A program made the position numbers and the translations under genes. Below are positions 1-64,000 of a stretch of 64,000 nt of DNA, one piece after another. The notes beneath the pieces are model-generated. The model was given only the letters and a program-made list of their open reading frames with translations. It did not search any database and had not been told where the DNA came from. Where the stretch lies: positions 434,001 to 498,000 of the forward strand of contig CAMJPB010000001.1 in NCBI GenBank assembly GCA_946407815.1, read 5' to 3'. This stretch comes from an uncultured Caryophanales bacterium (GTDB lineage Bacteria; Bacillota_I; Bacilli_A; RFN20; CAG-826). The first letter of the stretch is position 1; each line of letters begins with the position of its first letter.

Positions 1-958
1 CAGGAATAGCAAGAATTGGATGAGTATCGTTAAGTTGGATTACATAGTAATCAGGTAAGTTTAAAAGAGTTTTATACTTTCTAAAGTGACCTCTTAAAAT
101 TGATTGAAGTCCACTACTTACTAAGAAATATTGTTGTCTAACTCTAAGAAGACGACCTTGTTCAGTAGAATCATCTGGATAAAGACCATGTGAAAGGGAT
201 TTTAAAGTATTTAAATATTCTTCAAAAGACATATGCTTTGGAAGATTCTTTTCACTTGGTTCAGCACTCCAAAGACGAAGTGTATCGACAACCTTATTAC
301 GGTAGCCAATGACTGAAACATCATATGGAACAGCCTTAACATGGACTGAATTCACTGTTTTTAGGCCATACGAGCCATCTTGTTTAGCATAGCTAACTTG
401 TTCACCACCGAATTGAACTTCGACAGCGTGTTTGGTTTTTCTTACCTCAAAGGCAAAACCGTTATTAAGCCATTGATCAGGAACTTCGAATTGTTTTCCT
501 TTTTCAAGTAATTGTTTAAAGAAACCATATTCATATCTAATGGTGTTACCCATAATTGGGTAGCCTAAGGATGCTGTGGAGTCTAAGAAACAGGCGGCAA
601 GTCTACCTAAACCACCATTTCCAAGTCCGGCATCGGTTTCTTGTTCTTCTAAATCGTGAATGTTAAGCCCTAATTCTTCTAAACCTTTTTTAGCGACTTC
701 GTAAATACCAAGGTTTTGCATATTGTTGACAAGAAGTCTACCAATAAGAAATTCCATGGAGAAATAGATAACTTGCTTTTTCCCGTTATCATTAATGTCA
801 TTACGAGTTTCTCTCCAGTACTTAGAAGCTTCATCTCTAACCATCTTAGAGAGAATTTCATATTGTTCATAAACATGAGCTTCTTCGACTGTTTCAGCGT
901 ATGTTTCTAAAAGTCTAGTTTGGAATTCGGCTTTAAAATCTCTGACTGAATTAAACAT
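1..958 (-). CDS. glgP: Glycogen/maltodextrin phosphorylase, N-terminal part (runs off left edge)
   Basis: Releases glucose-1-phosphate from alpha-1,4-glucan ends in the cytoplasm, using pyridoxal phosphate. About 319 codons are present, read on the minus strand from the ATG at 958; the rest lies beyond base 1. Seen: the family's N-terminal block MEFLIGRLL followed by ETDAGLGNGGLGRLAACFLDS-type residues, then YGFFKQ and, near the edge, QLNDTHP. An AGGGGG ribosome site lies about 6 bases before the ATG. It follows glgB by about 40 bases and is probably co-transcribed with it, so storage glycogen is made and mobilised from one unit. The PLP-binding lysine region is outside the window. Family assignment is firm; whether it prefers glycogen or maltodextrin cannot be told. 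Confidence 0.95.
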   Translation of the reverse strand, partial: MFNSVRDFKAEFQTRLLETYAETVEEAHVYEQYEILSKMVRDEASKYWRETRNDINDNGKKQVIYFSMEFLIGRLLVNNMQNLGIYEVAKKGLEELGLNIHDLEEQETDAGLGNGGLGRLAACFLDSTASLGYPIMGNTIRYEYGFFKQLLEKGKQFEVPDQWLNNGFAFEVRKTKHAVEVQFGGEQVSYAKQDGSYGLKTVNSVHVKAVPYDVSVIGYRNKVVDTLRLWSAEPSEKNLPKHMSFEEYLNTLKSLSHGLYPDDSTEQGRLLRVRQQYFLVSSGLQSILRGHFRKYKTLLNLPDYYVIQLNDTHPILAIP

Positions 959-1000
959 AATTAACCCCCTAAATAATCTAGTTAATTAATAAATTAATTA

Positions 1001-2830
1001 TTATTTTCTAAGTTTAAATATACATGCTCCAAAGGAAGCAAGTTTAATGGTAATTTTGTGAGGTCTACCATATGGACCATTTGGAGAAGTTTGACATGCT
1101 GCTCCATTATATTGATTTGCTCCGCTATAAATGTCTTTATCAGAGTTAAAGATTTCTTCATACCATCCTGGCTCTGTAACTGGGATTTCAATGAAAGCGT
1201 AGAAATTAGATGTCATGTTAAAGACAAATAAGAGCCTTTCATCTTCATTAAATCTTTCAAAAGCGAATACACTTTGATCGGAATTGTCCACCATTAACCA
1301 GTTATAGTTATTTGGATTGTATTCGTTTAAATACATTGCAGAATGATGTTTATAAATTTCATTTAAATCTCTAAACATTCTAGAAAGAGAATCATGCATT
1401 GGATATTGTTTTAAATTCCATGCTAAAGATTTAACTTCGTTCCATTCATCAAATGTACCAAGTTCGTTACCCATGAAGTTAAGTTTCTTACCTGGGTGAG
1501 CGTATTGGTAGGTTAAAAGATTTCTAAACTGCATAAACTTCTGGTTATAATCGCCCCAAAGCTTATTCATTAAAGTTCCTTTACCATGCACGACTTCGTC
1601 GTGAGAGAACGGAAGCATAAAGTTTTCATTAAAGTAGTACGCCATAGAGAATGTAAGTTTATTATGTTCGTACTTCTTATAAATTGGGTCTTTTGAGTAA
1701 TACTTTAAAGTATCGTTCATCCAACCTAAATCCCACTTATAGTCAAAACCAATTCCGTCTTCAGTTGTTGGTTTTGTAACTCTTGGGAAATCACTAGAGT
1801 CTTCTGCAATCATCATGACTGAACAATGTCTATCATGGATTTTACAGCATAATCTTTTTAAGAATTCTATGGCACCTTCATTTCTACCACGGTCTTTGTT
1901 ACCTTCATAGAAAAGCATATTACTAACAGCGTCGACTCTAATGCCGTCAATATGATATTCAGTTACGAAATAGTTCATTGCGGACATTAAGAATGATCTA
2001 ACTGGATCTTTACCTAAATCAAAATAGCTAGAACCCCAAGGAGAAACATTATATGGAGATGATTCAAATAAATATCTGCCATCAAAGTTCCTTAAGGCCC
2101 AATCATCATTAGCGAAGTGAACTGGAGCAAAATCTAAGATAACTCCAATACCTGCATGGTGAAGTTTATTCACTAAGCTCATTAATTGATGTGGATTTCC
2201 ATATCTAGAATCTACTGAATAGAAACCTGTAGCTTGATAACCCCATGATCCATCAAATGGGTGTTGGATTAATGGCATAAATTCAACGTGGGTGAATCCC
2301 ATACCTTTAAGGTAAGGCACTAATTTATCAGCAATTTCATCGTATGAGAAATATCTATCATTCTCTCCATGACCAATCCAAGAACCAACATGCATTTCAT
2401 AAATAGAACAAGCTTTATCAAAATTTCTTGTTCTTGTTTTCATCCATTCTTCATCACCCCAAGGGAAGCCCTCATAGTCGAAGAGTCTAGAACATGTATT
2501 TGGTCTTAGTTCAGAAAAGAATGCACATGGGTCTGCTTTATCTACATAAAAACCATCTGCATTTCTAAAATGATACTTGTAGCATTGATAGTTTACGAGA
2601 TGTGGGATAAATACTTCCCAAACACCTGAATCATCAACCTTAGTCATTTTATTAGCACCGACATCCCAGCCATTGAATTCTCCAATAACTGAAACATCTT
2701 CTGCTGCTGGGGCGTAAAGTCTAAATGTTACACCCTTAACTCGGCCCTTCTTCTCGAAGTGTGCGCCGAAGTATTTATACGAGTCAATTGTTTGACCGTA
2801 TAAGAAATCTAAAAGTAATCCGTATGCCAT
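1001..2830 (-). CDS. glgB: 1,4-alpha-glucan branching enzyme (GH13)
   Basis: Introduces alpha-1,6 branches in glycogen. The 609-aa protein has an N-terminal CBM48-like domain (about residues 15-115, with VSVIGEFNGWD) and a GH13 barrel. Catalytic motifs are visible: DGIRVDAVSNM (nucleophile Asp), MIAEDSS (acid Glu) and LPFSHDEVVHGKG (His-Asp). Length is normal for short GlgB forms. The first ATG in frame is used. It has no Shine-Dalgarno site and lies 9 bases after an extended -10 box. No glgC or glgA is seen nearby, so either they lie left of the window or branching acts on imported maltodextrin. It is transcribed toward glgP. Confidence 0.95.
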   Translation of the reverse strand: MAYGLLLDFLYGQTIDSYKYFGAHFEKKGRVKGVTFRLYAPAAEDVSVIGEFNGWDVGANKMTKVDDSGVWEVFIPHLVNYQCYKYHFRNADGFYVDKADPCAFFSELRPNTCSRLFDYEGFPWGDEEWMKTRTRNFDKACSIYEMHVGSWIGHGENDRYFSYDEIADKLVPYLKGMGFTHVEFMPLIQHPFDGSWGYQATGFYSVDSRYGNPHQLMSLVNKLHHAGIGVILDFAPVHFANDDWALRNFDGRYLFESSPYNVSPWGSSYFDLGKDPVRSFLMSAMNYFVTEYHIDGIRVDAVSNMLFYEGNKDRGRNEGAIEFLKRLCCKIHDRHCSVMMIAEDSSDFPRVTKPTTEDGIGFDYKWDLGWMNDTLKYYSKDPIYKKYEHNKLTFSMAYYFNENFMLPFSHDEVVHGKGTLMNKLWGDYNQKFMQFRNLLTYQYAHPGKKLNFMGNELGTFDEWNEVKSLAWNLKQYPMHDSLSRMFRDLNEIYKHHSAMYLNEYNPNNYNWLMVDNSDQSVFAFERFNEDERLLFVFNMTSNFYAFIEIPVTEPGWYEEIFNSDKDIYSGANQYNGAACQTSPNGPYGRPHKITIKLASFGACIFKLRK

Positions 2831-2839
2831 AATAACGAC

Positions 2840-2848
2840 ATTTTAGCA
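2840..2848 (-). promoter_or_regulatory. Extended -10 promoter for glgB, nearly leaderless
   Basis: The minus strand reads TGcTAAAAT, with the TAAAAT part at 2845-2840. Nine bases separate it from the glgB ATG, so the expected RNA start falls 2-3 bases before the start codon. No Shine-Dalgarno sequence is present. Inference from sequence only. Confidence 0.5.
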
Positions 2849-2864
2849 TACATATAAAATAAAA

Positions 2865-2893
2865 GAGTAGTAATTTATATAAATTATCTACCC
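2865..2893 (-). terminator. Stem-loop terminator after the CBM20 protein gene
   Basis: A six-pair GGGTAG/CTACTC stem (one G-U pair) encloses a self-complementary TAATTTATATAAATTA core, with TTTTATTTTA after it on the minus strand. The other strand also ends in a T run (2894-2898), so it could work in both directions, but only minus-strand genes flank it. Confidence 0.6.
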
Positions 2894-2914
2894 TTTTTAT
2901 CTTGAAAGTGCTTA

Positions 2915-4267
2915 CTAAGAGTTCCAATTACAGATATACGTTGTCTCTGTGTCAGGAATTGTCCAGTCTCTATTTGAACGAGTTTCCCACTCGTCTGTAC
3001 CGCTCTTCCACTTAATTACAACTTTAAATGAAATTGACGACCCAGTTTCAAGAACTTTATCTAAAATCCAATTGTCACCAGTTGTCCAATTCATTGGGAT
3101 AAAATTATCCCAACCACCAATACCAGCGATATATAAGTCACCATTGCCGCCTGTACCATAATTACAAGTAAAATGAACTTGTGTATAACCGCTTTCAATT
3201 GCTCCACATCCATCTCTTGAACACTTATGATCAACATAGTTGTGACCTAAAGCTGCAATAGTTGGAACAGATGCAATCTCGTTGTAATTAGAATCAAAAA
3301 TATGAGTGCAACCACTGCAGGTGTAATATTGTGAATTTCCAGCTGTTGTGCATGTTGCAGCAATAGCAGGATGATTTACGTAATTATGAACATGAGCTTG
3401 AACATAACCACAAACATTGCAGACACCATTAACAAACGTGTGTGCTTCAGGCGTATCAGTAGCGCCACAATCATGGTCACATATTAACCAGTGATTTGTC
3501 GCATCACTTCCGTAATTATTAGTAAAACTATGCCCGGTTGCATTAATTACTACAGATGGCTTATCTGTAATCTCATTTTGAGCTGCACTATCAGAATAAT
3601 ATTTATCACAATGATCACATGAATAATAAAGTAAATTACCATTTTGAGTACAGGTTGCTGCTGAAGCAGCATGCTCTGTAAGATGTGTATGATCAATAAA
3701 TGTATTTTCACTTAAAATTTCTCCACAGATTCCACAATATTGTATTTCCCTTTTAACCGCGCAATCGATAGCGGTTGCAGCAGTAATAACAGAATATGAT
3801 GACTTAGCATCATGATTGTGGTTTATCCATTGACCAGTGGAAATCTTATTCTCACCCCAACCAGTTATTTCATATGTATCTTTAGTTAAATCAAAACTTA
3901 AATCGGCGGTTTTGTTCCACAAATTATCCCAGTCTATTGATGCTGTAGATGTAGGATCTCTAACAAAAACAACATTTTGGTATGTGATTTTGACACTAAA
4001 TTTATAAAAGCCATTTGTTTCGCAAGCTGTGAGCTTAACATCGTAATCGTTCCCGCCATTATAACAGTGAGCAAAATAAGTAGGATCATCAACATCCCAA
4101 ACACCAGCTTTTAAGTAAATTTCACGTGTCGGTATTTGTAATCCAATTTGAGATCCAATACGATTGGCATTATCAGTAATTGTATAACTAGCAAAAACAC
4201 CTCCAATAGATGAGGAAATAGATAATATTGAAGCAAATAATATTCCTATTTTTAATTTACTTTTCAT
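2915..4267 (-). CDS. Secreted starch-binding protein: SipW-type signal, Cys-rich repeats, C-terminal CBM20
   Basis: 450 aa with no catalytic domain recognised. Residues 1-35 form a SipW-type signal peptide ending in the VFASYTITDNANRIG region, almost the same as that of the protein encoded two genes upstream. Residues 48-140 form a beta-type module (VWDVDDPTYF ... TYEITGW) also seen in the protein at 27681-28928. Residues 170-350 hold about five Cys-x2-Cys modules of zinc-ribbon look (YSCDHCDKYY, YTCSGCTHIF, GVCNVCGY). The C-terminus (about 360-450) matches CBM20: VHFTCNYGTG, LYIAGIGGWDN and WETRSNRDW, the last recalling the family's WESGPNR. It overlaps the signal peptidase gene by 4 bases, so the protein and its probable processing enzyme are translationally coupled. 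Starch binding is inferred from CBM20. Confidence 0.8.
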   Translation of the reverse strand: MKSKLKIGILFASILSISSSIGGVFASYTITDNANRIGSQIGLQIPTREIYLKAGVWDVDDPTYFAHCYNGGNDYDVKLTACETNGFYKFSVKITYQNVVFVRDPTSTASIDWDNLWNKTADLSFDLTKDTYEITGWGENKISTGQWINHNHDAKSSYSVITAATAIDCAVKREIQYCGICGEILSENTFIDHTHLTEHAASAATCTQNGNLLYYSCDHCDKYYSDSAAQNEITDKPSVVINATGHSFTNNYGSDATNHWLICDHDCGATDTPEAHTFVNGVCNVCGYVQAHVHNYVNHPAIAATCTTAGNSQYYTCSGCTHIFDSNYNEIASVPTIAALGHNYVDHKCSRDGCGAIESGYTQVHFTCNYGTGGNGDLYIAGIGGWDNFIPMNWTTGDNWILDKVLETGSSISFKVVIKWKSGTDEWETRSNRDWTIPDTETTYICNWNS

Positions 4268-4974
4268 TTTGTTTTTTTACTTAACTTTTTAGATGAATCT
4301 TTGGTCTTTTTTTCTATTTTATTCTTAGATTTGGTTTGAAGAAGAAAAGACTGAGCGGATTCGTTTGAAATCTGCGCACTCTTTTCTTTTTCGGTCTTTT
4401 TAAGAATTATATATTGATAGACAATATAAATAACAATAATTGATACTTCTGCAGTAATGCCCCAAAAACTTGTAATATAACCAGCGAAATACCCTAAAAC
4501 AGGAATACTATAAATAACTTTTGATTGAATTTCGCTCTTTAAAAAAGTTCTTTGACCATCTTCTTCGCCCGGTTTTGCCGCATCAGCTCTAATCGTGTAA
4601 ACATCTTCGTTTCCATTAAACGAAACGTTAACTATTCGGTGTGAAGTAATTTTGTTACTATCTGGATTTAAAAATAAAACTATATCGCCAGCATTTAATT
4701 CTGTATTTGACTCAACTTTTATTGAAACAACCAATGCACCTTTTCTAATTTGGTTAGTCCAACCTTTTTCTTCATATTCTTGTCTAATAACCTCATTAGT
4801 TGTTGCCATTGATTTAGATAAAACAGCATCATAGCGTTTCCCAAAAAAATAAACTTGATTTCTCCTAAATCGAAGAAACAAGCCAAAAGCAGCAATAATA
4901 AAAACGATACCTACAAGTATCCAGGAAACAATATCCCAAACTTTTCTTTTATTAATTTTATTTTTCGTTCCCAT
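4264..4974 (-). CDS. sipW: SipW-like signal peptidase I
   Basis: 236-aa membrane serine protease of the ER-type/SipW signal peptidase group, which in Bacillus processes TasA-like exported proteins. Seen: one N-terminal membrane segment (about residues 14-34), the catalytic Ser55 in LSKSM, a His in place of the bacterial Lys (TSHRIV, His112), an Asp in the following block (IRADAAKPG, about 131), a second membrane segment (about 160-192) and a Lys/Ser-rich tail. It sits between two genes whose products carry matching SipW-type signals. A 12-pair hairpin lies between it and the upstream gene, and no clear Shine-Dalgarno site precedes the ATG, so it is probably made at lower level than its substrates. 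Family call is firm; the substrate link is inference. Confidence 0.87.
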   Translation of the reverse strand: MGTKNKINKRKVWDIVSWILVGIVFIIAAFGLFLRFRRNQVYFFGKRYDAVLSKSMATTNEVIRQEYEEKGWTNQIRKGALVVSIKVESNTELNAGDIVLFLNPDSNKITSHRIVNVSFNGNEDVYTIRADAAKPGEEDGQRTFLKSEIQSKVIYSIPVLGYFAGYITSFWGITAEVSIIVIYIVYQYIILKKTEKEKSAQISNESAQSFLLQTKSKNKIEKKTKDSSKKLSKKTK

Positions 4975-4981
4975 AAGGCGG

Positions 4982-5010
4982 AGTAGAGAGGAGATAAACT
5001 CCTCTCTACT
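4982..5010 (-). other. 12-bp intercistronic hairpin between the CBM26 protein gene and sipW
   Basis: AGTAGAGAGGAG and its exact complement flank a five-base loop (TTTAT in the RNA). There is no U run after it, so it is not a standard terminator; an RNA processing or stabilising element, or partial attenuator, is more likely. It lies 17 bases past the stop codon of the upstream gene. Confidence 0.65.
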
Positions 5011-5025
5011 TGTATTAGAAATTAA

Positions 5026-6291
5026 TTATGCGTGTGGAACAGCCCAAACTTCGCTATTAGCATTGAGGTAAATATCGTATGCTCCATCTGCCTCAATCAC
5101 AAAGTTTCCGCCACCTTGCGCATGATAATAAGTTGCACCATCATTTGCAATAACACAAAGTTGATCCCCAGCCTTGAGTGTGATATTTGAAAGTTTTCCT
5201 TTATCACCATGTTCAAGATTTTCGGTGCTCATAGCAAGATCGCTAACGAAACCAACGGTTGTATACCATTTATCAACTCCGTTGATAACACCAGTAACAT
5301 AGTACGCTGCTAATTCAACAGGTGCTGTTGCACTTGAAGTACAAGCATATTTGCCATCTTCACCAACGGCGCCACAGACATAGTATTGTTTACTATAATC
5401 AAGTGCAATGTCAGCTGTTTGATGTAAGACATGTTCTTGAGCGCTACTACTGTAATCTGAGAAGATAACTTTTCCAAACTTATCTTTACCCTGTTCGGAG
5501 GAACCGGCTAATTCAAAGCTATAAAGTCTTCCACCTTCAGACTTCATTTCAACACCAGGGAATGCGGCATTTTGGACACCATCTTTCCAAGCATAAACGT
5601 AAACTTTATCGCCAGTCCAACCAGATGCTGGTTTTTGGAAGAATACTTTAGTTGTTTCTGCGACTTGAGAATCATTTTGATTTGCGTTCCAGTCTAATTG
5701 TAAGTAAACAACTTGTGTACTAATTGTTGTATAAACAGGAGTTGCAGAATCAGATAATTTAACAAAAACACTGTATGTAGAACCGGCTGCGGTTCCTGTT
5801 GCAGCAGCATCAAAAGCATATACACCAGGTGTAGGTGGAATATGACCAATACGATCAGCTGCTTGTTGTTCTGCTGTCTTGCCTACCCAAGTTTCAAGAC
5901 TAACGTCTCCTGGGACAACATCAACTTCAAGAAAATCAATTAATTTGTTTGCAGGTTCAGTATCTCCATATTTAGTTAAATCCGTTAACTTCATATTGAG
6001 TGTGCCAGCATAGGTGCTAATATCGAGATTGTCAGCATCTTTACCAGAAGCCTTAAGGACGATATTACCCATTTTTGCAGTTGCACCTGCGCCAAGGTTT
6101 CCAACGTTAGCAATAGTGTTTTCGCCCCACTCTAATGTGATATTACCAATTTTGTCATCAGTAATTTCAGATGGTGAAATCTTTTTGCCAATTGGGTTAG
6201 CGTTATCGGTAATGACATAAGCTGCAAAAGTTCCGCCTACAAATAAAGCAGCAGCACCGAGAGACGCTAAGAGAAGACTTAATTTCTTCAT
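5026..6291 (-). CDS. Secreted SipW-type protein with starch-binding module CBM26
   Basis: 421 aa. The SipW-type signal MKKLSLLLASLG...GGTFAAYVITDNANPIG is followed by a TasA/camelysin-like beta region (about residues 40-205: NITLEWGENTIANVGN, then LNMKLTDLTKYGDTEPANK). Residues 210-315 match CBM26: KVFFQKPASGW, VYVYAWKDG, AAFPGVEM and KVIFSDYS. The C-terminal part (about 325-421: LKAGDQLCVIAND ... FVIEADGAYDIYLNAN) resembles SusE/F-like carbohydrate-binding modules. No catalytic domain is seen. It is first in the CBM26-sipW-CBM20 operon with its own strong promoter. I infer an abundant, perhaps polymeric, surface starch-binding protein; polymer formation is only suggested by the TasA-like context. 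Confidence 0.8.
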   Translation of the reverse strand: MKKLSLLLASLGAAALFVGGTFAAYVITDNANPIGKKISPSEITDDKIGNITLEWGENTIANVGNLGAGATAKMGNIVLKASGKDADNLDISTYAGTLNMKLTDLTKYGDTEPANKLIDFLEVDVVPGDVSLETWVGKTAEQQAADRIGHIPPTPGVYAFDAAATGTAAGSTYSVFVKLSDSATPVYTTISTQVVYLQLDWNANQNDSQVAETTKVFFQKPASGWTGDKVYVYAWKDGVQNAAFPGVEMKSEGGRLYSFELAGSSEQGKDKFGKVIFSDYSSSAQEHVLHQTADIALDYSKQYYVCGAVGEDGKYACTSSATAPVELAAYYVTGVINGVDKWYTTVGFVSDLAMSTENLEHGDKGKLSNITLKAGDQLCVIANDGATYYHAQGGGNFVIEADGAYDIYLNANSEVWAVPHA

Positions 6292-6306
6292 TCATTTTTC
6301 CTTTCT

Positions 6307-6323
6307 GATGGGATAAACCCATC
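6307..6323 (-). other. 5' leader hairpin before the CBM26 protein gene
   Basis: GATGGG/CCCATC with loop TTTAT (RNA sense), located between promoter and ribosome site AAAGGA. Its loop is the same as that of the hairpin after this gene at 4982-5010. Confidence 0.55.
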
Positions 6324-6337
6324 TAACTAACAATTTT

Positions 6338-6366
6338 ATTATAAATATTGATGTATGCGCTTTCAA
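6338..6366 (-). promoter_or_regulatory. Sigma-A type promoter of the SipW/CBM operon
   Basis: Minus strand: TTGAAA (6366-6361), 17-base spacer, TATAAT (6343-6338). This is one of the best promoters in the window. The expected RNA start is near 6331, giving a leader of about 40 bases with the hairpin at 6307-6323. The stretch from 6367 to 6487 is AT-rich and holds nothing else I can name. Confidence 0.8.
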
Positions 6367-6487
6367 TAAAAAATTCCAAAATTCTTCTTTAGAAGGCTTA
6401 AGTACTTAAATCGTGTCATATTGTTTTAACAATACATCATTTTGTCATATCGTAAGTTTTGAATACGACAAATTTATTAACCTATAA

Positions 6488-6516
6488 GAAAAGGTGATAC
6501 TTAGTATCACCTTTTC
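6488..6516 (-). terminator. Rho-independent terminator of the amylase/pullulanase operon
   Basis: Perfect 13-pair stem GAAAAGGTGATAC/GTATCACCTTTTC with a three-base loop, 15 bases after the stop of the 1248-aa protein. The T's in the 3' arm continue as TTTTC TTATAGG. Confidence 0.85.
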
Positions 6517-6531
6517 AATAGTAATTTGATC

Positions 6532-9500
6532 TTAAGCTGCAGGATTATATTTCCATTGGCCAACTTCATAGTGGCCACTTCCATCTGTTGAACCAGTTAA
6601 AAAGAATGCATTATTCTCGCCTGTAAGGCTTGATAAGGCAATATCAACTGTTTGCTTATCAGAGTAGTCTTTGCTGCCATTTAAGATAAATGAATCATAT
6701 GATGTTGTATCAATTAAGACACGGTAGACGTCTTGACCATATTCGTTTTGTCCGACCCATTTTGTACTTTCTCCTGGCCAGCCAACTTGTGAATCGTGAG
6801 TTGAACTATTGAAGATATAAACCTTAGTTACACTCCAATATTCGCCATTACTAATATAAACGATTTGCTTACTAGTTAATGCGCCATCAGTGTAATTCCA
6901 TGTGCCACACTCAATCTTACTATTTTCACCACTAATTCTTCCGCTGAAGTAGAAAGCAGATCCATCAACAGCACTTGAAATATCAATGCTTAGTGTTTCA
7001 TTTGCATCGCCTTCTCCACCATTTGTGAAGATGATTCTATCATAAGAGGAAATATCAACAGTGTAAGAGAAGATTGTATCGTTATCATCGTTTACACCAA
7101 CGTATGTCATATCTTCTCCTGGCCATGCAGCTTTACTAGCATCAGTTGAGGAATTAAAGACATATGCTTTTGGAGATTCAAAGCCGCCCCAGTTAGCTGT
7201 TAAGTATAACGTAACTATGTTAGGGGTTACTGTTTCGTCTTTCCATTGAGCGTAGAAAGTGACGTCTTCTGTGACTGCATAAGTATCACCAACATCAAGA
7301 AGATCACCAGCATTATTTGCCTTCCAACCTTCAAATTCTTTTCCGCTTGGAGCAGTAAAGCCAGAGCCTGGAAGTATGTAATTTCCACTTTGATTTGGAA
7401 TATCTGCCATCGTGTTACTTCCACCATTTGCATCAAATGAAACGGTATAACCACTTACTGAAGATGTATAGGTGATAAAGACGTTCTTACCTTCGTCATC
7501 TGAAGCGTTTTTCTTAACGTAGAAGTTATAAGTACCAGCAACGCTTGCTTTTAAGTTTTGTGGATCGGTTGTTCCTTGAACAATCTTGTCAGTACTATAA
7601 GTTTCGTTGAAGTTTTCATAATGTCTCCAATCGCTTGAACTGACACAGATAACAAATTCAGCGCCTGCTTCTAATTCAAGATTATTATCATACTTGTATT
7701 GAGCGTTATTATCTGGATCTTCGACAAGTTGAGCAAATGCCCATCCACCGGCTTTTTCATATTGAATATAAGGTGGTTCGATATCTGCCTCATAAACGGT
7801 ACTTGAATCAAATAATGACCAAACACCTTCATATTTTCCATCAACCATATTGGTTGGTTTAAACATATCTTTACCACTTTCAAGAGCTAAATCAATTGTT
7901 TGAGAATTAATCTCAGCCCAGTCAAAGTTTTCTTGTTTAGAGTTTGCAATCACAACATAGTTGTGGTCTGTTGGAATTGCGACTTCATAAACAATATTTT
8001 GACCAGCAACTTTGCTCATCTTTGATGTAGCAGCAGGAGTTCCACCTTCACCTTGTTTCCAAGAATGAACAAATGGAATTGCTGGGCTACCAGCGTCAAG
8101 CTTATTATTTGCATTTAAGTAAATAGTTCTACTTACACCAGCGGCCTCATCTCTAACGTGGACATTGATTAAAACTTCGTCCATACGAGCATCGTGAATT
8201 ACGACTGTGGAATCACCAACTGCTTTTGCAGTGATTAAACCAGTGTCACTTACCTCGATTGGAGTACTACTAGTGACACCATAGCTAACTTGACCAATGT
8301 AATCGTGTAAGACGATTTGATATGTATCATCAACACCCATTGTAAGTTCGCTTAATTCGGCTGACATATGTGGGACTTTGGTAATGTATAAAGCATCCCA
8401 AATGGAACCGTCTTCATTCTTATATGCTTTGGCATATAAATCATACCAACCAGTGTTATCAACAACGATGTTACATTGTGGATCACTATCGCTTGCTAAA
8501 TGCATGTCTCCTGATTCGAAAGCACCACCTTGTTCAATGTGGTAACCTCTACTTGCACCCTCATCAAAGTCTTCCCATACTGGGACCCAGTATTCTGAGC
8601 CGATGAAATATCTAAATTCATCACCAGAGACAAACTTAATTGTGCCTTTATACTCTTCTAATGAAGAGGTGTCGTTAACACGATTTGTGAAGTGATATGC
8701 ATACTTAACACTTCCCCATGAATCTTTACCATCTTTATGCACTGATTCGCCAGTATTGAACAAGTTATTACCAACGATATATCGTTGACCATAAGCAAAT
8801 TCAGCATTTCTCTCGTTAACATTAACTGTTACTGAGTTGGATGCACCATTTACGTTAGTTGCAGTAACTGTAACTGTACCAGTTGCATCTTCGTCAGCTG
8901 CGGATAACGTAACGCTACTTCCACTAGTTGCGCTTAATGTCGCAACACCTTCTGGAGCGATTGTCCAATTAATTGTATCGTCAGTTACGTTAGCAGGAAC
9001 TAATGTCGCTGTAAGTGTTAATGTTTCATCATTATAGAACGATGTACCACCACTAATCGATAAGGCTGTTGAGACGAAATCAACGTTAACGTTGATATTA
9101 TCAGTAACATCAGCTCTACCAACTTGTGAAATGATAATAGAAATATTAGCATTACCTGGACCGACAGCACTAATTAAACCATCATTATTTACTGTTGCAA
9201 CGCTTTCATCGCTTGATGCAAAGCTAATAGTTGCTTTTGATGGATTAGTATAACCTGCGCGATCTGTTTCAACTGTCCATGCTAATTGTTCAGTTAATGA
9301 ATAATCACCATGGTTTGCTAATGTAATTGGATCATTTGTCAAATTCACACTAGTTGCATGGACTTCAAATACATTGACTACAGAGTCACTTGATTCAAAA
9401 TCACCAACTTTAGCATAAATTCTAGCATCGCCAGCGCTAACACCAGTGACAACACCTGTAACTTCATCAACTGTAGCGATTTCAGGTGTTCTAGAATAGA

Positions 9501-10278
9501 ATTTAACGCCTTTTTTGACTAAGTCAGAAGCATTTTCTGGTGAAACAGAGGCTTCGACTGAAATATTTTTGTTAATTTCGACTTCATTAGGGCCGCTAAG
9601 AGTGATATTTGTGACTGGAATAGTCTCAATAACAAGTGGGTAATCTTTGGCGCTAGATTCGCCTAAAAATTCACTAAAAACTCTTAATGTAGCTGTACCA
9701 TTACTACCATAGGTAGAAACTGCACCATCTTCATCAACTGAGGCGACTCCTTCAGGAGAAGCATCAACAATTTGATAAGTTAAATTAGGATAGGTTGTAT
9801 CAATAGGTTCATAACTAACCTCAAACTCATATTTTTCATTCCACTCAAGTCGAGCAGGAACATCTAAAGTAAAGTTAGTTAAAGGAACGTTAACCTTAAC
9901 TGAGAGTTCTGTAGCAGTAAATGTGCTTTCTAAGGAATCAACAATTATAGTTGTCTCACCGGCACCCATAGCAGTTAAGACACCATTTTCAACTTTTGCG
10001 ACACTTTCGTCGCTACTTGTCCAAGTTAAGGAATTATCAGTAGCACCACGAGGAGAAATTACATAAGAATAAGTATGTGTTTCGCCTTTATTAAGCTCAA
10101 TACTTTCCTCACCATCTAAGAATTCAATCTCAGTGGCTGGCATTACAAAGTCTTCCCATTTAGTGTCGATTGTAAAATCTAATTCCGTAAACGAGTCTTT
10201 TAATGCCGTTGGGTCATCACAACCACTAAGCACTAAACCTAAAAATACAAAAGGAGCTAATAATCTCATCTTCTTCAT
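6532..10278 (-). CDS. Giant Big2/CBM26 starch-binding lipoprotein (1248 aa)
   Basis: Lipoprotein signal with lipobox LSGC (Cys19). About five Big2 Ig-like domains follow (residues about 45-480, each with the WTSSDESVAKV ... GVLTAMGAGETTI pattern). Then come a module ending NTGWYDLYAKAY (about 490-635), a Big2-like unit (about 640-720), an IYLNANNKL...WKQGEGG module, a FVICVSSSDWRHY...YNFYVKKN module and a Listeria-Bacteroides repeat (VSFDANGG ... EGWKANNAGD ... FYAQW, about 925-995). Two CBM26 modules with AWPGEDM and GWPGEST end the protein. No enzyme domain is visible. It is last gene of the amylase-pullulanase operon, right before a strong terminator. I infer a long surface stalk that holds starch with its outer end near the cell-bound enzymes. 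Confidence 0.85.
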   Translation of the reverse strand: MKKMRLLAPFVFLGLVLSGCDDPTALKDSFTELDFTIDTKWEDFVMPATEIEFLDGEESIELNKGETHTYSYVISPRGATDNSLTWTSSDESVAKVENGVLTAMGAGETTIIVDSLESTFTATELSVKVNVPLTNFTLDVPARLEWNEKYEFEVSYEPIDTTYPNLTYQIVDASPEGVASVDEDGAVSTYGSNGTATLRVFSEFLGESSAKDYPLVIETIPVTNITLSGPNEVEINKNISVEASVSPENASDLVKKGVKFYSRTPEIATVDEVTGVVTGVSAGDARIYAKVGDFESSDSVVNVFEVHATSVNLTNDPITLANHGDYSLTEQLAWTVETDRAGYTNPSKATISFASSDESVATVNNDGLISAVGPGNANISIIISQVGRADVTDNINVNVDFVSTALSISGGTSFYNDETLTLTATLVPANVTDDTINWTIAPEGVATLSATSGSSVTLSAADEDATGTVTVTATNVNGASNSVTVNVNERNAEFAYGQRYIVGNNLFNTGESVHKDGKDSWGSVKYAYHFTNRVNDTSSLEEYKGTIKFVSGDEFRYFIGSEYWVPVWEDFDEGASRGYHIEQGGAFESGDMHLASDSDPQCNIVVDNTGWYDLYAKAYKNEDGSIWDALYITKVPHMSAELSELTMGVDDTYQIVLHDYIGQVSYGVTSSTPIEVSDTGLITAKAVGDSTVVIHDARMDEVLINVHVRDEAAGVSRTIYLNANNKLDAGSPAIPFVHSWKQGEGGTPAATSKMSKVAGQNIVYEVAIPTDHNYVVIANSKQENFDWAEINSQTIDLALESGKDMFKPTNMVDGKYEGVWSLFDSSTVYEADIEPPYIQYEKAGGWAFAQLVEDPDNNAQYKYDNNLELEAGAEFVICVSSSDWRHYENFNETYSTDKIVQGTTDPQNLKASVAGTYNFYVKKNASDDEGKNVFITYTSSVSGYTVSFDANGGSNTMADIPNQSGNYILPGSGFTAPSGKEFEGWKANNAGDLLDVGDTYAVTEDVTFYAQWKDETVTPNIVTLYLTANWGGFESPKAYVFNSSTDASKAAWPGEDMTYVGVNDDNDTIFSYTVDISSYDRIIFTNGGEGDANETLSIDISSAVDGSAFYFSGRISGENSKIECGTWNYTDGALTSKQIVYISNGEYWSVTKVYIFNSSTHDSQVGWPGESTKWVGQNEYGQDVYRVLIDTTSYDSFILNGSKDYSDKQTVDIALSSLTGENNAFFLTGSTDGSGHYEVGQWKYNPAA

Positions 10279-10280
10279 TA

Positions 10281-11246
10281 TTACATTCCTCCTTGGACAT
10301 CAGTCCAAATACCATAAATGTATAAGAATGATCTACCTGTTGCTAAATAAGTATTTAGATCAACTAAGTCATCTTTTGAGTCAATAATTGGATGAGTACT
10401 CCATCCAGCGAAATATGGGAAGGCTGGAATTGGAGCTGTAGTTGGGTTAGATGGAACCTTACCGCTTTCAGCGATAGGTCTATCTTCATACCACCAGAAT
10501 TTAGCAAGAAGTTTCTTACCAGTTACATCATCTTCATCAACATTGTTATAGTCGATAAAGAAGTAAATTCTAACTGTCATTTCATCACTTGGTGGTAAAT
10601 CATCGCCTGCATCCTCTAAAATAGAGATATTACAATTTGCACTAACCCCATTGGCGGTTGCAGTAATAACTACATCACCTTCTGCTTTTGCAAGAACAAA
10701 TCCGGTTTGATCTACGCTAGCGATATCATCATTAGAGCTAGACCAAGTAACAGTCGCTTGTTCTGATGTAGAAGCAGTTAACTTAAAGCTATCATTGATT
10801 GCTAAATTTAAACTACTTTCATTTAATGAAATAGTGAATGTAGTAGGAGTTGGTGGGTTATCTGGATCAGTTGGAGTAACTGGAACTAAAGATTCACCAC
10901 TTGGAACATTAATTGAGCAAGCAGCTGACTTAAATCCAGCAATAAATGTAATAGAAGCATAACCTGGTTTTAAAGCTGTAACCATACCATTTGCATCAAC
11001 TGAAGCAATCTTAGGGTTAGAGCTTCTCCACTCCTTATAGCAATCGACTTCTTTATCATCTTTAAATTTAATAGTCGCGTTAAGTTGAAGCATTTCTTCC
11101 TCTTCAAGTTTAACGTAGCTTTGATCGAGTTCTACAGAAGTTACGCATAAATCATTAGTAAATGACTTAACTTCTTCTTTATTACATCCAGCAAGGCCAA
11201 TTAATGCAAGGATGGCTGTGAATAAGACTAATCTATTCTTTTTCAT
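10281..11246 (-). CDS. Big2-domain lipoprotein with Listeria-Bacteroides-like C-terminus
   Basis: 321 aa. The start chosen is the ATG at 11246 (MKKNRLVLF), because a GGAGGG ribosome site precedes it at good spacing and a lipobox (LAGC) follows; an upstream in-frame ATG at 11303 would spoil the signal peptide. Two Big2 domains are seen (about 35-125, LQLNATIKFKDD ... SSNPKIASVDANG; and 130-215, SSSNDDIASVDQTG), then a C-terminal part with FWWYEDRPI and PYFAGWSTHP. No catalytic or CBM motif is recognised. It lies 17 bases after the pullulanase gene and 2 bases before the CBM26 giant, so it is part of the operon. Role unknown; it may be a surface scaffold. Confidence 0.75.
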   Translation of the reverse strand: MKKNRLVLFTAILALIGLAGCNKEEVKSFTNDLCVTSVELDQSYVKLEEEEMLQLNATIKFKDDKEVDCYKEWRSSNPKIASVDANGMVTALKPGYASITFIAGFKSAACSINVPSGESLVPVTPTDPDNPPTPTTFTISLNESSLNLAINDSFKLTASTSEQATVTWSSSNDDIASVDQTGFVLAKAEGDVVITATANGVSANCNISILEDAGDDLPPSDEMTVRIYFFIDYNNVDEDDVTGKKLLAKFWWYEDRPIAESGKVPSNPTTAPIPAFPYFAGWSTHPIIDSKDDLVDLNTYLATGRSFLYIYGIWTDVQGGM

Positions 11247-11263
11247 ATCTTTCGCCCTCCTAT

Positions 11264-14200
11264 TTACCATGCGATGAAGGTGTAGGATGGAGCTCCTACC
11301 CAACCATCATTTAGACCATAATTGGTGCCAGAATCATAGAACTTGGTGAAATCACCAGTTGGTAAATATGAAACTTGGCCACGGCATGAAACAGCAACAT
11401 GAATTCCACCTGGATTCCACATACCAAACATACCTTCATAGCCGGCATCACTTGTCCATTTACTAAAACCAGCGCTTTCCCATGAACCAAAGTCGTATTT
11501 TGTAATTTCCTTACGTTTTGCGACCATGTCTTTCCATGTGTCCATTCTGTTATAGGTTAAAGTATTACCAATATGGATTTTACGACCCCATTTAAATGAG
11601 TTAACGCTATCAGGAAGTTTATATGAGTTATGAGACACCATTTCGTTAGTGCCATACATTCTAACTTCACCAGTAGCTAAAGCAGTAGCTGTAAATGTTG
11701 GATCATAATTCTCGAAATCTGGGAACGGTCTAACATAAGCTTCATCTCCACCTTTAACAAGTTCGTTATATTCAGGAGTTGCTAAAATTCCTTGCTCTGG
11801 TTTAGCAACATCAGAAATGGTCTTTGTACGGTAGATTTCTTCACCACCTTGGATGAAAGCAACACCGTTACTTGCCATAACTAAACCGTGTGCTGAAATA
11901 CTAGCGGCAATTAAATCGTCAATTGCTGGTTCTCCACCATTAACTGGACGTCCGCTATTATCGTATTTTGCGCTTGTTCTATTTTCATAGCCTTTTGTAG
12001 CTAATGCATATCTAAATTGATCCCAAACTGTGTAGTTATCATGACAGCTAACATAGTTAATACATTGATTTGGATTACCACCCTTACCAGAGTGTAAACC
12101 TCTAAACATATCGTAAATGGCATCGATTTTGCCTGCGCCATCATCCTTACCTTGGCTAACATAGCCCCAGTTTGGATAAGAGTTATTTGTACCATAACCA
12201 TGGTCGTTTCCACCTCTAATTGAGTCACGGCCAGCATCGTTAAAGGCACCAACGTATCCGCCTGCTGCATCTGGATAAAGCATTGAGTAGACATTTGCAG
12301 AGTCACTACCTGCTGTTCCAGCATCGCCATTATAACCAGCGATAGAAGTCCAACCTTCACCATAGATATAAATATCTGGGTCAATGTTGTTTAGTGCTTT
12401 TCTTGCTGCGGCCATAGTTCCTGTATCAATTAATCCCATTAAGTCGAAACGGAAGCCCTTAATCTTATATTCGCTAGCCCACCATTTTAATGAATCAACA
12501 ATGTATTTTGACATCATAGGGGCTTCGCTCTTAACTTCGTTAGAACAGCCAGAACCGTCTGTGTAGTTCCATTCTGCATCATAACGGAAGTAATATTTTG
12601 GCATTAATTTTGTAAAGCATGAAGATGAGGCGCTGGAAACGTGGTTATAAACAACGTCCATAATAACACGAGTATGATTTGCATTTTCAGCAAAGTTCTT
12701 AATGAGTTGTTTATACTCAACGATTCTACAAAGTGGATCATCTGGATCTGTGGAATAACCACCTTCAACACAGTTGTAGTTAAGTGGGTTATAACCCCAG
12801 TTAAACTTCATCTTTTCATCTCTTTCATCATCATCGTGATCAAAAACAGGTAAAAGTTGAACAGCACTGACACCTAATTCTTCAATGTGATCAAAACCAG
12901 TTTTAACTGTATAATTTTGACCTTGGAATGTCTCAGAATATGTGGTTCCTTTTTCAGAAAATGCTGCATAAGTACCACGTTTAGAAGTTCCTGTCCAAGT
13001 TTCATCCATTGTTAAATCACGAATGTGAGCTTCATAGATGGAGAGTTCATTTGGAGTTTTAATATCATAGCCACTAACACCATCCCATTTAGCAGGAATA
13101 TTATTCCAACCTTCTGGGTTAGCGTTGGAGGCTGTATTATCATAGACATAGGCACGTAAACCGTTGACACCACATGCTTTAGCATATGGATCCATAGCTT
13201 CGATGTTTGTTCCGCCTGGATTTGTAGCCTTAAATGTGTAGTATTTTCCAGCTAAATCACCAGTAACGGTTAATTCCCAAACGCCATAGCCTGTGTAATA
13301 CATAGGAGAAGCTACACCGGCATCGGTTCCGCCTAATGATTTTGGTCGACCATTATCGTAAAGATTTAAAATCATATTTGCAGAAATTGGTGACCAAACT
13401 TTGAAGGTTGTTTGTGTTTTTGAATACTTAAAGCCTAAATCATCCCCAGTGTAGTTATAGTACTTGGAGAATGTGGCAGTTTTATATAAATACTCAAAAC
13501 TTGCAAAGATCTTTCTAACAGGTTTATTGTCAAAACCAGGATAAACAGATTCAATTAAATATTGAATGTTAATCTTTGCAGTGTAATTAAATTTAATATC
13601 AAATTCACTTGTTGTAGGGGTTCCTTCCTTAAACAAATAGAATTCTTTGTTGTTAATTTGAGCAGTTTGACTTGAATTTAAGTAAGTCTTATCAAATGCA
13701 TAAACCTTATACCAAAGTGGTACAAGAGTTGGGTCACTAGAAACACAGTGAATTGTTTTCCAGTCAATAAACTTAGCGGTAGCAATCTTTGGAATCTTTG
13801 TTTCTTCTTCAGAAGTACAGAATTCAATTGAACTACCTTCGCCAGGAATTGTCCAAAGTTCAAGAGTTAAAGATGCATCGATATTTGCTTGATAATCAGC
13901 ATATTTTAACTCAACGTCTTCAGATTGTCCTGACCAAGTACCAGCTTTCTTAATAATGAAGAATAAGCTTGGCATATTAGCGTATTCAGTGATAACACTG
14001 AAATCTAAAGTAATTTTCATACTTTCGGTATCAGCTTCATCAGGTTTTCTTTCAACACCATCGTAGCCGGTAACCCAAGTATAAAATCTTCTTGATAAAC
14101 AATCTTTATCATCGTTAAAGTAGTGAAGAATTACTTTATTTGGAAGTTTTAATTCATCGTCTCCAGCACGAGTTATTGCCTTCATTTTGTCAAGTTCAAC

Positions 14201-14371
14201 AACTGCGTCTTTTGAGTCTACATAACTAATTGGGTCAGCTTCAATTTCTTCTTTTTCACTAATTTCATCAACAAGTGAAATAGCTCCTTTTTGTTTATAG
14301 AAGAAATTTGGAAGTGCAAGAGCAGTTACACCAAGTGAGATTAAGCCAATTTTAAGAAATCTTTTTTCCAT
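11264..14371 (-). CDS. pulA: Type I pullulanase (GH13), secreted or membrane-tethered
   Basis: Hydrolyses alpha-1,6 links of pullulan and branched starch. About 1035 aa. Signal anchor: FLKIGLISLGVTALALPNFF without a lipobox, so it may stay tethered. Domains: CBM41-like (about 80-190, HYFNDDKDC ... FFIIKKAGTWSG), CBM48-like (about 325-420, TTFKVWSPISANMILNLYDNG) and the GH13 barrel with the type I signature FNWGYNPLNYN. Catalytic motifs are IKGFRFDLMG (Asp), YIYGEGWTS (Glu) and YVSCHDNYTVWD (His-Asp). Two ATGs lie 6 bases apart (14377 and 14371); the AAGAGG site is 8 bases from the second and too close to the first, so 14371 is preferred. It is flanked by starch-binding lipoproteins in the same operon. 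Confidence 0.93.
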   Translation of the reverse strand: MEKRFLKIGLISLGVTALALPNFFYKQKGAISLVDEISEKEEIEADPISYVDSKDAVVELDKMKAITRAGDDELKLPNKVILHYFNDDKDCLSRRFYTWVTGYDGVERKPDEADTESMKITLDFSVITEYANMPSLFFIIKKAGTWSGQSEDVELKYADYQANIDASLTLELWTIPGEGSSIEFCTSEEETKIPKIATAKFIDWKTIHCVSSDPTLVPLWYKVYAFDKTYLNSSQTAQINNKEFYLFKEGTPTTSEFDIKFNYTAKINIQYLIESVYPGFDNKPVRKIFASFEYLYKTATFSKYYNYTGDDLGFKYSKTQTTFKVWSPISANMILNLYDNGRPKSLGGTDAGVASPMYYTGYGVWELTVTGDLAGKYYTFKATNPGGTNIEAMDPYAKACGVNGLRAYVYDNTASNANPEGWNNIPAKWDGVSGYDIKTPNELSIYEAHIRDLTMDETWTGTSKRGTYAAFSEKGTTYSETFQGQNYTVKTGFDHIEELGVSAVQLLPVFDHDDDERDEKMKFNWGYNPLNYNCVEGGYSTDPDDPLCRIVEYKQLIKNFAENANHTRVIMDVVYNHVSSASSSCFTKLMPKYYFRYDAEWNYTDGSGCSNEVKSEAPMMSKYIVDSLKWWASEYKIKGFRFDLMGLIDTGTMAAARKALNNIDPDIYIYGEGWTSIAGYNGDAGTAGSDSANVYSMLYPDAAGGYVGAFNDAGRDSIRGGNDHGYGTNNSYPNWGYVSQGKDDGAGKIDAIYDMFRGLHSGKGGNPNQCINYVSCHDNYTVWDQFRYALATKGYENRTSAKYDNSGRPVNGGEPAIDDLIAASISAHGLVMASNGVAFIQGGEEIYRTKTISDVAKPEQGILATPEYNELVKGGDEAYVRPFPDFENYDPTFTATALATGEVRMYGTNEMVSHNSYKLPDSVNSFKWGRKIHIGNTLTYNRMDTWKDMVAKRKEITKYDFGSWESAGFSKWTSDAGYEGMFGMWNPGGIHVAVSCRGQVSYLPTGDFTKFYDSGTNYGLNDGWVGAPSYTFIAW

Positions 14372-14393
14372 AGACATTACCTCTTAGACCTAA

Positions 14394-15248
14394 TTAATGG
14401 AGTTCAAAGTAAATGGTGTCTGCACCAAATAATAATTGGATATAAACATCAGCAGTAAATGTTTGCTTAGCTACATAGCTAGAAGCATTAACAGTAATAT
14501 AATTACTGAATGTTGGACTTGCTTCTGTTCCACCAAATGAATATGGATTTGGAGAGACAACCCATTTTGCTCCGTTTGAGAAGTCATATAATGAGAATTC
14601 GCTGCCTTCAGAAATACTTACTGAATAAGCAACGTATTCTTGTTTTCCATAAGATTCACCGTTATAAGTAGCTTGAACGGTACGACCATCACTAAAGTAG
14701 AAGCCATAACCAGTTGTAACGACAGTGCCGCCACCACCTTGTGATCCGCCACCGCCGGAGCTACCTCCTCCGCCGCCAGAGCTTCCGCCACCACCAGTTG
14801 GGCCATCAAAAATAGCAAATACTTGAGTGCCACTAGTTGCAGGGACTGTTTCAAGTTTATCTGGGTAAACTTTATCGTTATATTGATACCAGCCTCTAAA
14901 TGTAACGCCATAAAGAGTTGAACTTACAGTTTCAGCGGCTGGTAAAGGTGCACCTGGTTCACTTTCCCAAATAATACAATGTTCATAGAATTTAGGTTCG
15001 TAGTCACCTCCCATAATCTTTTCACCATTGATTTCAACACGACCATAAGGCGACATCATTAAATAAGTGATGTGAGAAACGCTACCTAAACGAGTATGAA
15101 CTGTAGGAAGTTTTGTTTCGTGAGTATAAGTTACACTTATATGATTTTCTTCAACATTTGAAGTAGGATTTAAAGCTTGGCTTGTTCCTTTGTTAGCACA
15201 GCCTGCTAAGAAGATAAGAGAAACGAGAGTTAATAATTGCTTTTTCAT
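14394..15248 (-). CDS. Lipoprotein with Gly/Ser linker and carbohydrate-binding-like C-terminus
   Basis: 284 aa. Signal with lipobox LAGC. The N-terminal domain (about 30-145) ends in a Listeria-Bacteroides-like repeat (YGVTFRGWYQYNDKVYP ... TQVFAIFDG). A flexible linker of Gly and Ser runs from about 150 to 178. The C-terminal domain (about 180-284: YGFYFSDGRTVQATYNG ... FTADVYIQLLFGADTIYFE) resembles the modules in the 1248-aa and CBM26 proteins. The gene lies between the amylase and pullulanase genes, with spacings of about 15-20 bases. It may be a starch-binding accessory; binding is inferred from context and the shared module. Confidence 0.7.
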   Translation of the reverse strand: MKKQLLTLVSLIFLAGCANKGTSQALNPTSNVEENHISVTYTHETKLPTVHTRLGSVSHITYLMMSPYGRVEINGEKIMGGDYEPKFYEHCIIWESEPGAPLPAAETVSSTLYGVTFRGWYQYNDKVYPDKLETVPATSGTQVFAIFDGPTGGGGSSGGGGGSSGGGGSQGGGGTVVTTGYGFYFSDGRTVQATYNGESYGKQEYVAYSVSISEGSEFSLYDFSNGAKWVVSPNPYSFGGTEASPTFSNYITVNASSYVAKQTFTADVYIQLLFGADTIYFELH

Positions 15249-15262
15249 GATTTTTTACCTCC

Positions 15263-18200
15263 TTAGTTCTTCTTGAGTACAACAAAGCCATGAGCTGGCA
15301 CACTTGTTGCACTGCCTCCGTTAGAACATCCTAGTAATGAATATCCCATCCAACCGATTCCGACATTGCTATCAGTGTTATTAACAAAGACTGCAACTTC
15401 ACGGGTTCCATCACTAATTTTGAAGTTTGAAGTGCCTTCAATACCATTGATTGAACCAGTTCCACTTATAGAACCATAAGTTGGATATGCATCGTTATTC
15501 TTAACAGCACAAACTGACTTAAAGTAATTAAGCATTGAGTTTGCATCTGCTTTTTGTTGAGAAACTGTTGGAAGAGATTGATTGTAGTTATCCCAAAGGA
15601 CTTCAATTCCACCAAAGGTGTAATTGACAACACCATCACTACCTTTTGTAGCGCCCCATCTCATAGGTTGACGATACCATCTATCAACGTTATTTCCATG
15701 GTCGTTATAAATGTAGCCGTGGCTATCTGCGACTGAGTCTTCAACGTTACCAGATAGGCCGATTTCATCACCATAATAAATCCAGCTAACACCAGGATTT
15801 AAGATAGTCATTGCGGCATAATATTTAGCCATATTATTGGCGTAATTTTTATTGGATGCATTAACTTCAGCGTGGTGTTTGACATTACCTGGGTTACCTG
15901 CGTATGCTTGCTCAACATCAGAGCCATGAGCGGCTGCGTGGTTAAGAAGTCTTGCGACGTCGTGGTTAGATGTGTATGCACCATTAATGAAGTCTTTACG
16001 GTATTTACCGTATTCTTGTTGTGAAACTTCCATGGAGTTTGCCATAGCGTCTTCTTTTCTTTCGTTAAGGTGATAGTAAGTTGAGAAGTCGAATTGAGAA
16101 TCAATTGACTCATAGAATGGAGCCATTCTAGCATCCCAACCATCAAAGTTTTCACCAACTAAGAAACAATTTGGATAACTTGCTTTAAGAGAACCGGCAA
16201 ATTGTTTCCAGAATAAGACGTTCATATCCATATCGTATGAATAATCGTTTGGAACATCATCCCATTTACCCATTTCTTCATTCCAATAATGCTTTTGACC
16301 AACGTCATAAGTAACTGTATGATTTCCAATTTGACCTTTAAGAGATGGTGAAAGTTCACCTAATAGGTAAATATGTTTAATAGCGTCAAGTCTAAATCCA
16401 TCAAGACCAAAGCTTAACCAATATTTACACATATCAGTCATATAGTCTCTTGTAGCTTGACAGTTGTAATTAAGTTCAGCCATACCACTACCGAATTTAC
16501 CGAAATAGTAATAATCGCTAGTGCCATCTTTGAACCATTGATTTTCACAATCTGGAGATGAGACTGCAACTTCTTTATAATTTGCTAAAGTTGTTGTAGT
16601 ACTTGTTGAATTTTGATCCCAGACCATGACTTTATCAGTTTTATATTTCCATAAGTACATGTCACGGTACTTAATTTCTTTTCCATTTATTACTTCAGTA
16701 ACAGCTGCTTCAGATTTCTTGTATAAAACGTTAGATTTAGAAGTATGGTTAATAACCATATCCATTAAAACTTTCATACCAAGCTTATGAGCTTTATAAA
16801 TTAATTCTTGATAATCTTCGATTGTTCCAAATCTTGAGTCAATCTTATAGTAATCAGTTACGTCATAGCCATGGTAGCTATTTGATTCTTGAATTGGAGT
16901 AAGCCATAAGACCTCTGCTCCAACATCGTTCTTGATATAATCAAGTTTATTAATAATACCTCTTAAATCACCAAATCCATCGCCATCACTATCAGCGTAT
17001 GATGGAACAAAGATTTGATAACCAACACCTGGACGATCTTGTTTAAATGAAGTTGATGTTGAAACACCAGATGAATAATCGTCTCTAATTAAAAGTGATT
17101 GATCATCAATACTTCTATAATCACCGGTTGTATCGGTCAATGTTGGATTATTAACAACTTGTTTTCCACTTGCAGTTGTGAAGTTAGAGACGTTACCTTC
17201 GACGCAATAGACGTGAAGATAACTGTTTTCGCCTTCAGTCATGTATTTCTTACCAAGTTTCTTAATGAAGGTTTCGCCAGAACCATCAGATGTCCACATA
17301 GATTCACCAGTCATCTTTGTTTGGTCGACAATTAAGAAGCCGAGGTCAGTCTTGTTGAAAACTGTACTTTCCCATCCACCTTCAGAGATAAGAGGTGCTT
17401 CGTGACCGGTCTTACCACCTTTAATGGATGCTGCTTTTAAGTTAACATCGATAATTTGTCCAAATTCATCTTTATATGGTTCAGAGTTACCACCGCTTAC
17501 TTGAGCATTTGTCATATAGCCTAAAGATTGAATATTTTCAGGTTTAATTGGAGTTGATGCACTAAAGTGGCTTGCATTTGCACCCCATAATGAACCTTCT
17601 AAGCTATTTGGGAAGGATTGCCAAATCCAAAGAGCCCAGTTGTTATAATTGTCATCACTTGTTCTAAGGTAATGGAAATAAATGTGACCTTTTTGCTTAA
17701 GTGAATCAGGCATATTTGTGTCATAGTCACTAGAAGAACCACTTGCTGCAACATGGACTAAACATGTAGCAGTTTTTGTGTCAGTTCCATCACCAACTGT
17801 GACAGAAATTGTTGTATCACCACTACTTAAGGCAGTAACTAAACCAGTTTGGCTAACTGATGCGACGGCTGGATCACTTGATTGCCATCTTGTGAATTCA
17901 ATGTCACCACTCTTAGTAGCATTAAGTTGTAATGTTTCGTTAACTTCCATTGATTTGGAGTTAATGTTTAATGAGACAGATAAAACTGTAGTGTCTCCAA
18001 CAGCTGTAACAGATAATTTACATCTATCAGAGAATCTACCTAAGGAGGCAATAATATCGGTTTCGCCTGGACCTAAGACGTTAATAGTTGCGCTTGTACC
18101 TCTCGAGGTAACTGTCGCGACAGACTCAACTGTAGAGCTCCAGTTAACATTTAAAGAGGTTGTCATTGGGATAGTTGATACATGAGCAACTAAACCAAAT

Positions 18201-18649
18201 GAGTTGTTTGAACTATTTGGATCATATGTAAATGATTTATTTTGTTCAGAAATATTTAAACTTAGAACTTCAACTTGTGTTCCACTTGAAACACTAACAC
18301 GGCAGCTAGCGGCAGCGACATTACCAACTAAAGCAGTAACTGTTGCTTCACCACTAGATAAACCTGTAACAGCAAGTTCTGCAGTTTTTGAATCAGAAAT
18401 TGAAATAACTTGTTGGTTTGTGTTAACCCATGTAACCTCTAAGGCACTTGTATCAACTTCAACATTTTCGTGAGGTTGAATATCAAGAACTAAATTAGAG
18501 GTTTCGCCAATTGATAAGTTGAGTGATGAAAGTAAATCAACATCAAAATTATCAGTGGCTGCTTCAGGAATAACGTCCACAAGATTCATGTTACACGCAC
18601 ATAGCGCCATGCACGCGATGACGAAAGGAAATAAAAATCTCTTTGCCAT
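15263..18649 (-). CDS. Extracellular alpha-amylase/neopullulanase lipoprotein with Big2 and CBM41 domains
   Basis: 1128-aa surface enzyme cutting alpha-1,4 links of starch. The lipobox is LCAC (Cys19). Three Big2 domains span about 35-305 (for example WQSSDPAVASVSQTGLVTALSSG). A CBM41-like pullulanase-associated domain (about 320-500, IYFHYLRTSDDNYNNWALWIW) precedes a GH13 domain from about 540. Its motifs are GYQIFVPSYADSDGDGFGDL, MVINHTSKS, GLDGFRLDAIKH (Asp), FLVGENFDGW (Glu) and YTSNHDVARL (His-Asp). A DxDGDGFGD loop suggests a calcium site. It is first gene after a strong promoter and is followed by the pullulanase and binding lipoproteins. Exact product specificity cannot be told from sequence. 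Confidence 0.92.
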   Translation of the reverse strand: MAKRFLFPFVIACMALCACNMNLVDVIPEAATDNFDVDLLSSLNLSIGETSNLVLDIQPHENVEVDTSALEVTWVNTNQQVISISDSKTAELAVTGLSSGEATVTALVGNVAAASCRVSVSSGTQVEVLSLNISEQNKSFTYDPNSSNNSFGLVAHVSTIPMTTSLNVNWSSTVESVATVTSRGTSATINVLGPGETDIIASLGRFSDRCKLSVTAVGDTTVLSVSLNINSKSMEVNETLQLNATKSGDIEFTRWQSSDPAVASVSQTGLVTALSSGDTTISVTVGDGTDTKTATCLVHVAASGSSSDYDTNMPDSLKQKGHIYFHYLRTSDDNYNNWALWIWQSFPNSLEGSLWGANASHFSASTPIKPENIQSLGYMTNAQVSGGNSEPYKDEFGQIIDVNLKAASIKGGKTGHEAPLISEGGWESTVFNKTDLGFLIVDQTKMTGESMWTSDGSGETFIKKLGKKYMTEGENSYLHVYCVEGNVSNFTTASGKQVVNNPTLTDTTGDYRSIDDQSLLIRDDYSSGVSTSTSFKQDRPGVGYQIFVPSYADSDGDGFGDLRGIINKLDYIKNDVGAEVLWLTPIQESNSYHGYDVTDYYKIDSRFGTIEDYQELIYKAHKLGMKVLMDMVINHTSKSNVLYKKSEAAVTEVINGKEIKYRDMYLWKYKTDKVMVWDQNSTSTTTTLANYKEVAVSSPDCENQWFKDGTSDYYYFGKFGSGMAELNYNCQATRDYMTDMCKYWLSFGLDGFRLDAIKHIYLLGELSPSLKGQIGNHTVTYDVGQKHYWNEEMGKWDDVPNDYSYDMDMNVLFWKQFAGSLKASYPNCFLVGENFDGWDARMAPFYESIDSQFDFSTYYHLNERKEDAMANSMEVSQQEYGKYRKDFINGAYTSNHDVARLLNHAAAHGSDVEQAYAGNPGNVKHHAEVNASNKNYANNMAKYYAAMTILNPGVSWIYYGDEIGLSGNVEDSVADSHGYIYNDHGNNVDRWYRQPMRWGATKGSDGVVNYTFGGIEVLWDNYNQSLPTVSQQKADANSMLNYFKSVCAVKNNDAYPTYGSISGTGSINGIEGTSNFKISDGTREVAVFVNNTDSNVGIGWMGYSLLGCSNGGSATSVPAHGFVVLKKN

Positions 18650-18685
18650 AAGAATTCTCCTTTTAAACCGATACTATACTATATT

Positions 18686-18714
18686 AGTATAAACGTTCTT
18701 CTCGCACACGTCAA
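18686..18714 (-). promoter_or_regulatory. Sigma-A type promoter of the amylase operon
   Basis: Minus strand: TTGACG (18714-18709), 17-base spacer, TATACT (18691-18686). The ribosome site AAAGGAGAATTCTT precedes the ATG at 18649. The -35 box lies inside an inverted repeat (18703-18722). Confidence 0.8.
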
Positions 18715-18722
18715 CGCGTGCG
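18703..18722. promoter_or_regulatory. Candidate operator: inverted repeat over the amylase -35 box
   Basis: CGCACACG and CGCGTGCG flank TCAA; seven of eight positions pair. It is GC-rich in a very AT-rich setting. Its position over the -35 box suggests a repressor site, and LacI/MalR-type regulators often control such operons, but no regulator gene is in the window. It could also form an RNA hairpin in the upstream transcript; it lacks a U run. Confidence 0.45.
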
Positions 18723-18725
18723 TGA

Positions 18726-18754
18726 TAAAAAAATCTGAGCAAAATCATACAGAT
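18726..18754 (-). terminator. Weak terminator candidate after the maltose transporter operon
   Basis: On the minus strand a five-pair ATCTG/CAGAT stem spanning the last gene's stop codon is followed by a run of seven or more T. The short stem makes this weak, but it is the only such signal between this operon and the amylase promoter. Confidence 0.35.
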
Positions 18755-19416
18755 CTTTTAACTAAAATATGAGTCTCAAAATGGCCTAAATTTGAGTCTT
18801 TAATTAGGTCATCTTTGACTAACATTCCCCACTGATCGAGGCTCATTGTTTGAGTGATTGTAACTTCATTATTATCCTCTCTCATAACGTTAACATAAGA
18901 ATAAACTAGAAGTTTATTCTCATTATTGATAGTTACGTGGTCTTGAATGTCAGGCAAAATTTCCCTAAAAGCATCACCCATAAACATGCCGCCAGTGTAT
19001 ATGCCTTCGGTTGCAGATGTATAGAAAAATTCAAGTGCTAAAGTCTTAATAGACTCAGCTGATTTTTCATAAGTTTGTTCACTCTCGTGATAAAAATATT
19101 TATCATCAACTTTTTCGATGTACTTGTGAGTGGTCAATTTTTCTACCTCATTTTCGTAGGTAATTTTTGAATAATCGTAGATTAAATTTTCATTATCACT
19201 TCGCGCCATCTTAAGACTTGTGACCTCTTTTGAGGTAACTCCATTTTGATTAGAAATGTCTTCTCTAATGTAGCTACCTTGAGGGTAATTCTCTATCGCA
19301 TTCGCAACAGAAAAAGAAGCGATAAAATCAACAATATCGCTTCTTAAATTATTTTTATTACATGAGCCAAGAAGAGATATTGCAGGTATAAGTAATGCAA
19401 TAAACCTTCTTTTCAT
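18745..19416 (-). CDS. Putative lipoprotein, unknown function
   Basis: 223 aa. Signal with lipobox LGSC; mature part rich in Glu, Asn and Tyr with YDYSKITYENEVEKL and TQTMSLDQWGMLVKD. No domain is recognised. The start codon overlaps the stop of the preceding lipoprotein gene, and the pair forms the tail of the malEFGK operon. The alternating hydrophobic pattern suggests a beta-rich lipid-anchored protein. An accessory to maltodextrin uptake is possible from position alone. Confidence 0.65.
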   Translation of the reverse strand: MKRRFIALLIPAISLLGSCNKNNLRSDIVDFIASFSVANAIENYPQGSYIREDISNQNGVTSKEVTSLKMARSDNENLIYDYSKITYENEVEKLTTHKYIEKVDDKYFYHESEQTYEKSAESIKTLALEFFYTSATEGIYTGGMFMGDAFREILPDIQDHVTINNENKLLVYSYVNVMREDNNEVTITQTMSLDQWGMLVKDDLIKDSNLGHFETHILVKRSV

Positions 19417-20213
19417 TATTCTGAGAATTTGTAGTTATAAACTGACTTTAGTGAGATTTGGGAATCAATTGTTTTTCGATAATCATAGTCGACGGTTTTT
19501 AGTGTTTCACTAACTAACCAACCATTCTTATCATATTCAAAACGGATATCAAATCGACCATCAACTGTGCTCTTGTAGCATGGAAGAGGTTCAAATTCAT
19601 CCCATTCTCCAAGCTCTGGGTGACGATCATAATTTTGATAATATGGGTAGTTATCGACAATAATCTTTGTACGTACACTCTTACCACCGATGGCAAAGCC
19701 ACCATCACTAAGAAGTTCATAATATGGCTTATTTGTAGAAGCATTTACAGAGCCACTTGCATCAAGCCAAATACAAATTAAATGATCTAAAATGTGGTGA
19801 GCACATGTTGGATTTTCAGCTCCATCTTCTAACTCAGCATAGAAGTTATCCTTCGTTATACGAAGAGGTGCTCTTAACCAGTAAGAACGAGATGCCATTG
19901 CATAAACAACGACTTGTGATTCATCTTCTACATCAGAATCGGAAGTAAATGGGGAATAAAATCCTTCATAATATCTAGCATTTGCGACATAACTTGTCCC
20001 GTTTGGATTTTGGTCAAAAAGACCATCTTCCTCACTAATTTCAGTGACTATGCCGTTAAAATCTAGTTGCCCATTAACTCTATAATATGGGTGTTCGTGG
20101 GTATTTTCGATATTATCGATATGAGCTTTAAGCGTTTCAAAAGAGACCGCGTTTTTTGAACAGCTCATTAAAAGTAGAGGACTAAGTAATAATAAAACTA
20201 GTTTGTTTTTCAT
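19416..20213 (-). CDS. Putative lipoprotein, unknown function
   Basis: 265 aa starting at the ATG at 20213 (MKNKLVLLLLSPLLLMSC), which begins one base after the malK stop; a longer reading from 20300 would lie inside malK and bury the signal peptide. Lipobox LMSC. The mature part includes SFETLKAHIDNIENTHEHPYYRVNGQLDF and many Tyr/Asp residues (DGRFDIRFEYDKNGWLVSETL). Similar in style to the next lipoprotein: an N-terminal helix then beta strands. The two may be paralogues, but identity is low by eye. No function can be assigned; cotranscription with malEFGK points to maltodextrin uptake. Confidence 0.65.
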   Translation of the reverse strand: MKNKLVLLLLSPLLLMSCSKNAVSFETLKAHIDNIENTHEHPYYRVNGQLDFNGIVTEISEEDGLFDQNPNGTSYVANARYYEGFYSPFTSDSDVEDESQVVVYAMASRSYWLRAPLRITKDNFYAELEDGAENPTCAHHILDHLICIWLDASGSVNASTNKPYYELLSDGGFAIGGKSVRTKIIVDNYPYYQNYDRHPELGEWDEFEPLPCYKSTVDGRFDIRFEYDKNGWLVSETLKTVDYDYRKTIDSQISLKSVYNYKFSE

Positions 20214-20214
20214 A

Positions 20215-22776
20215 TTAATATAACCTGATGTTTTGTTCATCCTCGTAAATTTGGGTCTCTTCAAGTTTTGGTCTAAGTGAAATCTTTTCACCAACTTCAA
20301 TTTCTCTTTCTTTGTTAATGTAGACGCTTACTTTTTCACCATACATTTCGCCTACACATTTATACATTTTGGCATCGCCAAAATTGACATTACTAACGAC
20401 TTGGAACTTAAGTCCACCATCTTCTTCAACAAAGCCATAATGTGGAACTTCAATTCTAAAGACTTTAGTAAAGACACGGTTACCTAAACCTTGAATAATC
20501 TTTGCAGTAATATCATCTGGAATCATTTGATAATACTCATCTTGTTTAAAGAAGAAGATAAGTTTAGCGTGAAGAATATCGTGTTCTTTCTTCTTATTAA
20601 GCTCTGCTTCTTTAGCTTTAAACTCAGCCTCAGCAACCTTAAGTGGGTAATTCTCGTTCTCAAAGTTAGATTTATTTTCCTTAATTGTTTCTTTAAGTAA
20701 GTTCTTCTTTTGAGAGAATCTAGCTTTAACTCCGTTGATCTCGGTTTCTTTATCAAAATCAAGTGAGTTGGTCTTTCTTTCAATGTCGTTAGCCTTCATT
20801 TGTGGGAAGCTTTCTTTGAAAGCTTGGAATGAAAGTTTACGTGCTTTTCTTGACTCATAGTCTTTGTTATTGGCCATAGCACGCTTATAGTCGCTTACTT
20901 CATCTTCCCACATCTTCTTATACATCGCGTCAATCTTAGCCATTTCTTCTTTAGCAATCTTGGCGTGACGTGCTTTAATTTCTTTTAATTCTTCTTTATA
21001 TTTTGCGGACGCACCTTTAAGTTCTTCATTAAGTTTAGCGTTCTTTTCTTCCATTTCCGCTTTCTTAGAATCAATATTAGGAGCGGCTGCATCTTGTTTA
21101 GATTTTGCCTCACTTAAAGCTGTTTCTTTTTCTTTTTCAAACTCTTTGAACTTCTCTTCGTATTCTTTCTCAACTTTAGAGACTCTTTCTTCTTGAATCT
21201 TTAAAAATGAATCATCTTTTGTTACTTCATGAGCAGTCTTTAAGTTGACAAATGTCGACTTAAGGTTATCTCTTTCAGGAAGTGGATGAGCAATAACTTT
21301 ATTCTCGTTATCCCTAAATAAAGCCTTGGAGTAGTCGACTAAGAATTTAACTTTATCACCAACTTTTGTGCCTTCACTAACGAATGCGAAAAGTTTTTTA
21401 TCAGCGATTTGAAGCATTGCAAGTGTGCCAGCTTCTTTATGGTCTTCAACAAGTAAAACTTTACCTTCGACAGAGCCTTTTTCATCTTCTTTCATTGCAC
21501 TTAATGGAAGAGAGATAAATCCATCTTTGACAAAGTCAACTGGAACAGCATCTGGCTTTCTTTGCTTACCAAATAAATCCATTTGGCCATCAGTGATATT
21601 AATTGGAAGGACGTTTTCTTCTGGGATTGGTGGGATAATTGTCATTTCTGACTTTGAATCGAATAAGTGAATTCTACTGACATCGATCTTCGCTTTAATA
21701 ACATCACCTGGTTGATAGCCCATCTTTGATGGAGCTTTAATAATAATGCCAGTTGTGGATTCACCACCAGTTAAGCCCTCGACTTCTTTTAAATCACCAT
21801 AAATAAGTGTTTCGTTACCAAGTTCTTCAAAGTGAGAAACGATAACATCGACAACGTTTTCATCATTAGGATTAATGTCTTCAGCACTGACTGCTTCACA
21901 TCTAAATCCTAAAGTAATATCAATATCACCTTTAAGATACTTTCTTTCAGCTTTTAAGACTGCATCATGAGAGATCTTAAGAGGTTTTTGTTCACAATCT
22001 TTCCATAAAATGGAAACATGGTCACCTTCTTCTTTTAAAGTGACATTAAAGAAGTTCATTTGAGGAGTACCAATAAATCCAGCGACGAACTTATTAATTG
22101 GGTGATCATATAAGTTTTGTGGAGTATCAACTTGTTGAATACGTCCAAGTTTCATAACAACAACTCTTGTACCAAGCGTCATAGCTTCAACTTGGTCGTG
22201 AGTAACATAAATAAATGTAGTTTTTAAGCTTTGGTGAAGCTTAGAAATCATACTTCTCATTTGTCCTCTTAACTTAGCATCTAAGTTAGATAAAGGTTCG
22301 TCAAGAAGCATGACCTTTGGATTTCTTAAAATTGCTCTACCTAAAGAGACACGTTGTCTTTGACCACCAGACATGGCTTTAGGTTTTCTATCAAGATAGT
22401 CTTTTAAGCCTAAAACTTCGGCAGCCCACATGACTTTTTCATGGATTTCAGTTCTTGGCACTTTTCTTAAAGTAAGACCAAAAGCCATGTTTTCATAAAC
22501 TGTCATATGAGGATAAAGAGCGTAGTTTTGGAAAACCATTGCGATATCTCTATCTTTTGGTTGAAGATCATTACATAAGGTATCCCCGATATAAAGTTCA
22601 CCAGATGAAATGTCTTCAAGACCTGCGATCATTCTAAGTGTAGTCGATTTACCACATCCAGATGGACCAACGAAAACGATGAATTCACCGTCTTTAATAT
22701 TCATGTTAAAGTCTGTAACGGCCTTGTGTCCGTTTGGATAGACTTTATAAATGTGTTCTAATTTTAGTGAAGCCAT
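20215..22776 (-). CDS. malK: Maltodextrin ABC transporter ATPase (MalK/MsmK type) with large coiled-coil extension
   Basis: 853 aa, over twice the usual length of about 370. Residues 1-235 are a normal sugar-importer ATPase: Walker A GPSGCGKST (37-45), signature MSGGQRQR (135-142), Walker B VMLLDEP (155-161) and H-loop VTHDQ (191-195). Residues 236-375 are the normal MalK regulatory (TOBE) part ending SRIHLFDSKSEM. Beyond it are a second TOBE-like part (about 434-498, VEGKVLLVEDHKE ... KVKFLVDYSK), a Lys/Glu-rich coiled coil (about 520-735), and a third OB/TOBE-like end (about 765-853, FRIEVPHYGFVEEDGG ... EKVSVYINKEREIEVGEKISLRP). It is one frame without break, and codon use looks like its neighbours. 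It energises MalF-MalG; the extension's role is unknown. Confidence 0.9.
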   Translation of the reverse strand: MASLKLEHIYKVYPNGHKAVTDFNMNIKDGEFIVFVGPSGCGKSTTLRMIAGLEDISSGELYIGDTLCNDLQPKDRDIAMVFQNYALYPHMTVYENMAFGLTLRKVPRTEIHEKVMWAAEVLGLKDYLDRKPKAMSGGQRQRVSLGRAILRNPKVMLLDEPLSNLDAKLRGQMRSMISKLHQSLKTTFIYVTHDQVEAMTLGTRVVVMKLGRIQQVDTPQNLYDHPINKFVAGFIGTPQMNFFNVTLKEEGDHVSILWKDCEQKPLKISHDAVLKAERKYLKGDIDITLGFRCEAVSAEDINPNDENVVDVIVSHFEELGNETLIYGDLKEVEGLTGGESTTGIIIKAPSKMGYQPGDVIKAKIDVSRIHLFDSKSEMTIIPPIPEENVLPINITDGQMDLFGKQRKPDAVPVDFVKDGFISLPLSAMKEDEKGSVEGKVLLVEDHKEAGTLAMLQIADKKLFAFVSEGTKVGDKVKFLVDYSKALFRDNENKVIAHPLPERDNLKSTFVNLKTAHEVTKDDSFLKIQEERVSKVEKEYEEKFKEFEKEKETALSEAKSKQDAAAPNIDSKKAEMEEKNAKLNEELKGASAKYKEELKEIKARHAKIAKEEMAKIDAMYKKMWEDEVSDYKRAMANNKDYESRKARKLSFQAFKESFPQMKANDIERKTNSLDFDKETEINGVKARFSQKKNLLKETIKENKSNFENENYPLKVAEAEFKAKEAELNKKKEHDILHAKLIFFFKQDEYYQMIPDDITAKIIQGLGNRVFTKVFRIEVPHYGFVEEDGGLKFQVVSNVNFGDAKMYKCVGEMYGEKVSVYINKEREIEVGEKISLRPKLEETQIYEDEQNIRLY

Positions 22777-22790
22777 AATTCTTCCTCCTA

Positions 22791-23648
22791 TTAACCTTTA
22801 ACAGCACCGCCGGCAATACCTTCAACGTAATAACGTTGTAGCCAGAAGAATAGTGCTGCAATCGGGATTGATACCATTACCGCACCAGCGCAGAAAATAC
22901 CATACTCACTAGCCTCTGTGATTCTTGATAAACCAACAGCTACTGTGTAGTTAAATGGCGTAATCTTATCACTACTACTTGCGATGAAACTTCCAAACAT
23001 GAAGTCACCCCAAGGAGCGGTAAATGAAACCAAAATTGTGTAAATAATAATTGGTTTAGAAAGTGGTAAAATAACTTTCCAGAAAACAGTGTTCTTTGAA
23101 CCACCATCAATCATGACAGCTTCGTCAAGTGATTTAGAAACGGTATCAAAGAAGCCTTTGGCAATGTAATAGCTCATCGCACTACTAGCAACATAAACAA
23201 CAATAAGTGAGAATATCGATGTATTAAGTCCTAACAAAGTTAATATGTAGTAGTTAACAAGCATTCCAAGGAAGCCTGGGAACATGCCAAGGACAAGAAT
23301 TAATTTCATTAAAGCTTTACGACCATTGAAGCGTAGTCTAGATAAAGCATACGCTGTCATTAAAACTAAAATTGTTTGTAAGACAGATGTTGCTAAAGCA
23401 ATAAGGAAAGTGTTAATCCACCAACTAAAGAATGGCTTAGAGGTAGATGTGAAAAGTGTTGCATAGTTTTGCAAAGTCCACTTTTCAGGGAAAATACTTT
23501 TTGGGTTAGCAACTTCAGCAAATGATTGGAAAATAAGATAAATAAATGGGAAGATCCAAATCACACTAACAATAGTTAGAATGATATAAATAAGGACTCT
23601 TTGAGACTTTTCCGCAAATCTCTTTGATGCGTAATTTTTTTCAGCCAT
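22791..23648 (-). CDS. malG: Maltodextrin ABC transporter permease MalG
   Basis: 285-aa inner-membrane permease with six predicted segments. It carries the EAA loop that contacts the ATPase: DEAVMIDGGSKNTVFWKVILPLSKPI. The C-terminus is YYVEGIAGGAVKG, as is typical of MalG (VEGLTAGGVKG). The start overlaps the malF stop by one base; malK follows after 14 bases. It forms the channel with MalF. Confidence 0.92.
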   Translation of the reverse strand: MAEKNYASKRFAEKSQRVLIYIILTIVSVIWIFPFIYLIFQSFAEVANPKSIFPEKWTLQNYATLFTSTSKPFFSWWINTFLIALATSVLQTILVLMTAYALSRLRFNGRKALMKLILVLGMFPGFLGMLVNYYILTLLGLNTSIFSLIVVYVASSAMSYYIAKGFFDTVSKSLDEAVMIDGGSKNTVFWKVILPLSKPIIIYTILVSFTAPWGDFMFGSFIASSSDKITPFNYTVAVGLSRITEASEYGIFCAGAVMVSIPIAALFFWLQRYYVEGIAGGAVKG

Positions 23649-25177
23649 TATTGGAAGTCCTCCTCATTCTTAACAGCATTACTACGTCCATAGAAGACTA
23701 AGGATAAAGTAGCAATGACCAAGAAAACTAAGACGCCAAGAACACACGCCATAGCGTAGTTTTTCTCAGCACCACTTTCCATTGACATCTTATAAATCCA
23801 AGTAATAAGTAAGTCCGTTTCACCTGGATCACCATAACCTAAGGTTGATGAAAGGCCAAAGGTTGGTCGGCCAGCTGAAAGGAGATAAATAATATTAAAA
23901 TTATTAATATTTCCGACAAACTGCGAGAGCAAATATGGACCGGTAATGAATAACATGTAAGGAAGCGTAATTGCGGTATACATCTTAAATGGAGAAGCTC
24001 CATCGATTCTAGCGGATTCATATAAATCCTCTGGAATATTCATCAAAATACCAGAACAAATAAGCATGGTGTAAGGAACACCAACCCACATGTTAACAAT
24101 AATTATGATTATCCTAGATAAGGTCTTGTATTCAAATGGAGAATGGTTAGCAGCAATCCAACCAAAGTTCTCAAAAATACGCGATAGGAAACCAGTATTA
24201 GAAAGCATTCTATTAATCAACATCAGCGATACAAACTGCGGTACCGCGATAGTGAAAATAAGGATGGTTCTCCATAACTTTTTGAGCTTAATGCCTTTCT
24301 TATTAATAAGTAAGGCAATGACCATACCTAAGAAGTAGTTTGTAAATGTAGCAATTAATGCCCAAATAAGTGTCCAGGCTAAAATCTTAAAGAAGATTGT
24401 AACGATTCCACCACCTGAGCCAAAACCTGAGAAAAGGATTCGATAGTTATCAAATCCGACCCAGTCATAAAGAGTGTTACGAGAACTACCATTGTAGTTA
24501 GTAAAGCCCGTAATAACCATGAAGACAATAGGAATAACTGTGAATGCAACAAGACCGACTAATGGAATTGCAAGTAAAACAGTGTGATATTTGCTGTCTA
24601 ATAAGTCTTTGAAGAATTGAGAATTCTTGCTTAAACGACCAACAGCAATATTGTCTTGAAGTGATTTAGCATCTCTAATTGAGAAGTACCATAAAACCAC
24701 AAAAATTCCTAATAGGAATAATGTGACTAATGAGTAAAGTAAAATAGTAAATGAATTATCACCAGTTCTGAAAGCGCCATCGGCGACACCATAGGTTGGA
24801 TCAACAAGGTACATACTCGTTGTGGAGAAAGTACCAAGTGTACCAAGTTTAGCTAAATATGGAGCACCTGTAGTTGCTAAGAACCATATAAATACTATTT
24901 CATATAAAAGATATAACGCGCCACGCACGATTTCTCTATGCATGATTTGGTAAAAACCAAAGAATAGGAAATTCATTCTTACCATCCAAGAACCTTTCTT
25001 CCACGCGTCAAATAGCGTCTTGAATGGAGCAGCCACTTTATAGCCTAGTCTCATGAATTTTAGAGGTAAACCTCTAAAGAAATTAACGAAGCCTTTTCCC
25101 AGGTTCTTAAAGAAGTTCCCTAGGTTAACTACGAAACGTTGAGATTTAGTTAGTGACAAGTATTGTATTGTTGTCAT
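23648..25177 (-). CDS. malF: Maltodextrin ABC transporter permease MalF
   Basis: 509-aa permease. The N-terminal part (about 1-170) is longer than in short sugar permeases and holds extra membrane segments (EIVFIWFLATT, FTILLYSLVTLFLLGIFVVLW). The EAA loop is ESARIDGASPFKMYTAITLPYML, and GNINNFNIIYLLSAGRP before it is a MalF-type signature. The ATG at 25177 lies 13 bases after malE. Second gene of the transporter operon. Confidence 0.92.
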   Translation of the reverse strand: MTTIQYLSLTKSQRFVVNLGNFFKNLGKGFVNFFRGLPLKFMRLGYKVAAPFKTLFDAWKKGSWMVRMNFLFFGFYQIMHREIVRGALYLLYEIVFIWFLATTGAPYLAKLGTLGTFSTTSMYLVDPTYGVADGAFRTGDNSFTILLYSLVTLFLLGIFVVLWYFSIRDAKSLQDNIAVGRLSKNSQFFKDLLDSKYHTVLLAIPLVGLVAFTVIPIVFMVITGFTNYNGSSRNTLYDWVGFDNYRILFSGFGSGGGIVTIFFKILAWTLIWALIATFTNYFLGMVIALLINKKGIKLKKLWRTILIFTIAVPQFVSLMLINRMLSNTGFLSRIFENFGWIAANHSPFEYKTLSRIIIIIVNMWVGVPYTMLICSGILMNIPEDLYESARIDGASPFKMYTAITLPYMLFITGPYLLSQFVGNINNFNIIYLLSAGRPTFGLSSTLGYGDPGETDLLITWIYKMSMESGAEKNYAMACVLGVLVFLVIATLSLVFYGRSNAVKNEEDFQ

Positions 25178-25189
25178 ATTTCTCTCCGT

Positions 25190-26980
25190 TTATTTTGTGA
25201 CTGTTAATGTTGCGTCAAGTTCTGCTAAGACGTTTGTGAAGTTGGCATCAGTTGCGGCGAATCCATTGGCATTAACTGCTTGAAGTGCAGTTGAAGCAGC
25301 TGACCAAAGTTCACTACCAGCAGCTGTTAATAAGACAGTTGCTTTGTCTTGGCTTTGTTGATTAAGTGCCTTAATATGTGGCTCGTTAGCACACATTGAT
25401 TGAAGTGAATTCATTGTAGGTTTACTACGGAATTGTTGATATCTTAAGTTTTGAGCATAAGTTGAAACTAAGAACTTAGCGACATCATGAGCGATATTTT
25501 TGACTGCTGTATCTAAGGTAGCATTAACACCATAGAACTTGTAGCCCAAATATGAACCCATTCTGGTTGTTTGTTCATCATCAACATATGGCAGAGGAGC
25601 ACAAGCGTACTTATCGCCCATAAGTTTCTTAAATGACTCAACATATGAGGTATCAACAATAGTTGCTAATACGCCAGCGGTACCTGGAACGCCATCAGCA
25701 AATCTTAAGGTTTCATTATTATTCTTAAGGAGATGATATGCTTTCTTAATAGCACTCATACCTTGAGCACCGTTAAAGGTAGCACTTGACTTATAACCTG
25801 TATTTGTAGCGGTTAATTTATAAAGTGACTTACCGTTTGAATATGTATGCAAAGCACCAGCAGCATAGAAGCCTTCAGTTAACTTGAAGTCAACTTCTAA
25901 GTCTAATTCTTCAGCTTTAGCAAATAGTTTAGTGAATGTATTGATATCACTTTCTGCAACTACGCTACTATCGTAGAACATGACAGCACCGTTATCGGAA
26001 GTGAATGGGTAACCAAGAATTGAAGTACCAACTCTTGCAGCAGTAGAGGCATCTGCAAGCATGTTGTTGGCAATCCATTTAACATTATCGGTACGAAGCG
26101 GGGTTAAAGCACCTAAGTTTTGGAAGTCAACGATTTGGTCAGAAGCATATGGGAAGATTGCTGGAGCAGCTTTTGCATTAGCAAATTGAGCGGCACCTTT
26201 ACCTTCTTCGACTTGTGCAACTTGGAATGTGACTGTTGAATTAGTTAATCTGTTGAAATCTTGTAAAAGATTCTGCATGAATGTCATTTGTTTTTCTGGA
26301 GCACCGACAGTGATTGTTCCGCTATAACCTAAATTGCTATCAACGCCAATATCAGCGCCGCTTCCGCCGCCACCAGAACCGCCACTTTCAGTGACTGTGA
26401 CTGTACAGACTTTTCTAAGGCCGTTAGAGGCGTTCCCAGCGATAACTGCTGTGCCAACACCAACAGCGGTAATTAAGCCTTCTGCAGTGACTGTTGCGAC
26501 AGAGACATCATTTGTGGAGAAGTCAACTGTTGTTCCTTCAGGAGTTAATGTATAAGAGAGTTGTTTTGTCTCACCGGTTGCAAGTGTACAACTTGTTGGG
26601 GTTAAGGCAAATCTTGCGGCAGTTGGATCACCACCGTCATCAGTGACATTAATCTTACAGTCCACGTATGAGCCCGCGACAGAAGCAGTGACAGTTGCAC
26701 TACCTTCGCCAACAGCGGTGACATAACCTAAACTGTTTTCTCTGAAATAAGCAACGTTTTCGTTTGATGAAAACCATCTTACTGGAAAGTCTTTGAAACT
26801 CTTTTGGATGGAAAGTTTAAGAAGCTTGGTTTGACCAACGCTTAAATTCTCAACTTCACTAGCCAATTTAATCATTGGTAGATCCTTGAGAACTGAGTTG
26901 TCGCAAGCTGTTAATCCTCCACCAATTGCAAGTAAACCAACACTCGCCAATAAGGACAGACTAAAAAATTTTCTTTTCAT
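25190..26980 (-). CDS. malE: Maltodextrin-binding lipoprotein with two N-terminal Big2 domains
   Basis: 596 aa against about 400 for usual MalE. The lipobox is LTAC (Cys26). Two Big2 domains follow (about 32-112, VRWFSSNENVAYF ... GYVTAVGEGSATVTASVAG; and 123-198, VDFSTNDVSVATVTAEGLITAVGVGTAVI). A Gly/Ser linker (about 199-209) leads to a solute-binding domain (about 218-596: ITVGAPEKQMTFMQNLLQDFNRLTNSTVTFQVAQV ... FPYASDQIVDFQNLGALTPL). Its place before malF fixes the role. The Big2 parts would hold the binding protein away from the membrane, which is unusual for a receptor that must dock on MalFG. Confidence 0.9.
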   Translation of the reverse strand: MKRKFFSLSLLASVGLLAIGGGLTACDNSVLKDLPMIKLASEVENLSVGQTKLLKLSIQKSFKDFPVRWFSSNENVAYFRENSLGYVTAVGEGSATVTASVAGSYVDCKINVTDDGGDPTAARFALTPTSCTLATGETKQLSYTLTPEGTTVDFSTNDVSVATVTAEGLITAVGVGTAVIAGNASNGLRKVCTVTVTESGGSGGGGSGADIGVDSNLGYSGTITVGAPEKQMTFMQNLLQDFNRLTNSTVTFQVAQVEEGKGAAQFANAKAAPAIFPYASDQIVDFQNLGALTPLRTDNVKWIANNMLADASTAARVGTSILGYPFTSDNGAVMFYDSSVVAESDINTFTKLFAKAEELDLEVDFKLTEGFYAAGALHTYSNGKSLYKLTATNTGYKSSATFNGAQGMSAIKKAYHLLKNNNETLRFADGVPGTAGVLATIVDTSYVESFKKLMGDKYACAPLPYVDDEQTTRMGSYLGYKFYGVNATLDTAVKNIAHDVAKFLVSTYAQNLRYQQFRSKPTMNSLQSMCANEPHIKALNQQSQDKATVLLTAAGSELWSAASTALQAVNANGFAATDANFTNVLAELDATLTVTK

Positions 26981-27039
26981 AAGCTTACCCTACTTTACTA
27001 AACTATGTGTTTTAACAACGTATAACACCATTTGAATAA

Positions 27040-27068
27040 ATTATATCTAGATTAATTTATAAATACAA
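27040..27068 (-). promoter_or_regulatory. Promoter of the malEFGK operon
   Basis: Minus strand: TTGTAT (27068-27063), 17-base spacer, TATAAT (27045-27040). The expected leader is about 53 bases and holds GTGTT/AACAC arms that may form a weak stem. A TAGGG ribosome site precedes the ATG at 26980. Confidence 0.65.
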
Positions 27069-27091
27069 CGGGTGAATTTAAAAATTACTTA

Positions 27092-27100
27092 TAGTAAAAT
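27092..27100 (+). promoter_or_regulatory. -10 box close to the start of the small membrane protein gene
   Basis: TAgTAAAAT ends 6 bases before the ATG at 27107. Those six bases are AGGAGC, which would either be a ribosome site or, if RNA starts at +7, lie outside the message. An upstream TATAGT overlap makes the exact start unsure. Confidence 0.35.
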
Positions 27101-27106
27101 AGGAGC

Positions 27107-27583
27107 ATGAATTTAACGGAACGAAGAAACCTACTATATCGCCTATTAGCGGCTTTAATACTTTTAATAACAGCAGGGATTATTACGTTTGCTTTTATTA
27201 ACGTGATTAAGTACGAAACTAAGCAATTAACGTTAGATATTTTAACTTTATCTCTAACCTCTTTTTTCCTTCTTGCAGAGATTGTTCTCATTATAAAAGG
27301 TTGGAAAAAAGATTCTCTTTTATACAACATTTGTTTTGAGAAAAATGGAAAAATCACCACCATTCCTTTGGTTGGCGTTATTATTGGCACTTTATTTGGC
27401 CTTGGTTTAATTGCTCTTGGTGTCTCTGTATACTTCGTTAGATTTGATGAAGTCACCATTAGAATAAGTATGTTAGTTATTCTTTCTGTTGCGGTCTATT
27501 TAGTCACCAATTGTATCATTTTTTATCTTTATTTAATCATGTTTAAAAAACGTGACCTTAAGTTGGAAGATTTCATTAAGTAA
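27107..27583 (+). CDS. Small four-helix membrane protein, unknown function
   Basis: 158 aa with four likely membrane segments (about 12-32, 42-63, 84-106, 118-144), Lys-rich loops and a charged tail (FKKRDLKLEDFIK). No family recognised. It is divergent from malE and is followed by its own terminator, so it is a single-gene unit and probably not part of the sugar operon. Confidence 0.7.
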   Translation: MNLTERRNLLYRLLAALILLITAGIITFAFINVIKYETKQLTLDILTLSLTSFFLLAEIVLIIKGWKKDSLLYNICFEKNGKITTIPLVGVIIGTLFGLGLIALGVSVYFVRFDEVTIRISMLVILSVAVYLVTNCIIFYLYLIMFKKRDLKLEDFIK

Positions 27584-27599
27584 TTATAATATAATTAAC

Positions 27600-27625
27600 A
27601 AGGCCAGATTGATGGCCTTTTTTAT
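27600..27625 (+). terminator. Terminator of the small membrane protein gene
   Basis: AAGGCC/GGCCTT stem with an eight-base loop, followed by TTTTATT on the plus strand. Confidence 0.8.
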
Positions 27626-27635
27626 TGAGCTAAAT

Positions 27636-27662
27636 AAAAGAAAAGGAGGCCGACACCTCCTT
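27636..27662 (-). terminator. Terminator of the membrane-anchored surface protein gene
   Basis: AAGGAGG/CCTCCTT stem with a six-base loop; TTTTCTTTTATTT follows on the minus strand. It sits tail to tail with the plus-strand terminator. Confidence 0.8.
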
Positions 27663-27680
27663 GTTCAATTTAACAATTCA

Positions 27681-28928
27681 TTAATTTGTTTCTTTGCGTT
27701 TTTTGATGAAGAAGAATCCACCAATTGCAGTTGCGGAAACTAATGAGATAACAATAATAATTGCAATAGAATTTGTTGTATCATTTGTTGCAAACAACAT
27801 GTTGTGAACAGCCGGAGATTTAAACACTCTTCCGTCTGATGTTGCTCTATTTATAAAATCATCAGTATATCCTGAATATTGTTTATAAAAAACAATATAT
27901 TCGTATCTGTACATTGCAGTCTGAATATGTTTTGATGGATCAGCTTCAGAAGCGGTTGCTTTCCAAATATCACCCCTTACATTTTCAGATAAGCCTTTAT
28001 AAATGTTTTTTGCTTCAGTCCATTTTGAAGCTGCAGAAGTTATTGAGCCAGTACCACTGCAAGTAATCGTATTATTGAAATATATTCCGTAAACATCAAC
28101 TGTTTCTGCAATACCTTTTGGGCCCCAATTTTGCTTTCCATTATTTGTACCACTTTCAATATTAACAACACAAGTGTTGTAATATCCATTTGCTGTTGTA
28201 ATTTGTGTAGTGCCATTCACCCAATCAGAGCCGCCTACATTTCTTTCAATTTGAATATTGTCAGCAATAATTGTTGATGAAGGAACACAATATAAAAGAT
28301 TTGAGTTGTTGACTCTAGTCATTGTAACAAAACCATTTGTCGTGTTAAGCCCATACCAAGCATTTCTTTCCCAGAACAATTTTGTAACTGCATTTGAGTC
28401 AAACCACCAATCGATTTCAGAATAAACAAACACAGGCATTCCTGCTGGCAAAACTACTTTAGAACTTTCCCAATAACGATTATCAGAATTCCAACCAGTA
28501 ATTGTGAAAACATTGTTTGAATCATTAATATTCAATGCATCATATTTATTATCAACACTGTGGGAAGGATAGCCACTTATAGGAAAAGATTGATGGCTAC
28601 TAGAAAGTCGCAAAACTTGACAACCAGAACAACCACTAGGAATCGTCACATAACCAAGTCGATTATTGCCATATTTGGTAACTTCAACAGTAGCATCAAT
28701 TCCAGTTCCCCAATAGTGAAGTGCGATAGTATCTGACCACCAAACTGTATAATCTAGGTTATCCCAGACAGCAACGATAATGGTTCTGTCTTTATTAAGA
28801 GTAATGTCAGAGGCTTCAACTACTTGAGGTTTTGAATTTTCACTAGATTTATTCGAAACGTTGACTAATGCAAAAGCACCGGCCGCAGCCATTGTAATGA
28901 TTGATAATAATTTAACGAGTTTTTTCAT
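27681..28928 (-). CDS. Secreted surface protein with C-terminal membrane anchor
   Basis: 415 aa from the ATG at 28928 (MKKLVKLLSIITMAAAGAFALVNV), chosen because AGAAGGAG lies 9 bases upstream and the signal peptide begins there; a longer reading starting at 29006 adds a non-signal stretch. The N-terminal module (about 40-150: RTIIVAVWDNLDYTVWW ... FTITGW) matches the module at the start of the CBM20 protein. A C-terminal hydrophobic helix (about 388-407, IAIIIVISLVSATAIGGFFF) is followed by KKRKETN. There is no LPXTG before the helix, so it would be held by the membrane itself, not the wall. It shows no enzyme motif. Probably another glycan- or host-contact protein. Confidence 0.75.
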   Translation of the reverse strand: MKKLVKLLSIITMAAAGAFALVNVSNKSSENSKPQVVEASDITLNKDRTIIVAVWDNLDYTVWWSDTIALHYWGTGIDATVEVTKYGNNRLGYVTIPSGCSGCQVLRLSSSHQSFPISGYPSHSVDNKYDALNINDSNNVFTITGWNSDNRYWESSKVVLPAGMPVFVYSEIDWWFDSNAVTKLFWERNAWYGLNTTNGFVTMTRVNNSNLLYCVPSSTIIADNIQIERNVGGSDWVNGTTQITTANGYYNTCVVNIESGTNNGKQNWGPKGIAETVDVYGIYFNNTITCSGTGSITSAASKWTEAKNIYKGLSENVRGDIWKATASEADPSKHIQTAMYRYEYIVFYKQYSGYTDDFINRATSDGRVFKSPAVHNMLFATNDTTNSIAIIIVISLVSATAIGGFFFIKKRKETN

Positions 28929-29101
28929 AGACTGTATCTCCTTCTCGAAGGGGTATGAAGAATTTAATTCTTTGCGAATATATATATCATATACACGTAA
29001 AATCACACAACAAACAATTCCGAAAGTTTAGAGTTCATCGAACTTTTTTTGACTGAAAAGGCTTTCATTAAAAAGAATTAAAGGCACTCCCTAGTTGGTT
29101 G

Positions 29102-29110
29102 TGATATGAT
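29102..29110 (+). promoter_or_regulatory. Extended -10 of the SDR gene, leaderless
   Basis: TGaTATGAT followed by 7 bases and the ATG at 29118. No Shine-Dalgarno is present. The RNA probably starts at or next to the start codon. Confidence 0.5.
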
Positions 29111-29117
29111 TTTACGC

Positions 29118-30014
29118 ATGAGCAAAACATACTTAAGTTGGGTTGATAAGCACATTGATAAATCAAAATTCGAAGGTAAAAACGTCTTTGTTACTGGTGG
29201 TAATTCAGGCGTTGGTTTTGAGTTTGCAAAGTTCTGTGCTTACCTCGAAAGTAACATCTTTTTGCTTTGTAGATCCACCGAAAAAGCAGAGAAAGCGAAA
29301 GAAGAAATCCTTAGCCTTTACCCAAATACAAAAGTCGAAATTATTCATCTAGATTTAGCAGACCTTTCTTCTATTGAAGAATGCGCTGATAAAGTTAAGA
29401 AAGTAGACGTTGATATTTTCCTTAACAATGCTGGAGTTTTTAGACTTCCAAAATCCACCACAAAAGATGGATTTGAAATTACAATGGGTACGAACTTTTT
29501 AGGAACTTATTATCTTAACTACTTACTCATGCCTTACTTTTCAGGATTAAACCATAAGGTTAAGATTGGTTTCATGTCATCAATAGGTGCCTATTTTGCA
29601 CGTATTCATTTCGATGACTTCTTTGATGAGAAGAGAAAATATAAGAAATTTAGAGTTTATTGCAATTCAAAACTAGCAATGAACTCAATATACGATAAAT
29701 ATTCTGAAGATGAGAGCATTAAAAACATGTCTTTTGTGTTAACTCATCCTGGAATTACTTATACTCCTTTGATTAGTAAAGCGTACCGCGTTAAATGGTT
29801 CCATGCTTTAGCAAGAGGATTTATGAAACTTGTGTGGCATTCACCTGCTAAAGCTGCGTTATCCGCTTTAAAGGGATTTGAAAGTGACGAAAATATCAAA
29901 ATCGGTCCTAGAGCCTTATTCGCAACTACCGGTTACCCACATAGATGGACAATCAAAAAATATAAAAAATCTGCAGAAATTATTGAAACTGCCGATAAAT
30001 TACTAAATCTTTAA
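29118..30014 (+). CDS. Short-chain dehydrogenase/reductase
   Basis: 298 aa NAD(P)-dependent oxidoreductase of the SDR family. Rossmann motif TGGNSGVGFE (about 26-35), LDLADLSS, NNAGVF and the active-site pair SSIGAYF ... YCNSK (Tyr-x3-Lys). Closest in look to retinol-dehydrogenase/WW-type SDRs that act on lipid-like substrates, but the substrate is unknown. The ATG at 29118 is preferred over one at 29106, since the earlier one lies inside the -10 box. Single-gene unit. Confidence 0.85.
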   Translation: MSKTYLSWVDKHIDKSKFEGKNVFVTGGNSGVGFEFAKFCAYLESNIFLLCRSTEKAEKAKEEILSLYPNTKVEIIHLDLADLSSIEECADKVKKVDVDIFLNNAGVFRLPKSTTKDGFEITMGTNFLGTYYLNYLLMPYFSGLNHKVKIGFMSSIGAYFARIHFDDFFDEKRKYKKFRVYCNSKLAMNSIYDKYSEDESIKNMSFVLTHPGITYTPLISKAYRVKWFHALARGFMKLVWHSPAKAALSALKGFESDENIKIGPRALFATTGYPHRWTIKKYKKSAEIIETADKLLNL

Positions 30015-30129
30015 CCAATCTATTTTTTATTTCAATCGGAAAAAACGCATTAGTTACTACAAGTTTCACAAATTTTACCGAATGAATTTATTTAGAATAT
30101 TTGAAGCATTTTATAATATATTTTTCTTC

Positions 30130-30144
30130 TAATTCTTAGAATTA
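30130..30144. promoter_or_regulatory. Perfect palindrome upstream of the Phd-type gene; candidate autoregulatory operator
   Basis: TAATTCT T AGAATTA, just upstream of a TACAAT -10 box (30150-30155). Phd/YefM antitoxins bind palindromes in their own promoter, so this is a reasonable operator. Confidence 0.5.
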
Positions 30145-30172
30145 TACGCTACAATATGAACATAAAATTATT

Positions 30173-30394
30173 ATGCAAACAATTACTTCAACAGAACTTA
30201 GTAAGAATTTAATTAAATATCTGCATCTTGCCAATACAGAAGATATTTTAGTCATATCTAGGGATAGAACTATTTCATTATTAACGAAACCAAAACTTGA
30301 TAAATATGATCAATTTCTATCTTGTTGCGGATTATTAAAAGATTGCAACAAAAATTATGAGAAATTACTCGAAGAAAGAGATTTAAATAAATAA
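30173..30394 (+). CDS. Phd/YefM-type antitoxin, apparently without a partner toxin
   Basis: 73 aa. The N-terminal part MQTITSTELSKNLIKYL and the following VISRDRTISLLTKP fit the Phd/YefM DNA-binding fold; the C-terminal tail (CGLLKDCNKNYEKLLEERDLNK) fits the toxin-neutralising segment. No Fic/Doc or RelE-like gene follows: the stop lies 1 base from the convergent uvrC stop. No clear ribosome site. It may be an orphan remnant or a stand-alone regulator; a toxin may be encoded elsewhere. Confidence 0.65.
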   Translation: MQTITSTELSKNLIKYLHLANTEDILVISRDRTISLLTKPKLDKYDQFLSCCGLLKDCNKNYEKLLEERDLNK

Positions 30395-30395
30395 G

Positions 30396-32147
30396 TTATT
30401 TAATTTTTTCTTTAATTCTAAGTGCGACATCTAAAGGAAGATATTGAGAAAGTTCCTCCGCTGTCGCATTTTTTAATGAATCTATATCAGTGTAGTGATC
30501 AAGAATTATTTGTTTGCGTTTACTACCTAAACCTTCAATATCATCCAAGATTGATTTGGTGAAGTTTTTGCTACGTTTTTGATGGTGGAAAGTAATCGCG
30601 AATCGATGAACTTCGTCCTGCATTCTTACAAGTAAGAAAAATAGAGCCTTATTGTCTTCAAGAGAGATGACATTACCTTCTTTATCCATGAGGCCTTTTG
30701 TCTGATGCTTGTCGTTTTTAAAGAGGCCAAAAACTGGCACATCGAGAGCAAGTTCTTGGATTACTTCTGCCCCGGCGTGAATTTGCCCGAGTCCTCCATC
30801 CGTTAGAATTAGATCGGGCATGTCTGAGCCTTCGTCAATTAGACGAGAGTAACGACGTTTCATGACTTCCTTCATAGAAGCGTAGTCATCGCGTTTTTCT
30901 TTTCCTTCGATGTTATATTTTCGATACATCTTCTTGAGAGGTTCACCATTGATGAAGACGACCATTGCGCCTACAGGAGCGTCACCTTGGATGTGAGAAT
31001 TATCAAAAAGTTCGATTCGATATGGAGTTTTTATGTGGAGGCGGTTTCCTAAGTCCTCTAAAAGAGCAGAGTTATCGTCAGTTAATCTCGCAGACATGAA
31101 ATGAGAATCTAGAGATTGCATCGCATTAAGATTCGCCATTTCAATAAGCTCAATTAACTTACCCTTACTCACTGAAACGATTTTGGTGTCTAACAAATCT
31201 CCTAAAATTTCATTTACCCCAGGAATGTTAAGTAATATTTCCTTTGGGAGAGAATGAGTTTCGTAGTATTGGAAGATTAATTCGGAGATTTGTTCTTCGT
31301 TTTCACCAAACTCTTCAACGATATATGACTCTTTACCAAGCAAGAGCCCTTTGCGGTAAGTCAAGATAGCAAGAGAAAGATAACCATTTCTAGTTGTGTA
31401 GGCGAATACATCTCTATCTACATGGTCTTTATTTTCGACGCCTTGCTTTGCTAAGACGTGATCAATAGCGTCTAAAGTTTTCTTTAAATCATTTGCTTTT
31501 TCAAACTCAAGATTATTAGAGGCTTCCACCATTTTTTCTTTAATTTCCCGGGAAATCTCGGGTTTTTTACCTTCTAAGAATGATTTAATATCGTTAAAAA
31601 GGGCGTCGTTTTCTTCTTCTTTAATTTTATTTACGCATGGCGCGAGGCACATGCCTAAATGATAATAAAGACAAGGTTCACTTTTTATATTAGCGCATTT
31701 CCTTGTTGGGAAAAGCTTATTAAGTAAATCTATTACTGAGTAGGCATAACTTGAGGTTGGAAATGGCCCAAAGTAGTAATAATTCTTATCTTTGTCATTA
31801 CGAGCAATCTTAAGATAAGGATCATTTTTCTTCTTTAGAGCGATATAAGGGTAATGTTTCCCATCTTTTAAAAGAATGTTATATCTTGGGTAATATTGAT
31901 GAATTAAATTCATCTCCAAGATAAACGATTCTTTATCAGTTTTAGTTATTATTGTTTCAAAATGGTCAACATGAGAGACCATTGCGGCGACTTTACCTGT
32001 TTGAGGTCGTAAAAAGTATTGGCTGACACGGTTATAAAGATTTTTGGCTTTGCCAACATAAATAACCTTGTCATCGCTGTCTTTCATTAAATAGCAGCCA
32101 GGACGACGTGGGAGAAGAGGAATTGCAACTTTTACTTTCTCTGTCAT
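30396..32147 (-). CDS. uvrC: Excinuclease ABC subunit C
   Basis: 583-aa nuclease of nucleotide excision repair, making both cuts next to UvrB-marked lesions. Seen: GIY-YIG domain (PGCYLMKDSDDKVIYVGKAKNL, about 14-36), a Cys cluster (CANIKSEPCLYYHLGMCLAPC), a UVR motif (about 200-235), the RNase H-like nuclease part (FDNSHIQGDAPVGAMVVF, LTDGGLGQI) and C-terminal helix-hairpin-helix (DIEGLGSKRKQIIL). Full length. The start overlaps the mutS2 stop by four bases (ATGA), so the two are coupled. Confidence 0.96.
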   Translation of the reverse strand: MTEKVKVAIPLLPRRPGCYLMKDSDDKVIYVGKAKNLYNRVSQYFLRPQTGKVAAMVSHVDHFETIITKTDKESFILEMNLIHQYYPRYNILLKDGKHYPYIALKKKNDPYLKIARNDKDKNYYYFGPFPTSSYAYSVIDLLNKLFPTRKCANIKSEPCLYYHLGMCLAPCVNKIKEEENDALFNDIKSFLEGKKPEISREIKEKMVEASNNLEFEKANDLKKTLDAIDHVLAKQGVENKDHVDRDVFAYTTRNGYLSLAILTYRKGLLLGKESYIVEEFGENEEQISELIFQYYETHSLPKEILLNIPGVNEILGDLLDTKIVSVSKGKLIELIEMANLNAMQSLDSHFMSARLTDDNSALLEDLGNRLHIKTPYRIELFDNSHIQGDAPVGAMVVFINGEPLKKMYRKYNIEGKEKRDDYASMKEVMKRRYSRLIDEGSDMPDLILTDGGLGQIHAGAEVIQELALDVPVFGLFKNDKHQTKGLMDKEGNVISLEDNKALFFLLVRMQDEVHRFAITFHHQKRSKNFTKSILDDIEGLGSKRKQIILDHYTDIDSLKNATAEELSQYLPLDVALRIKEKIK

Positions 32148-34456
32148 TTTAAAATTACCACCGTCGCTCCGGTTGAGCCTTCGTGTTGATCTCCTGAGCG
32201 ATAAGAATCCACGAATGGAAGGGTGTCTAAGTAATCACGAACTGCATCTCGTAATGCACCTGTACCCATTCCATGGATAATACGTACTTGTTTGAAATTT
32301 TTAAGTAGGCAGTCATCCATATATTTTTTAACTGATTCCATTGCCTCATCAACGTGCATTCCAATTATGTTAAGTTCAAGTTTTACGTTTGTCTTAGAAA
32401 ACACAAAATTATCAGGATTTCCTGAGGATTTTCTTACTTTTTCTGGGGATTTTGCGACCTTTTTTAGTTTATTTTTAGTAGATTTAACACTCATTCCATC
32501 AACGGATATGAGTTCAACTTTATCTTTATTTATCTTGGTGATTCTGCCATAGATTCCTAAGTCTGCTACAGAGACATAATCACCGATTTTTAGCTCTTCA
32601 TTTTCGTCAAATTCTTCCACTGTTTCTTCGATTTCTTTGAGCTTTGTTTTAGCCTCAATGAGTTCGTGTTGTTTTGCGTTTGGATTATTTAAAACTTTAA
32701 GAGCTTCATTTATTTGTTTACGAGCATCTTCAATCATCTTTTTCTTTGTTGCTTCAACATCCGATAAAAGATTTTCTTTTTTGTCTTCAATTTGTTTACT
32801 TCTATGATCTAAGTCCCGAGCTTTTCCTTCAAGCAAACGTTCTTGTTCTTTGAGCTTCTTAGAAAGTTCTTCATTATCATGAAGTACGTTATTTAATTTA
32901 TCAATTACATCACTCACTGAGCGATTTCCGGTTTCATCAAGGTTTTTCTTCGCCTTTTCAACGACTTCAGGGTTGAGATGATATCTATTCGCCATCTCTA
33001 AACCATACGATCTACCTGGGAAGCCAATCTTTAAAACGTAGGTTGGAAGTAATTTCTTCTCATCAAACACCATCATCGCATTTGTGACACCTTCACGTTT
33101 ATAAGCGTATTCTTTCATTCTTTCAAAGTGAGATGAAATGAATGCGAAGCACTTTTTATCAAGTAAATAATCAGAAACCGCCAAAGCGAGAGCCTCACCT
33201 TCATTAGGAGATGTGCCTGTGCCTAGCTCATCGAGCAAGACTAAATCTTTAGAAGTCACAAAGTGTGTAATCGTGCTTAAATTTGAGACATGGGCTGCAA
33301 AGGTTGAAAGGTTATCAGAAAGAGACTGATTATCACCAATATCAGCGTAAATTCTCGGGAAATATGCTAGATTTCCCTTTTCTTTTGTTGGTAAAGCCAT
33401 GCCCATCTGAGCCATCATAACGAGCAAGCCTAAAGTCTTTAGAGCGACAGTTTTTCCACCTGCGTTAGGTCCAGAGATGATGACAAGTCTTTGCGATTCA
33501 TCAAAATGAAAGTCGTTAGCGATTACTTTAGTTTCATCAATTAATGGATGACGAGCGCCTTTAAAGTCGATGAGCCTCTCTTTGGAAAGAGTGGGCACTA
33601 AAGAGTTATGTTTATTGGAATACTCTGCCTTAGCGGATATAAAATCAAGTTCTCCAATAACAATGTTATTTGAGCTAATCGCAGAGGCGTATGAGACAAC
33701 TTCTGAAGTCAAAGACTTCAAGAGTTGATATATTTCTTCTTTTTCCTCAATCTTTAAGACACAGATTGAGTTTGAAAGTTGGACCAAAACTTCTGGTTCA
33801 ATAAATGTTGTGTTCCCGCTATCAGAGATGTCGTGGATAACACCACTTACTTTGCTTTTGTAGACAGTGTTAACTGGTAAAACGTAATGATCATTTCGTA
33901 AAGTAAGAGTTTCTTCAATTAAATATTCATGATATCTACCAATTAAAGATGATGCTAATTGGCGGACCGACATTTCTTTTTTATGAATTTCCCTACGAAT
34001 CGCGGCTAATCTAGGCGAAGCATCATCTTTAATTAGAAGATTAGGAGCGATAACTTTATGGATTTTTATTTCTAAATCTGAAATATCGAAGAGTCTAGAA
34101 GTGAGCTCGAATAATTCGAAAGAGCTAACTTTATCAACTTTCTTAAAGAAGTTATGAAGTTTATTAGCAGTTATTACATCACTAGCGATATGGTCTAAAT
34201 CTAGTGGAGTTAAAACTCCACCTTTTAAGGCCATATCGATATAGGTAGATAAATCATGACTACTTAAAATAGGAAGACTTCCGTACTTTAAGATAAAGTT
34301 AGTCATTTGTTCTAGTAGAGTTAATGACTTTGATGCTTCCTCAAAAGAAAGCATCTTTAAGTTACTTATCTTTTTAACACCTAACTCAGTTTTAGAAAAA
34401 GAAGCGACTTCTTCTAAGACGCGTCCAATTTCTAAAGTTTGGTATATATCAAGCAT
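32144..34456 (-). CDS. mutS2: MutS2 ATPase with C-terminal Smr domain
   Basis: 770 aa. MutS2 suppresses recombination and, as RqcU in Bacillus, rescues collided ribosomes. Seen: core/clamp region, Walker A GPNAGGKTVALKT (about 334-346), the MutS Walker B block LVLLDELGTGTSPNEG, a long Lys/Glu coiled coil (about 515-620), a KOW-like turn (LKIGDYVSVADLGIYGRI) and the Smr domain (LNIIGMHVDEAMESV ... IIHGMGTGALRD). It is expressed from an extended -10 seven bases before its ATG, without a ribosome site. Confidence 0.95.
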   Translation of the reverse strand: MLDIYQTLEIGRVLEEVASFSKTELGVKKISNLKMLSFEEASKSLTLLEQMTNFILKYGSLPILSSHDLSTYIDMALKGGVLTPLDLDHIASDVITANKLHNFFKKVDKVSSFELFELTSRLFDISDLEIKIHKVIAPNLLIKDDASPRLAAIRREIHKKEMSVRQLASSLIGRYHEYLIEETLTLRNDHYVLPVNTVYKSKVSGVIHDISDSGNTTFIEPEVLVQLSNSICVLKIEEKEEIYQLLKSLTSEVVSYASAISSNNIVIGELDFISAKAEYSNKHNSLVPTLSKERLIDFKGARHPLIDETKVIANDFHFDESQRLVIISGPNAGGKTVALKTLGLLVMMAQMGMALPTKEKGNLAYFPRIYADIGDNQSLSDNLSTFAAHVSNLSTITHFVTSKDLVLLDELGTGTSPNEGEALALAVSDYLLDKKCFAFISSHFERMKEYAYKREGVTNAMMVFDEKKLLPTYVLKIGFPGRSYGLEMANRYHLNPEVVEKAKKNLDETGNRSVSDVIDKLNNVLHDNEELSKKLKEQERLLEGKARDLDHRSKQIEDKKENLLSDVEATKKKMIEDARKQINEALKVLNNPNAKQHELIEAKTKLKEIEETVEEFDENEELKIGDYVSVADLGIYGRITKINKDKVELISVDGMSVKSTKNKLKKVAKSPEKVRKSSGNPDNFVFSKTNVKLELNIIGMHVDEAMESVKKYMDDCLLKNFKQVRIIHGMGTGALRDAVRDYLDTLPFVDSYRSGDQHEGSTGATVVILK

Positions 34457-34463
34457 ATCATTA

Positions 34464-34472
34464 ATGATAGCA
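34464..34472 (-). promoter_or_regulatory. Extended -10 of mutS2-uvrC, leaderless
   Basis: Minus strand TGcTATCAT, then 7 bases and the ATG at 34456. No Shine-Dalgarno. Same layout as the SDR promoter. Confidence 0.5.
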
Positions 34473-34657
34473 CATTTATATTTAACAATTGGAACAAATA
34501 CGTATGTAAAATTGGTCTGATTTTTGATGCCAAAAAAGTAATAAAATTTTACATTGTAAAAATTTATTAAAAAAATTTTTTAGCCAAAATCCATTTTTTG
34601 ACCGTATTAGGTAATAGGGGCAGATATTCTTGTTCGAGCATAAAAAGGAGGTCACAC

Positions 34658-35563
34658 ATGGTAGAAAAACTACACGAGTTATTAAACACAAAAGAAGAAA
34701 AAGATATTAAAAACCTAATCTATACATTTAGGGAAAAGGAGGTCATGCTCGACAGCGATTTAGCAGAATTATTCCAAGTTGAGACAAAAAAGTTAAATCA
34801 ACAAGTAAAAAGGAATCAACACCGTTTTCCGATAGATTTTTGCTTCCAATTAAGCAATAAAGAAACTGAGAATTTGAGGTCACAAAATGTGACCGCAAAA
34901 AATTTATCTTCTAAAAGAAGATATAATCCGTATGTTTTTACAGAACAAGGTATCATAGCACTCGCTGGAGTTCTCAAAAGTGAAGTGGCAGACGAGATGT
35001 GCATTAAGATTTCTAGAGTCTTTGTAGAACTAAGGCACACGCTCATTCAGTACTCGAAGCCACTTAAGTACATCTGTAAAATTCATGGGGAACTGATTGA
35101 TTTTAAAAAATACACTATCGAAAAACTTGATAACGCATTCAATAGAATCGAGAAGTTAGAGCCGAAAAAGGAGATTTTGTTATTTGATGGCGAATGGTTT
35201 GATGCATATGCGACTATCGTTAAGCTTATTCAGCGCGCCAAAGAAAGTGTCGTTTTAGTGGATCCATATGCTGATTTTAAGACTCTAGAGTATCTATCAA
35301 AAAGAAATGAGGGAGTAAAGTTGACGCTTTACAAAAAACAGGGACCAAGACTTCAAAATCACGAAGTTGAGAGATTTAAAGAACAATATGGCGAAATAAC
35401 TATTAAAGAGTTTAGTAAATCTCATAACAGATTCCTCATCCTAGATTCAGAAGAGGTTTATGATTTAGACAGCTCACTTAATAGCGTTGGAAACAAAATA
35501 TCCACTATTAACAAAATCGAGTTAGAAGAAGTGGCAGATGTTTTGATTAAATTGTTCAAATAA
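34658..35563 (+). CDS. ORF6N-domain protein with PLD-like C-terminus
   Basis: 301 aa from the ATG at 34658, which has a strong AAGGAGG site 7 bases upstream; an upstream TTG reading is not needed. Residues 15-125 match the ORF6N DNA-binding domain of phage-type antirepressors: VMLDSDLAELFQVETKKLNQQVKRN, RFPIDFCFQLS, SQNVTAK and PYVFTEQGI. Residues 180-301 look like one phospholipase D-type half domain (VVLVDPYADFKTLEYL ... SKSHNRFLILDS), though HKD is reduced to HxR. Common in accessory regions of gut bacteria; function unknown, perhaps a gene switch or defence element. A decayed copy lies just downstream. Confidence 0.75.
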   Translation: MVEKLHELLNTKEEKDIKNLIYTFREKEVMLDSDLAELFQVETKKLNQQVKRNQHRFPIDFCFQLSNKETENLRSQNVTAKNLSSKRRYNPYVFTEQGIIALAGVLKSEVADEMCIKISRVFVELRHTLIQYSKPLKYICKIHGELIDFKKYTIEKLDNAFNRIEKLEPKKEILLFDGEWFDAYATIVKLIQRAKESVVLVDPYADFKTLEYLSKRNEGVKLTLYKKQGPRLQNHEVERFKEQYGEITIKEFSKSHNRFLILDSEEVYDLDSSLNSVGNKISTINKIELEEVADVLIKLFK

Positions 35564-35583
35564 ATTCACTGAATTTAACAAAC

Positions 35584-35778
35584 TTGATGTCGCAAAATGC
35601 GACTTCAAATAGACACGTTAGTAGAAGAACTTAATTCTAGTGAATTAAAACTCAAAGGTGCCAAAATGTCACCTTTAATCAAAGACATTTGCGGTCACAA
35701 TTTGTGACCTCTAACAAATTATCTTCCATAGGAAGATATAATTCGCATGTTTCCGTAGAACAAGCCATTAAAATGTGA
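35584..35778 (+). pseudogene. Decayed ORF6N remnant with repeated palindromic motif
   Basis: In frame with 35656-35778 the bases read RCQNVTF ... LRSQFVTSNKLSSIGRYNSHVSVEQAIKM then stop, clearly matching the LRSQNVTAKNLSSKRRYNPYVFTEQGI part of the gene upstream (bases 34871-34963). A further copy in another frame (35584-35634) reads LMSQNATSNRHVSRRT then stop. Thus three SQNVT-type units survive with no start or full domain. Each unit is centred on a palindrome (see findings). The whole 300-base gap between the ORF6N and MntA genes is explained by this remnant plus the 12-base repeats. Confidence 0.7.
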
Positions 35779-35822
35779 CATCTTAAAGGAACCAAAACTA
35801 ATATTAATTGTATTATATTTCC

Positions 35823-35846
35823 ATATGATAACATATATGATAACAT
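35823..35846 (+). repeat. Two tandem 12-base repeats before the MntA-like gene
   Basis: ATATGATAACAT occurs twice head to tail, followed by ATAC. It sits about 20 bases before the start codon over the probable promoter (TATGAT occurs inside each copy). Likely binding site for the DNA-binding-like N-terminus of the antitoxin. Confidence 0.6.
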
Positions 35847-35865
35847 ATACATGAGGAAACCATAT

Positions 35866-36321
35866 ATGTCACACAATCAACTTAACTACATTTCAAAGTA
35901 CAATAAAGAAAATTACAAGATGTATCCATTTCGTGTTAAAAAGAACGATATTGATATAATCAATAAACTTGAGAATATTTCCAATCGAAATGCCTATATT
36001 ACAGGTTTAATTAAGGAAGATATCGATTCAAAGGTTTTAACTATTAAAGCAATAAAAGAAAAGATAAAACCAATAATGAATAAGCATAACATTAAAGATG
36101 TTTACTTATTCGGTAGTTATGCTAGAGGAGAAGCTAATAGTAACAGTGATGTTGACATCTATTGTGATAGTGGAGATCTTCGCTCCCTTTATGATGAGGT
36201 AAGTTTTAAAGAAGAACTAGAAAATGCTCTTAATAAAAAGGTTGATGTCATTACAATCGGTTCCAGCATGCATGAATATTTTAAAGAACAATTAGAAAAG
36301 GATTTAATTAAATTATGCTAA
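35866..36321 (+). CDS. mntA: MntA-type antitoxin nucleotidyltransferase with DNA-binding-like N-terminus
   Basis: 151 aa from the ATG at 35866; GAGGAAA lies 6-7 bases upstream of it, while an ATG at 35851 overlaps that site. Residues 60-151 are a minimal nucleotidyltransferase: GSYARGE (83-89) and DVDIY (Asp95, Asp97), the GSx10DxD pattern. MntA antitoxins AMPylate the HepT toxin. Residues 1-55 (YKMYPFRVKKNDIDIINKLENISNRNAYITGLIKEDI) look like a ribbon-helix-helix unit, which ordinary MntA lacks. The gene overlaps hepT by seven bases. Family call is firm, the N-terminal call is inference. Confidence 0.82.
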   Translation: MSHNQLNYISKYNKENYKMYPFRVKKNDIDIINKLENISNRNAYITGLIKEDIDSKVLTIKAIKEKIKPIMNKHNIKDVYLFGSYARGEANSNSDVDIYCDSGDLRSLYDEVSFKEELENALNKKVDVITIGSSMHEYFKEQLEKDLIKLC

Positions 36322-36719
36322 GTTATAAAGACAAAGGCATTTTATTAAATATAATCGATCACTGTATAAGAGTTGAAGAGAACTTGGTTGGTTTAGATAG
36401 AAACAAATTTGATAAAGAGAAAAACATTAAGGATTCTATCTGCTTCAACATTCTTCAAATTGGTGAACTAGCTAAACATTTATCCAGTGATTTTAATGAG
36501 ATTTTTAATAAAGTTCCTTGGAAACAAATCAAAGGTATGAGAGACATTATTGCCCACGGTTATGGGACAATCGAATGGGATAGAGTCTACCAGACAGCAA
36601 TAAAAGACATTAAACCATTGCATGATTATTGCGATGAAATATTGAAAAATGAATGTGAATTAAATAGCACAAAGAAAGGAGAAAATATACCACAAACAGT
36701 TAAAAATAATTTTCGTTGA
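36315..36719 (+). CDS. hepT: HepT-like toxin (DUF86 HEPN RNase)
   Basis: 134 aa. All-helical HEPN domain with the R-x4-H-x-Y motif: RDIIAHGY (Arg76, His81, Tyr83), the RNase active site and, at the Tyr, the AMPylation site known from type VII systems. Overlap with mntA means the antitoxin is made first. The last 15-20 residues (NSTKKGENIPQ...) seem a non-conserved tail. Intact, no frameshift. Confidence 0.85.
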   Translation: MLSYKDKGILLNIIDHCIRVEENLVGLDRNKFDKEKNIKDSICFNILQIGELAKHLSSDFNEIFNKVPWKQIKGMRDIIAHGYGTIEWDRVYQTAIKDIKPLHDYCDEILKNECELNSTKKGENIPQTVKNNFR

Positions 36720-36748
36720 AAATTAAATTTAAAATTTTATATTAGGTA

Positions 36749-36757
36749 TGTTAAAAT
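36749..36757 (+). promoter_or_regulatory. Extended -10 of rnhC, leaderless
   Basis: TGtTAAAAT, then 6 bases and the ATG at 36764. No Shine-Dalgarno. Confidence 0.5.
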
Positions 36758-36763
36758 AAAAGT

Positions 36764-37687
36764 ATGATTGAAAGAGTTACAATTGTTGTTGATTCAGAAA
36801 CAAAAGATAAGATTGTAAAAAATTACAGTCCGATTCAAAAAGAAAATAGAGGTGAATACATCTTGTTTTTCGCTCAAGATAGTAAAGTCACCGTCACAGT
36901 CTACAATTCCAAAAAAGCTGATAATTATAAAGTTTTCTTTATCGGCTCCACCGCTTTAGAAGAAGCAAGACGCTGGGATAAAGAGGCAACTGCAAATGTT
37001 CCAAAGGCAAAAGCCTCCCCAACCCAAGCAAGTTGGGAGGTTTTAGACACTCAAATTGGTTCAGACGAAGTTGGTACAGGTGATTTCTTTGGCCCAATCT
37101 GTGTCTGCGCAGCTTACGTTAAAGCAAGTGATATTGATAGACTTAAAAAGTTAGGAATTGATGATTCTAAACGTTTAAAAGATGATCAAATTCGTAAACT
37201 TGGAAAAATTCTTATTAACGAATTTGAGTATTCACAACTTTCACTTAATAACGAGAAATACAATGAACTCATTGATAAAGATATGAATATGAATGAAATG
37301 AAAGCGAAAATGCATAACCGTGTTTTGCTTAATTTACTTAATAAACATAACCAAACTAAACATATCTTAATCGATGAATTCCTTAAGGAAGCAAGTTATT
37401 ATAAATACTTGAAAGATGAAAAAGATGTTGTGAAAGGCATAACCTTTAAGACTAAAGGAGAAACATATTTCCCATCTGTGGCAGTAGGAAGTATTATTGC
37501 CCGTTATTCATTTATCCAACACATGGATTTACTTAGTAAAAAATACAAAATGGATATTCCTTATGGAGCTTCTAAAAAGGTTACCGAATTTGCGAAAAAG
37601 TTCGCTAAAAAGTATGGCTTTAAGGAATTAGATAAAATCGTAAAGAAAAACTTCGTCAATTATGAAGATTTAACGAAGTTGTTTTAG
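36764..37687 (+). CDS. rnhC: Ribonuclease HIII
   Basis: 307 aa, removes RNA from RNA-DNA hybrids. N-terminal TBP-like DUF3378 domain (about 1-80) and the RNase H fold starting at IGSDEVGTGDFFGP (Asp-Glu catalytic pair), then IDDSKRLKDDQI and a third acidic residue in ILIDEF. Full length. Its last 18 bases overlap the convergent rluD-type gene. Leaderless-type promoter. Confidence 0.95.
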   Translation: MIERVTIVVDSETKDKIVKNYSPIQKENRGEYILFFAQDSKVTVTVYNSKKADNYKVFFIGSTALEEARRWDKEATANVPKAKASPTQASWEVLDTQIGSDEVGTGDFFGPICVCAAYVKASDIDRLKKLGIDDSKRLKDDQIRKLGKILINEFEYSQLSLNNEKYNELIDKDMNMNEMKAKMHNRVLLNLLNKHNQTKHILIDEFLKEASYYKYLKDEKDVVKGITFKTKGETYFPSVAVGSIIARYSFIQHMDLLSKKYKMDIPYGASKKVTEFAKKFAKKYGFKELDKIVKKNFVNYEDLTKLF

Positions 37688-38572
37688 TATTTCTTTAAAG
37701 TAATTAGGGAGATCGACACTAAATGTCATCTCCTTTTTTGTTTTCGGATGTATGAAGTGAATCTCGTGAGCGAATAAGAGTTGACCATCGTCATAGAGTT
37801 TGCGGTTTCCTTTTCCATAAATTGGATCGCCAATTACAGGGTGTCCGATATAGGACATATGCACTCTAATTTGGTGGGTTCTACCAGTCTTGAGAGCGCA
37901 CTCTACTAGGGTAGTTTCTTTTAATCGCTCAATAACTTTAAATGAAGTTTCAGCTTCTTTTCCACGAAGAAGGTCCACCGCCATCTTTTGTCTAAACTTT
38001 TGGTCTCTACCAATCGGAGCGATGATTTTACCTTCGTTTTCTTCAATATTTCCAAGCACCAAAGCGTAATATTTTCTACCTAATGTGTGATTGGTTAATT
38101 GATTAGATAAGAAAGCGTGGGCTGCATCATTTTTAGCGACGATTAATAAACCTGCGGTATCTTTATCGATACGGTGCACAATTCCTGGCCTAAAATCCCC
38201 ATTTAATGAGGAAAGATTTTCGCTATGGAATTTAAGTGCATTTGCTAAAGTATGTTCTTTATTTCCAGCGCCTGGATGCACTACTAAACCTTTAGGTTTA
38301 TTTACAACGATTACATCATCATCTTCGTAGATAATATCAAGTGGAATATCTTCAGCGTCTAAGTCAGAAGTTTCGTTAGGAAAATCTTTAACAGTAATTA
38401 GATCTTTTTCACGAAGTTTATATGAGGATTTTTCAGGTTTTGAGTTAACTAAAATTAAGCCATTTTCAAGATGACTTTGAATTTTACTTCTAGATACATC
38501 TTCTAGTAAAATTGCTAGAGCCTTATCTAAACGTAAGTTTTCTAGTTCATTACTTACCTTGATTTCCTTCAT
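37670..38572 (-). CDS. rluD: RluD-family 23S rRNA pseudouridine synthase
   Basis: 300 aa. S4 RNA-binding domain (about 1-70) then synthase domain with the catalytic HRIDKDTAGLLIVAK (Asp) and TGRTHQIRVHM. Which uridine it modifies (RluD or RluC type) cannot be told. Its start lies inside the lspA end (23-base overlap), the order lspA-rluD being widespread in Bacillota. Confidence 0.93.
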   Translation of the reverse strand: MKEIKVSNELENLRLDKALAILLEDVSRSKIQSHLENGLILVNSKPEKSSYKLREKDLITVKDFPNETSDLDAEDIPLDIIYEDDDVIVVNKPKGLVVHPGAGNKEHTLANALKFHSENLSSLNGDFRPGIVHRIDKDTAGLLIVAKNDAAHAFLSNQLTNHTLGRKYYALVLGNIEENEGKIIAPIGRDQKFRQKMAVDLLRGKEAETSFKVIERLKETTLVECALKTGRTHQIRVHMSYIGHPVIGDPIYGKGNRKLYDDGQLLFAHEIHFIHPKTKKEMTFSVDLPNYFKEILKQLR

Positions 38573-39221
38573 TAGCTTTCTTTTCTTCTTCCTCTTTTTT
38601 CATCTTCTCGAGTTGTTCTGGAGAATATTTATATTCGCCTCTTTCGGCTTTTCTTTTTGCCTCTTTGATCTCATCAATAACCATGGCGATTAAGATAACA
38701 ATAATACCAATAACTAAACATGAATCAGCGATGTTAAACATCGCGAATGGCCAGCCAAAGAAATAGAATTGAATCCAGTCAATAACGCCGCCAAAGCCGA
38801 CTGTTGATTCCCAATAAAAGGCTCTATCAATTAAGTTACCAACGCCACCAGTAATCATTAAGGCTAGGGCAACTTTATAGATTGTAGTGAGTTTTTTATA
38901 TTGAACAATATAGTAAGCAATAAATGCTCCTGACATTACTAGTGAAATTAAGAGTAACAAAACTCGTTTTCCAGCGAGCATAGAGAATGCTGCTCCATTG
39001 TTAATGGAACCACCAATGTAGCAGAAGTTAGGAATGATTGTAATTGCCCCTTCAGCAGCAGTTCTAACACCGCTTTCCATTGCAGGAATTCCAAAATGAC
39101 TAAGGACTATCCATTTTGTGACAATATCAATCGTGAAAAGAACAATCATTAACCAGATGTAGCTACTATAAAACTTTTTGAGACTTTCTTTTGAAAATAT
39201 CTTCTTAAAAAATGCTTTCAT
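38550..39221 (-). CDS. lspA: Lipoprotein signal peptidase (signal peptidase II)
   Basis: 223 aa, cleaves lipoprotein signals ahead of the lipidated Cys. Four membrane segments; catalytic Asp pair in GGVGNLIDRAFY and FAMFNIADSCLVIG. It is longer than the usual 160 aa, with an N-terminal extension and a charged tail (ERGEYKYSPEQLEKMKKEEEEKKA). It serves the many lipoproteins in this window (at least seven with a clear lipobox). It lies 2 bases after ileS. Confidence 0.93.
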   Translation of the reverse strand: MKAFFKKIFSKESLKKFYSSYIWLMIVLFTIDIVTKWIVLSHFGIPAMESGVRTAAEGAITIIPNFCYIGGSINNGAAFSMLAGKRVLLLLISLVMSGAFIAYYIVQYKKLTTIYKVALALMITGGVGNLIDRAFYWESTVGFGGVIDWIQFYFFGWPFAMFNIADSCLVIGIIVILIAMVIDEIKEAKRKAERGEYKYSPEQLEKMKKEEEEKKANEGNQGK

Positions 39222-39223
39222 AA

Positions 39224-41932
39224 TTATTTACCTAAAACATGAGCGCAGCGTTTACAAACTTCGCTCTCATCGTCGATTCTAATTAGCTTATCCACATAGT
39301 TCCAACAACGTGGACATTTTTGAGCTTCAATGTGATGTGCTTCCACCTCTTTAACATCAGCGAATTCAACCTTAGAAACGATGAGTAATTTCTCAACATT
39401 TTTCTCACCCAAAATCTCTTTGAATGAGTTAGGAAGAACCACTAATGCTTCTTGGCTAGAACCGATAATTCCAGAGGCTCTTGCTTCCTCAAGTTTCTTA
39501 TTTACAACGTCACGAGTTTCTTTAAATTTCTCGTAATTTTCAAAGACTTTTTTGTCAAAATCCCCGGTTTTTCCTGGATATTTTAATAGTTGGGCAGATT
39601 TTCCGTTATAGTCTGGCATGTTAGCGTAAACCTCATCCATAGTGAATGGAAGGACAGGAGTCAATAGTCTTAAAAGTGTGTCAGTAACTTGGTAAATTAC
39701 GGACTGCATTTGTCTACGTCTAAGTGAGTCTTTTGCTTCACAATAAAGGATATCTTTTCCAATATCAAGATAGAAGCTAGAAAGGTCTGCTGACATGAAC
39801 GCCATAATCTTCATCATTGCTGTTGAGAAATCATATCTATCGAATGCATCGATGACATCATTTTTGACTTCTTCGAGTTTGGCTAAAATGAAGGTATCAA
39901 CTGGTTCATATTCTTTAACCATATCTTTGCTTGGATCAAACTTGCCGTTTTCACCATCAGATAAGTTACCAAGTAAGAACTTAAATGTATTACGAATCTT
40001 ACGATATTGGTCTGCAACTTGTTTTAATAAATTCTCAGAAATTCTAACATCTTGTTGATAGTTAACAGTGGCAACCCAAAGTCTAAGAATATCGGCACCA
40101 AAGATGTTACACATCTTAAGTGGGTCAACACCATTGCCTTTAGATTTATGCATTTGCTCACCATGTTCATCTAAAACCCAACCGTGGGAAACAACTGCTT
40201 TATAAGGAGCTTTTCCTTGAATTGCGGTCGAGATTGTAAGAGATGAGTTAAACCAACCACGATATTGGTCACTACCTTCAAGGTAGAGTTCTGATTGATC
40301 ATAACCTTGGCGTTTTCTTAAAACAGCATCAAAGGATGAACCTGAGTCAAACCAAACGTCCATAATATCTTTTTCTTTAGTGAATTTACCGTTTGGGGAA
40401 TGTTCATTTTTATATCCTTCTGGAAGGAAGAATTCGGCATCTTTTTCGTACCAGATATCACTTCCGTATTCATAGAATACTTTAACGATATGATCAAAGA
40501 CTTCTTTTTCAATAATTGGGGTTTCATCTTCGCAATAAATAATTGGAATTGGAACACCCCAAACTCTTTGACGAGAAATACACCAGTCATTTCTGTCTTT
40601 AATCATGTTGGTCATTCTGTCTTTACCCCATGCTGGGATCCATTTAACAGCTTCAACTTCTCTTAAAAGTTCGTCTTTAATTTTTCCGATTGAGCAGAAC
40701 CATTGAGGTGTAGAACGGAAAATAACAGGTTTTCCAGTTCTCCAGTCATGTGGGTAGCTATGGACGATTTCATCTTCTTTAAGAAGCTCACCGTTTTCTT
40801 TTAACATCTCTAAGATGACTTTATTGCTCTCTTCATAGAAGAGACCGTTAAGTCTTTCACCGCATTCGTCAGTTAAACGACCATAATTATCGATTGGGCA
40901 GTAAGGTTGAATTCCATATTTTGCACAGACGTTATAGTCATCAACACCTAAGCCTGGAGCAGTGTGAACTAAACCAGTACCAGAGTCATTAGTAACGTGG
41001 TCTCCAAGAAGGAAGACAGATTCTCTATCATAGAATGGATGTTTAGCTTTGCAACCTTCAAGTTCTTTGCCTTTAAATGTCTTAAGGCATTCAAAAGTTT
41101 CAAAGCCAAGTTCTTCTTTAAGTTGAGAAGAATTTTCTTTTAAAAGAATAAAGTCACCCTTTTCAGTATGATATAAACCATAGTTAAATCTTGGGTTAAC
41201 TGAGATTGCTAAGTTTGATGGAAGTGAGTATGGAGTTGTGGTCCAAATTACAGCTTTACTTCCATTTGGAACAACGCCTTTTCCGTCCACCATCGGGAAA
41301 GAAACATAGATGGCGTAGCTCTTAACATCCTTATATTCAATTTCAGCTTCTGCTAAAGCAGATTCTGAGCTCCATGACCAATAAACTGGTTTAAGTCCTT
41401 TGTAAATAAGACCTTTTAAAGCCATAGTTGCAAAGACTTCAATTTGGTTAGCTTCGAATTGCTTTTCTAATGTTTTATAAGCACCTTTATAGTCACCCAT
41501 AATGCCAAGACGTTTGATTTGAGCTTGTTGTCTTGCAACTTGGGTTAAAGCGTATTCTCTACATTTTTGTCTGAACTCACTTGTTGGAGTAGTTTTGCGG
41601 TTAACACCACTTTTAATAACTTGGTTTTCAATTGGAAGACCGTGTGTATCAAAGCCAAATACAAAAGGAACGTAATAACCTTGCATGCACTTCTCTCTAA
41701 CAATCATATCCTTAAGGATACGGTTTAACATATGGCCACAGTGCATATCTCCATTAGCGTATGGAGGGCCATCGTGAAATGCGAAAGGTTTGCATCCTTC
41801 TCTAGACTTTAACATTTGTCCATATAAATCTTCATCTTCCCATTTTTGCACTAAAACAGGTTCTTTGACATTAAGATTTCCTCTCATTTCAAAGTTAGTT
41901 TTAGGCATGAGTAATGTTGTCTTTAATTCCAT
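39224..41932 (-). CDS. ileS: Isoleucyl-tRNA synthetase
   Basis: 902-aa class I synthetase. HIGH-type motif PPYANGDMHCGH (near 55-70), editing domain, KMSKS-type motif MHKSKGNG (near 600), and a C-terminal zinc site CPRCWNY ... CKRCAHVLG. Bacterial (IleS1) type. Controlled by an upstream Ile T-box. Confidence 0.97.
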   Translation of the reverse strand: MELKTTLLMPKTNFEMRGNLNVKEPVLVQKWEDEDLYGQMLKSREGCKPFAFHDGPPYANGDMHCGHMLNRILKDMIVREKCMQGYYVPFVFGFDTHGLPIENQVIKSGVNRKTTPTSEFRQKCREYALTQVARQQAQIKRLGIMGDYKGAYKTLEKQFEANQIEVFATMALKGLIYKGLKPVYWSWSSESALAEAEIEYKDVKSYAIYVSFPMVDGKGVVPNGSKAVIWTTTPYSLPSNLAISVNPRFNYGLYHTEKGDFILLKENSSQLKEELGFETFECLKTFKGKELEGCKAKHPFYDRESVFLLGDHVTNDSGTGLVHTAPGLGVDDYNVCAKYGIQPYCPIDNYGRLTDECGERLNGLFYEESNKVILEMLKENGELLKEDEIVHSYPHDWRTGKPVIFRSTPQWFCSIGKIKDELLREVEAVKWIPAWGKDRMTNMIKDRNDWCISRQRVWGVPIPIIYCEDETPIIEKEVFDHIVKVFYEYGSDIWYEKDAEFFLPEGYKNEHSPNGKFTKEKDIMDVWFDSGSSFDAVLRKRQGYDQSELYLEGSDQYRGWFNSSLTISTAIQGKAPYKAVVSHGWVLDEHGEQMHKSKGNGVDPLKMCNIFGADILRLWVATVNYQQDVRISENLLKQVADQYRKIRNTFKFLLGNLSDGENGKFDPSKDMVKEYEPVDTFILAKLEEVKNDVIDAFDRYDFSTAMMKIMAFMSADLSSFYLDIGKDILYCEAKDSLRRRQMQSVIYQVTDTLLRLLTPVLPFTMDEVYANMPDYNGKSAQLLKYPGKTGDFDKKVFENYEKFKETRDVVNKKLEEARASGIIGSSQEALVVLPNSFKEILGEKNVEKLLIVSKVEFADVKEVEAHHIEAQKCPRCWNYVDKLIRIDDESEVCKRCAHVLGK

Positions 41933-41950
41933 TTTTCTACTCCTTTAAAC

Positions 41951-42166
41951 AAATAAAAGCATCCCATCTTAAGGACGCTTTATACGTGGTACCACCTTAA
42001 TTCTCTTACATTGTAAGAGCACTTAATTATGTCTATAACGGAGACCTCCGGGATTCTTACTTATTTCACAATCCTTACAAAGAAGTGATATTTACCTTAA
42101 GATAATGTTAGCCTTCCACCATCGCTAACTCGCTATAATTAGAGCTTAAGTAAACGTGTCTTCTAG
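41951..42166 (-). promoter_or_regulatory. T-box riboswitch (Ile) before ileS
   Basis: The T-box core AAGGTGGTACCACG is at 41998-41985. The terminator stem AGCGTCC/GGATGCT (41979-41958) is followed by TTTTATTT. Stem I is readable: GAAG...TTTACTTAAG pairs with CTTAAGGTAAA...CTTC, and its internal loop contains ATC (in AATATCAC), an Ile specifier. Uncharged tRNA-Ile would keep ileS expressed. It fills the ftsZ-ileS gap. Confidence 0.92.
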
Positions 42167-42187
42167 GGTTTTTATCAAATCTTTATA

Positions 42188-43303
42188 TTAAAGATTTTTG
42201 TCTTTTAAGAAATTTGGAAGGAATGAATCCATTTCATCATTAGATTCTTCCTTCGTTTCTTCACTTGCCTGAGCTTCAGGAGCGGCGTCGCTACTTGTCT
42301 CGCTTGTTGGAATTGGGCGATCGTATGTAGGAACGTGCGTGAAGTCAAATTCTTCAGTGAAGTCACTTGCGATAACAGATACAAGTATCTGGTCTGATAA
42401 TTCTTCATTAATTGAAACACCAAATTTGATGTCGACTGAACTACCTGCTGCTTCAATGATTCTATTAACGGTTTCTTGTGCCTCATAGAGTGAAACTTCA
42501 CGTCCACATGTGACTGCACAGATAGCACGACGTGCGCCATTAATACTGGCTTCAAGAAGTGGTGAGTTAATAGCGTTATTTGCAGCTTCTTGAGATCTAT
42601 TTGGTCCACTGCCCATACCAAATCCGATTAAGCAAATGCCAGAATCTTTTAAGGTATTCTTAACATCAGCAAAGTCTAAGTTAATGAATGCTGGGCAAAG
42701 GATTAAATCTGTAACAGTTTTAACGCTTTGAGCGAGAACTCCATCACTTTCAGCAAATGCTTCTGAAATAGGAGCAGTTCCGCTTACCATAAGTAATTTA
42801 TCGTTAGAAACGATAATAATTGCATCAACAGCATCTTTAAGGTTATTTAAACCTTCTACTGAATTAGCAATACGCTTCTTACCTTCGAATGTGAATGGGC
42901 GTGTAACGATTGCGACTGTAAGTGCGCCTGCTTCTTTAGCGCATTGGGCGATTACAGGAGCAGCACCTGTGCCAGTGCCTCCACCCATACCTGCTGCGAT
43001 AAAGACTAAGTTTGCACCATCAACAATTTCACGAATCTTATCAATTGATTCTTCGGCAGCTTTACGGCCAACTTCAGGATTACCACCAGCACCTAAACCA
43101 CCAGAGGTTTGCTCACCAAGAACAATTCTATTTTTAGCTTTTGATCTTGAAAGTGCTTGTTGGTCAGTATTTGCAACATAAAATTCGACGGATGATATAT
43201 TATCATCAATCATTCTATTTACTGCATTATTGCCGGCTCCACCGACACCTATAACGACTATTCGAGCGTATGCTTCATAATTATCTAAATCATTTTCGTA
43301 CAT
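42188..43303 (-). CDS. ftsZ: Cell division protein FtsZ
   Basis: 371-aa tubulin-like GTPase that forms the division ring. GTP-binding GVGGAGNNAVNRM (about 18-30), tubulin signature GGGTGTGAAP (about 107), synergy loop and a C-terminal peptide SFLPNFLKDK that would bind FtsA or membrane partners. A variable linker of only about 40 residues. AAGGAG site before the ATG. Follows ftsA by 17 bases. Confidence 0.97.
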   Translation of the reverse strand: MYENDLDNYEAYARIVVIGVGGAGNNAVNRMIDDNISSVEFYVANTDQQALSRSKAKNRIVLGEQTSGGLGAGGNPEVGRKAAEESIDKIREIVDGANLVFIAAGMGGGTGTGAAPVIAQCAKEAGALTVAIVTRPFTFEGKKRIANSVEGLNNLKDAVDAIIIVSNDKLLMVSGTAPISEAFAESDGVLAQSVKTVTDLILCPAFINLDFADVKNTLKDSGICLIGFGMGSGPNRSQEAANNAINSPLLEASINGARRAICAVTCGREVSLYEAQETVNRIIEAAGSSVDIKFGVSINEELSDQILVSVIASDFTEEFDFTHVPTYDRPIPTSETSSDAAPEAQASEETKEESNDEMDSFLPNFLKDKNL

Positions 43304-43320
43304 AATTATGCTCCTTGTTT

Positions 43321-44526
43321 CTAATTATCTTTAACTCGTTGTAATTGAGTTGCTTTTACTCTTGTATCACTAAGTGTTCCTTTGTATTTGCTTGAGGCAA
43401 ATATTGCGCCTATGATTGCGCTGAAACTTGTGTCTCTAGCGCCTATACACTCAGGTTCTAAGTAGTGAAGTGAGGCATTTGTTTCAAACTTGTTTTTAAC
43501 AAGACCTTCAAATCCAAACATTTTAGTAAGTCCTCCAGTGAATACAATTGGAAGATTTTTAACGTTATCTGGATAGCCTTTCATTAAGGTTTCAAATGCG
43601 TTATCAAATTTATAGAAGAATTCTTCGTTGAAGAATTGTCTAATTAGTGAATTCAAACTTTCTGGATCATGCTTTGTTTCAAGTCCGTTCGTCATTGATG
43701 TAGCAATTACTGGTTTATAAGTAAGTTCTCTTTCATCAAGGCCATACTTCTTGAGTAATTCAAGGGCATCGAAGTAAGATAATCCAAATTTATTGCCGAT
43801 TGAATTAATCAAATCTGAAGCTCCAGACATGACATTGATAGTTTCAAATGGAGATGAGTTTCCTATTAAGGAAAGGTTTGTTACGTCTGCTCCAATGTCC
43901 ACTAAAATGTAGGAATCCGGAATATCAGATGTGTATTTAGCGAGCTCGCATATTGCGTATGAGCTAACACACATTCTACGCACTTTCATACGAGCGTTAT
44001 CAAGCAAACGTTTATAATCTTGAATAACTCTGGTAGGTAAAGTGTGAATTTTTGCCTTAATTGTAATGTTGTTAGATTTTTCATTAATTGGAGGGTTAAT
44101 AAATGAACGGCCTCTTTCAAGAATGAAGGAATCTGGAATAATATCCACTATTTCACTTCCGCCAGGGATTGCTTCTTTTTGGACAAGAGAAACGACATTT
44201 TCGATGTCGATTTGAGCAATTTGGGAATAAGGCGAAACAATGTTGCTTGTTTTAACACTTTGGAAAACGTTTAAACCTAATGATGGAAGAACTAAAGTAA
44301 CTTCGTTAATGGTAATCTTTTCTTTAGTTGTTTCATCCTTGAATTCTTTCATGGATGCAATGATTGAAGAAAGTGTCTGAAAATCAACAATTTCTCCATG
44401 AGAAACTAGACCACGAATTGGTCTTTCAGCGACATGAATTAGATTAACTTTGTTATTTTTTACATAACCAACAGCAAGTCTAACTTCTGTATCAGATACT
44501 TCGATTGCACTTATATATTTTTCCAT
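43321..44526 (-). CDS. ftsA: Cell division protein FtsA
   Basis: 401-aa actin-like ATPase that tethers FtsZ. Seen: SAIEVSDTEVRLAVGYV start, ILVDIGADVTNLSLI phosphate loop, IVFTGGLTKMFGF. The C-terminus ends YKGTLSDTRVKATQLQRVKDN, and I do not see the usual Trp/Phe-rich amphipathic membrane helix. The start has no good ribosome site; a TATATT box lies 10 bases upstream. The 160-base gap to asnA is AT-rich and has only a weak hairpin. Confidence 0.9.
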   Translation of the reverse strand: MEKYISAIEVSDTEVRLAVGYVKNNKVNLIHVAERPIRGLVSHGEIVDFQTLSSIIASMKEFKDETTKEKITINEVTLVLPSLGLNVFQSVKTSNIVSPYSQIAQIDIENVVSLVQKEAIPGGSEIVDIIPDSFILERGRSFINPPINEKSNNITIKAKIHTLPTRVIQDYKRLLDNARMKVRRMCVSSYAICELAKYTSDIPDSYILVDIGADVTNLSLIGNSSPFETINVMSGASDLINSIGNKFGLSYFDALELLKKYGLDERELTYKPVIATSMTNGLETKHDPESLNSLIRQFFNEEFFYKFDNAFETLMKGYPDNVKNLPIVFTGGLTKMFGFEGLVKNKFETNASLHYLEPECIGARDTSFSAIIGAIFASSKYKGTLSDTRVKATQLQRVKDN

Positions 44527-44686
44527 ATGATTACGGAATATATTTTATATATTAAAAACCTATATATCAAGAATATTAACAAAAATAAATTATTTTAATT
44601 TTCCATTAATAAAAAAGCAAAAATAGTTTTTGAAATATTTATGCTTTAAATTTATTTGAATATTTTAATGAATTAGTTTAGCTAAT

Positions 44687-45646
44687 TTACAAAAGTGTGA
44701 TTCTCAAATCTGCAGCAGTCTCTAGATTGTTATCATCCCAATAAGAAGACTGAACTTCTCCAATGTGTTTCTTTTGAAGATAGTACATGCATAAACGAGA
44801 TTGACCTATACCGCCACCAATAGATAGTGGCAATTGTCCATTTATTATCGCATTACAATATGGATTATTCGATTTCTCTAATTCGTCTTTAGATGTTAGT
44901 TGTTTGATGAGAGAGTCTTTATTAACTCTAATTCCCATCGAACTTAATTCAATTGCGTTATCTATGGCGTCATCAAACAAAATAATGTCTCCGTTTAAAT
45001 TCCAATCATCGTAATCGGGAGCTCTATTATCATGTGGTGTTTTATTCTTTAATGGCCATCCGATTTGATATATGAAAATTGCTCTATGTTCTTTTGCAAA
45101 AAGATATTCTCTTTCTTTTGAAGTTTTATCTGGGTATAAACTAAGTAATTTTTTGCTTGATATAAATGTGATATTTTTTGGCAAATTATACGAAAAACCC
45201 CACCTTTTCTCGCTTATTTTTGCAACTTTATAGATAACGGAATAAATCTGTCTAACAACTTTAAATAGATAGGTTTTATTACGATTTTCTTCGCAAATAA
45301 TCTTCTCCCAATCCCATTGATCAACATAAATGGAATGAAGTGAATCCATAACCTCATCTTTCCTAATCGCATTCATATCAGTGTATAGACCCATACCAGT
45401 TTGGAAATTGTATTTTCTTAAAGCATATCTTTTCCATTTTGCTAATGATTGAACGATTTCAATTTTCTTATTATTCACTAAAAAAGATACTCTTTCTTCA
45501 ACCCCATTAAGATTGTCATTTAAGCCTGTTGATTCTTCAACAAATAGCGGAGCACTAACTCTTATCAAATTAAGTTTTTTAGCCAAAAACTCTTCGAATG
45601 TATCTTTTAAATATTTAATGGCGATTTGTGTCTCGATTAAGTTCAT
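44687..45646 (-). CDS. asnA: Aspartate-ammonia ligase (asparagine synthetase A)
   Basis: 319-aa class II synthetase-like enzyme making asparagine from aspartate, ammonia and ATP. Motifs: IRVSAPLFVEESTGLNDNLNG, FQTGMGLYTDMNAIRKDE, YVDQWDWEK and GGGIGQSRLCMYYLQKKHIGEVQ. It lies 9 bases after rsmH and before ftsA, a place where ftsL/pbp/mraY are usual in walled Bacilli. Full length. Confidence 0.95.
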   Translation of the reverse strand: MNLIETQIAIKYLKDTFEEFLAKKLNLIRVSAPLFVEESTGLNDNLNGVEERVSFLVNNKKIEIVQSLAKWKRYALRKYNFQTGMGLYTDMNAIRKDEVMDSLHSIYVDQWDWEKIICEENRNKTYLFKVVRQIYSVIYKVAKISEKRWGFSYNLPKNITFISSKKLLSLYPDKTSKEREYLFAKEHRAIFIYQIGWPLKNKTPHDNRAPDYDDWNLNGDIILFDDAIDNAIELSSMGIRVNKDSLIKQLTSKDELEKSNNPYCNAIINGQLPLSIGGGIGQSRLCMYYLQKKHIGEVQSSYWDDNNLETAADLRITLL

Positions 45647-45655
45647 TTTTCTAAT

Positions 45656-46594
45656 TTATTTAACTCTTTCTATAATTCTTAATTTCGCGGATTTACTTCT
45701 TGGGTTATTTCCAAGTTCTTCTTCGGAAGGAATAATAACTTTGTTATTAACAAGTCGATAATCTGGAAGATCTCTCTCACTTGGAAGAGCGAAAACATTG
45801 TGTCTAGTTCCCTCTACTTTTGAGACTTCATTGAATGCATTTTTCACCAAGCGATCTTCAAGTGAATGGAATGTGATGAAGCAAGCACGACCACCAACTT
45901 TCAGTGATTTTAACGCATCTGCTAATGCAACTTTTAATGCACCAAGTTCGTCGTTAACGTCAATACGAATTGCTTGGAAAATTTGCTTTGCTGGATGACC
46001 TTTTTTCATCAACTCTTTTTGAGGTTTGCAGGACTTAATTATGTTCACTAATTCGGTCGTTGTCTCAATTGGTTTTTGAGCACGAATTTCTACGATTTTC
46101 CTAGCAATTTGATAAGAATATTTGTCTTCTCCATACTCTCTAAAAACACGTGTTAATTCATTTAAAGAATAAGTATTTACGAGCTCATAAGCAGAGAATT
46201 TTTGACGTCTATCCATCCTCATATCAAGGCGTGCATCTTCCTTATAAGAAAAGCCACGACTTGCATCATCAAATTGAGGTGAAGAAACACCTAAATCTGC
46301 CATAATTCCGTCAATTTTTTCGATTTTTAATTCATCTAAATGTCGGCGAAAATTACGAAAATCATCGAGAATTCCCGTGAATTTTTCAGAAAATCCCTTT
46401 AAATTTTCTTTCGATTCCTCAAGCGCTGTTTCATCTTTATCAAACGAAATTAATCGGCCTGTTGTGAGGCGTTTTAAAATCTCTTTCGAGTGCCCACCAC
46501 GTCCTAAAGTAAGGTCAACATAAATACCGTCTGGTTTAATGTTTAACCCTTCAATTGTTTCGTTAAGTAAAACAGGAATATGTTTAGTCATCAA
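45656..46594 (-). CDS. rsmH: 16S rRNA m4C1402 methyltransferase
   Basis: 312 aa (MraW). SAM-binding YVDLTLGRGGHSKEIL, MADLGVSSPQFDDASRGFSY, and CFITFHSLEDRLVK. Overlaps the end of the DUF177 gene by 11 bases. Usual first gene of the dcw cluster, but no mraZ precedes it. Confidence 0.96.
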   Translation of the reverse strand: MMTKHIPVLLNETIEGLNIKPDGIYVDLTLGRGGHSKEILKRLTTGRLISFDKDETALEESKENLKGFSEKFTGILDDFRNFRRHLDELKIEKIDGIMADLGVSSPQFDDASRGFSYKEDARLDMRMDRRQKFSAYELVNTYSLNELTRVFREYGEDKYSYQIARKIVEIRAQKPIETTTELVNIIKSCKPQKELMKKGHPAKQIFQAIRIDVNDELGALKVALADALKSLKVGGRACFITFHSLEDRLVKNAFNEVSKVEGTRHNVFALPSERDLPDYRLVNNKVIIPSEEELGNNPRSKSAKLRIIERVK

Positions 46595-47081
46595 AGTCTA
46601 AATCCTTGAGTGCATCAAACTGTGAATTTCCAGCTTCTTCTTTCTCTTTCAAAAAGTCATCTTCTGACAGGACTCTATAACCATTTCCGGACTTAGGAGC
46701 CTTCGCATTAGGTGCCTTTGGAGAAAGAGGAACTGATGCACTTAATAAATTGAAAATGTAGTGATCCATGTCAATTGAGGTGCCTTTATATTCAATGCAA
46801 TCTTCATCTTCGTCTTTATTTGGGGCGAAGTGAAGTTCATCTACACCTGTAATTTCTGTTTCAAAATTCTGTAATGTGTATGAGCATTGAAGTGTTACTT
46901 TTGCTTTAATTGATAAGGTCACATAAATGAATTCTTCAAATCTTTGAGCTTTTAGCTCAGCGTGACAAGATAATACGTTAATTAACGGAGCGTGACAAAC
47001 GAAAACTTCAGGATCAAAATTAATGTCTTCTGACAATGTTTGAACCTTTGTATATGGAAGTTTTAGTACATCGAGTTTCAT
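46584..47081 (-). CDS. yceD: DUF177/YceD-family protein
   Basis: 165 aa of the family that is usually encoded before rpmF and is needed for 23S rRNA and L32 maturation. Seen: acidic C-terminus, VTLQCSYTLQNFETEITG (family core with the single Cys), and DIDxD-type end. Here it is followed by rsmH instead of rpmF. Overlaps pheT by one base. Confidence 0.8.
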   Translation of the reverse strand: MKLDVLKLPYTKVQTLSEDINFDPEVFVCHAPLINVLSCHAELKAQRFEEFIYVTLSIKAKVTLQCSYTLQNFETEITGVDELHFAPNKDEDEDCIEYKGTSIDMDHYIFNLLSASVPLSPKAPNAKAPKSGNGYRVLSEDDFLKEKEEAGNSQFDALKDLDFDD

Positions 47082-49474
47082 TATTTTCTTAACTCTGCTC
47101 CAAACTTAGTTTCAAGAGCTTTAATAATTGCTTGCTCAAGTGCGACAATGTCTGCTTCACCAAGAGTCTTATTAGCATCGTTAAGTGAAACAGAAATTGC
47201 GAGTGAATAATGTCCTTCTTTAACGTGTTCACCATGATAAACATCGAAGACTTCAACTGACTTAATAACTTCTCTATTAACTTTATAAACTTCTTGGACT
47301 ACTTCTTTAGAAGTAATGTTATCAGTTAACACGAAAGCAAAATCACGTTTAACGGTTTGATATTTAGAGATTTGTTGCATCTTAATGGCACTTGTTTTGG
47401 TGTTAAAAATAACGCCTAAATCAACTTCCATTACCACAACATTTTCACCAGATAAACCGAGTTCTTTTAATGTATTTGGATGAAGTTCACCAAGAACTGC
47501 GACTGGTTTTCCATCAACCTTAATTTGAGCGGATTTACCTGGATGGAATTCAGCGGCTGAACATCTTTCTAAAACAGTTCTCTTTTCATCAATGTTAAAA
47601 GCTTTTAATAAACCATCAATGACACCTTTAAGGTGATAATAGCTATATGGTTCACCTTCCATTGCATTTCTTCTTAAGTCATTTCCGACACATGCAACTG
47701 CAAGATGGATGTGTTTTTTACCATCAACTGTAAATAAATCACTAACCTCAAAGATAGCAACGTTTTCGTTACCGTGATTTAAGTTGTAAGAAAGCGTATT
47801 TAAAAGGGATGGTAAAATATTTACACGTAAATATTCATGTTCGTCAGTTAATGGGTTTAAAATTTTATAACTTTCACCCTTATTTAAGATGGCGAATTGT
47901 TTGACTTCTTTTTCTCTAACAAGTGAATAGCAAAGAACTTCATCAATTCCTAAACCTCTTAAGTAAGAACGAACTTCTCTTTTCTTTTCAAGATCTGGTT
48001 CAAGTCCACCGAGTGATAAATCAATAACTGGTAATTCAGATTCAATCTTTTCAAAGCCGTTAATACGAATAACTTCTTCAGATAAATCTGCTTGGTCAGA
48101 AATATCAATTCTATGAGCAGGAATTTCGCAAACGAGTTTGCCGTTCTTTTCTTCAACCTTTAACCAAGCTGCTTCAAGAGAAGAAGCAATAGTTTCTTTT
48201 GAGAAGTTTGTGCCAAGTCTATTGTTGATATAATCAACACTTGAATTAATAACTACTGGTTTAAATTCTTTTGTTTGGGCGTTTACTACTTCACCAACTT
48301 CTTTAGCACCGCAAAGTTCTTTTAATAACTCTGCTGTCATATCTTGAACATACTTCCATTGGGTTGGATTAATTCCCTTCACAAATCTTTGTGAGGAATC
48401 AGAAACTAATGCAAGTCTAATTGAAGTTCTTCTTATAGAAGCATAATCAAAGTTAGCAGCTTCGACGACAACATTTTTAGTGTTCTCGTCAACAGCACAT
48501 TCAAAGGAACCCATGACACCACCAAGACACATAACTTTGCCATCAGATGTGATGCAAATATCGCCTTTTTGAAGTTTATAGGTCTTTTCATCTAATGCGA
48601 CGAAATCGCCTTCTAAATCATCTCTAACAACAAGCTCTTGTTTTGGGAGCTTGTCCATATCGTACATATGGAGTGGTTGGCCTGTTAAAAGCATGACATA
48701 GTTACCAATATCAACAATATTGTTGATTGAACGAATTCCGCTACTTCTAAGAACTTCTTTCATCCATCTTGGAGATTCTCCAACTTTAATGTTTTTAACA
48801 ACTCTAGCGGAGAATTGAGCACACTTTTCAGTGTTAATTGCGACAGGGAATTTGCTAACGAAATCTTCTTTAACTTCATAGGTTGGAAGTTTTACTTCCC
48901 TACCAAATAAAGTCTTGATTTCTTTAGCAGCATTTAAGATAGAGAACATATCTGGTCTATTAGCGAGCAATTTTAAATCTAAAATTGTGTCGTCTAAACC
49001 AAGATAGCCTAAAACATTTTCATTACCAACTTCGGCATCTTCAGGAAGTTCTTCAATGCCTTTTTGTTGGGCTTCACTAAGAAACTTAGTGTTAACTCCA
49101 AGTTCTACTAGTGAGCAAAGCATTCCATTACTCTCGTGACCTCTAATTTGGCCTTTTTTAATTGTGCCACCATTAAGTTCACAGCCATCTAAAGCAACGA
49201 TAACTTTTAAACCTTTTCTACAGTTAGGAGCACCACAAACAATATCAAGTGTTCCATACTTTGGTCCACAATTTACTTTAGTAACATGGAGGTGATCAGA
49301 GTTTTCCATGTTTTCACACATAATAACTTCACCAACACAAAGTTTTGTAGCAAATGCAGCGTGTTCAATAGATTCAACTTCAACACCTGCAAAGGTTAAT
49401 CTATGAGCAATTTCTTCTGGAGTTAATCCTTCGAGATTAACGTATTTCTTTAATTCATTTAATGAAACTAACAT
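47081..49474 (-). CDS. pheT: Phenylalanyl-tRNA synthetase beta subunit
   Basis: 797 aa: tRNA-binding domain (VGEVIMCENMENSDHLHVTKVNCG, about 46-150), B3/B4 editing, B5 and the catalytic-like domain, and the C-terminal FDX-ACB anticodon part (ISKYQTVKRDFAFVLTDNITS). Forms the alpha2-beta2 enzyme with PheS, encoded 17 bases upstream. Confidence 0.96.
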   Translation of the reverse strand: MLVSLNELKKYVNLEGLTPEEIAHRLTFAGVEVESIEHAAFATKLCVGEVIMCENMENSDHLHVTKVNCGPKYGTLDIVCGAPNCRKGLKVIVALDGCELNGGTIKKGQIRGHESNGMLCSLVELGVNTKFLSEAQQKGIEELPEDAEVGNENVLGYLGLDDTILDLKLLANRPDMFSILNAAKEIKTLFGREVKLPTYEVKEDFVSKFPVAINTEKCAQFSARVVKNIKVGESPRWMKEVLRSSGIRSINNIVDIGNYVMLLTGQPLHMYDMDKLPKQELVVRDDLEGDFVALDEKTYKLQKGDICITSDGKVMCLGGVMGSFECAVDENTKNVVVEAANFDYASIRRTSIRLALVSDSSQRFVKGINPTQWKYVQDMTAELLKELCGAKEVGEVVNAQTKEFKPVVINSSVDYINNRLGTNFSKETIASSLEAAWLKVEEKNGKLVCEIPAHRIDISDQADLSEEVIRINGFEKIESELPVIDLSLGGLEPDLEKKREVRSYLRGLGIDEVLCYSLVREKEVKQFAILNKGESYKILNPLTDEHEYLRVNILPSLLNTLSYNLNHGNENVAIFEVSDLFTVDGKKHIHLAVACVGNDLRRNAMEGEPYSYYHLKGVIDGLLKAFNIDEKRTVLERCSAAEFHPGKSAQIKVDGKPVAVLGELHPNTLKELGLSGENVVVMEVDLGVIFNTKTSAIKMQQISKYQTVKRDFAFVLTDNITSKEVVQEVYKVNREVIKSVEVFDVYHGEHVKEGHYSLAISVSLNDANKTLGEADIVALEQAIIKALETKFGAELRK

Positions 49475-49491
49475 TTCGATTAACCTCCTTC

Positions 49492-50532
49492 TTATTTACG
49501 GGTGAATTGTTCGATGAAACGAACATCACCTTGATAGAATTTACGAATATCATCGATGCCGTATCTAAGCATTGCGACTCTTTCAATACCAACGCCAAAG
49601 GCGAAACCAGAATAAACTTCTGGATCATAGCCTGACATCTTTAAAACATTAGGGTGAACCATGCCTGCACCTAAAATTTCGATAAAACCAGTTCCTTTAC
49701 ACATTGAACAGCCTTTACCACCACAGTTCATACATGAAATATCAACTTCAACTGATGGTTCGGTGAATGGGAAATATGAGCCTCTAAATCTAACTTCTCT
49801 TTTCTCTCCGAACATCTTTCTAACAAAGAGTTCAAGAGTAGCTTTTAAGTTAGCAAGGGTTATACCCTTACCAACTACTAAACCTTCAATTTGTCCGAAT
49901 TGATGGGAGTGAGTTGCGTCATCATCATCTCTTCTATAAGTTTTACCTGGACAAATCATCATAAGAGGTTTGCCGCCTTTTTCATCCATGGCGTGAGCTT
50001 GCTCTGGAGAAGTATGGGTTCTTAAAAGAGTTGTAGGGTTAATATATAAAGAATCTTGCATTTCTCGTGCAGGGTGATCTGCAGGAATGTTCATTCTTTC
50101 AAAGTTATAATAATCAGATTCAACATCTGGTCCTTCTTTTACTTCGTAACCCATTGCAACGAATGTATCAATAATCTCGTCTTGAATTAAGTAAAATGGA
50201 TTAATTCCACCTAACTTGTAGTTATAGCTAGGAAGAGTGATATCAATCTTTTCTCTTTCAAGTTTTTTAGCGATTAAGGCATCTTGAATTTCTTTTTGTT
50301 TTGCTTGGAATGCTTTATTAATTTCATTTCTAGCATCATTCATAGCCTGACCAAATTTAGTTTTTTCTTCACCCACTAAATTTCTGATTTCGCCCATAAG
50401 TTGAGAAAGTTGAGATTTCTTTGACATATGAGTTTCTTGGAAAGATTTTAATGAAACTTCATCTTTAATCTCTTTAGCATCATTAAGGATCTTTTCTTTA
50501 AGCTCTGCGACTTTTTGGAATATTTCAGACAT
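49492..50532 (-). CDS. pheS: Phenylalanyl-tRNA synthetase alpha subunit
   Basis: 346 aa class II catalytic subunit. N-terminal coiled coil (1-90), motif 2 CPGKTYRRDDDDATHSHQFGQIEG, motif 3 FGVGIERVAMLRYGIDDIR. It also holds a CMNCGGKGCSMCKGTGF Cys cluster (about 270-286), which would bind zinc. This occurs in some PheS but not in the best known ones. GGGAGGA site before the ATG. Controlled by a Phe T-box. Confidence 0.96.
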   Translation of the reverse strand: MSEIFQKVAELKEKILNDAKEIKDEVSLKSFQETHMSKKSQLSQLMGEIRNLVGEEKTKFGQAMNDARNEINKAFQAKQKEIQDALIAKKLEREKIDITLPSYNYKLGGINPFYLIQDEIIDTFVAMGYEVKEGPDVESDYYNFERMNIPADHPAREMQDSLYINPTTLLRTHTSPEQAHAMDEKGGKPLMMICPGKTYRRDDDDATHSHQFGQIEGLVVGKGITLANLKATLELFVRKMFGEKREVRFRGSYFPFTEPSVEVDISCMNCGGKGCSMCKGTGFIEILGAGMVHPNVLKMSGYDPEVYSGFAFGVGIERVAMLRYGIDDIRKFYQGDVRFIEQFTRK

Positions 50533-50550
50533 GTTTTATTCCTCCCTTTA

Positions 50551-50765
50551 ATAATAAAAGGCACTCACTAGGAACGAATTTCTCCGTGGTGCCATCCTTA
50601 TTCAAAAATTTCATTTTTGCTCTATTGTCTTAACGCGACTTACGCTTCCCATTACAGGAAGATGCTCCGAGGTGAATTCACTCGCCTTGCACACTTGTGG
50701 GTTCCACTATTCCACATTCCCTATTATGCAAGTTTACCGAGTTACTACTTCTCTTCAACGCGCTT
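50551..50765 (-). promoter_or_regulatory. T-box riboswitch (Phe) before pheST
   Basis: T-box core AAGGATGGCACCACGG at 50599-50584. The terminator uses GGCACCAC against GTGAGTGCC, followed by TTTTATTATT. GAATTCACC at 50679-50671 contains the TTC (Phe) specifier. A TATAAT box lies at 50774-50769 just upstream of the leader; no good -35 was seen. Confidence 0.9.
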
Positions 50766-50784
50766 AATATTATAGATGCGAGCA

Positions 50785-50816
50785 TAAAAAAAGTCCATAC
50801 CTAATGGTACGGACCC
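50785..50816 (-). terminator. Terminator of the 988-aa lipoprotein gene
   Basis: GTCCGTACC/GGTATGGAC stem (one G-U pair), loop ATTA, then seven T on the minus strand. It follows the stop codon of the 988-aa gene by about 20 bases. Confidence 0.88.
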
Positions 50817-50834
50817 TTTTTAGATTAAGTTTAA

Positions 50835-53801
50835 TTATTCAACTTCAGCGAATGAAACTGTGAAGGAGTTAATGTGAACTTGTTTACCGCTTGAAACGGT
50901 GAATGTAACTTCACTTGCACTACCTTCCCAGAGGAATCCACCTTCAACAGCCGTAACAGTACCAACGTCTGCGGTAAGAGCACCATTTGCCTTATCATGA
51001 TCACATGTATTTGCACTGAAGAAGATTTCAGTCATTGGTTCTTCAGATGAAACTGTCATAGTATTTCCGACGTATAATCTTAATTCAGCACTGTTTGAGT
51101 TGTAAGCTGGATCATTTTGTCCATCTGCTTTTGCAGTTGTGAATGAGAAGTTATCAAATGTGCCAGATGTTGATGTGTATGTAGAGAAATCAACTGTATC
51201 ACCTTCTACTGGAGGTGTCTCTTCATAAAGGTAAACATAAATCAATAAGTCACCATATGAATCGTAATAAGCACCGACAACATAAATACCGTTTGTTGCA
51301 ATTGGATCACCCTCTTCATCAACGCCGATTTCATAATCATCGGATAATAATGAAATGTATTCTGTAGGAGTCATTTCAGTTGTACAGTTGATGTAATATG
51401 CTTGATACTCTTCATCCCAACCAGAATATGGTTCATCATAAACTTTTGTTGCTTGTGGATCTGGAAGAACTAGTTCTTCTTCTGCGCCTAATTCAGCAAA
51501 GATTTCATTTGCTTCTTCGACCCATTTGGCAATTGTTGATGTTGATTTAACAACATGAATTGTAATTGAATCGGAGACTTCTTGTTCATTTAACATCGCA
51601 GAAACTGTGATAACTGCATCGCCTTCATTAATACCGGTAACAACACCTGTTGCTGAAACGGTTGCGATTGTTTCATCAGATGATGTAAATGTAACGTCAG
51701 TTTCTTCCATTTGGAAGAAAATAGGTTTGAGTTCTAATGTAGCATCGAGTGCGATTGTTGCTGAATCATCTGCGAGGTAAACACCAGGAACTTCCATTCC
51801 ACTTGGATCGGCGAAGATGTAAAGACCAGCGCCTTCAACTTTTGAATAATCATAGACTGCAAAGTAACCATGATCACCAAACAAGGAATTAATAAGATAT
51901 TCAAAATATTGGCCACTGATTAAACTGTAGTGTGCTTGTTCTTCTGGAGATAAAGCATTCCATTCTTCTTCGGTTGAAATTTCTGGTAATGCATCATAAG
52001 CTTCGAGCATTTCATCAATTTCAGCTTCTGTAGATTCTCTTTGGAAGTAGGAAATTTGAGCAACAACACAAATCTTACCTTTTTGTAAATAGATTTGTGA
52101 AATGCCGTCTTCTTTTGTGATTACTCGTGAAGGATCTGCTTCAAATCCGTCAGCCATGAGTGCGGCAGCATAATTTGTACATTCTTCTTCAGTAACACCA
52201 TAAATGTTAACGTTTGCGACTTCTCTTAAATCACTGCCGTCTTCTTCTTCACTGAAGTCCATCATACCAATATCAAATGTATAAGAAACACCAGATGATA
52301 ATGGCTCAAAGGTTGTTACATCATAGATTGATCCGAATGAATCAACGAAATCAGCAATACCTTGTTCTGGGAATCTATCAAGTTCGTTAAGAATTCTCAT
52401 TGCAGAGATTGAGTTACCGTATTGGCAGAAATAGTAAGCAAGAATTGTTGAACTGTATTCATCATTTGCTTTTTCGTAATATGCAAGTTCACCTTCGTCA
52501 TCGTAAACTGGAGCAAAGCCTGCTTGAACAAGAACTTCATCATAATTATCTAATTTAGTGAAGTCTGCACTATAGTCGGAAATTTCATAGATTCCGCTAC
52601 TCTCATAGTAATAACCATCATAGTCAGCACCTAAAGCGATAAATGGAATATCAAGTTTTAAAGCATCAAGATCTACTTGAACTTCTGAATTCCAATCAGT
52701 ATCTTCTGTTGCTTCAGATGAACCTTCAAAAATCTCAGCGGTGTGATATGCGCATAAATCGATAACGTAAGCACCATCTGGTAATTGATTACCTAAAACA
52801 TTAAATTCAACAACTTGAGTTGGATCGATGAAACCAAAGTATTCATCGTATTGATCATAGAAGAAGAAGTAATCAGCAAGTGAAGCTTCGATTCTATCGA
52901 AGTTTGCATCGCTGTTTTCTAAAATCATGTCAAATTTTGCTGGTTTAGCATATGCTGTCTCTGTTTCTGGAACGTATTCTGTCTCTAAGTAATAAACACC
53001 GTTTTCATCAATTGCGAATGGGCTAACTTCAACACCAGCAAATGTGTTAACTAATTCTGTTGGCCATGTCTTTGAATAAGTATAGCCATAATTAGTAATT
53101 AAATCTGGGTGTAAACCACCATCAACGCCTTCGATTTCAACAGAACCCTTCTTTGAAGAATCGAATCTTGATGTAGCAGTAAATGTAACTTTACCTTCGG
53201 CTGAGAACAAAACTTTACCGTCATCGTCTACAGTTGCGATTGATTCATCCGAAGATGACCAACTTAAATTCTTGGTTGCTGTGCCTTTTGCTGCGACAAC
53301 AGCTTCAAGTTGGGTAACTTGATGCATGTAGACCTTTTCAGGTGCGTTTTGGATAGTAACTGAAAGGACACCAGGAATAGCAACAACGGTCATCTCGACA
53401 GAGTCCTTCTTTGAAGAATCTGCTTTTGATACAGCTGTGATTGTGGTTGTACCTTCAGCGATTGGAGTAAATAATCCAGTTTGATCAACTGTTGCAACGC
53501 TTGCATCAGATGAGGACCATGTTACTTCGTTTGAAGCACCGTTCTTCGCAACGACTGCAGCAACAAGTTTGAATGGGTTTGTTTCATCAGTAACTTGAGT
53601 AACCGCAGTTCTGATAGTGACTGACACTACTTCAGGTTGTGGCTGTGGCTTTGGTTGTGGTTCTGGCTCTGGTTCAGGTGTAGGTTCAACCTTTTCATCC
53701 ATTCCAGGAATAATCTTCTTAATGAAATCTGGGAGTTCACAAGAAGTCAAACCAAATGTAGCAGCCAATAAGGACAATGCTATAAGTTTGAATTTTTTCA
53801 T
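50835..53801 (-). CDS. Large Big2 lipoprotein (988 aa), unknown ligand
   Basis: Lipobox LTSC (Cys21). A Pro/Glu/Gln stalk (about 36-60) leads to two Big2 domains (about 60-225: WSSSDASVATVDQTGLFTPIAEG and WSSSDESIATVDDDGKVLF). An acidic, Tyr-rich central region follows (about 235-690), with three similar stretches built around Asp/Tyr/Glu. A third Big2 domain (about 695-775, SSDETIATVSATGVVTGINEG) and a beta-rich end (about 880-988, TVSSGKQVHINSFTVSF) close it. No enzyme or CBM motif recognised. Single-gene unit with own promoter and terminator, 24 kb from the starch locus. A surface adhesin or glycan-binding protein is likely; ligand unknown. Confidence 0.78.
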   Translation of the reverse strand: MKKFKLIALSLLAATFGLTSCELPDFIKKIIPGMDEKVEPTPEPEPEPQPKPQPQPEVVSVTIRTAVTQVTDETNPFKLVAAVVAKNGASNEVTWSSSDASVATVDQTGLFTPIAEGTTTITAVSKADSSKKDSVEMTVVAIPGVLSVTIQNAPEKVYMHQVTQLEAVVAAKGTATKNLSWSSSDESIATVDDDGKVLFSAEGKVTFTATSRFDSSKKGSVEIEGVDGGLHPDLITNYGYTYSKTWPTELVNTFAGVEVSPFAIDENGVYYLETEYVPETETAYAKPAKFDMILENSDANFDRIEASLADYFFFYDQYDEYFGFIDPTQVVEFNVLGNQLPDGAYVIDLCAYHTAEIFEGSSEATEDTDWNSEVQVDLDALKLDIPFIALGADYDGYYYESSGIYEISDYSADFTKLDNYDEVLVQAGFAPVYDDEGELAYYEKANDEYSSTILAYYFCQYGNSISAMRILNELDRFPEQGIADFVDSFGSIYDVTTFEPLSSGVSYTFDIGMMDFSEEEDGSDLREVANVNIYGVTEEECTNYAAALMADGFEADPSRVITKEDGISQIYLQKGKICVVAQISYFQRESTEAEIDEMLEAYDALPEISTEEEWNALSPEEQAHYSLISGQYFEYLINSLFGDHGYFAVYDYSKVEGAGLYIFADPSGMEVPGVYLADDSATIALDATLELKPIFFQMEETDVTFTSSDETIATVSATGVVTGINEGDAVITVSAMLNEQEVSDSITIHVVKSTSTIAKWVEEANEIFAELGAEEELVLPDPQATKVYDEPYSGWDEEYQAYYINCTTEMTPTEYISLLSDDYEIGVDEEGDPIATNGIYVVGAYYDSYGDLLIYVYLYEETPPVEGDTVDFSTYTSTSGTFDNFSFTTAKADGQNDPAYNSNSAELRLYVGNTMTVSSEEPMTEIFFSANTCDHDKANGALTADVGTVTAVEGGFLWEGSASEVTFTVSSGKQVHINSFTVSFAEVE

Positions 53802-53826
53802 AAAATTCTCCTTTCCTTTTGGTTAT

Positions 53827-53854
53827 ATTATATATAAGTATTTTTGTTACACAA
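53827..53854 (-). promoter_or_regulatory. Promoter of the 988-aa lipoprotein gene
   Basis: Minus strand: TTGTGT, 16-base spacer, TATAAT (53832-53827). AAGGAG site before the ATG at 53801. Confidence 0.55.
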
Positions 53855-53908
53855 ACAAAAAATTGTTTAAATAAACATTTTTTCGATAAATTGCTAATAT
53901 TTTATGAT

Positions 53909-54619
53909 TTATTTAGATAGTTGATACATTGCGATTGCTCCAGCAATTGCAACGTTTAATGACTCGATATTATTAATTTCTATACGAACACGCTTGTCTG
54001 CTAAATCAAGAATTTCTTTGGAAACCCCGTGTGCCTCATTTCCAAGGACTAAAACGTGCTTTTTCACGTTTGACAAAGAAGCTAAATCAACACTGCCCTT
54101 AATCTCAGTGGCAATGACTTCATAGTCTTTTATTTTTTCTAAATCAATATCATAAATGATATTTAATTCAAAAATCGCACCTTGTGTTGATTGTAAAACT
54201 TTCTCATTATATTGAGAGCAACCACCTCTTAAAATGACATCCTTGTAACCGAATGCTAAGGCTGTTCTTAATAATGTTCCTAAATTGCCTGGATCTGAAA
54301 CGTTATCTAAAAGTAAAACTTTTTCTGAATTTAATGGTTTTTGCTCAACATAATTACAAACACAAATAACACCTTGAGGTGTTTTAGCAACTGAAATTGA
54401 TTCCATAATTGATTCTGAAACAATATATTGTGGAACTTTTAGGTTAGGGATTTCTTTTGTCGCGAAAACTGAAACCAAAACGTTGCTCTTTTCAGCCATC
54501 TCTAAAGCATGGAAACCTTCAATCTTAAAAAGTTTCTTTTCTTTAGAAAACTTTGGTTGAGAAAGTTTAACTAAGTCTTTAATCTTTTGGTTTTGTCTTG
54601 AATCAATTTTACTGGTCAT
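53909..54619 (-). CDS. SpoU/TrmH-family rRNA 2'-O-methyltransferase
   Basis: 236 aa. Substrate-binding N-terminal part (KIEGFHALEMAEKS) and SPOUT domain with the three motifs: LLLDNVSDPGNLGTLLRTA, VLVLGNEAHGVS, and RIEINNIESLNVAIAGAIAMY. Target nucleotide unknown. The start overlaps the metallopeptidase stop by four bases. Confidence 0.9.
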   Translation of the reverse strand: MTSKIDSRQNQKIKDLVKLSQPKFSKEKKLFKIEGFHALEMAEKSNVLVSVFATKEIPNLKVPQYIVSESIMESISVAKTPQGVICVCNYVEQKPLNSEKVLLLDNVSDPGNLGTLLRTALAFGYKDVILRGGCSQYNEKVLQSTQGAIFELNIIYDIDLEKIKDYEVIATEIKGSVDLASLSNVKKHVLVLGNEAHGVSKEILDLADKRVRIEINNIESLNVAIAGAIAMYQLSK

Positions 54620-55236
54620 TTGTGTATACCTTTTTTAAGTTTCCTTTGAACTTGCTTATAGTTTGGGCAATATTTGTAAACAATATTATAAAAGTTTTCT
54701 CCGTGATTGCGTTCAAAATCGTGCGCAAGTTCATGAATAACAACGGATTCAATTATCTCCTCTGAATAATGAATTAATTCGAGTTGGAACGACAAACTAT
54801 GGGTCTTTTTAGAGTTTGAGCCAAACTGTCTCTCGGTTTTTCTTATATAAACTTTATAAGGGGTTGAAATTCCCATAATTTGTTGGTTTTTTAGTACTAA
54901 ATTAGTAATTTTTTCTTTCGCAAATTTCTTCAAAAAACCCTGTAAATCCTGGGGATTTTCAATATTTAAGGCTTTTAAAGAAGTTTTTTCACCTAACAAA
55001 AATACATAGTCTTCTTCAAAGGAAAAATTAGAGTGAGATTTCTCAAATTGTGATACTAATTTTCCGGCGAATTTATCAAGACCGTTGATGATCTGTTTTT
55101 GTCTAGTTAAATAAGGTGCTGAAACATAAAAACCATCTTCTCTATATCTATAATAAATATTGCGTTGAAAAGATAACGTGAGGTGCACTGGTATATCTTT
55201 ATTATTATATTTATACTTAAAGATTGTCTTTTTCAT
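54616..55236 (-). CDS. YgjP-type metallopeptidase (DUF45)
   Basis: 206 aa from the ATG at 55236; a longer reading from 55260 would start upstream of the -10 box and is rejected. Zinc motif HELAHDFERNHGENFYNIV (HELxH plus downstream His). Family role is poorly known. Near-leaderless promoter. Co-transcribed with the rRNA methyltransferase. Confidence 0.85.
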   Translation of the reverse strand: MKKTIFKYKYNNKDIPVHLTLSFQRNIYYRYREDGFYVSAPYLTRQKQIINGLDKFAGKLVSQFEKSHSNFSFEEDYVFLLGEKTSLKALNIENPQDLQGFLKKFAKEKITNLVLKNQQIMGISTPYKVYIRKTERQFGSNSKKTHSLSFQLELIHYSEEIIESVVIHELAHDFERNHGENFYNIVYKYCPNYKQVQRKLKKGIHK

Positions 55237-55243
55237 CGTTTGT

Positions 55244-55249
55244 ATTTTA
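55244..55249 (-). promoter_or_regulatory. -10 box of the metallopeptidase gene, leaderless
   Basis: TAAAAT on the minus strand, 7 bases before the ATG at 55236; no ribosome site. Divergent from the next promoter, about 20 bases away. Confidence 0.4.
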
Positions 55250-55265
55250 CAACAAAACATGCAAT

Positions 55266-55274
55266 TGCTAAACT
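55266..55274 (+). promoter_or_regulatory. Extended -10 of the DUF523 gene, leaderless
   Basis: TGcTAAACT, then 6 bases and the ATG at 55281; no ribosome site. It occupies the space where the -35 of the divergent gene should be, so the two may interfere. Confidence 0.45.
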
Positions 55275-55280
55275 TGATAT

Positions 55281-55712
55281 ATGCAAAAAATTCTTATTAG
55301 TGCTTGTCTAGTCGGTGAAAAATGCAACTATAAGGGTCAAGGTAAGTATTGCCCAGATGTTGAAAAACTGAGGGAAAAATATGACCTTGTTTTATTTTGC
55401 CCTGAAATGGAAGGCGGACTAAAATGTCCACGAAATCCTAGTGAAATCAAGGGAAATTCCGTTGTTATGAAGGACGGAACTGATGTCACAAGACAGTTTG
55501 AACTTGGGGCAAATAAAGCTCTCGCACTTTGCAAATATTTGGGTATTACAAAAGCTGTGTTAAAAGAGAATTCTCCATCATGCGGAACTCATCGAATCCA
55601 TAACGGTTATTTCATGGATAGATTAATCGCCGGAATGGGCGTCACAGCAAGACTATTAAAATCCAAAGGAATTGAAGTTTATTCCGAGGACGAAATTGAT
55701 AAACTATTATAA
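55281..55712 (+). CDS. DUF523 family protein
   Basis: 143 aa. Conserved Cys set: ISACLVGEKCNYKGQGKY, CPEMEGGLKCPR and LKENSPSCGTHRIHNG. Family typical length. Function unestablished; the Cys pattern suggests metal or cluster binding. Followed by a shared terminator. Confidence 0.85.
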   Translation: MQKILISACLVGEKCNYKGQGKYCPDVEKLREKYDLVLFCPEMEGGLKCPRNPSEIKGNSVVMKDGTDVTRQFELGANKALALCKYLGITKAVLKENSPSCGTHRIHNGYFMDRLIAGMGVTARLLKSKGIEVYSEDEIDKLL

Positions 55713-55715
55713 AAC

Positions 55716-55739
55716 AAAACCCACTTTAGAGTGGGTTTT
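55716..55739. terminator. Bidirectional terminator between DUF523 and dUTPase-like genes
   Basis: Ten-pair stem AAAACCCACT/AGTGGGTTTT with loop TTAG. A-rich before and T-rich after on both strands, and both flanking genes converge on it. Confidence 0.88.
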
Positions 55740-55745
55740 AATTTG

Positions 55746-56240
55746 CTAATAATTTGTTTGTTGTCTGACGTAATTTACGTCTAATTTTTTCTTGTAAGAA
55801 TCAATGATATCTTGAGGTTTCATTTTGACTGCTTGAGAGAGATTCAAATAGACTTGGAATGCCTTCTCATAATGCTTCAAATCAAAGTGAGTTTTTAAAG
55901 CAATGCAAGCTTTATAAGTTTCAAGAATTTGCGTTGTTAAATCTTTGCGAGATTTTCTCAATTTGTATTCATATTTTGTAGCACCAAGAGGAATGCCAAG
56001 TGAAAGTAAGAAATGCATACCATCTGCATACTCGTCCATAATGACATCTTTTGGAGAAGGTCCTTTACTGGACCAAAACTTAAAGCATCTTGTTTCATTA
56101 GCGAATTCACCAATTTCTACGATGAGTGCTAACAAACGTCTTTCAATTGTACTTTCGTAAGTAATGCCGTGATTCTTAGCAATTTCTTTATCAAGACCAG
56201 CTTGTAAAGAATATAATTCTTTGAGATTTACTGTTTTCAT
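55746..56240 (-). CDS. All-alpha dUTPase-like (dUTPase_2/MazG-type) pyrophosphatase
   Basis: 164 aa helical nucleotide pyrophosphatase. Metal motifs EIGEFANETRCFKFW (ExxE) and MDEYADGMHF (ExxD). Substrate likely dUTP by family; not proven. GGAG ribosome site about 11 bases before the ATG. Confidence 0.82.
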   Translation of the reverse strand: MKTVNLKELYSLQAGLDKEIAKNHGITYESTIERRLLALIVEIGEFANETRCFKFWSSKGPSPKDVIMDEYADGMHFLLSLGIPLGATKYEYKLRKSRKDLTTQILETYKACIALKTHFDLKHYEKAFQVYLNLSQAVKMKPQDIIDSYKKKLDVNYVRQQTNY

Positions 56241-56261
56241 ATTTAAATAACTCCGCGAACT

Positions 56262-56270
56262 ATTTTAACA
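56262..56270 (-). promoter_or_regulatory. Extended -10 of the dUTPase-like gene
   Basis: Minus strand TGtTAAAAT, about 20 bases before the ATG at 56240. Here a short leader with a GGAG site is present, so this one is not leaderless. Confidence 0.5.
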
Positions 56271-56309
56271 TAGCATTTATTTTTTCGTTTAATATTTTTG
56301 CTAACTTTA

Positions 56310-56338
56310 TTGCGAATAAAACCGCTATTGTTTATAAT
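56310..56338 (+). promoter_or_regulatory. Promoter of ackA
   Basis: TTGCGA (56310-56315), 17-base spacer, TATAAT (56333-56338). A TAGGAG site follows in the leader. Confidence 0.75.
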
Positions 56339-56348
56339 TGTAAACAAT
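56327..56348. promoter_or_regulatory. Inverted repeat over the ackA -10; candidate operator
   Basis: ATTGTTTA and TAAACAAT flank TAATTG, a perfect 8-base inverted repeat that covers the -10 box. The TTGT...ACAA ends recall Rex (NADH sensor) sites, though the spacing is two bases longer than the Rex consensus I know. Confidence 0.5.
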
Positions 56349-56362
56349 TAGGAGATTATATT

Positions 56363-57556
56363 ATGTCTAAAGTAATGGCAGTAAACGCTGGCTCTTCAAG
56401 TTTGAAGTTTAAACTCTATGAAATGCCAGAAGAAAAAGTACTTTGTTCCGGTAACGTGGAACGTATTGGTCTAGAAGACGCAATTTTTGGTATGAAATGG
56501 GGAGGCGAATCAGAAAAGAAAGTCCTTCCTGTTAAAGATCACGCTAAAGGCGTTGAACTAGTCATCCAAGGAATGCTCGAACATGGAATTGTTCAAGATA
56601 TGAATGAAATCGTGGCTGTTGGTCACCGTATCGTTCAAGGTGGTAAATACTTCTCAAAATCCGAACTTTTTGATGCAGATACCGAAGCCAAGATTGAATC
56701 TTTGATTCCACTTGCACCACTACACAACAAGGCTCACTTAGTCGGATTTAGAGCTTTTAAACAAATTCTTCCTAACGTTACACACGTTGCAGTTTTTGAT
56801 ACAGCTTTCCATCAAACAATGGAACCTGAAGATTATATCTTCCCTATTCCAAAAGAATTCACAGAAAAATATGATTGCAGACGTTATGGCGCACACGGAA
56901 CATCACACAAATTCTTAGCTCAAGAAGGTGCGAAATATTTACCAGGTGTTGAACATCCAAGAATAATTTCTTGCCACATTGGTTCAGGTGCATCCATCAC
57001 CGCTATTAGAGATGGCAAATGCGTTGCAACATCAATGGGCTTAACACCTTTAGGTGGCATCATGATGGGTACACGTACAGGTGATTTAGATCCATCCGTC
57101 ATGAATTACTTATGTAAATGTACCGGAATTTCAGTTGAAGAAATGTATCAAATCTTCAATAAGAAATCTGGTTTCTTAGGTGTCTCATGTGTTTCTAATG
57201 ACTCTAGAGATGTCATCGCTGCAGCTGCTGCAGGAAATAAAGATGCCCAACTTTCAATTAGATTATTCACAAGACGTATTGCCGATTTTATCGGTCAATA
57301 CTTTGTTAGACTTGGCGGAGCAGATTTAATTATTTTCTCTGCAGGTATTGGCGAAAACTCATTCGAAGCTCGTGAAGAAATCTGTAAAGAAGTCGCACCA
57401 GCACTTGGCTTAAGTATCGATTACGAACTTAACAAAACACTTAGAGGTAAGGAAGCTGTTATTTCAAAACCTGACTCAAAGATTAAAGTTGTCATTATCC
57501 CAACTGACGAAGAAGTCATGATTGCAAGAGATACTTACGCTTTCTATAAGAAATAA
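56363..57556 (+). CDS. ackA: Acetate kinase
   Basis: 397 aa, makes ATP from acetyl phosphate at the end of sugar fermentation. Motifs: MAVNAGSSSLKFKLYEM, VFDTAFHQTM, RYGAHGTSHKF, GLTPLGGIMMGTRTGDLDP and FSAGIGENS. Full length. Upstream promoter carries a possible redox operator. The next gene starts one base after its stop. Confidence 0.97.
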   Translation: MSKVMAVNAGSSSLKFKLYEMPEEKVLCSGNVERIGLEDAIFGMKWGGESEKKVLPVKDHAKGVELVIQGMLEHGIVQDMNEIVAVGHRIVQGGKYFSKSELFDADTEAKIESLIPLAPLHNKAHLVGFRAFKQILPNVTHVAVFDTAFHQTMEPEDYIFPIPKEFTEKYDCRRYGAHGTSHKFLAQEGAKYLPGVEHPRIISCHIGSGASITAIRDGKCVATSMGLTPLGGIMMGTRTGDLDPSVMNYLCKCTGISVEEMYQIFNKKSGFLGVSCVSNDSRDVIAAAAAGNKDAQLSIRLFTRRIADFIGQYFVRLGGADLIIFSAGIGENSFEAREEICKEVAPALGLSIDYELNKTLRGKEAVISKPDSKIKVVIIPTDEEVMIARDTYAFYKK

Positions 57557-57557
57557 T

Positions 57558-58544
57558 ATGGAAAAACTCATTGAAGAAAGATTAAAACCGCAGTTTGAAT
57601 TAATTGATAAGTTTTTTGAAGCTATCGAAAAGTTTGACAGAATTGCTGTTTTCAGACATGAAAAACCTGACTACGATGCGTTCGGTAGCCAACTCGGTAT
57701 GGTTCAATTTATAAAAGATAATTATCCAAACAAAGAAGTTATCGCAGTTGGCGATGATCACGTTACATTGACAGGAAAATGTTTTCCTGAAATGCAAAAA
57801 TATGATGATTCTTGGTTTGAACAAGATTTTTTAGCTATCATTTTAGATTTATCTAACATAGATAGAATCGCTGATGATAGAGCAAAAAAAGCAAAATACA
57901 CTGTTAAGATTGACCATCACCCACTTGTTGAACATTTTGGGGATGTTGAAATCGTTGACGAAACAATGTCTGCTGCTGGTGAATTACTCGCTTCTATCTT
58001 CTTCTCCAAAGGAGACAAATACAAAGTTAGCAAAGAATGCGCCGAGAATCTTTTTAAAGCAATTGTTGGTGACTCAGGTAGATTCTTGTATGAATCTGTT
58101 AACGCTCACACCTTCCTAATCGCTCAAAAGCTTTTAGAAGCTGGCGTAGATATGCCTAAGGTTTATCACCAAATTTACGATAACGACAAAACTGACTTAC
58201 TAGTCAAAACTTACATCTTAAAACATTACAAAGTAACACCACACGGAGTTGCTTACTATGTTTTAACAGACAAACTCCTAAAGAAATTCCACTTACAACC
58301 AATACAAGGTAAGGAAAATATTAATATTTTCGCTCACTTTAATGGTATTAATGCATGGCTCTCAATTACCGAAGATAAAAAGAAAGGTAACTGGAGAGTT
58401 TCTATTAGAAGTGCAGGTACACCAATCGACAAATTAGCAGAAAAATTTGGCGGAGGCGGCCACGCACAAGCTAGTGCAACTAAATTCAAAACTCGTAAAG
58501 AGGTTAGAGAGTTTATTGCTGCACTCGATCAACTTTTCGAATAA
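57558..58544 (+). CDS. nrnA: DHH-family bifunctional oligoribonuclease/pAp phosphatase
   Basis: 328 aa from the ATG at 57558, one base after the ackA stop. DHH motifs: RHEKPDYDAFGSQ, ILDLSNIDR, KIDHHPLVEHFG, and DHHA1 end GGGGHAQASATKF. Degrades nanoRNA and 3'-phosphoadenosine-5'-phosphate in Bacillus and Mycoplasma relatives. Confidence 0.9.
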   Translation: MEKLIEERLKPQFELIDKFFEAIEKFDRIAVFRHEKPDYDAFGSQLGMVQFIKDNYPNKEVIAVGDDHVTLTGKCFPEMQKYDDSWFEQDFLAIILDLSNIDRIADDRAKKAKYTVKIDHHPLVEHFGDVEIVDETMSAAGELLASIFFSKGDKYKVSKECAENLFKAIVGDSGRFLYESVNAHTFLIAQKLLEAGVDMPKVYHQIYDNDKTDLLVKTYILKHYKVTPHGVAYYVLTDKLLKKFHLQPIQGKENINIFAHFNGINAWLSITEDKKKGNWRVSIRSAGTPIDKLAEKFGGGGHAQASATKFKTRKEVREFIAALDQLFE

Positions 58545-58546
58545 AT

Positions 58547-61500
58547 ATGATTTATACCCCACTCCACGTCTATAGCGGTTATTCGCTTTTAAAAAGCGGT
58601 CTTAAAATAGACCAATATTTAGACGTGGCCAAAAAGATGGGGTTAACAACTGTTGGCATTTCTGACTTTGCAACTCTTACTGGCGCACCAGTTCTTTATC
58701 ACGAAGCTGAAAAACGTGGTCTTAAAGTCATTCTTGGTGAAGATTTAGTCATAGAAAACTTACTTTTCTCATTCTTTGTTCTAAATGAACAAGGCTACAA
58801 AAATCTTCTCAAAATGTCTTTAGAAGTTGAAAACGGAAACCATTTTAAAGATGTTATTTTAGAACATAACGAAGGACTTGTAGTTGTGCTAACAACTCAA
58901 AACGATGTTCTTAAGCAAGCCTTAATTACTGAACCAGATTCATTCGCGAGAAAACTCGCCAAATTGACTCGTGGTTTTTCAAACTTCTATTTAGGTTTAG
59001 AAGCAACTGACGAAAATGCTTATATGGAATCCATTAGAGAATTTGCCTTTTCTCATGGATATAAGCTTTTAGCTTACCCTTCCATTAAATATATCAAACC
59101 TGAAGATGCGATTGTTTTGGAAATGATGAAAGCAATCGATACAAAAGAAGTCTTAGAGATTAAATCTCTATCTGGTAACGAATACCTTAAAACTCCAGAA
59201 GAAATCGCTAAGCTTTACACAGAAGAAGAAATCCAAAACGTTGAAGAACTAGTGTCTCAAGTTGATTTCACATTTGTGAAACCTAGAGGAAAATTAATCT
59301 CTTGGTTAGATATTACAGGAGAAAAAGGCGATGATGCACTTGCAAGAATTGCAAAGGAAGGTTTAATTGCTAAAGGAAAAACTTCGCTAGAATATAATTC
59401 TAGACTAGAATTTGAATTAAACACTATTAAGCAAATGGGTTATAGCGATTATTTCTTAATCGTTAAAGACTACATTGACTACGCTAGAAATCATGGAATT
59501 GCTGTTGGTCCAGGCCGTGGTTCGGCATCAGGTTCTTTGGTTTCCTATGCTTTAGGCATCACTGTTCCTGACCCACTTCAATACAATCTATTGTTTGAAC
59601 GTTTCTTAAATCCTGCCAGACAAACAATGCCTGATATTGACGTTGACTTTAGCGACATCCACCGTGAAGAAGTTGTTGCTTACATTCGTGAGAAATATGG
59701 CTCAGATCACGTTGCAAGAATTCAAGCAGTTCAAACTTTAGGTGCAAAAGCAGCACTTAATGATGTTGGTAGAATCTTTAATTATGAGAAACACGACATC
59801 GAGTTATTCACTAAACTCATCAAAGATGAGGGCGAAGATAAATCAACACTTAGAGATTTCTACAAAACCAATAAAACTTTTAGAGATCTTGTTAATAGCG
59901 ACAAGTATTATTTAGAAATTGTCACTCTTGCTAGCAAGATTGAAGGTCTTCCACGTCAAGGCAGTTTACATGCTGTTGGTATTGTTTTAAATGCTGAACC
60001 TCTAGAAGGCGTCATTCCTCTTTCAAATGCTTTTGATGGAGGCTATGTCGAACAGTTCGAAAAAGATTACATTGAGGAACAAGGTTTCCTTAAAATGGAT
60101 ATTTTAGCACTTCGCAACTTAACAATTGTTGAAGATTGCTTAGCTTTGCTAAGCTTAAAAGGAATTAAGATTGATCGAGACGAAATTCCTTATGATGATC
60201 CAGCCGCAATTAAAGTAATCGCATCAGCCAAAACAATGGGTTTATTCCAACTTGAATCTGCTGGAATGAGAAATGCTATTAAGACTTTAAAGATAAAATC
60301 TTTTGAAGATGTTGTTCAATTATTAGCTTTATATCGTCCAGGTCCAATGGACTCCATAAACGAATTTGCAAAAAAGAAAAATTCTGGTGTTAAGCCAAAA
60401 TACCTTTCACCAGTTCTTGAAGAAATTTTAGCACCTACTTATGGCACCATTGTTTATCAAGAACAAATTATGCAAATTGCTGCAAAAATGGCTGGATTCT
60501 CCTTAGGAGAAGCTGACTCATTTAGAAGAGCAGTTTCTAAGAAAGATGCTAAGAAACTCGAGGCTTTACGTTCTTCCTTTGTAAAAGGAGCAATGAAAAA
60601 CGGATATAAACAAGAAGAAGCAACTGACGTTTTCAATCTTATTGATAAGTTCGCTAACTATGGTTTTAACCGTTCGCACTCACTTGTATATGCAATCTTC
60701 ACATGCCGTATGGCGTACCTTAAGGCACATTACCCACGTGAATTCTATGCTTCGATTCTATCGAACGCCTCCACTACCGAATTTAATAATACAATCGCTG
60801 AAATGAAGGCTTTAAAGATTAAAGCAAAGTGCCCAGATATCAATAAATCTGGTCTATTCTTCACACTTGATGGTGACAATATTTTATTCCCAATCACTTC
60901 AGTTAAGGGTGTTTCAGGAGTTACAGCAAAAAATATCATTACCGAAAGGACCTTTGGTGAGTTCAAAGATCTTTTCGATTTTGTCATTAGAATGAAAAAG
61001 TATCGCTTTAGCGATGCTCAATTAATGAGCCTCATCGATGCCGGTGCATTCGACTCAATTGAACCTTCACGTGCATCCTTGCGCCTTAACATACCTAACG
61101 CACTTTCATATGCTGGAGCGTTATTAGACGACCAAGGTTTAGTGAGCATTGATCCAAATTTCTTACCAAAACCTACTATTATCAAAACTGATGATGACCT
61201 ACTTGATAATCTCAATAGAGAGTTCCGAGCTTTAGGTTTAATGGTGTCAGCATCACCACTTGATGCTTATAAGACAAAGATAAAATCTTTGAAAGCATTT
61301 TCACTTGATCAAATTGACTCCTCAAGTGGAGATATAAAAGCAGTTGGAATTATTAAGGCAATCAAGAAAATTACAACCAAAAAGAAACAACAGATGGCGT
61401 ATGTAACAGTCTACGATGACACTCTAGAATTAGAGCTAACCGTCTTTCCTGAAGCTTATGCGAAATCTGTGTCTGCTATTAAGAAAAACAACATTGTTGT

Positions 61501-61573
61501 TATTGAAGGATATTATCGTTCGTTCAAAGATGAATTCTCAGTAACTCAGATTACATCATTGGAGGAAAAGTAA
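58547..61573 (+). CDS. dnaE: DNA polymerase III alpha subunit, DnaE type
   Basis: 1008-aa replicative polymerase of family C. Polymerase motifs GPGRGSASGSLVSYALGI, MPDIDVDFSD (catalytic Asp), LYRPGPMDSI, and YQEQIMQIA; helix-hairpin-helix and an OB domain at the C-terminus (VGIIKAIKKITTKKKQQMAYVTVYDD). The N-terminal PHP domain (PLHVYSGYSLL, GISDFATLTG) lacks the metal-binding His residues (HxxVHS and DH of Bacillus DnaE). No clear ribosome site; start follows nrnA by two bases. Confidence 0.95.
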   Translation: MIYTPLHVYSGYSLLKSGLKIDQYLDVAKKMGLTTVGISDFATLTGAPVLYHEAEKRGLKVILGEDLVIENLLFSFFVLNEQGYKNLLKMSLEVENGNHFKDVILEHNEGLVVVLTTQNDVLKQALITEPDSFARKLAKLTRGFSNFYLGLEATDENAYMESIREFAFSHGYKLLAYPSIKYIKPEDAIVLEMMKAIDTKEVLEIKSLSGNEYLKTPEEIAKLYTEEEIQNVEELVSQVDFTFVKPRGKLISWLDITGEKGDDALARIAKEGLIAKGKTSLEYNSRLEFELNTIKQMGYSDYFLIVKDYIDYARNHGIAVGPGRGSASGSLVSYALGITVPDPLQYNLLFERFLNPARQTMPDIDVDFSDIHREEVVAYIREKYGSDHVARIQAVQTLGAKAALNDVGRIFNYEKHDIELFTKLIKDEGEDKSTLRDFYKTNKTFRDLVNSDKYYLEIVTLASKIEGLPRQGSLHAVGIVLNAEPLEGVIPLSNAFDGGYVEQFEKDYIEEQGFLKMDILALRNLTIVEDCLALLSLKGIKIDRDEIPYDDPAAIKVIASAKTMGLFQLESAGMRNAIKTLKIKSFEDVVQLLALYRPGPMDSINEFAKKKNSGVKPKYLSPVLEEILAPTYGTIVYQEQIMQIAAKMAGFSLGEADSFRRAVSKKDAKKLEALRSSFVKGAMKNGYKQEEATDVFNLIDKFANYGFNRSHSLVYAIFTCRMAYLKAHYPREFYASILSNASTTEFNNTIAEMKALKIKAKCPDINKSGLFFTLDGDNILFPITSVKGVSGVTAKNIITERTFGEFKDLFDFVIRMKKYRFSDAQLMSLIDAGAFDSIEPSRASLRLNIPNALSYAGALLDDQGLVSIDPNFLPKPTIIKTDDDLLDNLNREFRALGLMVSASPLDAYKTKIKSLKAFSLDQIDSSSGDIKAVGIIKAIKKITTKKKQQMAYVTVYDDTLELELTVFPEAYAKSVSAIKKNNIVVIEGYYRSFKDEFSVTQITSLEEK

Positions 61574-64000
61574 ATGAATAAAATTTATATTGTTGACGGT
61601 AATTCCTTACTTTTTAGAGCTTATTATGCGACAGCGGCTATGTCTGGCCCTGAAAATTTAATGAGAGCTCATGATGGTACTCCTACCAATGCTGTTTTTG
61701 CATTCTCAAATATGATTAACAAAATCCTTCAAGGTTTAAAAGAAGGAGATGGCTTATTCGTAGGCTTTGACACTGGAAAAGCAACATTTAGACATAAAGA
61801 AGACGAAAAATATAAGGCAAATAGAAAGCCTTGCCCAGAAGAATTAAAAATTCAAATGCCACTTGCAAGAGAATTCCTTAAATCTCTTAACATTTTCTGG
61901 TTTGAGAAAGAAGGATTTGAGGCAGACGATGTCTGCGGAACTGTTGCAAAGATGGCTGGAAACGAAGGAAAAGAAGTTATTGTTTACACCTCCGATAGAG
62001 ATTTCCTTCAATTAATTGATAAACACATCTCAATTCATATTATTAAGACAGGAATGTCTAATATAGACATAATGAACGAATCTACAATGCCTGAGAAGTA
62101 TGGTTTTTCACCACTTCAAATTATTGATTTCAAAGGTCTTCGTGGAGACTCTTCCGATAATTTACCAGGCATTCCAGGTGTTGGAGATAAAACTGCAACC
62201 CAATTAATTCAACAATATGGTTCATTTGAAGCAATTGTCGAAGCCGCCAAGAGTATGACTTCAAAAGTCGGGCAATCAATTGTCGCAAATCAAGAACAAG
62301 GTAGACATTGTTATCAAATGGCTAAGATTGAGACAAATGTCGAACTTCCATTTAAGGTAGAAGATGTTATTTATCACGGTTACGACTTTGCAAAGATCCA
62401 CGATTTTTGTGCATCTTTAGACATGAAACAACTTCTAAACAGACTTCCAACAGGTTTGAAAAAACTTTCATACGAAGAAAATATCGAAGTCAAATATGAA
62501 GAAGTTGACTCACTAAAAGGCATTGATGTTGGAAACGAAATTGCTATCGCTTTAGACATTGAACCGGGTAATTATCATAAGTCCACCGTCTATGGAATGG
62601 CTATCTGCACGCCTTCAAAAATCCTCTATATTCGTGAGGAAAATTTCAAAAATACCCAGGAATTCGCGGAGATTTTGAAAAATCCAGACATTAAAAAATA
62701 CTGCTATGATTACAAAGCAATTAAGGTTGCTATGTCATATTTAGGATTTGAAGTTCAAGGTTTATATTTTGATGTTTTACTCGCTGCATACTTGCTTGAT
62801 TCAACATTAAACAACAACCCTGATCAAATTATGAATTATCTCGGGCAAGATATTTCTTCAAACAAAGACGGACTTTCATTGTTTGATAATTCTGATCCAG
62901 AAAGAACTGCTAAACTTGCATTCGCATCTAAACGTGTCGCGAATAAGTGCTTCACTGAGCTCGAACATCTTGAATGCAGAAAGCTCTATGACGAAGTAGA
63001 AATTCCACTTGCAAGTGTCTTAGCAGAAATTGAAATTGAAGGTTTCCCACTTCACGAAGATGTGCTTCTAAAAATGGGCGAAAACTTCAAAACAAATTTA
63101 GAAAATATTCGTTCAAGAATATATGGAATGGCAGGTCAAGAATTTAACATCGATTCACCTAAACAAGTCGGCGAAATCTTATATGGAAAACTTAACCTTG
63201 CTAACCCAGAAAAGACTAAATCAACATCGGTTGAAACTCTTAAATATTTAGTCGATAAACATCCAATTGTTAGTGAAATTCTATTATATAGAAAATACGC
63301 AAAACTTCTTTCAACTTATGTTGATGGATTAATCTCACAAATTCATGGAGATGGAAAGATTCACGCTATCTTTAATCAAGCCTTAACTCAAACAGGAAGG
63401 CTTTCATCTAGTGAGCCAAATTTACAAAATATTTCGGTTCGTGATGAAGAAGGAAAAATGATCAGAAAAGCCTTCTATTACGATGACGAAGATATCTCAA
63501 TTCTTTCCCTTGATTACAGTCAAATTGAACTTAGAATTTTAGCCTCACTTTCAGGTTGTAAAGCACTCCAAGCAGTCTTTGCAGCGGGCGAAGATATTCA
63601 CTCCGCTACTGCTAAACGAGTTTTCAAAACTGATAACCCAACAGCATTAGACAGAAGAAAAGCTAAGGCTGTTAACTTTGGTTTAATTTATGGTATTTCT
63701 GAGTTTGGTCTAGCAGAACAAATTGGCTGCACTAGAAAAGAAGCTAAAGAAATCATGACAAACTTCTTTGAAGCCTACCCAGAAATTAATGATTACTTTA
63801 GAAAAATTAATGAACAAGTTAATGATAAAGAATACGTCTCTACCTTGTTAGGTAGAAAACGATTCCTTCGTGAAATTCATGACGCTAATTATCAAGTTAG
63901 AGAATTTGCAAGACGTGCAGCAATGAATGCTCCAATTCAAGGAACTGCTGCTGATTTAATTAAGATTGCAATGATTCAAGTTAATAAAGCTCTTAAAGAT
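61574..64000 (+). CDS. polA: DNA polymerase I (runs off right edge)
   Basis: 809 codons are present from the ATG at 61574 (immediately after the dnaE stop), with GGAGGAAA upstream. The 5'-3' exonuclease domain is complete (YIVDGNSLLFRAYYA, YTSDRDFLQLI, GLRGDSSDNLPGIPGVGDKTA). A 3'-5' exonuclease-like domain keeps a D-x-E (ALDIEPG), so proofreading may be active, but other sites are not clear. Polymerase motifs A (LDYSQIELRILA) and B (RRKAKAVNFGLIYGISEFG) are seen; motif C is beyond the edge. Fills in after RNA primers and repair. Confidence 0.95.
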   Translation, partial: MNKIYIVDGNSLLFRAYYATAAMSGPENLMRAHDGTPTNAVFAFSNMINKILQGLKEGDGLFVGFDTGKATFRHKEDEKYKANRKPCPEELKIQMPLAREFLKSLNIFWFEKEGFEADDVCGTVAKMAGNEGKEVIVYTSDRDFLQLIDKHISIHIIKTGMSNIDIMNESTMPEKYGFSPLQIIDFKGLRGDSSDNLPGIPGVGDKTATQLIQQYGSFEAIVEAAKSMTSKVGQSIVANQEQGRHCYQMAKIETNVELPFKVEDVIYHGYDFAKIHDFCASLDMKQLLNRLPTGLKKLSYEENIEVKYEEVDSLKGIDVGNEIAIALDIEPGNYHKSTVYGMAICTPSKILYIREENFKNTQEFAEILKNPDIKKYCYDYKAIKVAMSYLGFEVQGLYFDVLLAAYLLDSTLNNNPDQIMNYLGQDISSNKDGLSLFDNSDPERTAKLAFASKRVANKCFTELEHLECRKLYDEVEIPLASVLAEIEIEGFPLHEDVLLKMGENFKTNLENIRSRIYGMAGQEFNIDSPKQVGEILYGKLNLANPEKTKSTSVETLKYLVDKHPIVSEILLYRKYAKLLSTYVDGLISQIHGDGKIHAIFNQALTQTGRLSSSEPNLQNISVRDEEGKMIRKAFYYDDEDISILSLDYSQIELRILASLSGCKALQAVFAAGEDIHSATAKRVFKTDNPTALDRRKAKAVNFGLIYGISEFGLAEQIGCTRKEAKEIMTNFFEAYPEINDYFRKINEQVNDKEYVSTLLGRKRFLREIHDANYQVREFARRAAMNAPIQGTAADLIKIAMIQVNKALKD

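Follow-up and report, generated by a model that had tools for sequence, protein, structure and literature searches.

Why should the gene of a SipW-type signal peptidase lie between two genes for starch-binding proteins, and would the two proteins, once exported, assemble with each other or simply be released? The locus that raises this question occupies 2915-6291 of the window (i.e. the whole 64,000-nucleotide stretch of DNA that was analysed, itself part of a 737 kb assembly that is ~45% complete), where the ORF list gives, in order of transcription on the minus strand, c1 (a CBM26 protein), sipW and c2 (a CBM20 protein). The three reading frames reported in a preliminary description of this DNA are all present on that strand, sipW does lie between the two starch-binding clients, and the 4-base coupling mentioned there is an overlap of sipW and c2 (ATGA).

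Layout of the locus and its surroundings

The product of c1 (5026..6291, minus strand; 421 aa, predicted major subunit from the ORF call and a CBM26 match) consists of a signal peptide, a donor-strand-like mature N-terminus, a predicted beta-sandwich, a CBM26 module and a C-terminal domain, all encoded on the minus strand. The predicted signal peptide (6223..6291) comprises 23 aa and ends in GGTFA, the cleavage site being placed from the resemblance of this end to A-x-A and from comparison with TasA. Mature residues 1-16, AYVITDNANPIGKKIS (6175..6222), form the segment shared with c2 and the proposed donor strand; they open the N-terminal beta-sandwich (jelly-roll-like) domain of the mature protein (5671..6222), which was delimited by a structure model and fold comparison. 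The starch-binding module (Pfam PF16738, residues 216-286; 5434..5646) scores 40.3 bits against a cut-off of 28.1 (E 3.6e-10), and the C-terminal domain appears SusE/F-like by way of a Pfam SusF_SusE match in the L037 homologue. On the same strand, c2 (2915..4267; 450 aa, predicted minor subunit from the ORF call and a CBM20 match) encodes a signal peptide, a c1-like mature N-terminus (residues 1-16, SYTITDNANRIGSQIG, 4142..4189, from the alignment at the predicted cut), a possible CBM26-like stretch (residues 71-140 align weakly with the CBM26 part of c1, E 0.012), Cys/His-rich repeats and a CBM20 (PF00686, residues 362-443; 2939..3184) with an E-value of 3.9e-6, above the curated cut-off.

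Upstream of c1 lies a sigma-70-like candidate promoter (TTGAAA-17-TATAAT; 6338..6366, minus strand), which agrees with the consensus at 11 of 12 positions and is the best of 13 in a scan whose total is about that of shuffled sequence. By eye, a clear Shine-Dalgarno sequence precedes c1, with none that is clear near the starts of sipW and c2.

The locus is surrounded by starch genes. Downstream on the minus strand are glgB (1001..2830) and, after it, glgP (2-958), both named from sequence and synteny, and on the other side the stretch 6532..25177 (minus strand; ORF list, Pfam and family models) holds genes for a lipoprotein with Big_2 and CBM26, a Big_2 lipoprotein-like protein, a pullulanase and an amylase-like lipoprotein, as well as minus-strand MalK/G/F-like transporter genes, beyond which a MalE-like gene follows (25190-26980). 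The amylase and Mal names are based on sequence and phmmer synteny. The MalK-like ATPase (20215-22776, minus strand; 853 aa) has a long, charged, coiled-coil-like C-terminal extension, and its homologue in L093 measures 851 aa. An exported protein encoded at 27681-29006 (minus strand), for which the Pfam scan gave no match, ends in a membrane segment and a basic tail (FFFIKKRKETN), a type of tail that two proteins of L092 also have. Further along, two neighbouring ORFs at 35851-36719 (plus strand), by eye nucleotidyltransferase-like and HEPN-like, recall MntA/HepT toxin-antitoxin pairs, and the ORF at 34598-35563 (plus strand) has the appearance of an ORF6N-type protein fused to a phospholipase-D-like part.

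The shared N-terminus and the predicted fold of c1

The N-termini of c1 and c2 are alike over 36 residues (blastp E 5e-7), and the back-translated motif, searched for elsewhere as the preliminary description had proposed, occurs in the 737 kb assembly only at c1 and c2, with no match anywhere in the assembly for the reversed pattern used as a control. Since the E-value is low and the motif unique to two sites, the similarity exceeds chance. The near-identical signal that had been described is therefore real as a similarity, but it lies mostly in the mature N-terminus and not in the signal peptide: identity between the two clients amounts to 35% over residues -20 to -1, 62% over mature residues 1-16 and 5% over mature residues 17-36. 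The corresponding values (last 20 residues of the signal, mature 1-16, mature 17-36) are 30, 81 and 5% for the clients of L036 and 35, 75 and 20% for those of L037, identity past residue 17 being 0-20% over the three loci. In TapA a mature N-terminus nearly identical to that of the major subunit is joined to an unrelated body, and c2 shows the same relation to c1 (62% versus 5%).

All nine aligned clients have hydrophobic residues at positions 2, 4, 11 and 15 of the mature segment, and seven have one at position 13, an alternation that would suit a beta strand with one buried face; position 6 is Asp and position 8 Ala throughout. The motif is poorly kept in the third client of L096 (19-38% identity). 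It is known that the donor strand of TasA is its N-terminal strand, in the region of residues 28-38 (PMC9674648), and that the mature N-termini of TapA and TasA agree (AFHDI/AFNDI; PMC10151520). SipW-dependent signal peptides of the TIGR04088 type, found on assorted proteins, resemble the segment in its position around the cleavage site, but the window's clients gave no match to that model at E up to 10, whereas a client of L057, a relative from the same family, passes its cut-off.

A model of full-length c1 built with three sequences was poor (pLDDT 58), its best part being jelly-roll-like, while residues 24-212 (mature 1-189) modelled with twelve relatives gave a beta-sandwich with a pLDDT of 83.7 and a pTM of 0.81. 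When this domain was compared by VIA-align, the TasA fibre (8aur) ranked 9th of 994 chains (Z 6.4, 139 residues, 3.8 Å), slightly below Bacteroides sialidase domains, with all matches at Z < 8, a range in which (as with Foldseek E > 0.001) a match falls under the level of kinship and may reflect a mere common arrangement. The alignment with 8aur is co-linear (model 24-189 to TasA 40-238) and is the longest at rmsd < 4 in the VIA-align list; other matches among the top 50 are cannulae, FimA, CFA/I and PapG. Foldseek placed the archaeal bundling pilus 7ueg first when queried with the full-length model (E 0.008) and a FimA variant first when queried with the domain alone (E 0.03), both on the same side of that threshold. 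The matches to viral capsid proteins and FimA were attributed to the shared beta-sandwich and not read as kinship.

Sequence comparison does not lead to TasA. The TasA/camelysin HMMs (NF046066, PF12389) have no match in c1, although one L036 homologue gives a weak one with NF046066 (E 0.084); hhalign of c1 with TasA-type relatives matched the signal peptide only; and a PDB profile search with the c1 domain returned no TasA, its sole match being CFA/I subunit E (E 0.3). Because the profiles fail to reach TasA and the fold scores all stay under Z 8, c1 is called TasA-like in its working (judging from the model, it probably works like TasA), and membership of the TasA family is not claimed.

The peptidase, the hairpin and the recurrence of the arrangement

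The sipW gene (4264..4974, minus strand; 236 aa) encodes a SipW-type (Ser-His) signal peptidase with Ser55, His112 (in place of Lys) and Asp131, which in the alignment are invariant across ten homologues. Its matches to NF046067 (E 6e-10, 38.9 bits) and TIGR02228 (E 2e-7, 31.3 bits) remain under the curated cut-offs of 190 and 51.85, for which reason it is classed, by sequence, as SipW-like within the broader Ser-His family and not as an equivalog of Bacillus SipW. The 737 kb assembly yielded no other SipW, and the same genome encodes an ordinary SPase I (TIGR02227, 91 bits). In the SipW homologues of L036, L037 and L096 (8540-9607 in the last) the His and Asp boxes are separated by a large insertion, as aligned for L036 and L037 and judged from length for L096. 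A CBM26-like C-terminal tail considered for the L036 SipW was dropped, being unsupported by Pfam and by a local CBM26 profile.

Searched with a c1-domain profile, 5 of 279 genomes of the order, counting that of the window, have the family, always beside sipW; of 395 genomes sampled across the class, it turned up in that of the window alone. The client-sipW-client arrangement thus recurs in four more genomes (L036, L037, L089 and L096); L036 has a third client, and in L096 two sipW genes alternate with three clients. In each of these genomes, CBM26 is joined to the c1 domain in one client or more. All the SipWs concerned, including those of the genome from another family, group in a single clade (support 98/97). 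Starch enzymes or transporters like those of the window lie around three of the four other loci (L036 with L093, L037 with L092, and L096), with one weaker amylase-like neighbour at L089. A single-protein scan of genome contigs gave one uncultured Ruminococcus contig, matching the CBM26 part only, and a scan of viral contigs found no relative of c1.

Between c1 and sipW is a gap of 51 nt containing an RNA hairpin with a 12-bp stem (4982..5010, minus strand), the folding energy of which is lower than expected both with flanks (MFE z -4.3) and for the gap alone (z -6.8). The equivalent gaps of the other c1-type loci contain strong hairpins of unrelated sequence. In the set of SipW loci studied, a folding energy of -15 kcal/mol or below is reached by 12 of the 14 gaps (30-110 nt) that precede sipW and by 18 of the 67 remaining co-directional gaps (Fisher p 6e-5, an optimistic value because the controls are unmatched for position within the operon and the loci are related). 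Since the hairpin of the window has no T run, and is accordingly absent from the listing of intrinsic terminators in the window, several roles are possible, and it may act in attenuation, processing or mRNA protection. In Clostridium perfringens a terminator with readthrough is predicted 3' of bsaA.

Assembly or export

Taken as a dedicated system, the locus would work as follows. Both clients would be exported by Sec, after which SipW, translationally coupled to c2, would cut them directly before (A/S)Y-x-ITDNAN-x-IG. The mature N-terminus thus freed would fit, as a donor strand, into the groove in the beta-sandwich of the following c1 molecule, by which c1 would polymerise into a fibre displaying CBM26 modules, and c2, carrying the shared strand on its unrelated CBM20 body (as TapA does relative to TasA), would start or end that fibre. 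From its position 3' of c1, the hairpin would keep c1 in excess over SipW and c2 and so set the stoichiometry, and the coat, which we infer to lie at the cell surface and to bind starch, would keep the polymer at the cell while the pullulanase, the amylase and the maltodextrin transporter act on it.

These steps do not deserve equal confidence. The proposal that SipW is devoted to starch binders gains from the four further genomes, the single SipW clade, the starch context and the separate SPase I, and dedicated SipW export of starch-binding proteins is very probable. For the fibre-like starch coat, also proposed earlier, the donor-strand position of the shared segment, its strand alternation and the weak likeness of the c1 model to TasA and pilus subunits are in favour, while no sequence model ties c1 to TasA; a TasA/TapA-like donor-strand fibre whose subunits carry starch-binding modules is somewhat favoured. 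The fullest version, a self-assembling starch-capturing appendage of uncultured Gram-positive-lineage bacteria that is built as a donor-strand fibre with neither sortase nor cohesin-dockerin and has its subunit ratios set by a hairpin, seems evenly poised between right and wrong.

It could also be that SipW merely cleaves two secreted starch binders, with the shared mature N-terminus as its recognition site. A long recognition site could equally explain the shared segment, which does adjoin the cut, and export of this kind would account for the peptidase, the clients, their arrangement and the starch context as well; the fibre is itself inferred, no anchoring motif was seen in c1 or c2, and c1 has no sequence link to TasA. 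Yet the clients agree more closely after the cut than before it, and the agreement continues, with the alternation of a beta strand, as far as residue 16, so that the peptidase would need to read some 16 mature residues, and the c1 domain is predicted to be a beta-sandwich weakly resembling pilus and TasA subunits. Export without a fibre is therefore possible rather than probable, and the main reason for preferring assembly is that the shared segment is placed as the donor strand of TasA and TapA. That the ordinary SPase I processes the clients, the SipW homologue acting elsewhere or not at all, would fit the presence of that enzyme in the genome and the residues at -3 and -1 (TFA, VFA), which suit it too, but sipW lies between clients at every locus in five genomes, the SipW lineage has the same restricted occurrence as the client lineage, and Ser, His and Asp are retained. 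Moreover, SipW cleaves both TasA and TapA in Bacillus subtilis (PMC9674648), and C. perfringens cells without SipW retain BsaA, which makes processing by SPase I most improbable.

The nearest solved structures to the CBM26 of c1 are those of Sas20 and Sas6 (Z 9.0 with domain 1 of Ruminococcus bromii Sas20) and its nearest profile is R. bromii Amy16, which might point to cell-surface display as in the amylosome of that organism. Both systems would involve extracellular starch binding of the CBM26 type (predicted here), but Sas20 and Sas6 are held through cohesin-dockerin contacts, whereas a Pfam scan of c1, c2 and three exported proteins encoded nearby gave neither dockerin nor cohesin, and the similarity is confined to the CBM26 part, so an amylosome-like display is highly unlikely. 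The Sas20 paper makes no mention of SipW.

The preferred reading, that of a donor-strand fibre, has its closest parallel in tapA-sipW-tasA of B. subtilis (TasA fibre, TapA initiator). There, too, the SipW gene lies between a beta-sandwich subunit (a predicted fold here) and a second client, the two clients have nearly identical mature N-termini, and the minor client gene overlaps sipW (PMC10151520). The order differs, being minor-sipW-major in B. subtilis and major-sipW-minor in the window, as do the CBM26 and CBM20 modules, the starch cluster and the lack of a TasA HMM match. A V-set Ig fold is a further trait of TapA. In sipW-bsaA of C. perfringens, another SipW system that makes fibres, BsaA is secreted in a SipW-dependent manner and polymerises, as is proposed for c1, and a terminator or hairpin is predicted 3' of the subunit gene in both; BsaA differs in being a pellicle biofilm protein with sipW first and no starch-binding module reported.

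In open-access papers, nothing relevant was found on SipW with starch or a carbohydrate-binding module, nor any earlier report of a SipW system with starch-binding clients. TasA-like fibres are known as biofilm scaffolds. If c1 does assemble, its CBM26 subunits would turn such a fibre into a feeding device, i.e. a further bacterial way of holding starch beyond amylosomes and Sus-type complexes, and would offer a ready-made polymer scaffold for the display of binding modules. A simple prediction is that mature c1 polymerises and requires its first 12 residues to do so.

Such a function may also help to account for the variety of SipW systems in this order. The SipWs of L040, L053 and others make up a second clade; they have single-domain clients with a similar LEWG-type motif and adjoin glgB/glgP in two genomes. 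Another type of SipW operon (L058, L059, L061, L069 and L070) encodes SipW after a number of small clients that bear a SipW-type signal, followed by further genes including one for an ABC-type ATPase, with a hairpin ahead of sipW in L059, L061, L069 and L070, and the SipW loci of L055 and L057 have clients of the canonical type.
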